This document shows positions 1 through 64,000 of a stretch of 64,000 nucleotides of DNA, one piece after another. Below the pieces are notes generated by a model, which had not been told where the DNA came from, made no database searches, and saw only the letters and a list, made by a program, of their open reading frames with translations. The number at the start of each line of letters is the position of its first letter. The stretch's first letter is position 1. Both the position numbers and the translations under genes were made by a program. The DNA is from Polytrichum commune (lineage: Eukaryota; Streptophyta; Polytrichopsida; Polytrichales; Polytrichaceae): positions 24,056,001 to 24,120,000 of the forward strand of contig OX485804.1 of NCBI GenBank assembly GCA_950295325.1. Reading direction: 5' to 3'.

Positions 1-64
1 GTAACCTTTGCTAGAATTGAAAATTGGCAAGATGGTCAAGGGGGGGCTAGCAAGGGTTGCGACA
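1..64 (+). repeat. Right end of an LTR (family A), cut by window edge
   Basis: These bases closely match the last ~64 bp of the solo LTR that ends at 3645 and of the LTR that ends at 16475. All three end in a run of GGGGGGCTAGCAAGRGTTG followed by CGACA or CAACA. No primer-binding-site-like TGG motif follows, so this may be another solo LTR rather than the 5' LTR of an element. The left part lies outside the window. Confidence 0.8.
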
Positions 65-1309
65 ACGAAGGTGTGTCTCCGGTGTGAAACGAAGCCTCCG
101 ACAAAAATCTATTTGGTACGAGGACGGCCCAACCAGCCCGCCTGCAACTCCACTGGACATAGGTCCCGAGGAAACGGTCTGGCATAATGCCGACCTCAAT
201 CAGCACCGGCCTCTCCAACGACCCGCCTGGATGAGTAGCGCCAAAACCTGTGTGCTTAGAAATAGGTGCTGATGTCCTCCACGCGTCATCGCGGAACACG
301 GAATCCCATAGGTTGATATTGCATGTGTCCATACTGCCAACGGTATGCTGCGATTCAGGAGCCACGAAGTCCTGCAGGCCATCATACCCTCCAAAATCTG
401 CCAAGACGTCGCATATCGTATCGTCATTCATTCTTTGTTGCTCGTACTCTGCGACCTGTGCAGCCAATGCCCGCGTGTGAACTGCGTCCGTGAGGTTAGG
501 CACCACTGGTGGGGGCACCCATGCACGCGGCCGTCTCGGCTTGGATCGCACCACCTTCCCCTTCTCCTCCCTTGTTCGCCTTGATGCTGGAGCCCGTGGA
601 CCACCTGCAGAAGTCCATAGCAATCAGAATCGCAGCCAATACAAACCAACGATGAAGGCAGGGTATGCAGAATGCAGGGGAATACAGGATGAGTCGGCAC
701 TCACGTTGGGGTGCTGGAGTCGAATTGGGAGGCGGAGGTCCGAACTCGTTTCCCCCTGGGCTCTCCGGCATGGGCGTCTGAAGCATAAGGTCCATCAATT
801 TGCCCGCTGCCGTGGCCACCTTCTTCGACCTGGAAATCCTTGGTGTGTATGGCGTAGTGTCCACCCCAGGCGCTTCGGTCAGTCCTCCCCCTTGCTTCCG
901 CGTGCGCTTCAAGCTGCACACAGACTGCGCGATGGGGATCTGCGAGCAATGTGTGGGATTGACGTCATGTGTGGCCACCTTCTTCGCCTTGGGTCTCAGA
1001 GGCCGCTTTGTCTTCACACCCGGCTCCACATTCTCCTTCCCAACGTCGTGGACTATCCCGCAGGACTGTAACCGACTCTGCATGTGTCCCCCACAACACA
1101 CCTTTAATGCACATCCTGCTACCACAATTAACATGCCAGCAGAACAGGCATGTGATTGTTGGCAATTCAACACACAAGGCAATTGCAGGAAAAATGATAG
1201 TCATTACCTTGGTCTGCCGTGGAGTTCTCAGCGTCGGGGTGGGACATCTAGTAACGGGCTTCGTTAGTGGAACGTTGTCGTGTAGATGACATGTCTCCTG
1301 GCCGCCCAC
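65..1309 (-). CDS. Unknown three-exon gene, 3' end lost at LTR junction
   Basis: I do not recognise the family. On the minus strand three open blocks join through two canonical introns with matching phases. Exon a ends at 1208 (AAG|GTAATG). The first intron (1207-1078) ends in CATGCAG. Exon b is 1077-705 and is interrupted after one base of a codon (C|GTGAGT). The second intron (704-605) ends in TTCTGCAG, and exon c restarts in phase at 604. The predicted protein is rich in Lys, Arg, Pro and Ser in its first half (a KENVEPGVKTKRP stretch, TPRISRSKK), like a nuclear protein. It then has a short Ala/Glu/Gln-rich, possibly helical segment near TRALAAQVAEYEQQR. The reading frame runs into the LTR end at 64, so the 3' part is missing. 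No ATG is seen in frame for exon a, so the start is unknown. It could be a host gene fragment or a transposon gene. Confidence 0.35.
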
Positions 1310-2671
1310 GCCATGTCGGGGAGGAGACAGTTCGACAACAGACGCCCATCCCCAAACATAAGAAACAAATTAACTACAAATCGGATTGGGGGCAGCAGCC
1401 TAATCCTGAGTCTACCTCACATAAACTTTGCCCTCCCATGCCCCGACCACGCGATTAAAGTTTAGAGTCAAGCCAACAACTACTTAGTCATCATGAGTAA
1501 CCATTATTTTACCGCTTAGACACCCCACCAACTGTCGGACAATATAGTGCAACCCACAGGCAACACAATTAAGGGTTGTGTGAATGCACTTATTCAGAAC
1601 CGAAGAAACTTTATTGTATTGCCAAAAAACTGCCGAATTCTGCTCAATCATTTCCGGAGCCTAGGAGAGCACAATTATGAGCGGGTAGGACAGTGATCGG
1701 GGTGCCCTGACACGTAACCTCTCCACAGCTGGTGGTTAAATGTAGAGGTCACAGTGAGGATCGCTAGGTGAATACCAATGCTAACTACACGCACATTTGC
1801 TAACGCGGAGGGCGATCGCAAACGCCAAGCGGATCCTACGAGGAAATTCGCAACACTGTAGTGTTGTATGACCCTAAACCCATATAACGAGGAAGCCACA
1901 AACTCCCGTAACCGCACTGGGCCCGAAAATGTTGGCATCTACATCAGTAATATCCACAGCAGCCGATGTCGTCACTGGAGGCACTGGGTTTCCCAACGCA
2001 ATGTCGATCGTGAACATAACCATGCGCCAGTGACGAGCTAGCATTGTGGACGATTACAGCAGTCGATGACAGAACACGATTGCATGCGATGTGTGAAATC
2101 CTGTGGACCATAAACCGCTCGCTAAACAATTGAACCATAAAGCCCAAGGCACAGGACATCTACAAAGAGGATGACTGACCTGCGGAGTGATGATCGGCGT
2201 CGTTGGCGAGTGGTCCTGCACGGGAACCGGCCGAGCTGCTCCCTTGGACATCCTCGCGAGTCGCTTCATGCCTCCCGCCATCTTCTGGAAAAGCGTGTCC
2301 ACGCAGGATGTCCGTTACAATGGCCGGGAACCTTCTGCGATCACACCACCCAAGAATCCGAGCAGCGTGTCTGTACCACAGGTAGCGGCAACGTTCTTGG
2401 ACGCCGAAAGAGCCTCTCCGATTCCACCGGCTCGGGCGTGGCTCAGCGAGGAGCACGCTCGCATCCAGTAGTTGCACTGCGCGTGATGCGCCGGTCGCGC
2501 CCACCCCCTGCTCTCCGAACCACTTCGTCAATTCACCTTCCAACAAAACGCGCTCTGCGCTCTTCCCGGAGTGGTTATTCTCCATGTAAACCCACAGAAC
2601 TCCAAGAGACTTACTTGGAATGGCAGGCAAGGTCCTCCTCCAGAAGTTGAAAGCGGATACAAGACAATCCG
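1310..2671. other. No convincing gene; GC-richer, fragmentary minus-strand ORFs
   Basis: This stretch has no recognisable domain. A minus-strand reading frame at 2160-2670 is open (it includes WVYMENNHSGKSAERVLL) but matches nothing I know. Its base composition resembles 65-1309 more than the AT-rich DNA to the right, so it may belong to the same gene or element. The solo LTR at 2672 inserted at its right end. Confidence 0.4.
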
Positions 2672-3645
2672 TGTCGCGCACCTCTCCATGAGGAGTGCCC
2701 GAAACACCATGGGCACAAGGGGGACCCCGGAGTGACACCCGGGACTTGTGGCGCCGTTGGTGAGAGGGCCCAAGTGATCCTAGTGTGAGTGAGGGCCCCG
2801 GGCGTTGGGAACGCCTCCCACCCACGGAGACTAGGAGGCACAAGGGTAAGGCCATGGGCTATGCGTAGCTCATGGCGTGGTGATTCTAGAATGCTCAAGA
2901 ACACCTCAATCGGAGGTGTGAGCTAGGAGTTATGGCCATTTGAGTGGGGCGCTGTCCCGGGACAGCGCCCTGGTGCAGCAGTGCCTGGGAGTGACTCCCG
3001 GGACTGCCAAGGTTCAAAGAGGCATAACGTCCTCATAACTTGCCCAAATGGGGCAAGTGAGGAGTCCATCGGCATCTACGTGAAACGTAGATGAAGATGG
3101 AGTGGTTGGTTGCTAGCCTTGGACATCATACAAGGAAGTTATGATGGTCTGAAGCTGTGGGGGGCTTCTAGGCCCAGCGGCTAAGGGGAAAATGTCCACT
3201 TGGCCCCAACTCTTGGTAGAGAGACAAGAGGTTGGTTGACGGTGGGGTAGGGGCCCCGCGTAGAGTCCTAGAGGCTTATATGGGTGAGGTGGTGTGGCCT
3301 CACCCACCCGAGGCCAAACGGCAAGGCGTCCATGGGCATTGGCCCATTGTGAGGCCATAGTTGCCTAGTATGGTTCGGGTTGTTGTAGTGTTGCTCCGGC
3401 AATGCGATGATCAACATAGGATTTGACTTCCATGGATGGAAGTCCACATCTAAGGAATGGTTACCGATTAAGGGGTGAGTCCCAAAAGCAAAGTAGGAGG
3501 GTTGGTTCCCTCCTATGAGCTATAAGGTCCGGGGTAGGAGGAGCTAACCATTAGCATGGCGGAATGCGAATGGTTAGCGCTCGTAACCTTTGCTAGAATT
3601 GAAAATTGGCAAGATTGTCAAGGGGGGCTAGCAAGAGTTGCGACA
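2672..3645 (+). mobile_element. Solo LTR (family A), 974 bp, with 5-bp TSD ATCCG
   Basis: The element starts TGTCGCGC and ends TTGCGACA, with complementary TGTCGC/GCGACA termini. It is flanked by the perfect 5-bp duplication ATCCG (2667-2671 and 3646-3650), as made by Ty3/gypsy and copia integrases. No internal region is present, so this is a solo LTR left by LTR-LTR recombination. Its right ~630 bp match 15845-16475. A perfect 24-bp palindrome lies at 2947-2970 (GGGCGCTGTCCC and its reverse complement). Confidence 0.88.
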
Positions 3646-4619
3646 ATCCGCCCCCGCCAAGTAGTCGTGATGCGAAATAGAGTCTCCATTTCCCCCCCAA
3701 AACGCAGTGATCCAGTACCCACGTCGTGGTGGTCACAATCCTAAGAACAGCCTCCAAACATCCAAATCGCCACCGTGTTGCAGTCCGGAAGTCCCTCAAC
3801 AAAGCATGAGCAGAATCCTAGAACCCTAAACCTTGAGTGGAGAAGGTGGAAGGCGTAGCAAGCGCGGGGGAATGCCCTCGCGCACACCTTGCACACACGA
3901 GAGTGTCCTGCCAACGACCCGACCGGCCGAGCCGGTCACCAACGGCCACCCCGAATTACGCCGCGTCACCACACGTTTCGTCCTCGCAGTACACAGACGT
4001 ATACGCCCATCTCCAGTAATACATACGAATACGCAGAAGACCACACTTCAATCGACGCCGACATCGGTGCGACGATCAGAAAATTAATCAGAAAATCTAC
4101 AGAGTTTCCTCTTGTTAGTGCCGACATAGCTGTAGTTAACACCAACCTCCAATTCGGTGAGGATAGGTCACAAGGAGCACCAGTAAGTAAACCGTAGGCC
4201 ATTTTGGCCTGTAACCTCTTTTAAGGGTTAATGTTGGAGTGAAATTCCAACTCGAAATGCTTGGAAGGTATTGATGTTGGAATGAATTTGGTGGAAATGA
4301 GGCGTCCGGGCCTCTTAAGGCGTATATGCGCGAATTTCACACCCAAATGAATTGTACATCTTCGATGAACGAGTTTTCTAAGAAATACATCGTTTTTGGT
4401 GGGGTTTCAAAAGCGGGTGGTGAATACCAAGTTCAAATTTCCAAAAGTTTATTGAGGTTGTGGCGGGGATCATCAAAATTGCCACGAGCATTAAGGCCGA
4501 TGACCCCAATAAGAAATTTGGCAGTGCCTTACAACAATGGACGTTGAGGGGAGATAGGTACCACGCCAAATAATACTTGTGCCGCGGACCGAATGTAAGA
4601 CGATGGCATTGTGGCCAAG
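3646..4619. other. Intergenic / decayed retroelement DNA, no gene recognised
   Basis: The first part (3646-3830) continues the DNA interrupted by the solo LTR. The rest has only short ORFs without recognisable domains. From about 4200 the text may be the 5' part of the decayed gypsy element whose protease and polymerase remnants follow, but no gag motif is visible. Confidence 0.4.
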
Positions 4620-5574
4620 GCTAGTAGCCTTAAGAGGAGGCCAAGTCTTTTGTACCTTGAGGCTCAAATGAATGGGAGAAATGTCTCATGGGTTAACAAA
4701 GAGGCAAGCCATTCCTTCTTGAGCCCAAAACTCACAAGGGAGTTGGGGCTTGCCGATTGATAGAGCGGGCAAGCCCACCAAGGTGCGGTTTGGAAAAGGC
4801 GAACCGCATGAGACAAAGGAGGCCGCGATGCATGTAACCTTTCAATGTGGGACATTGGATTTTTGTCAAAATTTCACACCGTGTGAAATATATGAAATGC
4901 ATGTCATTATGAAGGTCGCCTTCTTTGAAACTCACATGATAGATGTGAGGTGCAAGCCGGTGTACTTGCGGTGCATTATGATGTGTCATAATGGCAAAGA
5001 ATTGAAGTTCAAATTCACAAGGACTTCTATGGTAGGAGGACCCAAGTTGAATTTGGTTTTAATGAACCAAATGAAAAATAGAAAACATAATGGTCGTGGT
5101 TCAATTGGAGCAACTCCAAGAAACGTATGGGGAGGCTAGGAAAGATGGGCCTCCCCCAAACCACATTGGTGGGATGTTGGTGAGATACAAGGATGTATTC
5201 ACCAATGTGTTGTCCAAAAAGTTACCGTCAAGGAGTGAAAAATAACTTTGCTCAACGAGAGATTGAGTTCTTGAGGTATGTGGTGACAAAGGAAGTTGGT
5301 GGACGAACATGAAAAATGTCAAGGAAATCCAAAAGTAGAATTGGCCCTTGATTCAAAAAAGACTTAGGTCATTTGTTGGCCTAGCCAACTACTACCACCA
5401 CTTCATTCGAGAGTTTTTGAAGGTTGCTAGGACCTTATTCAACTTCTTGAGGAAAATGGCTATCCCAAGAGTGGGATGAGCCTTGTCACCAAGCCTTTGG
5501 GGAGCTCAAGAGCAAGTTCTCTTCACAAGATGTGGTTAAGTTTCCGGGTTTTTGTTATAGAAGTGGGACCATAG
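4620..5574 (+). pseudogene. Decayed Ty3/gypsy protease-RT fragment
   Basis: The first block (about 4650-5090) reads as a retroviral-type aspartic protease region: LSPKLTRELGLPIDRAGKP, an FQCGTLDF motif and a KLNL tail. The usual DTGA active site is replaced by a VNKEASHSF context, so the catalytic Asp is lost. The next part (about 5149-5570) jumps between frames. It shows a YKDVF...LPSR piece, then IEFLRYVVTKE, then LRSFVGLANYYHHFIREF, the connection/RNase H approach of gypsy RTs. The central RT palm with its YxDD box is missing, so there is an internal deletion. It is unlike the methyltransferase element to the right in sequence and belongs to another gypsy family. The relic stops near 5574, about 100 bp before that element's 5' LTR. 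Confidence 0.75.
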
Positions 5575-5674
5575 AGTAATTGAACAGCATAACAATGAGA
5601 ATGAAAAACTTGGTTAGAGGGGCAAAACCCTCGGCTTATATACAATTCTGGCCTCTCGGGTCCAGGGTCCAGCT

Positions 5675-6117
5675 TGTCACGTGAGGTGACATCGGGGGCT
5701 AAGTCACGTCGATTTAGGAGTAAATGGACTCCACTGGGAGTCCATGTGTGTTGGGATGAATAACGGACTCCATTGGGAGTCCTAGTTAGTTGTTCATCCA
5801 CTCCATGGATGAACTCCACATAGGATTGGGGTTGTATGGAGAGGAAGGCCTCTTGACTTGCCATTGTTGTCAAGTCAAGTCTTGTGAGTGTGTTTTGAGA
5901 GAGAGAGAGCTTGTTGTTGCTTTCTCATGGCTATGGTGTAGTAGATTATGAGTAAAGCCTTTGCATTCTTTCTCCACCACTTGCACTCTTGGATTCTCCC
6001 TTCGTGGAGTGAGAGATAGTTTGACTCTTGTGTGTGAATTTTAGAGTTTCTTAAGCTTTGTAAGGAGACATTTTAGTTTCTTAAGCTTGGAGAGAGAAAC
6101 CCTCATACTTGACAACA
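5675..6117 (+). repeat. Candidate 5' LTR of the methyltransferase element
   Basis: It starts TGTCACGTGAGG and probably ends ACTTGACAACA at 6117, followed after one base by TGGCTCAAA, which could be a primer binding site for an unidentified tRNA. Bases 5675-6106 match 15060-15491 without indels. The first 150 bp hold several inverted repeats: TGTCAC/GTGACA, two GGACTCC/GGAGTCC pairs and GTTCATCCA/TGGATGAAC. The right boundary is an inference because the 3' copy is truncated. Confidence 0.7.
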
Positions 6118-6535
6118 ATGGCTCAAATTTTTCATTTTTTGGTTGTATTTCTGAGCTAGAATGGCCCAGTATTGAGAGCAAATGAGTGATCAAGTGTTTG
6201 AAAGCTTAGTTTGTCATTTCTTGCAACCCTCAAGAAGATTTTGAGAGAAATCTTCCCATTTTTCTTTTGTTGTCTCTTTGTGTTTTCTTCAAGTGTTGAT
6301 GGTTGAATCTTGAGATTCCATTTGGTCTCAAGATTCTCAAGTCACATCATTCTTGCTTGCAATTTGTAAAAGCAAAGTTTAATTTTTTTTTAATTTATAA
6401 ACAAACACAAACCAAACTTAAAATCGGAATTTTTAATAATTTTTTTTTGAGCTCCGGAGCTCCACGGACACTCTTGGAGCTCCAATTCTGCACCCCGGGG
6501 GTGGCCAAATCCCGGGCCGGGGCCGGAAAAATCCC

Positions 6536-6631
6536 GGGCCGGGGGCGGGCGGCGCCAGCCGGGCCCCGCGGCCAGGTGGGAGCGGGCCGGGGGCGGGCGG
6601 CGCCAGCCGGGCCCCGCGGCCAGGTGGGAGC
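6536..6631 (+). repeat. 48-bp GC-rich tandem repeat, two copies
   Basis: Two perfect copies with period 48 (starts 6536 and 6584) and a diverging third start at 6632. The unit is almost all G and C and dense in CpG. It lies in the leader of the methyltransferase element, in otherwise AT-rich DNA. Confidence 0.9.
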
Positions 6632-6937
6632 GGGCCAGGCGGGCGGGCGTCGGCCGGGCCCCACCGGCGGGCGGACGCCGGCCAAGCCTGGCTGGCTTAG
6701 GCCTTACTTAAGGTAAGCTAAGCTTACCTTTGTTATTTTGTTTTTTTGTTTTTTTTATTTGTTTGTTTGTTTTTGTTTGTTTGTTATTTGTTTGTTTTTT
6801 TTTGTTTTTTTTTGTTTTTTTATTTAAAAAAAAAACACCCCTTAATTTTTTTAATTTTTTTATAGTATTGTTTACTTTTATTTTCACATTTTTACTTTCC
6901 CCTTTCATACTTGGCATTTGACTCTCACAACTTTGAG

Positions 6938-7225
6938 GTTCAAATTTGGGGGCATACTAGCTCCGATTGGAGTGAAATTTGAGCCTATCTTGTGTGAAAT
7001 TTGCCAAGGAATCCAATGGTGTAATTGGATTGTTGATTGGAATTCAAAATCATTGCTGAAATTATTAATTTCAACGCTGATTTTTGTTTTTGGGAGCAAA
7101 TTAACTCCGAACGGAGTGAAATTTGAGCCTAATTTGTGTGAAATCTTCCTAGGAGTCCATTGGTGCACTTAGTTTGTTGATTGGAGTCCATAATCACCTT
7201 GGAAATGAGCCTTTTCAACGCTGAT
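6938..7225 (+). repeat. 144-bp direct repeat, two diverged copies
   Basis: The marker CTCCGA..GGAGTGAAATTTGAGCC occurs at 6961 and 7105, and CAACGCTGATTTTT occurs at 7073 and 7217; both pairs are 144 bp apart. The copies differ by scattered substitutions. They sit just upstream of gag. Confidence 0.8.
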
Positions 7226-7384
7226 TTTTCATTTTAATTACCAATCTCAAACCTTTGCACAATTTTGGAATTCTGGGGGCATAAACACTTGGCATTTGGC
7301 AAGGGATTGCCATTTAGATAGCCCGCAACAAGTGCAGGTTGCCATTACCTTGTAGATAGTTGCAGGTACTCAAGTGATTATTTT

Positions 7385-10300
7385 ATGGTGCAAACTAGGA
7401 GCCGATATTATCGATCTCCATCACCAGATTACTTGGAGGACGTGCATACCACAAATCGTGAGCCAAAGGCAGATACCAACAAGGCTTTTGAGCCTATTTC
7501 GGCGTTGGACACTACTAGTAGGCTTCGGATTTGGAGTGTCGGCACGTTCGACGAAATGGAGGACGATCGCCACAATTCAGTGCGTGATCGGTTTTCAGGT
7601 CGAGTTGGGGGCATTTCCTTGCCCGATTGGAAACTCCGGTTTCGTACCTGGATTAAGGAGAAACGCCAAAGGTCTTCCAATTTCAATGATTGGTATGCTT
7701 TGAACTTCTGCCCCAACATTTGGAGTATGAGGCACTCCAAACTTATGAACGCTGGACAGAGGGTCATCAGCGACAACTTCGGGAGGTGGAGCAGTATTGG
7801 GAGGCTCGGGTTGAGCTCATTTCAGCCCTTAAGGATGGGGCGGTTGCTACCTTAGCTCCACCCACCTTAAAGGAGGAGGAATCACCGGCGGAGTCTAAGG
7901 ACACGGAACTGGCACTTGGGCCAATGGTGGCTAGCAGTAGCACGGCAACCCTTTCACGGGTGGCACGTGCTACACAGGCAGCATTGACGGCTATTTGTCC
8001 ACCACCTCCGTTTAACCCCCTTACTGAATTTGTCGCACATTTGGAAGTGGAGTATGGTGGGTTTCGGCGAGACCAGATGCAGCGCATCCAGGATTTCCGC
8101 CGAGAGAAGGATGATACTCCACGGACCATGTATACGCGACTCGCGCGATTTGCTGTAGAGTCGGGAGGTGTTTTTGCTGAGAGTCAGCTTGTTAAAATCT
8201 TTTTGTCTAAGATTGACAAGCGGCTACTTGAGTTGGCATCACCTCGGATTATCCTCGACTACGAGGGCCGAGCTACGCTTGCACAAGCGTTTGCCGTGGT
8301 TGAGAGATGTGATCGGGCTCTTTGCCAACATGATGCCACGGATATGGTATCTTGGATGACAGAGAGTCCGAAACCAAGAAGAATTGTCACAGCTACTAGT
8401 AGTTTAGCTGAGACTCAACCCGTCAAGGAGCAAAAGATTTTGCGTTGTTGGGGTTGTGGAGAAGCTGGTCATTCGAAGAATGATCCCAATTGTCCTAAGA
8501 AGAAGAAAACTCAGCCTTTGGGAAAATTAAAACAAAAGATGGAACCAGTAAGGACAGGGGACAATTCTAAGAAGAGACAATTGAAATGTAGCCATTGTGG
8601 TGGCACTAATCACGATGTGGATCATTGTTTCCAACTTCATCCTGAGATGCGGCCTGCCAGTTATGTCACTGGAAAGTCTCCAAGGGAGCAGAGTCTTGAG
8701 GCTAAGATGGCAGAGCTTGAGCAAAAGCTCAAATCTTCTGCATCTTTTGCTCAAATTTCTGAGCCGCATGTGGGTGGTGGCACCTCGGGTTCGGACATGT
8801 ATATGTTTGGAGCAGCCAGAGAGGTGGTGGCGGTGGCTTCTACTCGCTCACAAACATTGGCAGATGCGGTGGCTTCCACGAGTGGTGGTAGCAACGAGGT
8901 GCTACATCCTCGCCATGCCGGACCAACTGATCAAATTGGTCAAGCACGTTTACCTCTTTCATTTGGATTGGTAGACACCACTATTGTTGGGGCTAAAAAC
9001 CCTGTACCTTTGAGAGATGGGGATTCCATCTCGAAGGATGTTACGCAAGCATTGGCATATAAAATTCTCCATATGCCAATTTTCTCGGGTTCGGAGTTTA
9101 TGGCTTCGGATTCCAAGTCTGCTGCAGTTTTTCATTTAGCTGGGAGAATGTTAGCAGGTAAGGTGGATTTGCCATCCCTTCAAGTATCCCAAGCTGTGGT
9201 TGACGTACCTGTGGCTGAGGAGGTGGAGGACTTAGCCAATTTGCGAGCGAGTCTTGCGGATGCGGCGATCATTGTTTTTGGTAAGCAAGCTGATATTCCT
9301 CCAGCATCAATTTCAGCAGTGGATACGTCATTTTCAAATTATGCTTCGGGAGCGGCATATCTTGCAGACATTTCTGCAAGGCCTGCTCGCGAACGCCATA
9401 ATTTGCAACCTGGAGTTGTACGGCTGATGAACGACAAATCTCTGTTTGTCGTTTCACGCACGGATATGCCCACTATCCGTGCTACACCACTTAGAGTTAT
9501 GATGGATTCCGGTGCTCAACCGGTTATGATTGGCAAAGGACTTGCTGACAGTCTTGGATTGACGCCAGCAAGTTTAGATCCTTGTCCATTTACTATTGTG
9601 ACTTCAGTAGGGGGCACTGAACGTGCAACAGGTTACACCAAGGCACCTCTACGTTTGATTTTTCATGTGGGGGCAGGGCCTACTTACACTCATTTATCAA
9701 TGAAGTGTGTTGTTACTAATGCTACCAACTATGATATACTTGTTGGTCAGCAAGCTCTTTACCCACTTGGCTTTGGTTTGGATAATTGGACGGAAGAGGC
9801 ATGGATTAGACCGGGATGGTCCACTGGAGATGGCAGGAAGGTATTTATTCCCGTCACATTTGCAGCCCCTGCTATGACTATGGTTGCGGAGGCAATGTTT
9901 GGTTGCAGCGGTTCAGTTGCAGATTTGCCTTGTGCTCCAGTTTTATTGGAGGAAACAATGGACTACACTTGTAATGCGGCAGAACAACAATTTTTACCAT
10001 CTTTTCAAATTCCTGCTCGACATTTCAAGGATCCACCTCCACCATGGCGAACTCCTAAGGAGTTATCCGACCATTGTCAACACATTGTAGCGGATTTGGA
10101 GCTTGGAGAGGCACCTCCAACTTCATCCTCATTTTCTTTTGCTCAACCCATTCGTTGGCAACCGTCACCTGAAGGTATTGTCCTTGTGGAGATCTTTGGA
10201 GGCATTGGCACAGGTTTGGCGGCAGTATTGGAAGCTGGAATTACAGTTTGGCGATATATTCATGTGGACAATGGGTATGCAGCCAACAGAGCCGTCCGAC

Positions 10301-11400
10301 ACCACATCCAACAATTGTTGTTGAGATACCCCACACAATTGTCAGCCTCTGCCATTCATGGATGTTGTGGTCAACTTCCTCAAGATGTCACTATGATTAG
10401 TGATGAGGATTTGAGAAGGTTGGGCCACGTGGATTTGATTATTGCAGGATGGCCTTGTCAAGGCCATTCGCGGGCAGGAACTGGCCAGGGATTGGATGAT
10501 CCTAGGTCTAGTTTGTTTGCGGATTTGACGCGATTAACGCAATGGTGGTTTACCCACCAATCAACTCCGCCAGGGTACATTTTCGAAAATATACCATTAT
10601 TGGATGATACCCGGCACAAAGTGGTGAAGGATGGTGAGTACATTAACCAAATTCTGGGTACTCCAACATTTCTGGATGCTGCATCTTTGGGATCCTTTGC
10701 TCATCGGCCTCGTTGGTTTTGGACCAACTTGGTATCACCTCGGGTGCTTTCAGCGGCGATTGCCCGCATTCCCCGCCTTATGGATCGCAAGGTGGATGAC
10801 ATTTTAGATGATCATCGTGTTTCCTTGGCAGTTACCAAAGATGACACCTTGCCATTTGCATTAATTAACAAGGTGGGCATTCCGAGTGGTGCACTACCTA
10901 CTTTTGTGACATATCCACAGTCTTTTGCATTTCGATCTCGTGGACCTGGCATGGTTTGGGATTCAAAATTCCAAACTTATAAGGAGCCTACGGCAGATGA
11001 GCGGGAACGCGCCATGGGTTTTCTTACAGGTACCACGGCTGCTCACGGGCTTCAGGAAGGTCAGAGACGTTTCCTATTAGGGCAAGTTATGGATCTTAAT
11101 AGCATTGTGTGGATAATTGGAATTTGTCTTGCTGCTCAACAACGTATGGATGACCAATTGCTTACTCTGAGGGCAGAGAACAATGGTCAGGGGGCAATGG
11201 AGCCGCAATCCAAGGGTCATATTGAGGTCAATGACACCGAGGGATTATTTCCTTTCAAACTTCATGTTGCGGAAGAGCTTCGAGCCCAACGTGTTTTTTC
11301 GGCTTTGGCCCAAGAGTTTGGGAAGTTGGAGGCCCATAAAATGTTTCCACTTCTATTTCTTGGTGATACTTCATATGTGGGTAGCTATTTAGCTACATAA
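7385..11400 (+). pseudogene. gag - protease - DNA methyltransferase part of the polyprotein (one frameshift)
   Basis: Translation should begin at ATG 7385 (MVQTRSRYYRSPSPDY). After NDWYA near 7699 the frame must move by -1 to continue at FELLPQHLEYEALQTYERW. No slippery heptamer is visible, so a 1-bp deletion is likelier than programmed shifting. Numbering from 7690, the gag core is at about residues 100-215. There are two zinc knuckles, CWGCGEAGHSKNDPNC (253-268, long CX2CX4HX6C) and CSHCGGTNHDVDHC (canonical CX2CX4HX4C, about 301-314). The protease has its active site MDSGAQ with Asp606, and the methyltransferase is at about 830-1150. The block ends at TAA 11398, but the same frame continues downstream, so this is probably a nonsense mutation and not the natural end. 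Confidence 0.88.
10150..11130 (+). other. C5-cytosine DNA methyltransferase domain, DNMT3/DRM-like
   Basis: It would transfer a methyl group from S-adenosylmethionine to C5 of cytosine in DNA. Motifs occur in order. Motif I is EIFGGIGTG (residues 834-842, SAM binding). Motif IV is AGWPCQGHSRAG with catalytic Cys923. Motif VI is FENIP with Glu966. Motif VIII-like AHRPRWFWTNL closely resembles the AHRARYFWGNL of DNMT3. A variable target-recognition stretch and TFVTYPQSFAFRSRG follow, then a TADERERAMGF helix typical of the domain's C-terminal part. RRFLLGQVMDLNSIVWIIG sits where motif X (GNSV-like) is expected and lacks the usual Asn-Ser-Val. The DNMT3-type motif VIII and the linear I-to-X order (not permuted as in plant DRM) point to a DNMT3-like origin. 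There is no stop or frameshift inside the domain. Confidence 0.92.
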
Positions 11401-13017
11401 ACTGATTGTAGTGGAGAGGATACGCATTTGGATTCAAGTGCAGATGATGGGGGCAAAGGTGTTGCCCTCTCCACGGACTAGCAATCACAGGCTGTGCTGG
11501 CACCAAGTGGCAATCCTTCTTTGAAGAAGGAAACCACGGAGTTTGACGATTGGCCAATTGAAGTGGGGCCAAAGCTTACTGGTGCCGAAGCACGAAAGGT
11601 ACGGGCATTTATTCGCTCTTACCGTAATTTTTTTTCCTTTAGTCTTCATGATCTTGAAGGATATAAAGGTAAACCTGTTCGTATTCAACTCGAGGACGAC
11701 CACCCTATTTTCAGACGGCCGTACAGACTTAGTACCTCTGAAAGGTTGGGTGTTCAAACTCGATGTCAAGAGTTATTGGCAGCGGAATTGATTGAACTCT
11801 CCAATGGAGAGTATGCTTGTGCCACGGTTATGCCGTCAAAGAAGGATATCTTTGGCAACTGGACGGAAAAACGGATGTGTGGTGATTATCGTCCAGTCAA
11901 CCGCAAGACCAAGTCGGATCGATATCCAATGCCGATGCCGGAGGAGTTGTTTGATGCACTGGGATTTTCTAGAATCTTCAGCACTCTGGATTTGAGGTCT
12001 GGTTATCACCAATTACCTTTGTTGTTGGGTGATCGGGTGAAGACCGCATTTTGGGGAATTGATAAAAATGGCAAGGATCAACTTTATCATTAGAAATTTC
12101 TGCCATTTGGTCTCAAGAATGCACCAGCTGAATTTCAGCGGGCGATGGACCAATTATTGGTTGGTTTGCCGTTTGCTAGATGTTACATTGATGATGTTAT
12201 CATCTTTAGTAATAGTCCACAGGATCATGTGAGACATTTGTAAGCGGTATTTGAACGACTTCAACGGTGGAGACTCCGTTTACATCATGGAAAATGTAAG
12301 TTTTTCCATGATCAATTGTCCTATTTAGGCCACATGATTGTTCCTGGCGGTCTTGGTGTGCAACAGGCGAAGGTGGATGCTTTGCACAAAATTCCCGCAC
12401 CTAGTGATGTACCACGGCTTCGTGCATTTCTAGAATTGGCAAATTATTATAGGAGGTTTGTCAAAAACTTTAGTTTGATTGCCAAACCTCTTACCATTCT
12501 CACGGGGAAAGACCAACCATGGATTTGGAGTCGGGAACAACAACAGGCATTTGATACATTGAAGCAGAGGCTCGGTTCAGCGCCAGTGCTTCGACGCCCG
12601 GATGTGTCTAGAGCTTTTCAATTGCACACGGATTGGAGTGCAGTGGGATTGGGAGCGGTATTAACACAGAAGGATGAAGAGGGAAATGAATATGTGGTGG
12701 CTTATGCATTTAGAAGCAATAATAGTGCTGAATCTAATTATTCTTCTTATGAAGGCGAGGCCTTGGCGGCCGTTTGGGCCATTGCACATTTTCGACCTTA
12801 TTTGTATGGGCAAAAGTTTACTTTGGTGACTGATCATCAGCCTTTAAAATGGCTTATGGAATCAGATAAGCTCACCGGGAAACTTGCTAGGTGGGCATTG
12901 TTACTTCAGGAATATGATTTTGAAGTTGTTCACCGAGCAGGAATTGCCAACTTGGATGCAGACGGATTGTCTCGCAATCCAAGTCCTTCAGATGAGGATT
13001 TAACTGGAGCCAGGTAG
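11401..13017 (+). pseudogene. Reverse transcriptase - RNase H part of the polyprotein, with internal stops
   Basis: This is in the same frame as the upstream block and shows Ty3/gypsy RT motifs in order: PYRLSTSE, KRMCGDYRPVNRKT, FSTLDLRSGYHQL, KFLPFGLKNAPAEFQ, the catalytic CYIDDVIIFS (Asp codons at 12190 and 12193), then SYLGHMIVPGG and LRAFLELANYYRRFVKNF. RNase H follows with LHTDWSAVGLGAVLTQ, YEGEALAAVWA, VTDHQPLKWL and NLDADGLSR, giving the D-E-D-D set. Internal stops are TAG 11479, TAG 12091 (before KFLPFGL) and TAA 12241 (before AVFERLQ), and the block ends at TAG 13015. Each is one transition from a plausible CAA, CAG or TGG codon. The enzyme would copy the element's RNA into DNA in virus-like particles; this copy cannot make it whole. 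Confidence 0.93.
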
Positions 13018-14625
13018 CATGGAAATTGTGATCGTGAGGCAGTTCCGGATTGGCATGCTACCACATATCTCACAATGATGTCGGGATTGGCTGCTGAGAT
13101 CCTTGTAGAAGAACAAGATGAGGAGGTTGATAAATCTCTCGTTGTTAGTGATGTGTGGAAAGACCAGGCGGTCTTGTACAAACTTCAACACGGGATATTT
13201 CCTCTTGGACTATCTGCTATGGAGCGAGATAGAGTTAGTCACCGGATAACAAGGTTTCGTTGGGCAAACAGCTTGTTATTTCGTGTGTGGCCGAACGGAA
13301 CGAGACGCATCGTTCCAAGGCCAGATCAAAGAGCTTCTTTGGTGCGGCAAGTGCACGAGGAGCTTGGACATTTTGGAGTGCGAAGGACGCACTCTATGTT
13401 GCGCAACCAATATTGGTGGACTGGTATGTATCAACAGGTTGCCACTTATGTTTCTCGGTGTGAAGTATGTGACCGGGTCAGGTCAAGTTTTAACACTTTG
13501 TCACCTCAACTTCAGCCTTTACCTATTATGGGCTTGGGATATCGTTGGTCTTTGGATTTTGCCGGACCGCTTACTATCACTCCACGTGGTTCCAAGTATG
13601 TGCTTGTGATGGTGGAGCATTTTAGTAAGTGGATTGAACTCGTGGCTCTTCCCCAAAATTCCTCAGAATTGGCGGCTATGGCATTTCTTGATCGAGTTTT
13701 GGCACGGTTTGGAGCACCTGCAGAGGTGTTGACGGATCAAGGGAGAGAATTCCTTGGATCTTTCGAGGTTTTGTGTACCAAGGCTTTGATTGATCATCGG
13801 ACAACTTCCAGAGATCACCCTGAAGCAGATGGCTTAGCTGAACGAGTTGTTCAGACGGTTAAGCGCGGTTTGCGGAAGTATGGATTGCTTCATGGCAACC
13901 ATCGCGATTGGGACTTGATGTTACCATGGATAGCAATGGGTTATCGTTTCAGCAGGCAAGCATCTTTGGCATCCTATAGTCCTTACCAACTCTTGTATGG
14001 ACGGGAACCAATTTTACCTAGCTCGGTGCGAGAGAAATTGGCTCCCGTGGTAAACTTGGATGATCCAGATGTTTGGGCTCAATGTCTTCATGACCGAGCA
14101 ACGTTCTTCCAAAAGGCCATGCCTATGGCTATGGAGAACTTAAATATTGCTCAACATCGTGATACATTACGGTATGCCCGGATCCGCAGTGGAGCTTATC
14201 GACCTCAAGTTCGTAGATTTTCCAAGGGGGTTTATGTTTACTTACAACGGGAGGCGCCTACGACATTGGATGTGAAGGTTGGGCGCACGATTTTGCGGGT
14301 AAAAGATGTCTTGCCAAGTGGTATATTATTGCTTGAAGGCAAGGATGGACGGGAATGTCGTGAGCATTCAAAGAATTGTGCTCCATGTCACCTTCCTATC
14401 GACGGCTCTGTGCATCCCGAGTTGGCGGTTGTACCACAGGGTTTGCCTTGTTATGTTTGTGGAGAGAAGAAAGGAGTTGCAACAATGTTATTGTGCGACC
14501 AATGTCAACGTGGATGGCACATGGCATGTTTGACACCTCCCTTTTTTACTCTTCCTTCTGGCAATTGGGTTTGTCCTCGTTGTCGGAAAGCCTCTCATTC
14601 CGTGGCCGTTAATGGTCATGATTGA
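13018..14625 (+). pseudogene. Integrase with C-terminal PHD finger (last part of the polyprotein)
   Basis: Counting from codon 13075, the HHCC zinc-binding domain is HEELGHFGVRRTH...CEVC. The integrase core carries Asp161 (SLDFAG), Asp221 (LTDQGREF) and Glu256 (ADGLAER), a D-x34-E spacing one shorter than the usual D-x35-E. A GPF/GPY-like region (KGVYVYLQREA) follows. The C-terminus holds a PHD finger at residues 459-503 and ends at TGA 14623. The block is open but is separated from RT-RNase H by TAG 13015 in the same frame. The integrase would insert the cDNA into the host genome, and the PHD finger may guide it to chromatin (inference). There is no chromodomain. Confidence 0.93.
14447..14583 (+). 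other. PHD finger (C4HC3) at integrase C-terminus
   Basis: The cysteine/histidine ladder is CYVC, then LLCDQC, then GWHMAC, then WVCPRC: C-x2-C, C-x2-C, H-x2-C, C-x2-C. It has the conserved Trp two residues before the last Cys pair. These are the hallmarks of a PHD finger, a reader of histone H3 tails in nuclear proteins. An acidic residue before the third Cys (LLCDQC) and GWH are typical. Which histone mark it would read cannot be told from sequence. Confidence 0.93.
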
Positions 14626-15059
14626 GGATTTTGTGGATGTTTACCACATGTTTTAGTGGTGAAGTTGTTATTTAGTTGGTTGGAAATTTTATGGGATTGA
14701 AAATCACATTGAAAGAGTTATCCAAGAATTCAACATAAATGGTTGAAGGCGATTAAGGATGGGGCTCAAATTGCACCCAGCCTATAGTTCTTGGATTACT
14801 TTCTCAATCATGAGTTTAATTCCCTAGATTATTACTACCCAATTGAATATGTATAGATGTAGCAACAACTTCATCATGTTCAACAACTCTACCGATGAGT
14901 GTGTTTGTTCCTAGCCGATTGGAGGGGCTCCTTATCTGCTAGTGGGGGCACTTGAAGAGGTGGTTGTTTAGCATTTTAGTTTGCTATTTTATTTTGCTAA
15001 TTGATGTTGACGCCGACACTCGATCTGTTGTGTTTAACGATCTTAGTTTACACGACAGC
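14626..15059 (+). other. 3' untranslated end of the retrotransposon
   Basis: No ORF of note. A purine-rich AGTGGGGGCA at 14941-14950 looks like a polypurine tract, but it lies about 110 bp before the candidate 3' LTR start at 15060. The 109 bp between (14951-15059) recur at 15492-15601, so the exact PPT and LTR start are uncertain. Confidence 0.5.
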
Positions 15060-15491
15060 TGTCACGTGAGGTGACATCGGGGGCTAAGTCACGTCGATTT
15101 AAGAGTAAATGGACTCCACTAGGAGTCCATGTGTGTTGGGATGAATAACGGACTCCATTGGGAGTCCTAGTTAGTTGTTCATCCACTCCATGGATGAACT
15201 CCACATAGGATTGGGGTTGTATGGAGAGGAAGGCCTTTTGACTTGCCATTGTTGTCAAATCAAGTCTTGTGAGTGTGTTTTGAGAGAGAGAGAGCTTGTT
15301 GTTGCTTTCTCATGGCTATGGTGTAGTAGATTATGAGTAAAGCCTTTGCATTCTTTCTCCACCACTTGCACTCTTGGATTCTCCCTTCGTGGAGTGAGAG
15401 ATAGCTTGACTCTTGTGTGTGAATTTTAGAGTTTCTTAAGCTTTGTAAGGAGACATTTTAGTTTCTTAAGCTTGGAGAGAGAAACCCTCAT
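15060..15491 (+). repeat. Candidate 3' LTR of the methyltransferase element (truncated)
   Basis: 432 bp matching 5675-6106 with no indels and about five differences, all transitions (G/A four times or its complement, one T/C). It starts TGTCACGTGAGG. The last ~11 bp found in the 5' copy are absent. Instead the sequence joins a second copy of the element's 3' end at a shared CTTGA. Confidence 0.75.
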
Positions 15492-15601
15492 CTTGAAGAG
15501 GTGGTTGTTTAGCATTTTAGTTTGCTATTTTATTTTGCTAATTGATGTTGACGCCGACACTCGATCTGTTGTGTTTAACGATCTTAGTTTACACGACAAG
15601 C
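15492..15601 (+). repeat. Second copy of the element's 3'-terminal 109 bp
   Basis: Near-identical to 14951-15059, with one inserted A near the end (ACACGACAAGC against ACACGACAGC). Both copies are followed at once by TGTC, but by different LTR sequences. Confidence 0.88.
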
Positions 15602-16475
15602 TGTCTTGTTGGGATAGGTCTAGTAACTAGTGTCTCGGGACTTGGACTAATACTATGGCCGAAGCCCGGGTTGTTGGCTCGCAGTCCGAGGTATTTACTA
15701 TTGTGTCAGCCTTGGGCCCGCATGGTGGCGGCTCCATACTAACCTTGGATTAGTTGCCATGTGGGTATAATCAATGCTAATTAGACTCTGGTCTAGTTGA
15801 CGGTTAACCTAGGTTGCCTAGGTACTTATCCGTTATCTTAACATGAACAAGCATAACTGCCTCAATACTTGCCCAAATGAGGCAAGTGAGGAGTCCATCT
15901 GCATCTAAGTGAAACTTAGATGAAGGTGGAGTGGTCGCTTGTTAGCATCAAAGATCACATAAGGAAGTTATGATGGTATGAAACTGCTAGGGGCTTCTAG
16001 GCCCAACGGCTAAGGGAAAATGTCTACTTCGCCCCAACTCTTGGTAGAGAGACAAAAGGTTTATTGACGGTAGGGTAGGGGCCCCGCCTAGAGTGCTAGA
16101 GGTTTATATGGGTGAGGCGGTGTGGCCTCATCCACCCGAGGCCGAACGGCACAGCCTTTATAGGCAATGCCCAATGTGAGGGCATAGTTGCCTAATATGC
16201 TCCGGGTTGTTGTAGTGTTGCTCCGGCACCACGATGATCAACATAAGATTGGACTTCCATCCATGGAAGTCCACATCTAAAAATTGGTTACCGATTAAGG
16301 GATGAGTCCCGAAAGAGCAAAGTAGGAGGGTTGGTTCTCCTCTCATGAAGTATAAAGTCCGGGGTAGAAGAAGCTAACCATTAGCATGGCGGAATGCGAA
16401 GGGTTAGCGCTTGTAACCTTTGCTAGAAATGAAAATTGGCAAGATTGTTAGGGGGGGCTAGCAAGGGTTGCAACA
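15602..16475 (+). repeat. LTR related to family A (874 bp), right end TTGCAACA
   Basis: From about 15845 to 16475 this matches the solo LTR at about 3015-3645, including the terminal run before TTGCRACA. The left ~240 bp do not match. Its left limit is placed at TGTC 15602, where the retrotransposon's duplicated 3' tail ends. No target duplication is visible: CAAGC stands before it and CTATC after it. Confidence 0.65.
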
Positions 16476-19400
16476 CTATCATTAGTGGGCTTCAATTTAA
16501 TATTTGCAACAGAGGGAATTTGAATTGTGGATGTACCGAATTTGTTTGTTAATATGATAATTGAAACTTGCATCTGAGGCTCAGTACGACCTATCACCTT
16601 AAATGAACCAAGCCTTAAAATCTACATGAAACCAACCTTAGTTTTGTTCTTTTGAACCAAAATTGTTTCATACACCTCTCCATCCGCAGAGTACATCTCC
16701 TCTCCTAAATATATGGTTCTTATTTGGAGGTTGAACCTTAAACTAAGCAAATCCTCCAAGACACCCACATGATGATCATCATAAAGTGACAACATGAAGG
16801 GAACAAAAGATCCATCAGCTCTAATGGTAGCCATGGAAAAATAAAGTAAAAGATGAACATTACATCATATGTGTTGCCTCTATTCTCAAATTGAAAGACG
16901 TATTGCATGTTCCAAGAGCTAAAGCACAATCTCATTTCTACCAATAGGCTTACAGAGAACATGGTTGTGAATGTTCATGTTAGGGATGAGTATAAAATGA
17001 TAAGCAAAGATGGCCATGGCCATTAAGTGATGACAAGTAGAAATGCAACGGGTTATGGCTACTCAATATTTGGACCTTTCCCCCTCAATCTACAACACAA
17101 ATGGCAGTTTTGCACCTCCACACGCATCATCAATTGGAGGACATATACGTGTTACTAAGACTCTCATGCGGTGGCACGCCAGACTCGGGCCATGTAAATA
17201 TTCAAATCATCAAGTAGATGAGCGGACTTGAGATAGTGCATGGTACTCCATCTTACAAATGCAAATTTCCCAGTGTGTGCACAGTGTGCACATGGGAAGA
17301 TTCATCATTCTCCTTTTCCCATTAATCATGGCAAAAAGAGTATATCCTTTTCTTACTTGCTATAGCCCTACATGTTCTCTCTCAAAAAGACAAATCCACG
17401 TGGAGCCACACAATGTCTTCATCTCTCCCCCCCACTTGTGATCCAAATTCTAAAAATTAACCAAGCTTTACACTAGTTGCACTGATTTGGTAATTTCAAC
17501 TTTGCGACCATTGGATTTTCTCAAATTTTGTTGAAACAAGAAATCCCCCCCCCCCCCCAATAGTCACAATGGAGTCAATTTCCATATGTTCGTGAGCAAT
17601 ATGTTGGAGATAGAGAGTTGAAATGTCCTCGACATTAAGGACAGTATGAAAGGTCCAAGATCATTAGAATGCACCCATGCTCTATAAAGGATTAAGCAAT
17701 TCTCATAATCCATTTCGACAACTTTTCTTCATTTGAGTGGTCGTAGGGTGAATTTGCACTTAGGCAAAGACCAAAAATTCCAAAATCAAAAGATCCTACT
17801 AGACCAGAGCAAAAGGTTGGACCTAAAAGCATTACACTAAGATACAAATCCAAGATGTGAGAAAAATATAATGATGCTAATGTAGCATCACATTCTCATC
17901 AAAATTCAATGGTTTCCAAACAAAAAAGTACTCCTAGTTCAAAAAACCAACTTGAGTGCAATCTTGAGCCCAAAAACTAGGTGTTTTGGACCCGAGTTCC
18001 TTAAACTCGGTCCCTAATGCAAGCCCACCATTACTATCTATTTGAGCTTGACTATACATAAAACATGGAGCTTCACTATTAGCACACCTCCTCAAGTGGA
18101 GTGTTGTTTAGAGTCACAAGCAAACGTTCCTTCTCAAAGAAAAAAACACAATAAAAACAAGAGATGTGATGGACTCTAGGAGTACAAATGGGAAAAAGTG
18201 GGTAAACAATAATTCCATGATGTTCCCAATTCCAAAATTGTCATCCTATGTACCAGTTTGGTCTCCACACAACATCGTACACTTGTGAGCAAAGATGCGG
18301 CCCACCAACGCATGTCAATACGACCGACTGTGAGTGGAGAAACTTAAGTACCAGATTACTATACGCCAATGATCGGGGAGAATCGACAGTTAGTTAAAAA
18401 TGAACCAGTTGAGTTTGAGAGATAACTGGTTGAAGTTCAAGACTGCAGGAAAATTACCAATCATTTTAGAGGAATACATAGAATATACCCCAATTTAATA
18501 AAGGAAAATCGGAACATGTCAACATGTAACCGGTTGGACTTGCAAACACTAGGATCTCAACCGATTATGCCCAAAAATCTCCCCAATCACTGCTATATGA
18601 GTGTGTGTCTCTCTGTATAAAATAGCTTCACAATTAGCACACCTTTTTGTTGCACAATTAGATAAATGTTTCAGTGTAAAAATACCTGATGAGATGTGCT
18701 CCTTTCTGAGTTGTGAAAGTGGGGAGCAAGTATTGCTTGTCCCCCATGAGAAACATGAGGTATCCTCCTATGAATCGGCCTTTTCAATTCTAAAATGCCA
18801 TTTTGTGTACATAATGAACATACATAAGTATGAAGGAACATCTCTATTGAATGAATGTGCTCACAACGTTCCCCAAGGTTCTTCCCGAGGGGGTGCCTTC
18901 TTCATTGGATACTTAATTGATGTGCACGGGTCAACATGAAATTAAACCCCCTTATATACAAGAAGTTTACATAGAAATACAATTGTATACATACTAACAA
19001 CATGCTAGAAAATGGAGTCATATATTTATACTAATATTTTCAATTTAGTGTGATAAATGCCTTCACTACATATACAAAATATAAATCAGGAATTAAAGCG
19101 GCCTTTATTACTTATAAAAACCACTTTCACTTTCCAATGAGAAAGTTATTGGATGTTTTTCATTCAAAGCATGTAACTCAATGATTGCATCAAACAGGCA
19201 AAGACAAGAGCAAAATTACTTAGCCATAAAACAAAGAGCAAGGGAGCCCATGAGCATTCCAAGAGCCTTCAATTTATAAAACCTAGAACCCGAATGCAAA
19301 CCCTAACAAGAATGGACAAGGTAGTCATCGAGGACTATTACCATATGACAACAATGGATAAAAACGTAAATTGGATGAAACTAACACATGTATTGTCAAT

Positions 19401-20340
19401 TATTTCTTTAAACCTTAGGCCCCCTTTTGTACACTTACATTCACTTCAAATTATTAATATCATGTTTGCAATACAAACTAGAGAAAATTAACACCTCTCC
19501 CTTATGTATATTAAGTACACTAATGCCTCCAATAATACCCCTTCTTACACTCACGTTAGTTTGTACGTTGTATGAAGAGTCCAACCCCCAAGGGGGTCTT
19601 CAATGTTCACAACATTTCCCCAACGTTCCCCAATGCTTACAATGCTTGCGATGCTCCGTAAGGTTTCCATGTATGTTCCAAGGTACTAATCACATATGAC
19701 CCTTGAAATACATGTGGGCCCCATCACTTATGCACATTAATACCTCTATTATATGATAAATCAGCCTCAAAAAGGGTCATATTACAAGCGTCACAGTTGT
19801 AGTATGGAGGCACATTAACATTAGAAAGGTTGGTCAACAAGGTATGTGTTGTATAATTTAGGTGTTGTGTAATCATGTGTCATAATATGGAGGTTAGACT
19901 GTAATCATGTACATTGTGAGGGGTCGCCCTTCAAGCATGGACAAGTTCGCATGAATCTTCAAGGGCGGTGGGGGGTTCATGTCCATCATTCCGTGCAAGG
20001 CTATACTTTACCATGTACACTAACCCTCAAAATTGAATCAATCAACAAAACAACAAATTTAAGGAAGCCATATCTAGAATAGTATTGATCTTTTTTGCCA
20101 ACCATAAATTGGGTCGCATGTGCAACTAAGTTGGTTATCATCTTTTCCAATTTCAGCTTGAGTAATATAGCAATGAGAGAAAATTTGCATTCTGAATGAG
20201 CTTAGGTCTATTGACTTAGTTTTGGAATTGTTCTCATCACTCACCTTCAATCACAAGAATAAGTTCACAACGTCGCCTAGGGTTCTTCCTCTCACTTATG
20301 GTTAGTAGTGTGGTCCCTTAGGATATTATCTCTTACGATT
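16476..20340. other. 3.9 kb without recognisable genes
   Basis: AT-rich DNA with only short ORFs. A 70-codon minus-strand ORF (16622-16834, starting MATIRADGSFVPF) is the most protein-like but matches nothing I know. A run of 14 C lies at 17545-17558. A dispersed repeat at about 18380-18590 shares words with 30955-31055 and 31865-31945. Confidence 0.5.
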
Positions 20341-20359
20341 TTGAAGGTTTTCTTTGCCA

Positions 20360-21390
20360 ATGAGAGCATTACTAGAGGAGAAGAGGTTGATAGCAATAGC
20401 CATGTTGTAGCATGGGCGTTGCACACATGAAGTGTCAAAATTGTTGGGTATCTCTCAATTTACATGCTCTTGGATTTGTAAGGAGTGTGATCCTCATGTG
20501 GAGCCTTCAAAAGGAGGGCGCATGAGAAGCATCACCCTGGCTCAATGATGAGCGTGTGTAAGAGGCATCATAGTTGGTGGACTAGATAATGTTGTAGACG
20601 TGAGGTATGCTTTGGATAAGCATTTGAATGTGTTAGTGAGCACCAACACAATGAGATGTGCACTTTGTGAAGCAAGTTTTGGGTCATTAAAAAACCATAA
20701 GCAATCATTACTTGAGGCCAAGAATGTGCATTGCAGGTTGGAATTTGCTCAATGTCATCAAGGTTTGACTATCCATGATTGGTATAGGGTGACTTTTAGT
20801 GATGAGCCTAAGATCAATCAATTTTAGTCTATTGGTCATGTTAGGGGTTAGGTGAGGAATGGAGAATCTTAATTACAAGCTCATCATGTGAGTTACGATA
20901 GTTAAACATGGAGGTGGTGTAATTTTTGCATGGGGTTGTATGACTTCCCATAGCATGGGTTGCATGTGCAAGATAGAGGGGAAGATGACCCAAGCTTTAT
21001 ATCATAGCATTCTTCAAGATGGGGTCACGAAGACAATTAAATAGTATTGTTTCAACCCTTTTCGTGTCCTATTTCAACAGGATAATGATCATAAACTAAC
21101 CGCAAAATTAATCGAGCAACGGTTATCAATGCAAAATTTTGATGTACTTACTTGTCCTCCTCAATCACTTGACCTAAATCCAATGGAGCATGTGTGGGAA
21201 CTTGTGAAACGGAAATTAAATGAGTAACCAACACCAGCCAAGGAATGCTTCCATTGTGGGAGCTTGTGCAAGTTTCTATCCAATTCATCACTTCTGAGCA
21301 GTGTCAAAAGTTCCATCATAGCATGCCCGATCGTATCCAAGTTATTTTAGCTTCTAAAGAGAGTGGGCAAATTATTGATATTTAGGTCAA
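20360..21390 (+). pseudogene. Broken Tc1/mariner transposase
   Basis: Fragments in the right order show a Tc1-family transposase, which cuts and pastes DNA at TA sites. An N-terminal helix-turn-helix-like part begins MRALLEEKRLIAIAM at 20360. Next comes CRLEFAQCHQGLTIHDWYRVTFSDEP (first catalytic Asp near 20800), then GGGVIFAWGCMTS, then FQQDNDHKLTAKLIEQRL (second Asp at 21081). LTCPPQSLDLNPMEHVWELVKRKLNE gives the Glu 34 residues later (DD34E). Several stops and frame changes break it. I found no convincing terminal inverted repeats around it, so element ends are not given. Confidence 0.88.
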
Positions 21391-24300
21391 TGTAGGTTGC
21401 AAAACTTGAGTCATTGTTTATAATTCTCTTCAAATCATTGTTTCTTCATGTGTAGTTTTGCAATAAACATGAGACTTTGGAAATGATGTACTAGACTATG
21501 ACTATCAACTTATGTAAGTGAAAGTATGTATGTTCTTGTATTTATTTGCCTAGCATTTTGTATGAAAATTGATGTAGTAAGTCATTGAATAAGTTTTGAG
21601 AATTACTGCATTTTCAATTAGTGAAAAAAAGGAATTAGGGGAACAAAGAAAAAAAATTGGTTGCGTTAAAGCAATAAAATCAACGCCAATTTTAATCTTC
21701 CTTGTAAGGTCAAGGCATTCATAGTTGACCAAGTCCATTTAACCACTCACTGGAGATGTCGGCATGGATGAGATCTATTGTTGGTCCATGCTTTGTAGGC
21801 AAATGGAGTTGAGGTTTATGTGGTGGCGGCTTGTGATTCATTACCCTCATAAGAGTTTTGACAACTCTCATAGCCAAGAACTAGCATTAGATGAGTAATT
21901 ATGGGTTAACCTATAGATTTATTGTGTGTTCCAATAAACTACCACTCTAAACTTTGTAGCAATTTCCATATTCATGAAAAAACTTATGAGAAAATTGCAA
22001 TCTCCTTGGAATTTGTTTCTCTCTGCAAGAAAAATTATCCCATGCTATTACTCCTCCTAAACAAATGCAAACTCTCTTATATTAGTGGTTATAGATGCCT
22101 CAACCTTACACTCTAGCCACAACTTATCTTTGGAAGAAATATATTTCACGGGTTCTCACTTTTATGCAGAGAATTTTGACTAACTTTTGTGCAACACAAA
22201 GGCCAAGCATGTTAATGGTAAAGTCACCATAATTAACTACACCCTAACCTCCATAATATCACTCTCCGTGATGTCCTTTCTCTCTTATGTCCCAAAATGC
22301 TAGGTAACAAATTTGCTAAGTTTAAATCTCCCTCCTTGTTGTCACATCTTCTTCCCATATATCAAAGATTTTGACATTAGAGTAATCCACCAAAGAATTC
22401 ACAGTCACATGCATCACGTTGTCATCATCGTCATTATTGCAATGTTGACTTTGAACTATTCCATACTGTCACACTACACTAGCTCTCTATGATCACACAT
22501 CCATGTTAACACTAAATACCTCCTTAATATCATGTGCACTTTGGTTGCCACAAGCATGATATTAAGGAAGGTGGAGTATATTGGCAATTTAGATTCCAAG
22601 GTCCTAGTTACCAATGTCGGATACAAAAGATTTTGTTGATAGCACAAAGTGGCTTAATTGACACCCTATTTTGGAGTCACCACACATTCTTTTTATGTTC
22701 TAGTGTGCCATATGTACCTTAGTATATTGCAAGCATTAAAAAAATCAAACTTCAATGAATGGAGGTGATTGTTTTGACAAATTTGCAATGGAGTTCATGA
22801 AGGGCACCAATAGCTTTCAGTAATATATCATGTTTTGGTACAAGAATTGTCACTTTTTCCCTTGCAGACTTTGTTGTCCATATGATGAAATGAAATTGAT
22901 TTGAAAGTCCAAGAAGCCAAAAAGCTAATGGGATTGAAAACACATCAACATAGTTTCAAACCGGCTAATTCCCTAGAGTGGCAGATTGCAATGGCCTCCA
23001 TGAGATAGAGATTGATGTCGACTTGATCCAATTGAAAGAAAGACTAGAGGGTCCCTAATACTACAATTTGACAAATGGACACCCCAAAAAAATCAACAAT
23101 TTTTAGACTACAATATGCTCACATCCCAAACACAGTATAACCTTCCAACGTTCCTTAAGCATTGGAATCTTCTCAATGTAGTTCCCAATGTCCTGCAACT
23201 CACTTCACCAATTTTCACCTCAAAAACGATCAAGTGCATGTAGGGGTTAAATTGGTGATATCACTTTTTGTCTGCCTTATCTTGCCCTTTGCACTTGACC
23301 TTACAATGTAAAATATCTAGGCACTGTACTTCTGGCCCTAAGTCTCACTTGGCAACCTTTATGGAAAATATGGCTCAACTGCCTGGAGTTAAGGTCACAG
23401 ATGAAGTGCTTTAATGCACTTTTGGCTTCATTTATGACCCCAACTGGAATTAGGGGTTAGAAATTAAGTAACCAAAATACATAAACTGAAATCTGATGGA
23501 TTGTGGCCCACACTATTTCATCAACAACCAAAATAAATGACCTTGCGAAGCACTGGGTGATGACAAAGGTAACATGAGACAAATCATGGTGGCCACTCCA
23601 ACTACCGTGGCACGCCATTTTGATGCTGCCTTCAGTTTCATTCTCACACTTAATTTCAACTCCACGACCTGTACACTCCACATGCAATTCAATGCAAACA
23701 TGCTCACACCTATTCTTGAACTAGTTGCTTCACGTTTGTGCCACTTGTTCATTCAAACATATGAACCCAGATTAAACATTTCAAGTCCAGTTATAGGAAC
23801 TGATTTCTTGCAGTTGCAGTACCAATCTAGTGGCAGACAGCTGCCCTCAAATAGTGGCCTGATCAGGCACATTTTGAAACCACACCTTCAGTTTGAAATT
23901 GAGTTATCAAGTAGGGATATCACATATTGATAAAAATTTGATTGTATAAAAGAATGATATATTAACTAAGACAAATAATTCAGACATTTTAGAGATTCAC
24001 TTGTTTTGCAAGTTTAACCTCCAGTTGTTCTGTCAATTGCAGATGCAGCCATTTCAACCGTGAGGTGATCGATTTTCTCCTGAATGCCACATGTCACACA
24101 ACCAGGAGCATAAGAAAAATCAACATTACAACCACAATAGCGACACGTAATATAATAGACAGGGACTAAAGTAATCAAATTATTGATTTGGCAAGATGTC
24201 ATATGAGATGTAAAAGAAATTAAATGTTAGACTAGAACGCATTGATTGCTCTAAGGTGAACACTTGCAAAGACATTGATAAGAACAATTTCCAACATATT

Positions 24301-25484
24301 GCTAAGCTATTCATACCTAGACTCTTTTCAAACTTAATTTTAGGTTTCTTTTCTCTCATGAACACAATAGCATTTTTTTAAAAGCATCCTGTACCCATGA
24401 AAGCTTCATTTCCATGTCTATTCTAAGGCATTGCTGAAAATTTACTGTCAAAAAAAAATTTCTACAGTGCACACAGATGTTTCAAAACTTGTTTGCTTTC
24501 ATAGCTTCAAACAGTGATGTCAAAGACATAATAAACAACGGGTTGTATGAAAATCTAGAAGCTCCTTGTAGCTGGTTATCAGGTGCAGAAAGCTTAGGAC
24601 TCACTATGCAGGAAATTCGAACTTTGTTATCTGCTGCTACAACTTTGACAGTATGGAGTCCCCTGAAACTTTCCAGACTTTGTTCTCATACCCAATCTGC
24701 CAATTCCATATACTTTTGAACAATCAGACCATGGACAAGAAGATCACAAACAAGTTCACCCCTTTGAACAGGTTCTGGCAGCCAATCATAATCACAGTAA
24801 ACACCACACAAAGAAAAATAAAGAGTCCAACACATAATGTGCAGCCTTTTAAGGGTCTTTCATGTAGATATCCAAAGACCGATAAACATAGACTGCCCCC
24901 ACTCAAGGGAAATTTTCTATTAAGAACTTAAAGTGCACAACATACAAATTACGCATTCAAGTGACACAATATGCATGATTCAAGCTTAAAAGTTGACTAT
25001 CAAAACAACTTCAAAATGCTAGCAACTGTGCAAATGCCAAATTGACAGATGAGTATGAATTTCAAGTGCTATGTGTGTTCACGTCTGTAAGGTAGATCAA
25101 TATTACTGTCCTTGCAGTAAACCCTTGTTTCCACAGAACAGTCTTGACTCAGAATAGATTCAGATATGACTCGCAGATTGCAGTACATAAAGCCCTCCAC
25201 AGAACACAATGACTTTTTAATCCCCTCAGACAGCTGTTGCCTTGCATCCACATGCGCTCACAAACAGCCAAGACCAGAAACCACATCATGTACCTTTCCT
25301 TTCCTGGCAGAGAGGAGGGGTAGTGCAGTACTGGTATCTGCCGTGCATGCTTCGGATTACTAAAAGTCTCATCATTGGGATAGGAATATAGTTATTTCTT
25401 TTTACACACCCCTGGCATTCAAAATTGAATCCACATCACCACATTGAAAAAAGAAGGAAAGCTGCTAACCTCCAACTCAGCAGA
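21391..25484. other. 4.1 kb without recognisable genes
   Basis: Only short ORFs without known domains. The part just left of 25485 would hold the 3' UTR of the oxidoreductase gene. A minus-strand ORF at 24014-24202 has two Cys pairs (CRYCGCN, CVTCG) but is too short to assign. Confidence 0.5.
22521..22568. repeat. Perfect 14-bp inverted repeat (hairpin)
   Basis: TCCTTAATATCATG at 22521-22534 is the reverse complement of 22555-22568, with a 20-base loop. No partner feature explains it. Confidence 0.8.
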
Positions 25485-27889
25485 TCAAAAGTTCATTAGA
25501 ATCTTCTCCTTGGGTACACCATCCACTCCAAGAATTTCAGTCACATCCTGTTCAAGCACCATGTGGAACTCAGCAAACACTATATTCACTTATGAAGTTA
25601 TGAGCAGTTAGCCAATAGAATTACAGCTGAGTGATGGTATTCAACACAAATATTTGACATACAGAATTTGTAACAACCTTGTGTAAATCGATGATAATAT
25701 CAACAAACAAAACATGTTCCATACCAAACAGCATATAAACATACCAGGGCCATTTGCTTGTGTCCACAAAGAACTGCACCTGTGTGTGCCCCATCAATGG
25801 TGCCCTTGCTCTTTTTAAAAGCATCCTGCACAACACCAAGGGAAAAGATGCTAAAAATAAGGCTCCAGACAAAGTTGCAGAATGAAAAGCAGTAGATGGC
25901 TATTAGGAGCAGAAACATGGATAAAACGGCAAACAAATATTGGAAACTTGACCCCAACAAATACCACAACTGTGAGGACCACAGAATAATATACAAAGTA
26001 TCAATACTTGACGTAGCATGCATCAACAGCTCTGAAAACTTGCACCAGCAAAAGCTCAAAGAGAGAGTATGGCAACATCAAAGAGAGACAAATCAATGTA
26101 TAGCACAATTTGAGAAATACATACCTGGACATAACCTTGTTCCCCGTTCCAGCTGCCAGTCGGCTGGGAGAGCACTGGTACTATTTGCACCCCTGAAGCT
26201 TCCCAATCCTTGAACCTATCCTGCAATACCACAAGACTAATATTTACCAAAGCTGCCTGAGCCATTACTTATAGAAATTAATAAAGTTTCTGAATCCCTC
26301 TTGATTCCAATCGAAGCCCAGGCTCTTCTAGTAAGAGCCTGCTCATACCAACTCCACTATCAAGCACTCTTGACTAGGGACGTGACAGCCAAACAGCCAA
26401 AGATAAACAAAATCAATTACCTGGTAGGACATCCGATCTAAGTTGCGTGCCCCATAGTAAAGACGCACATCTTTCCTCTTGCCAGCATCAAACCCAGATT
26501 CTAGCAAGGAGCGAATTGGACTGTCCTGGACAATCATCCAGTGTCAGGAGTCAAATTCTACAATTTTTCATGACGTTGGAAAACTACATGACCCTTTGAC
26601 ACCTCCCAGCTCAGTATCAAATGAAAAATGAGCAGAGAGAATCTCTATTCAAGAATGACAATCACCTGATTCCAGAACCAGTGGCAAAGAGCAAAATCGT
26701 TGGGAAGTCCTCAGGGGGTGCAACCTGATCCATGCGGAAGCCACTACCCATGACCTGGCTAAGCTCTACTTTATCACCTCTCTGTAAATTACACAACATG
26801 CCCGCCGTGGTGCCCTCTACTGCTTTGATCAAAAATTCAAGCGAACCCTTGGCAGCCAACTTAGGGGGAGAGGCAATTGCCAGGAATGCCGGCTTGCTGT
26901 TCCCGATTTTGACCTGCATTGAGAGAATCAGACAAATCAGATTCTAATTCCACAAACTCACTCACTCACTCACTCACTCACAAACATTGACAGATTTAAT
27001 ATATTCCAATCCCCAACCTGCCAAAGCATCAGTTAAGCATTAAAAAGGATTGCATAAAGCATGCAGCCATCTGCAACAAAAGCATCCTATAATGTGCCTC
27101 ATAAGATTACAACATGAAATCAACCCACACATTTCCGGACAGGGGATCAACCCATCCCCAAGAGGCATTTTAACTCTTCCTAACATCAGACTCATTACAA
27201 ATTCACATTACAAATTCACATTACAAATTCACATTACAAATTCACATGCTCCCATCCACAACCTGCCAATCCTTCATCAAACATAAAAGGGATTGCACAT
27301 AGCATCATCCATCTCCGAACAAAAACATCTCATGAGGTGCCTCGCAAGATTTCAACATGACATCACCCCACACATTCTGGGGCAGGGAATCAACGCATCC
27401 CCTAGAAGCAATTCAACACTTCCTAACATCAGACTGTAAGACACAGCCATGTTCCAATGCTGACAAGTTTCCAACACTGCCAAAGCTAGAAACAGATACC
27501 TGCACAAACTGGCCAGGCTTGGTGTGGCCTTCCATAAGCTCTTTGTTGCCGCTGATGTCGAGGACAAAGTGGTAGTGCTCGTCGCACTCGATGCCCACAT
27601 CCACGACGGGGGCTTCCGCCCACAAGACCTCCTGCTTCCAGACGGCGCGCGACATGACGCATCCTCCTCCTCGCCCACCGCGGATGCCCCGGGCGACATG
27701 TGCCCTCCCGAGCTCGGAGAGCCTGAGCCTGCGCAATGAGACCGCGAGGCTGCTCAGGTTGGCGGCGAGGGCGGCCCTAGCGCACAGCATGGCCGCGGGA
27801 GCGCATGGGCGCCTGAGGCTCACGGCGCTGGTGGAGGCCAAATGCGCAGCAGCGCTCACGCTGCAACTGGGCATGGCTATGGCGGCCAT
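25485..27889 (-). CDS. Plastid FAD/NAD(P)-binding oxidoreductase, fruit protein pKIWI502 type (6 exons)
   Basis: Predicted exons on the minus strand are 27889-27500, 26913-26666, 26520-26421, 26220-26125, 25825-25745 and 25547-25485. All introns are GT-AG and the phases agree, giving 325 residues ending ...KILMNF and TGA. The first ~60 residues are rich in Ala, Ser and Arg with few acids, a likely chloroplast transit peptide. A ferredoxin-reductase-like beta-barrel follows (GQFVQV at the end of exon 1). Next is an NAD(P)-binding half with LLFATGSGIS across the exon 2/3 junction and a C-terminal GAVLCGHKQMA. The length and the SPIRSLLESGF and CGHKQMA blocks fit the pKIWI502 family (about 317 residues). 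Electron donor and acceptor in vivo are not established by sequence. Exon 1 is GC-rich; introns are 145-586 bp. Confidence 0.9.
27016..27434. repeat. Intron-1 duplication: two ~180-bp diverged copies
   Basis: Within intron 1 of the oxidoreductase, 27016-27196 and 27255-27434 share an ordered series of words: CAACCTGCCAA, GGATTGCA, AGCAT, ACATGA, CCCACACATT, GGCAGGG/GACAGGGG, CTTCCTAACATCAGACT. Between them lie four copies of a 13-bp unit ATTACAAATTCAC (27194-27247). Confidence 0.8.
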
Positions 27890-28641
27890 GGCGAAGCAGC
27901 TGGCTACGAATTAGGGTTTGGAGCTCACGGGTTGTCCTTCTTCCTCTTTCATCTTCCTCCCCGCCCCTGCCTCTGCTCTCACTGCTTCGCTTTTGCAATT
28001 ATCCTTTTCACGGTCCAATGGCTAAGAAGCACATATGGACAATGGGGATGATAATAATCATGGCTGAGTTCATTGGCCCATGCAAAGGACAACTACTTAA
28101 AGAGTGGGATAACATTAGGGTCCATGTCCACAAAACTTGCGGTTCAAAACACGACCCTTTGATGGACCTTAGTTTCGGACTCTCAAGATTGGACCCAAGC
28201 TTGAAGATCGGTTTATCAATCTATGACTAGTAATTTATTTGAGTGGAAACCACTAAGATTTTGTGGGACAATGATGTCACACTATATTGATTATCTCAAT
28301 CAGTGTGTGTTACTATGCAAAGTTACGCAATCCAATAAAGTCTTACTCAAGATTTCAATTTTACTAACAAAAGTTCTACAAGTTGTTTGGGCATTTTAGA
28401 AAGAAAAAAATGACTTTGCTTGGTAAAACATTACACTCTCGTTAAATAGTTAGAGCATTGCGTAACTCCAAATAATATCGCGCACCAATAGGGATATTCA
28501 TTCAGTGGAGTGCCATTAATTCGTACCTTGGACCCGGATCCGGGTAAGTTCCTTGGGTCCCAGATTTTGCTCTCAACCAATAAGAATGCTCAATTTTGGA
28601 GTTTCTTTTGGTCTTGGACCCTAATGTAAACCCACCCTAAG
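27890..28641. other. Promoter side of the oxidoreductase gene and intergenic DNA
   Basis: Just upstream of the ATG (right of 27889) the minus strand reads a C/T/A-mixed 5' leader with CCGCCTCTCCC-like tracts. No TATA box can be assigned with confidence. The rest is AT-rich and empty up to the TIR element at 28645. Confidence 0.4.
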
Positions 28642-28644
28642 TAA

Positions 28645-29776
28645 GGGGCGGTTTACACTATGGACCATGAAGTCGTCCCACGTAAGAGGCCTATTTTGCG
28701 TGGGACGACTTCATGGGACGACTTCCATGGTCCGAGTTACTAAAATATTAGTTTTCATGGTTCATGGGCCCTTCACTAGGTGTAAACCGAATGTGGACCA
28801 TGAAGAATGACCATGCACCAAAAAGTGGAGATTCTGATTTTTTTAATACATGCCCAAAAAAGGCAATTTTGAAAAAAAAAAGTTTGATCATTCCTTGTCT
28901 TCTCTTGGGCTTCACTTGTCTTCACTTCTTGTTAAATGTGTCGAAGATATGGCTTGCAAATCTTCTCACAACAATTTTTTTTAAATAAAATAAAATGAGC
29001 AATTTAATTTGTACATGCTCAATGTAATTTACATGTGACATGTACCTTGTGTTGTCACTACACTAAATAGGATATTTAGTGTTTGATTATATTTAATGTT
29101 GTTACCACCCTACCTTGCTCAACACTAATTTTCAATTCTTTGATAATTAATGTTAGAAGATTTCCCATTGCACTTCTTTTGACTACCCTGATCTACAATC
29201 ACTAAACCACTACAGATTTTTGTTTTTTGTTTTTTAACTGAATTTTGTAAGAATATTGGGGTGTGTAATATACCGTTGGAAAGTTATTTTCAAGACCTTT
29301 CCAACGGTATATTACAAGCCCCAAAATTCCAAATATTACATTTGGTAGACCAAAAAAACAAATCTGCACTTGAATTCTTGAGTTCTAGATGTCCCGCGTT
29401 GTTTGGTGAAACACGTGTGAGCAGGTTTAAGGGGTAGGGCAAGGTAGTGTTGGTATGTCTAATGGGCTATGGTATAATTAAGGCGCTTAAAAGGTAGATT
29501 CATTAAAACATTATTGAAATGGTATTTCTTTGACATGGGCCCTTGCCTTTTCCTACCAGACCACCTCTCTTGCCTCTCTCAACGCAAAACCCGTTGGACC
29601 ATGTCAGTGCATTTATTAGGCCTTAAAAATTATATTTTGGGGACCTCGACCTCCATGGTCCCTCTGCCATTTTTTCCTTAGTGTAAACCGAAGTTGTCCC
29701 GGGAGAACTTCAACAGCCAATCAGCTGCCTTGCAGAGCCCTGGTCCAACTTCGTGGTCCATAGTGTAAACCGCCCC
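28645..29776. mobile_element. Non-autonomous TIR transposon, 1132 bp, TSD TAA (PIF/Harbinger-like)
   Basis: The ends are near-perfect 29-bp inverted repeats starting GGGGCGGTTTACACTATGGA (one mismatch at position 24). TAA flanks both sides (28642-28644 and 29777-29779). A 3-bp TWA-type duplication fits PIF/Harbinger. No transposase is encoded. A hairpin of GAAGTCGTCCCACG and its complement (28669-28682 / 28699-28712) lies just inside the left end. One end of a TA-flanked CACTAAAT repeat is nested at 29061. Confidence 0.88.
29264..29316. repeat. Perfect 20-bp stem, 13-nt loop
   Basis: TGTAATATACCGTTGGAAAG (29264-29283) is the exact reverse complement of 29297-29316. The stem can extend outward over GGGG/CCCC with a small bulge. 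It lies inside the 28645-29776 transposon. Confidence 0.9.
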
Positions 29777-29779
29777 TAA

Positions 29780-32624
29780 GTGTGCTAGTGAAGAATGTCA
29801 CCTAAAATCATAACAATATAGGTACTTATGCAAGAAAAATTAAAACACATCTTCATCACATGTACAAGGCGCGGTAGCTTATGTGAAATCTATGAGGGAC
29901 AATGTTATAGTGAGAAAAAATTGTCACATAGGAGTGTTACCCTCATCATTTAGCATGAACAACTTGATCCCCTCTAGGTTTGTGGTTGATTCATCTCAAA
30001 TAAAACTCACTAGACTTATTTAGAGTCTTTAAAATCAAATTCAATGTCAAAGCAACTAAAATAAACTTCCTTTAGATTGCATCCTATTTTGGGGCTTTTA
30101 TGTTGGGTGAATGAGAGGTATGTCCATATGCAATAATTCTCTTGGGCCCATTTAAATTTTTGTAATGGTCACCTATGCAGAGTTGGTTTAGATTTGTGTT
30201 CCAAACTTTCCCCCCCAAAAAAAATGTCGCATTTTGAAATTTGGGTACTCACTGATTTAGGAACAAGACCTTTGTTCATGTGCCCCATTGTTGACATACT
30301 GTTTAAGTTATCCATAAAGTCTCTCCAAGATGGATGAAACCGTGGGTTACGTCCTTCTTTGAGAAATCTTTCTATTAGAACCTTGTTAGCTTGTCATACT
30401 GAAAAACCTATTTTGAAAGTTGGATGAAACTTTTGGGACCTCCTCTTTCCATCTCCAAAATTCTTAGAGATTTTTAGGATCTAAAACAAGGTATGTGTAT
30501 AAAACCCATTGTATTAAAATCTCGGATTGACCTATGCAAGGCTACCTTGACCCACCCATCCTAGTAGGCCAAGCTTGAAAGCCAATTTTTAATAGCCCAA
30601 CACCACTCTTTGTGTATGGTAATTTAAGCATTAAGAAAACTTGGGTGACTTGTGTTAATTCTCATAAACTCAAGGTTTGGGACTAAACCCACGGTTTCAT
30701 CTCCTTTACTTTACAAATAACTCTATTAGATAGAGTTTCTAAATTTATGTTCCATTATGTTTTTTTAAATTTGGCCACCTATGTTCTTGGTGCAATTTGA
30801 ATGGAGGGTCTTTAAAAAGAACTTGATATTTTGGACACATATTTTAAGAACTATAGTTGTAAAACTATTTTAACAAAATTCTTTGTCTGCTTAATATAGA
30901 CACATGTCCCTAAGTAGTTTGTACTTGCCCACAACTGGGGAAATCTTGTCACTACAGTAGTTAGAGACGAGTTGGTTGAGTTTGAGAAATAACCAGTTCA
31001 AGAACATTTCTGAACATTTTAGAGGAATTTGTTAGATACATCCTAAATAAACTAGAACCCCGTGGCCGGGGAAGGAAGTTCTAGCTTTATCTACAATTAC
31101 GATTGATAGCCATGTCTACCTCTCTTTTTATTTTTATTAACTTTTTTGTTTGAGAAATTTATAAAGTCAAGTTTGAGGAAAAATTAAAAATAAATAAAAA
31201 TAGTGATCATATAAACATGTATTTTATGAAGGGTACATAATATTCACATTATGCAAAGGATGTACTAATTTATGGAAAATTTGAAGATTCCTCCATGTTG
31301 TAAATACTCAGCCAGGTGATACCATGTGTCCTCGGTCTTTCAACAAATAGTTTGCATTCCCATAAAGAGGTTCATATGTGCAAATTGACGATTCACTCCA
31401 ATTGTTCTCTCATAACTATATATAGTTTCATAACTTGAAATTGTCAATCAATTCAAGAATCATCAATGCTAGCCTCAACGAATAGCCAAAGTTAGTGAAA
31501 CCCATAAATCTACCTCAGACTTCTAAATTATCATAAACTCTAAAGAAGGAAACGATGGACAATCCTTCCTTGCATGAAACCCACAAACGTCAATCCTTCA
31601 CGTCTTCTCCTTTTTTTACTTCTTAACTTTCTCCCCCCCCCCCCCCCCCCCCGCCTCCCCCCCTTAAGATTGTTTCTTCATCCACAAATTCCGTATGAAT
31701 TCCATCCAAAAAGACACTCCTTTAATCAATTACTTTTCATCAAAAAATATTTAAAAATTTCCATATGGATTTATATTGTATCATGCATGTGTGCATGTAT
31801 GGCATGAGGTCTTCTTTGACAACACTCTAGAGAAATTTAGAGAATAAAGAAACACTTGAAAAATAAATCAACATGTAAACTAGTTGGACTTGGAAACACT
31901 TAGATCTCAATCAATTTGGCCCAAAATCTCCCAAAGACCGGTATTTGCATTCCAAACCTTTTATTTATTTGAAGTGTTACTTTACGAGAGTTATTAACTA
32001 TTTTAAGATCAACACACATTACCAATTCACATACAAGTGTCTCCTCTATGTGAATATGTAATAGATTTGGTTCTAGATTGGATACAATCTTTTAAGGATG
32101 TGGCTTGCAAGTCCTTTCCTATTTTGCAATACAAATTTAAAAGTATCACACATGGGGGAATATTTAAAAATAATGCCCATAATGGTTCACTTACATTGGC
32201 ACAACTAACTTAGATAGCCTAGTTCAATATTTCTTGCAAACATTGGTGTCATTTTGGAATTAGCATTCTCTTAAGGGTTTAGATTGGCTCCAAATTGTCC
32301 TTCTAACTGAAAATTAAATATATTTGAACAAACTACTTGTTTCAAAATAATAAGGGATGTGCACTTGTGGGGTCAAAAAACATCAATCGACAACAACAAA
32401 AGCAACAACATAACAACCACAATTTTGAATGTGTGTATTCCATGTTTGTCAACCAACATATTTGTGTGGTTTTGTGATCTAGTGTACATCATAGTGACAG
32501 TTGAGATTGTCCAAATTCATGTATGAATCCAAAATATACGTAAATTCAAGTTTTCTCACAGGCCAATGAAGCTACTAGACAATGAATGACCTCCAAGACC
32601 AAAGACTTCAAAATCGAGTCATCT
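29780..32624. other. 2.8 kb without recognisable genes
   Basis: AT-rich, only short ORFs. A run of 20 C (31633-31652) and a dispersed repeat shared with 18380-18590 (pieces at 30955-31055 and 31865-31945) are the only notable structures. The two pieces are split by about 800 bp, perhaps a later insertion. Confidence 0.5.
31633..31652. repeat. Poly-C tract of 20
   Basis: Uninterrupted run of C followed by GCCTCCCCCCC. Similar shorter runs are at 17545-17558 and 50627-50639. Length may be an assembly estimate. Confidence 0.9.
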
Positions 32625-33025
32625 TAGGCCGCTCGCCCACTAGATTCTAGATAATAGTGAGTTGAAGGTGTTTGCACGTAGTTAAGCACAAGCTGCCATC
32701 CAACCACATTATGGCGGTCCACTAGAATGTGGAGAGCCTTGAACATTAGTTGCTAGACTTCCATGTCCCCACTAAAGAATCTTTAGTCTACAAGTGCCAG
32801 TTACCAAATGATTATGAAGACTGAAGAGATACAATATTGATATGGAACTCCATCCTTGTTAATTGGGAAGATGAAGTCAATAGGGGGGCCCGGATTTGAG
32901 AAGGTGAGAGTAGCTAGTTGGCACATATGAACCCTACCCCATCAAATTCCCTCTACATTAGGGCGGGTTTGTCCTTGTTCGCACTAGAATCTAGTGGGCA
33001 AGTGACCTACATGGAAACTCACCCT
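32625..33025 (-). mobile_element. MITE, inverted copy of the element in the 684-bp array
   Basis: Reverse complementing this stretch aligns it with 50932-51294. Shared marks are TTCCATGTAGG..C..GCCCACTAGATTCTAG at one end and CTAGAATCTAGTGGGCAAGTG at the other, with GTTTGCACGTAGTTAAGCACAAG inside. The ends are inverted repeats of each other. The left terminus is worn and no clear target duplication remains. Confidence 0.7.
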
Positions 33026-33138
33026 CATGGGTCCAAAGCAAAACAGTAGACCTAAAGAGTTTACATTAGGGTCCAATTCCAATGGATGTAGTTGAAATGG
33101 TCCAAGATATGGCATCATTTTCATGAGTAACTGAGGTA

Positions 33139-33493
33139 CACTAAATAAGATATTTAGTGTCACTATGGTAACTTTTTGGATGACACTTCTCATTAATAGG
33201 TGAACAATTAATGTCATGGATGATGGATGAGTTCATCCATTTGCCAAAAGCTTGCCCTCTCTTGCTAACAACTTGTGATGAAATATTGTCATGAATGGTT
33301 GAAATTTGGATGAAAAATCACTTGGTAAGTGTCAGTAATTGCAACACTGTAAATCTATAATCCCCCCAAAAGTTTACAAGGAATGACAAATAATGATGGG
33401 TTAACATTTAGTGTTGGTGACAATATACTGCAGTTTACAATTAGTATTGAGCTAGACAATTAGAATTGGTGACACTAAATATCATATTTAGTG
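33139..33493. mobile_element. TA-flanked MITE with self-palindromic ends, 355 bp
   Basis: The terminal inverted repeats are 25 bp with one mismatch, starting CACTAAATA and containing ATATTTAGTGTCAC. Each end is itself close to a palindrome. TA dinucleotides flank both sides (33137-33138 and 33494-33495), fitting a Tc1/mariner-type element. There is no coding capacity. Confidence 0.8.
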
Positions 33494-33495
33494 TA

Positions 33496-35752
33496 GTTCA
33501 TATCAACTCGAGGAAAATAATTTCCAAACAGATGTTGTGTGCATGTATCAACTTGCGTATCAAAAGTCAAATTTCTCTCGCTCAATGAATTTCAAGCTTT
33601 TGAAACATATTTCAAAGCATACTTCTAGAGATAACACATGTCATATAGTCATTGGTGCAGCTGTAGAGGTTGCAGATGTTGGACAATAATAAGTACCTTG
33701 ACTAGTCCGAGTACTGCGTGACAAATCTTTATTTCAAGAAACAAATAAGTAAGTGTATGGCACATTACTACTAGTAGGTGCTTTCCAACACATATCAGTT
33801 TTATAGGAGAGGTTCAATCAACGCATTTTAGGTCCTAACAAAGGAAATTAATGTATTCTAGTTCTCATTTGAGCAACGAAGCTGGTCTTAGCACGACCAA
33901 CCACACAAATTTTGCCCCTACACCTTCACCTCTCACTGTAAACAATTTTCTTATTTTGGAAAAGTACAATGAGATATTTCAATTTTCTATAACGTTATTA
34001 ATGCATGGGCACTAATTGGACAAATTAGTGTAGAGATGGATATTTGATGGATGAAAGTTAAGAGACATGAGTCCTCTGTCAGGGCTTTTTAGCTATTTAA
34101 TTTTCTACCTCTATAAATGGTTTAATTATGGAAACTAATTAGCTTGGCTCTAATCATATTCATCATCCTACAGATATAATATTCATGACTATCAATAAAT
34201 CATAGCATGATACTTAGTTTGTTTTGAGATTTGTTTTATAGTTTTTTTATATATACTATAGTTTGTTTTAAGATTTGTTTTATAGTTCGTTTGTCTAGTA
34301 ACATATAAACTAATTATATATCAGTTCACTATACTTAGTTTGTTTTATATTCATCTGGGATAAGTAAGCTAAATATAACTATGTAATGATATTATATAGA
34401 TCTATAATTAATATGCACACTAACAATTTACTATAATTTACTGAAGACAAAAATAGTTGCTATAATTATGGGAAGCTTGTGATAATTTGGGATGTGTCTC
34501 ATATTGTATTTCTAAATTATCATCCTCATCAAGTTTACATAGATTTGTAGTGCTATGTGTCACCCATGACAACTTGGAAGAAATTGCAGATTGTTTTGGG
34601 TCATGTCACTTGAGTTCTCAATTTCAAACATAAATAGGAATGTAGGACGTCATATGGAATAGCTGGCTGCTGATCAAGAACTCAGAGGTTGACAAGTTGC
34701 GACATCAATACAACCTGCGATAAGGAGTTGAAGTCGCTGATTAGAGGCGTGAATTGCAGCCTCATGGTTGTCACATATCGTGTATACATCATAATTAGTG
34801 TGGATCATTCAAAAGCAAGTACAGGCTAGATAAATAGTAGTTAACTATCTTGTACACAAAGGATTAATATGTCACACGAGTAAGTCATCGGGCATCCAGT
34901 TGTGACATAAGCATGAAATAATTCCAAAGATTTGCAGCCATTAAGCTTGCCTTCACATAAACCTCTGAATGAAACATGTACAAATTTTAGGTACATGAGC
35001 AGATCACCAATGACCATGTGATACTCACCAGGGTCAATGAATCTCCTCACGATCTGCAAACAATCACTCAATGTATATTCTACATTCATACTTACCTACA
35101 TTTACACAGCAATGTCGACTTTGCTTCCTCCCAGAATGACTTCCACAAGTAATATCATTGCACACAGCAAAAAGTGAAGCTAATGCAGTTGAGGAATTCC
35201 TTAGTAAGCAGTAGTCACACAACATTCGAAAACGACTAGGGAGATGAGATACAAATACCTAAGAGAAATCTAAGCAGAGATGTACCTGTTCTGCAACAAT
35301 CATGGTCTCCCCTTAAAGACCTGAGCACCAAAGTTCCATACATACAATCAACTGAATCCATCAATCCAGAAATCTGCCAAGGTGAGTAATTAGGTCAAAA
35401 AACCAGCGAGGTGGAGTTTATTGATAGTCGTACAAGTGTAAACTGTAGGGCCGAAGCCGACTTATTTTGAAAGGGAATGCTTCGGAATGAAGCAAGGCAC
35501 CATCTGTGTAAATTTCTATGCGGAGGTTTACGAATTATGCCTTCCCACCCGGACGTTCTAATGTAGTTAGTCGTCGTCATCAAACTCTTATATAAAACAG
35601 AAACCGTTGAATGGATGTAGATTCTTCATCTTCTCATGTGGGCCGGGGTGTTTGCAATTGTGCGGTCATGTCTGTGCAGACAGCGATACAATACAATACA
35701 AATCAATCCTTGCACTGCCTCTTTCCGGAGCCGATTGATCGGAAAAAACATT
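33496..35752. other. 2.3 kb without recognisable genes
   Basis: AT-rich. 34220-34360 has repeated words such as TAGTTTGTTTT and AGATTTGTTTTATAGTT. The region just left of 35753 would include the 3' UTR of the ferroxidase gene. Confidence 0.5.
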
Positions 35753-38194
35753 CTACTTTTTGTACAATTTGATGGGCCGCATCATGTCGTTGTCTTCGTG
35801 ATCCAGAATATGGCAATGCCACACATAGCCCGGCCCCGAGGTGGGGTCGAAGGGGAATTTCCCGTTTCGGCCACGCTGGGAAGTCCACTTGAGCATGAGG
35901 CGGGTGACATGGTTAGGGAGAGAGACGATGGTGTCTTTCCATCCGACCTGGTTGGCAGATGGCCCAACGGGTGGGCCAGTAAAGCAGCTCTCCGGGCCAT
36001 GGTAGGAGTGGTTGAATTGAGTGCAGCCACCTGACTGCCAGAGTGTGAGATTGAATGGCTGCTGATTGATGAGCTTGAATGGCACGAGATGGATGTGCAT
36101 GGGATGTGCATCGGGGGTGAAGTTGATGAACTCCCAAATCTCCGTGTCACCGACATATGGCGTCTCGGTGGGAGGATCCATCCATGTGAGGTTGGAGAGA
36201 TATGAGCCAGTAGGGTTACCCAACGCATCGTCATCTTCAAACATAAATTTTGTCCTCCTCTTGTTCACGTGCTCGGAGCTCAACGGAGCATCTGCCTCTC
36301 GCAATATTGCAGGAATCTTCGCCATAGCCGTCTCATCATCAGGGTGGTGGTGCTCATCTTTGACGATGAATTTCATCACTGCGTTGGTGGAGGGTGGGCT
36401 GTTGGCAGGGTCCCCGGCTGGGTAAGGCGCAGCACCGGAGTTGTTCATGATGACTTCGCATCCCGGGACTTTGGAGAAGTCGATTATGAAATCCACCCGC
36501 TCGGCCGGTGCAACCAACATTTTTTTGAGGGTTTGTGATTTCTCCAGAAGCCCTCCGTCGGTGCCGATCTGGATGAAGCTAAGCTTCGCATTGTTCAAGG
36601 AGAATTCGAAGAACCGAGCATTGGCAGCGTTGAGGAGACGGAACCTGTACTTCCGGGGCTTGACATGGAGGTAAGGCCATGCCTTGCCGTTGACGATGAT
36701 TGTGTCACCCCAATACTCGGGACACCAGTGAGGGTGATTCTTCACGGAGTCACCCACATTGGGGAAATTGATGGACCCGTTGTGGAAGAACTGTTTGTCT
36801 TGCAGCAGCAGCACGACCTCATACTTCTTGGTGGGCATCCAAGCGGGTGGCTTCTCCTTGGACCGGATAAGGTAGACCCCTGTCAACCCAGACAGCACAT
36901 TCAGCCTTGATGTGCCGAACGCATGGTCATGGTACCATAACATGCTTTCCCTCTGCGCATTGGCGTAGGTGAAGTTGTTTGTGGAGTAGGCATAGCCATG
37001 GTCGCCCATGGCAGTGTACCATGAGTCTGGGTAGCCGTCGGAGGTGCTGTCCACCTCGGCCCCATGGAGATGTACCACCATTGGCACTCCCCCGTGCTTC
37101 GGCGCGGCTTGCATCAAACTCGGGTCGGTCGTTAACATGTGGTGGCTGTCCATCAGATGATTCTCCCATCGAACATGGGACACCTTGTCCTGCATAGCCA
37201 CCAGCATTGGGCCGGGATACGTGGCCGTCGCTTCGGTTCTTCCATAAGCATATAGTGTTGTGGGCGGTAGATCCCGGTGCAATTTCTGCAACAGAGTACA
37301 GACACAAAGATTTGAATTCAAAACTCGATTAGTCAGGATGAGTCAGCTGGAAACCTTAAGTTGTGGGAACTTTTTCATCTTAGATCACACCTGACTGATA
37401 CAGTAATTCACGGAGTGATCTCAGATCCTGGTAATGGGGTTTTACATATCAGAATACACAATCGTAAAGAACTGAAACGCATCTGCTTCGAAATACAGGT
37501 TGTGACATACTCTGTACACCCTTATTTATTGGGTAAAACGTAGCCAAAAGAAGTTAAAGATTGGTTGGCTTTCATTAACAGAGTGCTAAATGTAGAAAAT
37601 TGTAATTGAGCTACTACAATGCCGAAACTTTGTCGACGAAGCCGTGCATTATCATGTGAAAGCTCACTTAAAACATACTGAACTCCCAAAAATCCAAGTT
37701 CAGCCTCTGATCCGGCTGGTGGATGTTCCATACCCATTCGAGGGATTTGCAACTGTCGTAAGGTGTAAGTTGCAAAAACTGTCGAATAGGCATGGATACC
37801 CATTGACATAACGTCAGGAGTGACGGGAGAAGCCGCCATAAAACTTCCAAAATGGCGCAACGCCATGTTTGAGGGAGAGACATATATGTAAGCAAACACC
37901 GAGAGGATTATTTCCTATCTTTAGAAGGAAGGTTAATGAAGGTGTGCTTACTTGTTGGATTTTGTAGGCTCCCAGGGTCAGTTGCTTGCCGTGAGAGATC
38001 CGTATTTTCTTGAGGGTGGGTAATTTATCAACGAATTGTTCAAGCGAAGGCGAGGGAGCCAGCTCTTGGCAGATGGAAACTGGGGAGTCGAGGTCTGCAG
38101 ATGCGTAATTTGTCTGCAGTAATGAGCAGCAACTGCAGGCGAGCAACACGATCAATAGCTTGCCAAGAGGCTTCGTTGTACTCCTTGACCCCAT
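35753..38194 (-). CDS. LPR1-like: LPR1/LPR2-type multicopper ferroxidase (2 exons)
   Basis: Exon 1 is 38194-37952 (81 codons, donor CAA|GTAAGC). Exon 2 is 37285-35753 (acceptor TTGCAG|AAA, phase 0). Together they give 591 residues, close to Arabidopsis LPR1 (about 581). Residues 1-33 form a signal peptide with a hydrophobic LLIVLLACSCCSLL core, so the protein is secreted to the wall. Copper ligands are HLH at 153-155, WYHDH with H200 and H202, HPMHIH at 475-480, and HCHILDHEDNDMM with H571, C572, H573, H577 and axial M582. LPR1 oxidises Fe(II) in the root apoplast and takes part in low-phosphate root growth arrest; here that role is by homology. The family resembles bacterial CotA/bilirubin-oxidase-like proteins and is thought to have come from soil bacteria. 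No stop or frameshift is seen. Confidence 0.93.
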
Positions 38195-40373
38195 CTTTCA
38201 GCAACACTGCATAAAAACTCGAGAGAGGAATCTTTCAGCAATTCGCGCCCAAACCACTTTCTTTAATGTTCACCCACAACATGAAAGCAATGACAAGAAA
38301 AGAGTGACCTAAGAAGCGGACACGCACAATTGTTGATAAGAAGTTACTTATTGAGTACCCATCCTACTTCTCCTACCACCTTTTTGGTCGACTCGAGTGT
38401 CAGGAATTTTAAAAAATAGCAATCTCCAGTACCCAACTGAAGTGGAAAGTGCAAGCAGAAAAGCAAATTGAAGCAGGCCATCGAGAGCAGGAACAGGCAC
38501 GAAGTGACCACGAGACATCATCTTCTCTAAATATATTTGAATAATAAACACTGCAGTTGCCAATGCCAACAACAAGCTGCAGAAGACCCTCTCCCCCCTC
38601 CTCTCACAGACGAACACATGGGATTGCTGAGCCTTGTGTATTACTGATTTGGAGAGCTTCGGGCTACATCGGATAAACTTGAGGATTTAGAAGACACAAC
38701 GAGCTGAATATGGAACCCCGGGTCTGAGCTAAATATCGAGACGCATTGTTGCTGAAACCTCAACAAGAATAAATTTTCCAGGTTAACCAGAACAACACAC
38801 GAGGGAAGCTGAAGCTTTCCCGAAATAGCTAGACTGCAATCTCAATCGCAACACAGGCTTCGGTCGCATTGAGTGGCGATCACTGTTTTGGCATTGTAGC
38901 ACCAGTACCTTCACCAAGAACCCTGAAAGCCGTGGACTTGGGTTGTATAAACTTAGCCTCGGCAACTTTATGCCAAACTCCTACGCTCAAATGAGGATTG
39001 CGCGATGGTTGTTGCGACAGACGCACCCTGATCTCCAAAACCGGCAGTGTGCTAATTCAATTATTTTCGTAGAACTTATTACACGCGAGAGATGGAAAGC
39101 ACCTGTTTATATACATCTACATCCTACAGCTCATTTCCACCTTTTCTCCTCCACTGGCCCTTCAGGCGCAGCTACGCCGACACGAAGCCGAAGCTTATAC
39201 GCAGCTGCTCAACTGGGCAACACAGCTCGGAATCCCATGCAACATGGCCTCCCTTTAGACTTGCATTGACTTTCAAGTTACCTACAAACTGCCCAATTCG
39301 AAAAAAAATGAATGGGCATATAAACCCCAACAAAACGAAGCCGGTCCAGGCTACGCGGGGAACAGCAAACTCAGGATTAGCGCAGCTCCGAAACCTGTGT
39401 ACCCGCGTCGCCCCTCTAATCATCCCCACCTGCATTGATTCAAAACCTCAAACCCCTCGACCCCTCAGTATCAACCCACCCTTCCACAAGAACCACCCGG
39501 TAATATTCCACTGTCGCCCTTACTTCTACCTGTGAGTGGAGAAAATCCACCAACTTGCCGCTGCAGTAACATGCACCGCCCCCGAAACACAACCCTCTCG
39601 TTACACGGCCATCACAAGCTCAATGATGATCACAAGCCATGACAGACCGACCGACCGCTCGACTCTTGGAGCACACCCACCCCCAGCCATTATCACCCAC
39701 CTGCTTGCAGCCAGTGGCAAGCTGCCAAACGGGGTACAGGGATCCGAATCCCACTGCCCAGCAAGTCAGGACGTTTGTGTCAAACCTGCAGTCCGTGAGT
39801 AAGTAAGTAATGTGCGCCCCTGATCAGAAGCTCGCAGCTCATCACCTGATGCCAATCTTGCGTGAGCCGACTGACGTGCGACTGACTTGCAGAGTGGTGA
39901 TCTGCACAGCACAGGGGGGATACAGGGAGTTAGAGGAGCTGCAGGCCGATTTATGCGCCTCGCGCGGCTTGGCGGCGGCCATGGGGTCAAGGGGTGGGGT
40001 GGCCTCGCTCTTTGCGTGTGCCCCCCGGTCACCGGCACGCGCCATGCCCGTGGAGGCCTCTCCACCTGCGCCCCCGGCGCATGCTGGCCCCGCCCTCGCC
40101 TGCCCGCCCCGGCCCCGCTGCGAGCTCGTCGCCCGGGGGACGCTAAGACCCCAACGGCCTCGCCACACTCCCCCCCACTCCCCCCTGCCTTCTCGCTCCA
40201 CAACACCATCAAATGCCACCCGTGAGATGCCTTGCCATCTTGTGCTGCCAGAGCGTCCCTCCCGTGATGAGTTTGATAAGTAGTATGTACTGGGTACAAG
40301 AGCCTTTTCTTCCTTTCACTTTCTGCAAGTCACTATTGCTCTGCCTCCACTCGATATATTAGGGGATTTCTTT
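38195..40373. other. Upstream region of the ferroxidase gene; GC-rich block at 39,900-40,200
   Basis: No gene is recognised. The first kilobase should hold the promoter and 5' UTR of the minus-strand ferroxidase. Around 39,900-40,200 the DNA becomes strongly GC- and CpG-rich. Several long overlapping ORFs there are low-complexity (Ala/Pro/Gly/Arg) and look like by-products of composition. Confidence 0.45.
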
Positions 40374-40943
40374 TTAAGGGGGTGTAATAACATGCTGGAG
40401 ACAACATGTTTTTTGAAGTAAGTTGGAAACACTCGGGTAGGATGCGGAGGATATTTCGCCAAGCTTATGGCAAACCACGTAGGGGGATGGGCGATGGGAG
40501 GACAATTCCAGTTTGTAATTTGGACGCCCATTTGTTCGCGGCACCTGTCGCTCACAATGCGGGTTCAAATTATGAACGAGGATTGCCCTCGCAACAACAA
40601 CCCCCTTTACATTTTGGTAATATACAAGCTCTAACTTTGCCCCCAACGATTTATTGGGTTTTGTTTCCAATTGCACCTTATGGGGATCTTTTGGTGAGTA
40701 GGAGCATCCCCTGCACATGTTCTCCAAACGAACCGTCTCTAAACAATTATGAGGTAAATTGTCACAAAGCAGATGTCCATATGTGGTAGATAATGTTTGA
40801 AACATGGGCATTGTGTGAGTGAGGGTCTTCTTTGGGGCGGGGAGCCCAAGGGATGGGCCTTTATGCAAGCTACACCCCCCACTTGAGGGCATTATTGCGC
40901 ATAAAGCACCAAATAGCTTCTCTAGCTGTTGGATCTCAACCAT
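40374..40943 (-). CDS. Unrecognised 189-residue ORF
   Basis: Open across 570 bp in moderately AT-rich DNA, starting MVEIQQLEKLFGALCAIMP. It has Cys- and His-containing stretches (ENMCRGCSYSP) but no domain I can name. The plus strand over the same span is also open in parts, so coding sense is unsure. It could be a transposon remnant or chance. Confidence 0.2.
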   Translation of the reverse strand: MVEIQQLEKLFGALCAIMPSSGGCSLHKGPSLGLPAPKKTLTHTMPMFQTLSTTYGHLLCDNLPHNCLETVRLENMCRGCSYSPKDPHKVQLETKPNKSLGAKLELVYYQNVKGVVVARAILVHNLNPHCERQVPRTNGRPNYKLELSSHRPSPYVVCHKLGEISSASYPSVSNLLQKTCCLQHVITPP

Positions 40944-43334
40944 CGATGTACACGAGGGTTTGGAGGCGGGAGGATTCTGTTTTGTAAAGGATTGTCAAAT
41001 TTCACGGCATGATATTATTGCTTACGCCAATAAAGAACCATAAAAGTTGCCAGGACATTACGTTTGAAGATTATCACCAATTAGATAACTCCCCTCTAAT
41101 GTCTACTACCTCTTCAAATATGCAACTTATAGAGGAGAGAGTTTCAACATCTCTATAAGGGAATCAATTATCATTATTCACAATGTTTGGTCAAGTAAAT
41201 CTTTAACTTTGAAGAACATTTTCTATGTAGAGCCTTGTGTATTGTACAAAATCTATTTTTATAACGAGACTTATAACTTAAAGTGATCATATAGACTGAA
41301 TGTGCAAAACATATAGAGGGACTCCTCTCCCTCAAATTAAAGTCAACCCATTTAACACATGTTTGTGTTAGTGCTTGGTGTATAATGCGCAGTGATGCTT
41401 TGAAGGATTATATGTTTCTCAAAGCCCAAATCTTGTGGAATTGGATGGATATAAGTGACATGTGCCCATAACCAAAGGTGAGTTTTTATGAGAAATAGTT
41501 GATATGTGCGTTCATTGTCATGCGGCATTGAACAAGTCCACGTAGCCCATGCATCTCCACATGAAATCGAATGGTACAACCCATGATGAAGGTTGATACT
41601 GATAGGTTTTTTGCTTGTTGCTTTTCTGCAAGTGAGTTTAGACAAGGACTACCCATCTCTATTTGGTTCCCATGTTGCTTCACGCCGGTACCATGTACGG
41701 GTGTAATTTTTCTTTTCTTTTTCTTTTTCTTTTTCTTTCTTTTCCCATGTTGCACACCCACCAAGTAAGCTTTTGGCAAGTAATAAGATCAATTGTGCCT
41801 GGAAGCCCAAATCTTGTGGAATTGGATAGATATAAGTGACATGCACCCATAAGCAAAGGTGAGCTTATCTTAGGAATAGTCAATGTGTGCATCATTTGTT
41901 GTGGGACATTAGATAGGTAGCCCTTCTGCCTAGAGAATGCACGTGCCATAACATTACCTGATTGATGAGTTGTGTTCATGGGTCCAACAGTTGATTTGAG
42001 AATAAACAACTCCGGATGTTGGAATCCCACTGCTTCATCCTGAATTTGAAGTCATGGCAACTAAACATGACTCATCAGCCAAGTAATGTTATGGCACAAT
42101 CATGAAATGAGTTTGATATTGGATAGGCTTTTCGCTTTCCGCTCTATGCAAGTGGGTTCAGACACAATTTAGTCATCTCTATTGGATTCTCTTACTTATT
42201 GTTCTCATTGCTCCCACGATTTGTGAGCTTTTTACGAGTAATAGGATCATCATATGTTCCTAGAAGCTCAAACCTCAAAGAATGAGATGGATATAAGGGC
42301 CACCTAACACTAGAGCTTCAGGGCCTTGACCCATGATATACAATTATGTGATTGTTAAAGAAGTCAGAGATTGGTCCAAGTTCACTTTACACTAGACCAT
42401 GAAGGTTTGAAGGACCTTAGAAATTAATTTTATGAAAACTCTACATAACGTGTTACATGTCACCAAGCAGATAATGTTTCATGGTCTACCAATATTGCGT
42501 TAGGCCCATTAAAAAGAGGTGGGTTTAATGCAAAACTAGGGACCGAGGCAAACGATTAAATCGTCATTAGCTTCTACAACATTATATTATCATGGTGGGT
42601 CCCATATTACCTATTGTTTTGAATTGTCCATAAAATTTGTTGTGGTCCCTCAACATGATCCACTATAACTTCACACTAAGCTTGAAGGCCCTTCAATAGC
42701 GAAATTAGATATCTATTTCCCACGGTACAACCTTTGGTTGACTTTCAGGGTTCCTTAGATTTTCATGACCGCAACTCTTGGTTTAATATGTTCAAAGAGG
42801 CCCATGACCAAACGTGAGCATTTTTTTGGAGGAATAAGGCATGTGCATTCATCGTTGTGGGATGCTGAATAGGTAGCCTATCTCCACATGAGACCTACTT
42901 GTGAATGTACATGTGACCTACTCCTCCAAAGAAATGCTACTTGTAAGATGCCATCAAGACTCTCTCTCTCTGTCAACTTACTGGTGATGGACAACACCGG
43001 ACTCTTTACATGTTTCGTGTCTGAGAGGGCCCGCCTCCCCTCGGTGAGGGCGCATTTTCTTCCTTGGTTTAATTCATTTTGGCGTTGGCCGTGTTGACCT
43101 TTTGTCTTAATTTTTTTTTTAAATAATAATAATAAAGGACCGCAGCGGACACCAACTTGGTGACTACATCATTCAAAAAAATTGAAATTAAGAACAATAT
43201 AATGGATATTTCATTTCTACATTAAGGATTATCAACGATACTCTAAATTGTTTTTTTGAGAACAAGCTCCTATAAAGACATTTCTAAAAGCATTTCAACG
43301 TTACTATTTTGGATGTTGTTTGTGTTTGGATAAG
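40944..43334. other. 2.4 kb without genes; degenerate dispersed repeats
   Basis: Similar text recurs near 41425, 41800, 42265 and 42810 (for example CCCAAATCTTGTGGAATTGG, ATATAAGTGACATG, ACCAAA.GTGAGC), suggesting an old direct repeat of about 400-550 bp. A (TTTTTC)n tract lies at 41706-41742 and a short AAT microsatellite at 43122-43135. Confidence 0.5.
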
Positions 43335-46300
43335 TTAGCAGTGTGATAACTTGGTGATATTGTGGTGGGAGGTTTTTAGCGTATTTACTATTTGGGTAAT
43401 GAGGAGCTTATATGGGCGGTTGTATTGGGAGGATGAGTTTCGTATGTGGTTGAAGAGAAGATACATGTTGTTGAGGCTATATGTAAATATGAATGTATAT
43501 GTTGGGAGCGTTTTGGTGTCTTCTGCGGCGATCAAGAGTGCGTATAATTTTTCTATGCGAACATTGGGGTATCCGGGTAGGCGAGCAACGATATTGACTT
43601 GTAGTGGTCGATTAAAAACTATAGCTCCTACGATATTGCCTTTTCCTTCTCTATCCGATGGTGTGAATGAGCCATCCGTATAGTAGGATTGGGCAGGTGG
43701 GAAGCGTAGGGGGAGGATTGATGTTACAATTCGTGGGATGGAAATTGTTGGCAAGTTGGGTTGGTGGGTGGGGGGGGGGTTGGGTTACGTGCCATGATTT
43801 TAGGGATTTTGATGTATGTTTTATTTGTATGGGCAGTGGGGATAGTGGGGTAGGTGGTGCAATTAGGAAGGAATGTTGTAGGGAGTCGTTGGAGGAAGGT
43901 GGGTATTTGTGTTGTGGTGGGTGTGTGGGAGAGTATTAGAATGGAGGTGAGTAGGGTTTCTTTGTTGTTGTAGTATGCGGGACAACGTAATGTTTTGGTA
44001 TATTGTAATGTGAGGGATGGGATGGTAAGTGTAGGAGTTATATATATGTGATTGTAGAAGTGGGTTGGTTTGATGATTTGTCCAATCATCATGTGTGTTG
44101 GTAATAATTGTAGCAAAGTTGTGATTCATGTGTGTGGCTAGTCTTGCCCATTTGATAATTTTTGAGAGTAGGTCTAGGGTTATTATATGGGCGTATCCAC
44201 ATCCTTTCTATTGAGTGGAGAAGGCTTAGCCTAGTAAGCCAAAGATTACATCTCTTTCATATGTGAAGTGGTAATGTGATAATTGCATGGGACATGTGAG
44301 TGGACTAGAGAAATATGAGTATGTGATTTGGAAGGTTTGTATGAATTTGTCTACAATTGATGATGAAAGTGTGTGGTGCTTATGGATGAGGGGGTTGGTG
44401 GGTGATGGGTGGTTCATGTCTTGGAAGTGGTTTGATATATCAGTTGATGAGAAGAGAAGTTCCATGGCAATGTCTTGTATAGGTGGGGAGAGAGTGTGGT
44501 TCTCGATGGGTTTATAGACTGAGTATCATTTCCATAGCCATGCTAATCTTTCAAGTGGTATAGCAGTTTGGTAGCTTCCCATGTTATCGTGTATTTGGGC
44601 CAAGGGGGGTATATTTGTATTGTGGGTGATGTGGTGATGATGTCTTTGTATGGGTTGATTTTTTTCGTATGGAGTATAAGGTGTGGGATATCAAAGTTGG
44701 GGCAAATATTTTGTCTATCACATGATATCGCTCCCCATATGTCTTTTTAGTGTGTGGATTTAAAGCTAGAGATGTACAAGATGGGGGTGCCTAGGGGTTG
44801 CATGGTTGTGTTATATCTTGGGTGCAGGGTTGAGTTTGGTGTTGTGGGAGGTGGTTGGGGTGGAGGTGGGGATGGTGGTGTGTGGTGTGTGGTATGTGGT
44901 ATGTGTTCAGTGGGAAGACGACAATGATTTGTAAAGTGCCCTTTTAAATGTTCTATATTTGGTATGCTAATTATCTTGAATTTTTTTTATTGGCGAGTAT
45001 GCGTGTGTTGGTGTGATATTGGATTTAGGGTAGGGCGGTTATGTTGAAGGAGGAGAGTACTTTAGGAACTTTATACATATTGGATCTTTGTTGTAGGGTA
45101 GGAGAGCAAGGTAAAATGGGCTTTAATATCATTCTTCTGATAAAAGGGAGTTGTGGAGAAAAAATGTGGTGTCTATGGAGTGTAGATGGATGTTGAAGTA
45201 TTTTGTTAGTATATATAGGGATCTAGTGATTGGTGATCTAGAGCATGCTTGGTATTTAAATTGTAGGAGGTGTTCAACTCCACCATATTTGTTGGCTATA
45301 AATTTCATTATTCCTTGGTATATCTGGCCTAATGGTTTGGGTCATTGAGTGTTTGTGTGAGTTGTTCGCTAAGTGAATCGACATATCTTGGGAGTGGGGG
45401 GGGGGGGATGTTTTTGTTGGCAAACATTTTGCGGGGTAACTAGGCAAGGATGTTAGCAAAGTCTTTGGGGATGTTACATATGAATTTTGTGAGTTTGGTG
45501 AGGAATTTCTCCATTTTTTTGTTTCTTATTTAGTTGATCTTTATCTATCCATTTAAGTAGGGTCTCTAAGAAGATGATGAATAAGTATGGGCTCATGATG
45601 TCTCCTCGGATGGTTCTATGGATGATTTGAATGATTGTTGTTGTAAATGTGCACCTCATAATGAGGTGATTGATTCTACACAGATATTGCTAACTAGTTT
45701 GATCGCACATGATGGGTATCCAAGGTCTTCCATTATGGCTAGTAATCTAGGTTGGTCTATGAAGCCAAACGCATTTTTAAAGTATATGTAAGTTATGTAG
45801 ATATCTTTGTTTATGAATTTGGTGCCTTTTAAGGCACTGATGATTGCTTGAATTTGTATAGACGTATTTCTCATGGGTCCAAAGCCTTCTTGGTTGTGCT
45901 GAAGGATTTTACTTTGTTCACCGAATGTGGTGAGGATGGAGGTAGGTGTGTTTATAAAGAGTTTGTAGACAGTGCATGCAAGGCCTATGGGTTTGTAGTT
46001 TGTGACAATTATGGAGTTGTCCATTTTATGGAGGAGTATGGTGATGTTATGTTTCCATTCACTAGGTATTGCATTCTAGTGGTAGCTTTATTTCAAGAAT
46101 AGGTACATCACGTCGTGGAAGTTGCCTCGTAGGACTTTTAGGATATCATTTGGGATGGTATATGGTCCGGGGGATTTGTCTTTGGATATATTATGGAGGT
46201 ATGTGTCATATATAATTCTAATGAATATGCAACTAGTGGAGGGAGTGTGGAGGAGGTGGTTTTTCCTAGTATAAATCGTCTTTCGTTTGCCATGGATATT

Positions 46301-48230
46301 TATAGATGGCACAAAAGCCACATGATTAGTGGTCTATCATATTTGAGCATTAGGGGGTTTGTCTTTGGAATGATTCTTTTTTTGTGTGGAGTGTATGACG
46401 TTTGCAATGGCATCCAAGTATGTGGCTAGGTCTCCATCTTTATGTATGAGACAATCAAGTGGTGTGGATCTTTGATGATTAAAAATTCTCTTGTGAACCA
46501 TTTTTGGTATTTTTGTTTAGTAGATTTGTATATTTTTCTATTGATGTTTTGCAATTTTGGAAGGTTTGTACACTGGTAATTTTTTGAGCTTTTGCCTAGG
46601 CATTTTTTTGCTATGTTAACTATGTTGTCCGATCAATTATGTGTTTCTAGAGGGTCGTAAGTGGTGGGTGGCAAGGTTATGTTGCGAGAGGTTTTTAATT
46701 TCTTGAATTTCTAATCTAAGGTGCCAGTTAGGGGGTATTGTGAGTGTGATGGCTCTTATGGCCTTTTTTACAAGGTGGTAGGAGTTGAATTTGTTTCAAC
46801 TGGTTTTGTAGTTTATGGGGCAAGAAACTCTTTGACGTTTTGTTTATGTGGTGAGGTTGTGGCACATGTTTGTTTGGCATAGTCACTTATTAAACTTATA
46901 ATGACTAGTATTTTTGTGTGGTTTTGTTGATTTTTAGAGGGTGAGGGGAGTGGCTTGTAGTAATATGGTATGTTGTTGATGTTAAAGAAGTTTAATTCAT
47001 TAAATTTAGTAAGGAAAACTTGGATATTCGTTTCCGGAATGGGGTATGTAAACTGGAGGGTTGTGTTAGTTGGTAATGTAGGAGGTTTATGGATTGCAAA
47101 TTGGGTTGGGAGGTGGAGGGTTAATGGGGAAGTGCCCGGAATTGAGGTGTAATTGTGTATTGGTGCAACATACTTTGTACATTGACTAAGAGTTGGGGGT
47201 ATAGAATATGTCTACGAGGCTAGCGTGATTATAGTTGGGTTCCCCTTGTCTTCAAAATGTTGATGTATTGGGGATTGGTGTAAATTGAAAGTTGGATGTA
47301 AACATTTGTCGTTCTTTGTCCTCATTGGTTGGTTGAATTAAAGAGTGTTCATGACGGCATTCAATGGGGATTATGTCTCGATTAGAATCTCATATGAGGA
47401 TTGGGAAGTGTGTTGAGTAGGTAGTTAGGGTTTGTTTAATTGTTTGTTGGATATCAAATATTGTGTGTATGTCTTCTTTGTGTGTTGGCATCTATAAATG
47501 GATTTTTAGTATGGGGTGAGAGGTTTATTGGCTATTATAATAATTTGTAGGTAAGGGATGAGTTTGATAGGAGTTGGTAGTTTGGTGATACTAGACAAGG
47601 CGATTGATTTGTGTTTCATAGTGATTAGTCCTCCTCTTGTTGGGGCGTATTATTTGTAAGGGCGCCTAATGCATGTGAGTGCATCCAGTGTGTGTTGTTT
47701 ATGATCTTATATGATGGAAATTGCATATCTATATATCTTTGTAGTGTTGTTGATGTTGGTGGTGGCTTGTGTAGGTTGTGGTTGTAAATTTTATTTTTAT
47801 TTTTTATTTAAAAAAAATTAGTTCAATGTGGGACCACTTTGATGATTTGGATTTGTTCTTGAGTTAGGGTTAGGTATAGGAGCGGCTAGGGGCAATGTAC
47901 CTCATAGTGAGTGTGAGGAGTATTGTTGAATAACTTTAGGTGCTTATTTACGGGTTGAGAGAATGCAAATTGGTTTAGATCCTTGTTGATGGTTGGTTGT
48001 GGAGATATTGTTGAGATTATCGGGTTGGCACTAAGGAGATTGGTGACAAGCTTGGTGATGCGGTTTGGTGGAACGACTTCGGAGAAGGTTTTGCTTGTGG
48101 CAACATCAGGGTTAGGAAGAGGAAGTCATGTAGATTTGGTATGTATATCGATGGATTGGGGATAGATAGTGCGGAATGACATTGATGTGTTATGTAGGAT
48201 AGCAAACATATTTGTGTCAGTATTGGTGAT
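43335..48230 (-). mobile_element. Decayed LINE (non-LTR) retrotransposon: endonuclease, RT, RNase H
   Basis: On the minus strand, broken blocks follow LINE order. An APE-type endonuclease remnant lies at about 47,650-47,250 (an RGGLIT..HKS block, then a worn DSNRDI). The RT approach KDKSPGPYTIPNDILKVL is at 46088-46321. The RT core NYKPIGLACTVYKLF, YIYFKNAFGFID and RGDIMSPYLFIIFLETLL spans 46024-45474. A terminal RNase H starting SYYTDGSFTPSDREGKG is at about 43,700-43,335. Many stops and frameshifts separate the blocks. The coding strand is strikingly rich in A and C, so the plus strand reads G/T-rich. The 5' limit is set by the composition change near 48,240. No target duplication or clear poly(A) tail was identified. 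Confidence 0.85.
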
Positions 48231-48239
48231 GGTTGAGCA

Positions 48240-48570
48240 AACCATACACAACAAAAAAATCCTACATCTCAAACAATCATGACGATTACATCAGAAAGAA
48301 ACAAAGCGCCAAATGATACAAGCAAACCAACCCCACAATTTGGCACACCAACCTCCTCAATCCTACCAAAAGAAACACCTCAAACCTTGCATAGTACAAA
48401 CACAACCTTAACCCCTACCTGACACCAAAACCGCCACACCAGTTGATACGGATCGCCACTCCTTCCACCCACACACCGCCATCTTCAATCACATACAAAT
48501 ATCAACAAACCCAACAACCAAAACACCATCATCAAGCCTACCAATTTACAATTGCAAGGATCAGGATAGA
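48240..48570 (+). other. A/C-rich stretch in opposite orientation to the LINE
   Basis: Composition flips sharply: left of about 48,240 the plus strand is G/T-rich, right of it A/C-rich. This could be the 5' part of a LINE of the same family lying head-to-head with the main copy, such as an inversion made during target-primed reverse transcription. No domain can be read, so it stays an inference. Confidence 0.3.
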
Positions 48571-48597
48571 GACGTGTATTTGCCACTCCTAGCCTCA

Positions 48598-49760
48598 TGG
48601 CCGATTTACACTACGGTGGAGAAGTCTACCGGTCATGAAAAAAAGGGCATTTCTCAATTGTGATTGGTCGAAAATGCAACTCTTGACCGGTGGGTGTTTA
48701 CACTAGGTGAAGAAAACAATGGTGGTGAACTTTTGTCATGGATGATAAAATGACATGGTCGCCTACATGACGGCACTTTTTGGAGTTGGGCTTCTCCGGA
48801 GGAGGAGTTTCTTGTCCGGCCTCAAGAGGCCGGAGAAGCCCAACTCAATAATTTTTTTTTTTTCAAAAACAGATATGGACCGTAGATTTCACCGTACACT
48901 CTATTGGAATACAAAGTCTTAATTTTGTATCTTTCTTGCTCAACATGGGTCCAAGCAAATGACATAAATAAAAAAAAGTAGGCTTACTCACCGTACACGA
49001 TCTTTGAACATTTTTGCATTATATGATCCAAGAAGAAATTGTGACACATATCCACTTGGCTGGTCAAATTTCCACACCACCCTCTCCTTGCTCCCAAACA
49101 AAAAATATGCCATCATCATAATTGAAGCATTATGGTGATACATGATGGTTTTTTATATCGCCATAGTTGAAACGATAAAATACTTCAAAACCATAAAGAT
49201 CATAAGAGAGCATAAAATCTCTCTTCTTCGATTATCCATGATTGAAGATCAAAGATAAGAAGAGACAAATTGATGAGGATGATTAAGAGGAGAACATGTC
49301 TTAAATAATACCAAAGAGTAGTGCTTTGTCCAATGTGTATGGGTTTTCCCCTCTTCATTCTTAAACACCCAAGGAGACATTTATTTCCTACATGGGCCAA
49401 ACTTGACAATTGGCAATTTGGCAATTTTCATTATCTTTTGAATAAAATTGAACATTATATTACACAATTCTTATGAACACAATTCTTGTTGAAATCTTTT
49501 CATACAATGTGAATGTAGAGAATTATGGTTTTTTATCACAAAAAATCTTCACCATTAGGTGAACTTCTCTTCACCGGTGGACTTCTCCGCTAAACTTCTC
49601 CTCTAGGTGTTTAGACTTCAACCAGTCAAGACTCCTTAAGAAATATTTTATTGCCTTTAATTCTTCTCCGGCACATCCACCATTTGCCTCATATAACCAT
49701 GTCTTGGCCAAGCATTCTTGACCGACCGGAGGCCTTCTCCACCGTAGTGTAAACCAGCCC
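48598..49760. mobile_element. Non-autonomous TIR transposon, 1163 bp, TSD TCA
   Basis: The inverted ends read TGGCCGATTTACACTACGG on the left and GGGCTGGTTTACACTACGG on the right, followed on both by TGGAGAAG. TCA flanks both sides (48595-48597 and 49761-49763). The TTTACACTA core links it to the 28645-29776 element, although the interiors do not match by eye. No transposase is present. An inner inverted pair TTGGGCTTCTCCGG/CCGGAGAAGCCCAA lies at about 48,784-48,842. Confidence 0.82.
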
Positions 49761-49763
49761 TCA

Positions 49764-50306
49764 CCATCACAACAAACCCTATTGTAATGTACTAAAGCAA
49801 ATGCATAACTCCTCCAACATTCTCAAGAGGCGTGTCCATAAGTGAATTGTTATATGTTTATGTAACTATCTCATACATAAATTGATGTGGACGAAAGGGG
49901 AACGAGGTTGTTATGAGTCGATTGACATACTTGGAGCAACTTAATTTATTAATTATGGGACCTCGTTTGATTGTGATCATATGTCCAACAACGCCCATGT
50001 CATCTTATGCCCATGGGGCACTTTTTGAATGGGGGTAAATTGTGGGGACTAAATGTTTTAAAATACGTTAGTTTGGTGTCCTAGTCACTACTACATGAGA
50101 GCGGCATGCTTGATTTTGCCACCAAAAATGTCTCCTGGTTGCAAACAAAAAACATTGTCCCTCCATGTATAACATATTCATTATTCACGTTTGAAGTGGG
50201 TTCAACACCTAGTATCCCCATCTCCACATCCAAAAGCTTTTCACCATAAGATAGATGACTTCATCTTCCTAGAAGTTGAATCCTCTAGAATTTGATATCG
50301 TAAAGG
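49764..50306. other. Intergenic, nothing recognised
   Basis: AT-rich DNA with no ORF of note, between two transposon-derived pieces. Confidence 0.5.
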
Positions 50307-50373
50307 ATAATTTCCATGTAGACCGCTCACCCACTAGAACCTTGTGGGCGAGCAGTCTAATGGAAACTAACCC
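50307..50373. repeat. TIR-only palindrome of the array MITE family
   Basis: Imperfect inverted repeat: the arm TTTCCATGTAGACCGCTCACCCA faces an arm that, reverse complemented, reads TTTCCATTAGACTGCTCGCCCA. The arms match the ends of the MITE in the 684-bp array, with almost nothing between. Confidence 0.7.
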
Positions 50374-50706
50374 TTAGGGACCCAATCTCCAATGGTGAAC
50401 AAACTGATTTTTGGGCAAGAAAAGGTAAGTACATTCACTGGTAAGCTTTTACATAAGCGATGTCATTTTAACTCATTTTTCGTGCCACCATCTCCACATC
50501 CTAATGGTGCACGGTAACGGTTACTGGTAATGGTACTTGGTGGTATACCTTCAACAAATTGCTACCCACAAGATGCCAGATGCCATCTCTCCCAGAACCT
50601 CAATCCTGTGGGTGGTTTTGAAATCACCCCCCCCCCCCCACCTCCAAGAAACCCAAATCCACTAATCCTGAGAGAATTTTGTGCATTCGTTTTTTGTCAA
50701 TAGGTA

Positions 50707-50920
50707 CACTAAATATGATAGATAGTATTACTTGCTATTTGGAATTACACAATGCTATATCTATTTATTGTATATCTTATTTTTTCCAATCAATGTTAAA
50801 TTCATAGTTTGGACATTATAGAATATTAACAATTTTACTTGGTAAAAGTTAACATCAATGGTAAAAAAATTAGCAATGTGTAAATTCAAATAGTAAGTGA
50901 CACTAATATCATATTTATTG
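50707..50920. mobile_element. Second, shorter TA-type MITE
   Basis: The left end CACTAAATATGATA follows TA. The right end, reverse complemented, reads CAATAAATATGATATTAGTGTCAC. The ends match the 33139-33493 element, but the right TA is mutated to GA. Confidence 0.6.
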
Positions 50921-50931
50921 GACTTAGGGCG

Positions 50932-53120
50932 CATTTCCATGTAGGCTGTTCACCCACCAAATTCTAGTGTGAATAAGGGAAAACCCGCCCAAATGCAAAG
51001 GGAATTTGGTGGGTAGAATTCGTATGTGCCAACTAGCAACCCCCATCTTGTCAAATCCAAGCCCACCTACTATTCTCCTCCTCCTTCTAAAATATTAGGT
51101 GACCAATACTTGTAAGTTAGAGGTTTTTTAATGGATGCGTGGAAGTCTAGCAGCCCATGTCCATGGCCGTCCACATTCTAGTGGATCATCATAATGTGGT
51201 TAGATAACAACTTGTGCTTAACTACATGCAAACACCTCCGACCCATTATTTTCTAGAATCTAGTGGGTGAATGGCCTAATGAAATCTCACCCTTACCTGA
51301 CTTTTATATAGTAGGCTTGTCTCAATGAAGTCATGCCTGGGCCATATTGCCATTGGCGTTCAATCGCATGTCACAACATCCTTATGTAGGAAGCATTGTT
51401 TGTGGTTTTACAAACACAATCATTCAACAAATATAATGCCGCTCAAAAGGTTAAATCAACTTGTAGTGATCAAGTAGAAATGTATATTGATATAATTCAA
51501 ATATATTGGAACATGTTGGAATGGTTGACATTGGTGTTGAAGAACACTAAAAACTCAAAAAAAAGAATTGGTTGCATTGTCAACACAAGCAACTATACGA
51601 TTAGATTATGGTTGAGTTTCCATGTAGGCCGTTCACCCACCAAATTCTAGTGTGAATAAGGAAAAACCCGCCCAAATGCAAAGGGAATTTGGTGGGGTAG
51701 AATTCGTATGTGCCAACTAGCAACCCCCATCTTGTCAAATCCAGGCCCACCTACTATTCTCCTCCTCCTTCTAAAATATTAGGTGACCGGTGCTTGTAAG
51801 TTAGAGATTTTTTAATGGATGCGTGGAAGTCTAGCATCCCATTTCCATGGCCTTTCACATTCTAGTGGATCATCATAATGTGGTTAGATAACAACTTGTG
51901 CTTAACTACATGCAAACACCTCCGACCCATTATTTTCTAGAATCTAGTGGGTGAATGGCCTAATGAAATCTCACCCTTACCTGACTTTTATATAGTAGGC
52001 TTGTCTCAATGAAGTCATGCCTGGGCCATATTGCCATTGGCGTTCAATCGCATGTCACAACATCCTTATGTAGGAAGCATTGTTTGTGGTTTTACAAACA
52101 CAATCATTCAACAAATATAATGCCGCTCAAAAGGTTAAATCAACTTGTAGTGATCAAGTAGAAATGTATATTGATATAATTCAAATATATTGGAACATGT
52201 TGGAATGGTTGACATTGGTGTTGAAGAACACTAAAAACTCAAAAAAAAGAATTGGTTGCATTGTCAACACAAGCAACTATACGATTAGATTATGGTTGAG
52301 TTTCCATGTAGGCCGTTCACCCACCAAATTCTAGTGTGAATAAGGAAAAACCCGCCCAAATGCAAAGGGAATTTGATGGGGTAGAATTCGTATGTGCCAA
52401 CTAGCAACCCCCATCTTGTCAAATCCAGGCCCACCTACTATTCTCCTCCTCCTTCTAAAATATTAGGTGACCGGTGCTTGTAAGTTAGAGATTTTTTAAT
52501 GGATGCGTGGAAGTCTAGCATCCCATTTCCATGGCCTTTCACATTCTAGTGGATCATCATAATGTGGTTCAATAATAACTTGTGCTCAACTACATGCAAA
52601 CACCTCCGACCCATTATTTTATAGAATCTAGTGGGTGAACGGCCTAATGAAAACTCACCCTTACATGACTTTTATATAGTAGGCTTGTCTCAATGAAGTC
52701 ATGCCCGGGCCACATTGCCATTGGCGTTCAATCGCATGTCACAACATCATTATGTAGGAAGCATTGTCTATGGTTTTACAAACACAATCATTCAACAAAT
52801 ATAATGCCGCTCAAAAGGTTGAATTAACTTGTAGTGATCAATTAGAAATGTATATTGATATAATTCAAATATATTGGAACATGTTGGAATGGTTGACATT
52901 GGTGTTGAAGAACACTAAAAACTCAAAAAAGAGAAATGGTTGCATTGTCAACACAAGCAACTATACGATTAGATTATGGTTGAGTTTCCATGTAGGCCGT
53001 TCACCCACCAAATTCTAGTGTGAATAAAGACAAACTTGCTTAAATGTAAAGGGAATCTCGTGGGGTAAAGTTCGTATGCGTCAAGTAGCTACTCCCATAT
53101 TAAATCCGGACCCACCTACT
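50932..53120 (+). repeat. 684-bp tandem array, three units and a partial fourth, built on a MITE
   Basis: The marker TTCCATGTAGG..GTTCACCCACCAAATTCTAG starts at 50935, 51618, 52302 and 52986, giving periods of 683, 684 and 684. Each unit holds a ~360-bp MITE with inverted ends (AGGGTGAG.TTCCAT.TAGGC and CTAGAATCTAGTGGGTGAA) and a ~320-bp spacer. Units 1-2 and 2-3 are nearly identical. An 84-codon ORF in the spacer (51396, 52080, 52764) recurs only because the unit is repeated. The fourth unit fades near 53,120. Confidence 0.93.
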
Positions 53121-53129
53121 AACCTCCTC

Positions 53130-56100
53130 CTCTTGGTTACCAAGGATGGAGTTCTAGAGCAACATTGGATCTCTTGAGACTTCAACTGGTCATAATCAGT
53201 CCATTAACTGACACTTGTAGGTTAAAGATTCTTTAGTGGGAGCATGGAGGTTTAGCAGCATGTGTCCAAGATTTAAGATAGTATCGTGATTTGTGATGGT
53301 AAGAAGTTTAGGCTTCATATAGAATATACCAACCTTAGTCCAAATTAATCAGTGTTTAGATAAAGTTGGATTGTCATTCAATTGATTGGCGTGTTGTACT
53401 TTTGAAAATTCTAGACTTCCTTGCCTCTACATAAGCCATATTGGACTTTACATTAATTTGAGAGGGCATTCAAACATGATCATGTTCATCAATTAGGACA
53501 TCCAAGGCATGTCAGAGCTCACTTTGCAACTCCACATCTTCATGTAAATCATTTTCAACATGCGACTGCATCAATTTCGTCTTCATGACAACATTCATGC
53601 ATACATTGGAATCGTCTTCTCCAACGCTATAATTTTCCTTTGTCACCACCTTGTGCACTAGAATCATCAATCAATGTGTGATCATAGGCACACTCCTCGT
53701 CCTCCTCTATACTTCTAAATAAACGAGCCTCAATAACTAGCCCTACCATACAAGTACAAATGTTGTACATTTCTAGAGGTCATCCATACATGTATAAAAT
53801 TACGAGCTACAATTTGTGTAGCATATGAATACATAGTTTGAAAAAGTTCTAATTAACATCCCTTCTGTGCATCTCTTGTACGCTCATATGTGTTATGAAA
53901 GGTGCACCCCTGGATATATAGGCCGCACTTTAAATATAATGGTACATGGTATTTTCAACCCATGCTAACTTTCAACCCACAGTAATTACAGATGTAAAAT
54001 TTGCAGCTTCTTGCATCATCTCATCAGTCAATGCACGACGATTCAGCATGCTAGACTCATGAGCTCGGATTTCTTTTGAATGACGTTTCCACAAGTTTTT
54101 GATTCAACTGTGGCGAATCAAAATTGAGATCATGCTGGTGCACCAGACTCAGGTTGCCACAAAATACAACAATGGATCTATTGCCTTTCTGACTTGGTCT
54201 ATTTCCTGTCCATATATTAAACCGGAGTAATTGTTTCCATCCGCCGAGGCCGCTTTGTGACCAGTTAAATTATATTAAGCTCCCAACACAAGCTGCAGCG
54301 TGTCAATGTGGAATGGAGTAAAGCAGCTTGTAAGGATGGAGGTCCTTCCTTCCTTACACACACCTGACCAGCCCGCTCAAAAGCCACCTTCAAACACTTA
54401 TACCATCTTGGCAATGCCCAGAAGGAGGAATCGGTATGAAGCTTACTTACAGGGAACAGAAGAAGTAGCCCACAAGCACACTTTCTCATACATATCACTT
54501 ATGTTCTTGCACGGGTCTCACTTCGGATTTCTCATTGAAGTTTGAAAGTCCACGTTGCTCAAACACATACTGTCTCAACAACTTCTCAACCAACTTCACA
54601 TAGTGAGACTTCACAGTGTAAGTTGACCTTATTTTTCTTATGGGAAAGCCCCTGGGCCACTCTTTCCCAGGAAAATCCATCCTATGGCCTCGTCATGCAG
54701 TCAAGGTGACAACACTTTGAGATGTACATTTCTTTGAGTTCCAACAATAGATTCATAATAGTTTCATGTGAGATTCATAGCAGTTTCTTAGTGAATGGCC
54801 GACCAAAAAACATGTGATAGCATGTGAGAAGAAAGGTCCTCAAAGTCAATGATGTTAGCTAATTAGTAATAGTTTCAGCTAAAAGAAAACTTCACTAGCT
54901 TAGAAAGTTCCAAAATCCAACTTGAGAGAATCCACCAACAAGTGGAATCAAACTCATAAGATCTGGGGTTTATTTACATGAGGTGCATGAAGTTTATACA
55001 ATCCCGTGACAACATATTGAATGAGATTTTACTCGGTCCATGATATTGAGTTGATATGTAGCACAACCTATTACAAGGAAGAAGTGCAAACATATTCATA
55101 TGTGGGAAGATTGTTTAGACATATGTGGTATGTAATTGGATCTAGGTCATTAAAAAGAACTTGAATTGCCCTATGATTCATCTTACGAATAAGAATGGTC
55201 CAATTGGAAGAAATGACTGATAGATGGGCTAATTTTAGTCGAGACCGCTTTCAACAACTTAAATTTAAAATGCCAATATGTGATCTTGAGCCCTTTGGTA
55301 TGACACCTTGGGCTTTAAATGCACTTGGACATTTTGAGGACAAAAAATCAAGTGATTTGAACCTATGAAATTGTTGAAGGCAATCAAGACATAATTATTG
55401 GATTTTAATCTTACAAGTGTGAGTTGTTTGTAGTATATAGATGTTCATAATGTTTTGTGCATGTCCACACATCATACATGCATATCATAATAGTTTCATG
55501 GGAAGTGGTGTCAAATGTTGGCAACATTGGCAACTTTATTGGGGAGTGAAGGAAATGATGAATTTTCAATCAAGTTAATGAACTTTGCAAGAAAAGCTAC
55601 TAAGAATCTCTTCATTAACGCAAAGCCAATACTTCTACCCAATTTTTTTTTTTAAATCAACCATTCACTTGCATGTGGTTCTTTTCTTGGGATGCTTGCA
55701 AATGCCCTAACTTCTAAATGTTGCATGCAATAGGCCCAAAGCTCCAACTAAATAGACGGACATTGAAAAAAATGAATTTAGAAAACCATAACAATGGATG
55801 TGTTGCATATGCCAATCAAGATTGATATACAAAATTGCAGCCCCACCACACTCAACTTGTAATGTGAAATCAATAGGTGAAATTGGAAGAAAGAAGGCCC
55901 GGCTTAGATTGCCATACATTTGGTGAGGTGTCGCCACATGATTTGTTGAATCGTAGATAAGTGTAAATTTAGGCACATGACATGAACGAATGGTGCAATC
56001 CCTTGCTCATAGAACTTATCTCCTAGGCTACTCTTTATACCCTTTTGGAGCCATTTTCAAGAGAAGATGTGTCATGACCCCTTCGTGACCATCTTGTAAC

Positions 56101-59100
56101 TTTTGACAAAATTGAGTGTCATTATGGATAGATGAATTATACAAACAAAAGTTTACATGAAACGTGGGTCATACTTAGAGTGCTTATTATTGTGGTTGTG
56201 TGGTTCCATTACATGCACCCAAGGGGGTTTTCCCACTCTCCTTTTTCATGGTATTGTAATTTTGTGGCAATTTAATAAACTTGTTAACATTTTTTTTTTA
56301 AATCTTTGAAATCCAATGTTTGGGGACGTATTTTGTCTTTAGTATGATAGCTAGAAATTCTTCAATTCTTGAAAATACTCTAAATTCAAATAGGCTTGGC
56401 CCACCAACCTTGTGGCTCGCAAATAGACTAACGCCATAGGAACAACAATTAAACTGAGACCTAAACTCTTGTGAGGCCAAGATTATAGAAGGAATCACTC
56501 TTAGAGCATGTGTTTAAGTATATGTCCAAAAACATGAGATGCAAGCTATGGTATTATACAAGAATAGAACTGCCTATGAAACTCATGATTTTTCCTTGTG
56601 TTTCACCCTCAAAATAACATTTAATAAAAAAAATACCTAATATGAATATAATGCAATAGGTTATGTAGACTTGATACAATCAAGGGGTACATATTAGTAT
56701 GTAGTAATTGTCATTGGAATAACTATAATTAGTATAATGGTCCTATAGTTAAAAAATACTTTATATTTTCCCTAAATTTAAGTTAAGTGGAGTTAACTAC
56801 CAATGTGACCATGAAACTATTGTCAAGTTAGCAAACCTCTTTGGCAGTCCTTAAGAATGGTTGAAGATTGATGAGCTGTATGAATGATGCTCCAATCTCA
56901 AAGACAATATGAATCAAGTTGTTTATTCAATTTTTGACATCATTATGAATGTAGTTATTAGGGGGAAATGGGTTCAATTAAAGCGAGGCAATTTGCAAAC
57001 ATTAAGTTTTCAAATTCATCTTAATAATTTATCATGAGCCAATGGAAATCATTTAAACTTGTGATGTAACATACACATTTGAATTTGAACTCAAGGACTT
57101 CACTTAGAAAGTTTAGCAAAGAACGTGGAAAGCAATATAGTGTGGCACATATTACATATGAAGAAAAATTTAAAAACTATTTAGAAAAAGAAAGGGTACT
57201 CCAAAATGGGGGGGAAATGTATTATAATTCAGATAGGGTTGTGAGTATGTGGGGTTATTATACTTTTCCTAGATGTAATATAGGTCCTCGAATAATGAGT
57301 GTCGATTTTCAAATTGCAATGAAAATATGAATCGGTTGGGTTGAAATGAATGGATGAAACCATTGAATTTTTGTCCATTTTGGATGTAGACAAGGTGGAT
57401 GATGAGGGTCTAGTCGCCAATGTCTTCCCCTCTCTCATTGTTTCCTAAGGTTTCCAAGTTCTCTCTACATTGTAGCTAAGGGTTTTGTTTTTGTTGTGAG
57501 AAAGGTTTTAATCTTGGTTTAGAGTGTTGGAGTGGTTGAAGGTTTTGTTGTTTTTGAGTGTTTGGTTGTTAGATTAGAGTAATATTGCAACATGAGGTTA
57601 TTTTGTGGCTAAGGGCCTTGTTGCAAACATTATGACTATTGTGTGATCAAAAGTTGAAGGGTTGTGCATTTAGGACTTCAAATATGTGAAGTCTCAGTTG
57701 GTTGTTGTTGTGCCAATAAACAACTTGGTGGTGATGAAGATCGAACTCTTTTATGTTGAAGACGAGGGTGCATCGCCAACACACTTTGGTTTCACGAGCT
57801 CCATGCAAGTTAAGACATACCCAAATCAAAGATTTGAGCATACCAACCCAAATACTCATTCCTTGTTGGATGGCTAAACCCTTGTCTCCAAGGAACCAAT
57901 GTACATGTTGGTTCGCCCCAACCCAAATCAAAAGGGTCCTTTTTTTTTGAGAACAAGAGGAGAACTTCCTTTCTCAACACATTGCCGCACATTGTGGTTG
58001 ATGCAGGCGGGTTTCATGGAGTTGCGTTGCCACTTTTCTTTAGGGTTTTGTCCTAGGCTAGAAGGTGTTGCTTTTGGTGCTTCTTTTTGGTACATGGAAT
58101 ACATGCTAGGGCTTGAGGAAGACTCAATGGGCATTTTGGAACTTGGAGTGTTCTTTAAACGCTATGGAGTCAATGCTCCATCATTATTTTTACACATCTT
58201 TAAGCCCTAAACTCTAAACAAGTATGATCATGTACGCCATTTTAAAATGGTTTTCATGCGAAGTTTCATGTGTTTGTTTGTGTTTGGTTTTGTGCTTTGG
58301 ATGTAGATTAACCCTAGTGTTTTTATTTTGTCATAGGTATGACCGTATTGAGTTAAACATTATTAAATTATACTTTGAGCTCAACAAAGAGGTCTTCCAT
58401 CTATTTAGTTTGTAATCTTGTTTATTGATGTCTATATTGTGTGCATTGTATATATGTGAATTTAAATGTTGCCTATTGTTTTCCTAGTTGTGGATTTGGC
58501 TAGACCTTGTACTTTTAAACTCGTTACATTATATGCAGGTGTGATTGTGTTAAAAAATTATTGGTGTTTGTTGTTGTTCAAGTTTTTGAATCATGTGACT
58601 TCTTTTTTCCAAGTAAGGGTGTTGTAAATGGAGATGCTAAAAACATTACAACGAATAATACCTTGTTTAAATTGGTTGTTTTAACAAATCAAAAAATTAA
58701 AGGGTGCCAAGAATTGATCTAACTTAGAGAAATTTCCCCACTATAATATCATAAGTTCTTATGTGGTGACATTAAAATACATGGACTGACCTCCCCAAGG
58801 TCCTAAATAGATCATGACATAATCAAGCCCACACCTATTCACATGTGGGTTTGCAACTCTAATGAGGGGTGAAGCATCTCTCATTCATGCCAACCCCCAA
58901 TTGGCATCATACCCCTTAACATAGGTAATTAGGACTTACAATGACTTTCAACTAAGTACTACCTAGCTAAGTTTATACGATGTGACCAAGTTTGTGTGCT
59001 AATTGAAGTACCCACAAACACCTCAGTTCTTAGAGATTTTCCAAAAGACCAATTCAATCACTTATTTTCCAACTTTATCTAAAGTGTTGTAAAGAAGTCA

Positions 59101-62100
59101 TCCGGCTGTGCATCTAGACTCACTCCTCCATAATTTTGGAGATGTTGATGTTTTTCAAAAATATTGTTGGAATTTATTTTCTAGAAAATAAATATTCTAA
59201 ATTAGATAATAAAGATATTAATGTTGAATAAGGGGGTTTTGTTGGTTGAGTTTTGTTTACTTCTAGCCTATTCTACAATGGTATTTATTGGTGAACCTTA
59301 CTTTTAGAAATAAGTAAGTCAACGTTGTCCAAACACATATGATAGGACATCACACATGTTTTGATCATGTTATGTCACATAAATATTTTGCCACATGAAT
59401 ACTCCTACTAGTAAACCAGTACATAAAAACTACCGACGTTCCTTTTTCTTTCTTTTCTTGGTCATGTTATGTATGTTCGATGTGGCATCATTGCGTCAAG
59501 GGGACATTTAATGCATCACTTGAAAGTTAGTGTGTTATTTTGTAACAAAATTGCCATCTTTTCTATGTATACGTGCACGCTATTTTTTTGTATGATTTTA
59601 ACTACAAAATGTACTTCTCACTCAAAATTATAGTATTCAACCAACATTTGTTAGGGTTTTGAATGAGAACTATAAACAAGTGTATGGTTGAAATTATTTA
59701 CACTCAAATTGTAGGTATGTTTTGCTATCACTTGAAACTAACCAAAGAAACAAACCATGGTGCTAAGTCTTAGGGAAGATTGAGCTAGTGTCTTTCACTT
59801 CTTCATTCATTTTTAATTAGGCTTAATGCACACTCTTATGGTTTGTTTGTGTCTTTTTGGTCGAGTGTGGGTCTTTGATTAGGCTTAATGCACATTCTTA
59901 AGGTTTGTTTGTGCCCAATCTGTTGTGTGTGGGTCTATCCTATATGTATTCTTATCACTCTTTTTCCTACCACTATGTTGGTTGTGAAGCTAAAAAACTT
60001 GGAAAGTAGTCAATGGCTATAGTCATGATAAAGTCTAAGGTAATGTCTTTGATTTATTGCATAGTCTTTAATTGTCATGAAATATGCTTGCAATAATCTC
60101 ATAACTATGTTCTTTTAACCAACTCACAACCATCATGCAAGTCTTCACAATTGTAGTGACCACCTTCATCTTCGGGTGGACCTAACAACTCATCTCAAGA
60201 ATCTCGCACACATGTTAACAAAATAATAATACATCAACAAGATAGGCTAAATCCTTTGTTCATATGCCTTAATATGCTTTAATAATCAAACAACCTACAA
60301 TGGGTGCAAAGTTACTCTAATGAAGTAAAGACTTTCCTCTTTCCATGTTTTGTCCTTGGCAACCTATAGCTTGCCCAAAGTGTCCGTAAGCCTCATCACC
60401 TCCACTTGTAGACTCCATGTCTTTTCTGACAAGGTAAAAAGACATGCCATGCTACATTCTTCTCTCCACACTTACCTCATGGTAATGGCTTTCACCTACT
60501 CAATTATCTCCCGACCTAGGTCTCGGCTATGGCCTATCAATTCCTTCCCATCTTCACTTTAACTTATGGTATTTGCCTTCTAACCCAATGTGGGTGTTAA
60601 CTTTCTCTTGAGTTATCCTTGGTTATGTCATTACTCAACCTTCCTAAGGCCAATGCCCTTCCATCAACTTCATTGATTCTCCACCTTCAAATAAACAATT
60701 TACCCTCACGTATTTTACATAGTCTACGCCCTTCGTGTGGTGAATAAACTTCACTCCCTCTCGCAAGCTAAATGAATCATCACACATGCTTATTGCCAAA
60801 AACTCTCTCTCCCCTTATTCTTTATTTATCATTATTGCTTCTTAGGGCCTTACTTAAACTCGATTTTGGTTATTCCGACCTTCAATCAACCCACTCATAT
60901 TCTTAACCATTCACAAATCTAGTCTCGTGCTTATAGCCACTACTCCCACAAATACAACATCTCTCATACACTATGAAATACACTCAACAACAATCAAAAT
61001 GCCACTTCAAACACATAAAGATAATTGCCCATTGAGGCTATTCATCAACTCTCATGTTAGAGTTGTTGATAAGTTTTAGAGTCTGAATCACTTGGCTATG
61101 TCATCTTGATTTTATGTCCTCAAGAATCTCACTTGGGACTTACCTATCATCTACTCATTTGAACTCATTCTATGAGCTTTGGTAAATTTATAAGCCTATT
61201 GCTCCTATATTGAGACTATGCAAAAGATTTACATGAGAGTAACATGCCTCTTCATGGCCAACCTTCTCCTTATTGAGCTAGAGGGGAGGAGAAGGCAATT
61301 AAAGCCAATAGCCAACTTGAAGTGGCAATAGCCTCCTAATCCCGATATGGATGACAATCTAACTACCACTTTTTTGGATGAAAAACACAAAACATTGAAA
61401 GTTGCCAACATCAATAAGGTTATAGCCAAAAATTGTGGCTTACACGAATGAACTTTGGAAAGCCGAATATTGGTTTAAACCTATTTTTAGTTTAAATTTT
61501 GCACATAAATTTATAGATTTCAGCCAAAGCACATGGTTTCAAAAATTCTAATCCTTAGTCACTACCATCCAAGCCACTACATTTATTATGGTGTATGTAA
61601 TGGGTCCTACTATTGTGCACATTCCACACTTCAAGATTTGTAGGTTTACAACATTTGTATTGGCTTGAAAGTAATGTGCATTTGAAGCACTTTCAAAGTT
61701 AATTAGGGAAGGAGGTGAGTATTAAATGAGGCCAAAGCATTGCCTATAATCTAACTTTAGGCAAGTTGGTATGGAGCTTGATTTTTATTTCCATGATGTG
61801 GCTCCATATTGTATCATTTAAGTGAGTGTGGCCCCCTTATGACCCCAATTTATGGTGGGCTAAAAATTCATGATGTCATGTGGCCTAGTGCAAAGTGGAA
61901 CATTGATCGAATATAAAATTGATGTGTTGTTGACCACCCAACTCATGCTCACTCAATATGTATAATTAAATAATCAATATCTGCAACACAATATCCAATT
62001 CCACACAACATCAAAGATATTAAGCAATTGCATCCACTTGTAAACTCCACACTTTTTATAACTACAAGACTCAAAGATGCAAGTCACAACATTTAAGTAT

Positions 62101-63345
62101 CAGTGAATGTGATGAGGGGATCCAATGTGTGCCAATGTTGGGGCCATATGACTATTTATGAAGGGCATGCAATTATATCATCACACCTAACTATATTTGC
62201 TCCCAACTCCAAAACTCATCTTAACTTGCACCCCTTTTTAAAGACTAAATAGGGTGAAATGATTTTAATTTATTTAATTTTAATATTTTTACATATTAGA
62301 TTAGATGTGCTCTTATTTACCTAATTTTTATGTCCTTGTGCTTGTAATGGAATTGCTATTTTATAGTATTATGATGTTTTCAAGTCAGATAAGGAACTAT
62401 AACTCACTAAGGGTTTGTCATAAGTGCTTCAACCAAAACTACTTTGGCTAGGACTTGAGGGCTCACATGAGGATAGCAAGGGCCTTCGTACCCCATCCCC
62501 CTTATTTTTGGAATGACCCTAACAATTCTAGCAACAATTCTTGTGAACTAACTCAAGTGGGCATGGCATGTGCCTCCAAAGCTACTCATAAAAAATAAAC
62601 TCCTTCATAACATTAGGTTTCCCCCCCCACACTAGGAATAGTGAAGTTGGTGCGAGTTGCATCAGTGGCCAAATGTCACATAAAAGTGACCAAATGTCCT
62701 AGCATTGTTGTGCTACATGGCTAAGTTCATGATCTCCCAATGGTTGTCTTAGCATTTGTGAGTGCCTATATAAAACGGGCTTAATCCTCTAGCATTTAAG
62801 AATTAAATTGATGGTATCACTTACCGGTATCCATGTATTCGAAGAAGCTCATTTGATGGTGCCAGCTCTAAATGATCACTACACAATAAGATGTTGATGT
62901 TTTTGTTGTCTTGTTAGGACATGGCCTGGACATGGCCACACCTAACTGTTAAGGGGGAGTTATCTAAGTTCCTTGTTGGTCACTCAGTGAGATTTAGGTT
63001 CAACCCATACATACCAGCTAGTAGTGCTGTTATGCTAACATAACTTCTCTTAACTGTTAGCAGTACCATGTACTGATTCTCTTAAATTAGTACTGTACTT
63101 GAGTCCTCTCTCCTCCATTTAAATCTACCCGGATTGGTAGTTGTTACAGTGTAACATCGCCTTGGTGCTGGACTACAGTTCAAGCTCCATGGAGAGTGAC
63201 AAAGTGTGACGTAGGTCATGTCCGATCAGAAGAGGATGTTTTGAGAAGATGGGTGCAGTGTGACAACCCTTATTCCCCCCTAATTCTAGACTTGGTCGTG
63301 TAAAGAATTTGGAGGTTCAGTAAACTGGACTGTGGCTAGACTTCT
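53130..63345. other. 10 kb without recognisable genes
   Basis: AT-rich DNA with short ORFs. Around 54,265-54,700 the minus strand has two adjacent ORFs (one with SHKKNK in another frame) that could be a worn transposon-associated gene; I cannot assign them. No RNA gene, transposase, RT motif or clear LTR was found by reading. Confidence 0.45.
59818..59941 (+). repeat. 62-bp direct repeat, two copies
   Basis: TAGGCTTAATGCACA starts at 59818 and 59880, and both copies go on to GGTTTGTTTGTG and GTGTGGGTCT. They differ in the middle. Confidence 0.85.
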
Positions 63346-63640
63346 TCAAATTAAGCGCACTCGAAAGTGCCTGCAATCTTCCTCTGTATCTTTAAAGAAG
63401 GAAGGAAGCAAGTTACATTCGTTGGAGAATGTCAAGGATACATGATCAACGTGGGTGCTTAAAGTTCTATCCTCCAGCAGCCACTTCGATTGATAGGTAC
63501 GTAGTGCCCAAAACTCTCTCCAGCTGTGAACAGCATGTATTAAGAAGTTTGTGTGCAGATGTGGGACAGATTCCTTGAAAGTCTTCAGGAGGGCAGCCAA
63601 TCCCTCCTTGTCGGATTCAAGTAGCACCTCAACCCCTCCT
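63346..63640 (-). CDS. Unrecognised ORF, possible exon
   Basis: A 93-codon minus-strand ORF that includes KEGLAALLKTFKESVPHLH and SWREFWALRTYQSKWLLE has balanced composition unlike the surrounding spurious ORFs. Just upstream on that strand are AG sites (TAGCAG at about 63,640 and TTTTTTGATGCAG near 63,680) that could be splice acceptors. I recognise no family. It may be the last exon of a gene or a transposon fragment. Confidence 0.25.
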
Positions 63641-64000
63641 GCTATTGTTGATCACGCGCATTGAAAAATTTGACCACCTGCATCAAAAAATTCAAGTAGC
63701 TGGATGGGGGCTACTTGCTAGCTTATTATCAGTGATTATAAGTAGCCCTTGAACTTTCACATGGACTCCATGTTCAAGGCAATATGGTCAACAGTCGATT
63801 GAGAAACAGTCTGGACACACTTTCCACTCCAATACTTGGATCTACGTGAGATATCTTTGACATGTTCAAAAATACTTGGAGAGTAAGTAATTAGTTTTTA
63901 ATGAAAGAAGGGAATTCGGGTCAGAGTCGGTGACAAGGTTGTGTAAACTGTTATGTACCCTAATTAGTGTATGTACCTTACTCACGGGGAAGTTAAGTAC

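What the first reader, a model, noticed from the sequence alone, without database searches (positions are those of the whole stretch)
10150..11130. A C5-DNA methyltransferase encoded inside a Ty3/gypsy polyprotein
Between the protease (Asp606) and the RT, in the same open frame, sits a complete methyltransferase: motif I EIFGGIGTG, catalytic PCQ (Cys923), ENI (Glu966), DNMT3-like AHRPRWFWTNL and the C-terminal helix motif. Retroelements are normally targets of DNA methylation. One that carries the writer could methylate its own cDNA or new copies, hide from other defences, or change host methylation. The seen part is the motifs and frame; the role is inference. Comparable cases are, from memory, known in dinoflagellates and a charophyte.
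Basis: partly seen in the sequence, partly recalled or inferred. Interest (0 to 1): 0.95.

Follow-up and report, generated by a model that had tools for sequence, protein, structure and literature searches.

The report
Retrotransposon family carrying a DNA methyltransferase
A copy-and-paste jumping gene present in more than a hundred copies in this genome (probably a moss) carries its own DNMT3-type DNA-methylating domain, which likely methylates the element's new DNA copy before it inserts; such elements were known from some algae, and this one shows a new layout.

Summary

The element is larger and stranger than reported. It spans 5675-15598, has split direct repeats (A, coding, B-A-B) and ends in TGTCACG...ACGACA, with exact 4-bp target duplications in 15 of the 16 copies whose two ends were found (20 fetched). 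It encodes a DDE integrase followed by a PHD finger. The methyltransferase is the last domain before a UAG-CARYYA stop (40 of 40 loci read: two subfamilies plus another lineage); RT to PHD follow in the same phase, so readthrough is predicted. This copy is damaged; its methyltransferase domain is open.

Relatives occur in Marchantia, Calypogeia, Closterium and chlorophytes, where the domain lies after RNase H. The closest described element is KnitGypsy-Dnmt3 of Klebsormidium (2018), with the same repeat arrangement. So: a new variant of a known kind. The likely role is methylation of the element's own DNA before integration; no activity was tested.

The parts
5671..5674 (.). 4-bp target-site duplication AGCT, left
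   Evidence: identical to 15599-15602
5675..6106 (+). Repeat A1, 5' end of the element, begins TGTCACG
   Evidence: 5 substitutions in 432 against A2; ends fixed by target duplications
7385..9450 (+). gag region with two zinc knuckles (8446-8472, 8587-8613); its N-terminal part (start MVQTRSRYY) is in another phase than the rest, so it is broken in this copy
   Evidence: limits approximate
9430..9789 (+). Aspartic protease (Asp606)
   Evidence: Pfam PF13650, PF13975, both below cut-off; motif; limits approximate
10168..11139 (+). DNMT3-type C5-cytosine methyltransferase domain, open in this copy
   Evidence: PF00145; AlphaFold model of 10126-11200; DNMT3A/B folds over model residues 15-338
11398..11400 (+). 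TAA stop of this copy only among those compared
11479..11487 (+). TAG CAATCA: conserved stop with CARYYA context, predicted readthrough site
   Evidence: 39 of 39 loci plus L084
11482..12093 (+). Reverse transcriptase, part (frame interrupted in this copy)
12244..13017 (+). RT connection and RNase H
   Evidence: PF17917 5e-38, PF17919 1e-34
13018..14625 (+). Integrase (H2C2 and rve, DDE type) and C-terminal PHD finger
   Evidence: PF17921 6e-18, PF00665 2e-13, PF00628 1.8e-9
14939..14950 (+). Polypurine-like tract CTAGTGGGGGCA just before B1
   Evidence: role inferred
14951..15057 (+). Repeat B1
   Evidence: no substitution in 107 against B2
15058..15059 (+). GC between B1 and A2 in ACGACA-GC-TGTCACG
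   Evidence: same in all 16 copies with both ends and in L084
15060..15491 (+). Repeat A2
15492..15598 (+). Repeat B2, 3' end of the element, ends ACGACA
15599..15602 (.). 4-bp target-site duplication AGCT, right

Best explanation
This is a damaged copy of a multi-copy Ty3/gypsy-type retrotransposon with split direct repeats, whose gag-protease frame ends in a DNMT3-type cytosine methyltransferase domain that likely methylates the element's own double-stranded DNA before integration. The domain lies just before a UAG-CARYYA stop. Readthrough of that stop is predicted, so that Gag-protease-methyltransferase would be the common product and the RT-RNase H-integrase-PHD extension the rare one; the methyltransferase would then ride in the particle at Gag level, beside the new cDNA. 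The repeat layout (A, coding, B-GC-A-B) is a circular permutation of an ordinary B-A LTR cDNA. I infer that the cDNA closes into a circle and that the integrase opens it at ACGACA-GC-TGTCACG and joins it to the target with a 4-bp stagger. Shown: fold, motifs, copies, stop context, repeats, target duplications. Inferred: readthrough, packaging, the circle, methylation of it, and the benefit (passing as host DNA, or setting the chromatin state of the new copy).
For: DNMT3 fold and motifs. Catalytic Cys kept in 148 of 149 homologous domains, ENV Glu in 148, motif VIII Arg in 148 and 147. Purifying selection: dN/dS 0.12 between subfamilies against 0.09 for RT, and 0.26 against 0.23 within subfamily II. 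122 scored copies. TAG-CARYYA in 39 of 39 loci and in L084, which is otherwise open from its start to the PHD; four subfamily II copies have that one stop only from methyltransferase to PHD. A-coding-B-A-B with 4-bp target duplications in 15 of 16 copies. Related SymbioDIRS DNMT3 domains methylated CG de novo in yeast (PMC5890265). Pairwise C-to-T differences among 20 copies are highest at CG (3.7%), then CHG (3.0%) and CHH (2.4%; A-to-G 2.3%), a weak sign that copies have been methylated, by whatever enzyme.
Against: No activity, expression, particle or circle was seen here. The closest tested domain, KnitGypsy-Dnmt3, did not methylate yeast DNA (called inconclusive by its authors, since human DNMT3B failed too). 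Nine of 88 clade members in the search that did not use the domain lack it in the protein seen; at least four of them (P0131, P0145, P0153, P0191) have room for it, and so do three stray contigs (L081-L083), so it is not indispensable. In chlorophytes the domain is in Pol, not at Gag level. Its dN between subfamilies (0.28) is higher than that of RT (0.11) or integrase (0.07). SymbioLINE-Dnmt carries a DNMT without DNA made ahead of insertion (PMC5890265).
Confidence: 0.5

Rival explanations
1. The methyltransferase acts on host chromatin in trans, for example at insertion sites read by the PHD finger, or damps the element's own expression so that the host tolerates it.
For: A PHD finger (often a histone reader, established for the domain family) stands at the integrase end here and in 71 of 88 clade members. 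PMC5890265 discusses slowing of transposition and effects on the host methylome.
Against: The domain is predicted to be made with Gag, not with the integrase-PHD part, in the bryophyte-type layout. No methylome was available.
Confidence: 0.2
2. The methyltransferase modifies RNA, such as the genomic RNA or the primer tRNA in the particle.
For: It would sit with Gag next to RNA; PMC5890265 suggests RNA as a target for SymbioLINE-Dnmt.
Against: The fold and motifs are of DNMT3, a DNA enzyme.
Confidence: 0.1
3. The domain is a DNA-binding or structural part that no longer needs catalysis.
For: About half of the homologues (68 of 149) have Glu in place of the Pro before the catalytic Cys.
Against: Cys, Glu and Arg of the active site are kept in 147-148 of 149.
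Confidence: 0.08
4. The methyltransferase entered this one insertion by later rearrangement.
For: None found.
Against: 122 scored copies in one genome; relatives in green plants and algae.
Confidence: 0.01

Closest known systems
KnitGypsy-Dnmt3 of Klebsormidium nitens (de Mendoza et al. 2018, PMC5890265; sections 9-11 and search passages read; figures not held)
   Same: Gypsy domain set with a DNMT3-type domain, intronless copies, purifying selection, and repeats arranged as in DIRS elements, as here.
   Different: Described in the Pol polyprotein of a charophyte; no leaky stop, PHD finger or target duplication is mentioned in the passages read ('PHD' occurs 0 times). Here the domain ends the gag-protease frame in a probable moss.
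SymbioDIRS-Dnmt3 of Symbiodinium (PMC5890265, passages and sections 9-11)
   Same: DNMT3 domain in a retroelement with A-coding-B-A-B repeats.
   Different: Encodes a tyrosine recombinase; the element here has a DDE integrase and 4-bp target duplications.
DIRS1-like elements (PMC3266345, passages read)
   Same: RT-RNase H-methyltransferase with a proposed circular intermediate.
   Different: Adenine-type methyltransferase (stated in PMC5890265), tyrosine recombinase, inverted repeats, no target duplications.
Animal DNMT3A/DNMT3B
   Same: Fold, motif order and the AHR-R-FW-NL motif.
   Different: About 25% identity in the structural alignment; PCQGHS instead of PCNDLS; Pfam shows no ADD or PWWP in the frame; part of a retroelement protein.

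Membership tests
C5-cytosine methyltransferase, DNMT3 type | Motifs I, IV (PC), VI (EN), VIII and X in the unrearranged order | tested here: met
C5-cytosine methyltransferase, DNMT3 type | Closest in sequence and fold to DNMT3 rather than to other solved C5 enzymes | tested here: met
C5-cytosine methyltransferase, DNMT3 type | Groups with DNMT3 in a phylogeny | tested here: inconclusive
   Only one human DNMT3A fragment was in the tree; it fell inside the methyltransferase-before-RT group on a long, unsure branch. No DRM, CMT or MET rows were used.
C5-cytosine methyltransferase, DNMT3 type | De novo DNA methylation | not testable with these tools
   needs an assay
Ty3/gypsy (Metaviridae) elements | Order protease, RT, RNase H, DDE integrase, with gypsy-type RNase H | tested here: met
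Ty3/gypsy (Metaviridae) elements | A pair of ordinary LTRs at the two ends | tested here: not met
   A, coding, B-A-B; hence 'gypsy-type by its proteins' only
DIRS order | Split direct repeats, A-coding-B-A-B | tested here: met
DIRS order | Tyrosine recombinase and no target duplication | tested here: not met
   rve integrase and 4-bp duplications in 15 of 16
KnitGypsy-Dnmt3 type | Gypsy proteins, DNMT3 domain and DIRS-like repeats together | tested here: met
   against the description
KnitGypsy-Dnmt3 type | Sequence relationship to the Klebsormidium element | not testable with these tools
   its sequence was not among the hits; the one named Klebsormidium protein, P0191, has no such domain
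TMV-type readthrough stop | UAG-CARYYA with an open frame downstream, conserved | tested here: met
   the TMV motif is recalled
TMV-type readthrough stop | Measured readthrough | not testable with these tools
   needs a reporter or proteomics

The most novel reading that the evidence does not exclude
Methyltransferase capture goes with circular replication. This green-lineage gypsy group has lost ordinary LTRs, makes a double-stranded circle, lets a DDE integrase open that circle at a built-in ACGACA-GC-TGTCACG site, and methylates the circle with a Gag-level DNMT3 before insertion. The same pairing of split or circular repeats with a methyltransferase in DIRS1 (adenine), SymbioDIRS (DNMT3) and KnitGypsy (DNMT3) would then be one repeated solution to protecting extrachromosomal DNA, with SymbioLINE-Dnmt the exception to explain.
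Probability: 0.25. Interest if true: 0.92.

Novelty: new variant of a known kind. Interest (0 to 1): 0.74.

Why it matters
Retroelements are the classic targets of DNA methylation, so one that codes for the writer turns the usual picture round. The 2018 cases were few. Here the same kind of element appears as a high-copy family with recent insertions in a probable land plant, with relatives in liverworts, a desmid and chlorophytes; [quoted passage not shown] The conserved UAG-CARYYA stop gives a testable reason why the enzyme would be made in excess over RT and integrase. Split repeats with target duplications give a testable model of integration from a circle.

Tried and rejected
Single-copy rearrangement: rejected. 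Ordinary LTRs: first assumed, rejected when the flanks of further copies and the 4-bp duplications fixed the ends. Origin from the host DRM: L037 is a DRM by its rearranged motif order, with 24% identity to the domain over one stretch. An intron-bearing host DNMT3 did not appear with a 165-residue human DNMT3A probe, but short exons could be missed and only 150 of 299 candidates were scored. Recombination between subfamilies as the cause of the jump in identity from about 62% (methyltransferase) to 93% (integrase): not supported, since dS is above 1 on both sides. DNA of relatives in IMG/VR: two protein scans confirmed nothing, and an alignment scan gave one contig with a 30%-identical methyltransferase and none of the other domains. 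Genome contigs: the first scan confirmed nothing; the alignment scan gave six loci, of which L084 was informative, L081-L083 showed no domain, L080 is a fragment and L085 matched only RNase H and integrase weakly. Print: eight answered searches listed no paper whose title or abstract describes a moss or liverwort element of this kind or one with this stop; the listed papers were not read beyond the four cited, and papers outside that library were not seen. Not tested: whether this genome holds close pol relatives without the domain, and a genome-wide count of B-GC-A junctions (those searches did not complete).
Full report
WHAT WAS CLAIMED AND WHETHER IT IS THERE. The 7690-11400 frame contains gag with two zinc knuckles, an aspartic protease (Asp606) and a C5-cytosine methyltransferase (PF00145, 2.1e-10), in that order. 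The RT is not in the same open frame: in this copy a TAA at 11398 and a TAG at 11479 stand between, although the reading phase is the same. RT, RNase H and integrase-PHD follow in 11482-14625. The window copy is damaged (gag start in another phase; five in-frame stops between methyltransferase and PHD, the conserved TAG counted); its methyltransferase domain is open throughout.

IT IS A FAMILY. The genome (407.8 Mb, 64 contigs, C1-C7 of 42-78 Mb) gave 122 scored matches of 86-100% identity out of 579 first-look candidates; 15 of the 122 keep a 1386-codon open frame with no stop in the domain (my count). A Pfam search scored 123 of 353, a DNMT3A-fragment search listed 148, 150 of 299 being scored. 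Their union is 238 loci, one of them the DRM; 116 are not in the first list. The lists are capped, and most loci were not read. I read the 20 best (L001-L020, L001 being the window copy) and 20 that are not (L021-L040). Of the latter, two are subfamily I, one is the DRM, and 17 are a second subfamily: typically methyltransferase 62%, RT 83%, RNase H 88%, integrase 93% identical to the window. Between subfamilies dN/dS (Nei-Gojobori, 22 against 16 copies, dS above 1) is 0.12 for the methyltransferase and 0.09 for RT; within subfamily II 0.26 and 0.23; within subfamily I 0.45 and 0.47. The domain is constrained much like RT, but its dN between subfamilies (0.28) is higher than that of RT (0.11) or integrase (0.07).

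A CONSERVED LEAKY-TYPE STOP. In 39 of 39 loci with both domains (L001-L040 without L037), the last stop before RT is TAG followed by CAATCA, CAACCA, CAATTA or CAGTTA, all CARYYA. CAATTA is the tobacco mosaic virus context (recalled). Linker length differs between subfamilies (as a rule 297 against 249 nt) and the flanking bases differ, so these nine bases are kept. In two loci (L027, L038) the methyltransferase is in another frame. Of 18 sequences covering methyltransferase to PHD, four (L022, L030, L034, L039) have that one stop and no other; the rest have further stops or lost frames. A stray contig, L084 (in a cyanobacterial MAG record, evidently a third lineage: methyltransferase 67%, RT 80%, integrase 95% identical), is open from its start to the PHD with exactly one stop, TAG CAATCA. 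A given stop would have this form and context at about 1 in 1500 by chance (my calculation, even base use).

SPLIT DIRECT REPEATS. One repeat A (432 bp) stands at the 5' end; at the 3' end stand B1 (107 bp), GC, A2 and B2. I fetched the ends of the 10 plus-strand copies among L002-L020 and of 9 plus-strand copies. With the window that is 20; four were dropped because one or both ends were not found. Of the 16 left, 15 have an exact 4-bp target duplication outside TGTCACG...ACGACA (L041/L042 does not), and in all 16 the B1-A2 junction is ACGACA-GC-TGTCACG. A and B differ in length and sequence between the subfamilies, but these ends do not. L084 has the same junction, and its contig ends in 127 identical bases: graph collapse of a repeat family or a real circle, which cannot be told apart here. 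A1 and A2 show no substitution in 6 of 16 copies (5 of 432 in the window copy), so some insertions are recent. PMC5890265 describes A-coding region-B-A-B for SymbioDIRS-Dnmt3 and the same arrangement as DIRS for KnitGypsy-Dnmt3.

HOW IT LIKELY WORKS (inferred). A polypurine-like tract lies just before B1. Ordinary reverse transcription would give B-A ... B-A; the inserted form A ... B-A-B is that molecule closed into a circle and reopened at one B-GC-A site. The GC between CA and TG resembles a retroviral two-LTR circle junction (recalled). The methyltransferase, made at Gag level if the stop is read through only rarely, would meet this DNA in the particle. Methylation there could let it pass as host DNA or fix the state of the new copy. 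The PHD finger may steer insertion. A weak hint that copies are methylated: pairwise C-to-T differences among L001-L020 are 3.7% at CG, 3.0% at CHG, 2.4% at CHH.

RELATIVES. Two searches with the domain gave 53 and 69 proteins; one with RT to PHD, without the domain, gave 763 at E<=1e-30, of which the best 120 were listed. Named hosts with the domain include Marchantia polymorpha, Calypogeia fissa, Closterium, Monoraphidium and Haematococcus; in Tetrabaena, Pleodorina, Astrephomene and Gonium the matches are partial or weak. In the pol tree (FastTree, 142 rows) 122 form one clade (0.98). The domain comes before RT in 28 of these rows (24 database proteins, 4 own copies), after RNase H in 85, and is not seen in 9; the 85 fall in one group of 88 (0.90), with a domain-less Klebsormidium protein beside it. 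The domain tree (101 rows) separates the two positions with moderate support (98/79 for the before-RT group), but the human DNMT3A fragment falls inside that group on a long, unsure branch. Among 88 clade members in the list found without the domain, 79 have it; of the 9 without, four start within 150 residues of RT, one has a weak trace, and four have room but no domain. This fits one old gain, a later move and some losses; two gains from related sources are not excluded.

NOVELTY. The kind is known since 2018. New here, as far as eight searches of the held library show, are a high-copy family in a probable land plant, the UAG-CARYYA stop, the PHD finger, the target duplications, and the two positions of the domain across green lineages. 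The host is named by inference only: a DRM gene, liverwort relatives and seven large contigs suggest a moss; no tool named it.

Noticed in passing
P0033, P0048 (C-terminal ends, after the PHD finger): These algal polyproteins seem to carry a second, Rossmann-type methyltransferase-like stretch (DPFSGAG ... TSPPF in P0033), seen by eye; related C-terminal tails matched in other proteins by BLAST.
   Followed up: partly
L080-L084: Eukaryotic-type retroelement contigs are binned in bacterial and archaeal MAG records, a contamination signal.
   Followed up: partly
L081-L083: Related RT-RNase H-integrase-PHD elements with only about 180 residues between RNase H and integrase and no methyltransferase found.
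   Followed up: partly
3022-3645 and 15851-16475; 5318-5455: The element lies between two 87%-identical direct repeats, and a short match to a gypsy Pol protein lies just upstream (43%, 1.8e-5): it may be nested in an older element.
   Followed up: partly
50934-53132 and 32624-33024: Head-to-tail repeat with a period of about 684 bp, and an inverted, more diverged relative 18 kb away.
   Followed up: no
44001-48000: Strong GC skew (about 0.5) over 4 kb.
   Followed up: no
35753-37342 (minus strand): A 529-residue intronless frame with three multicopper oxidase domains.
   Followed up: no
149 homologous methyltransferase domains: In 68 of 149 the Pro of the catalytic PC motif is Glu (WECQD), unusual for C5 enzymes as I recall them.
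   Followed up: no
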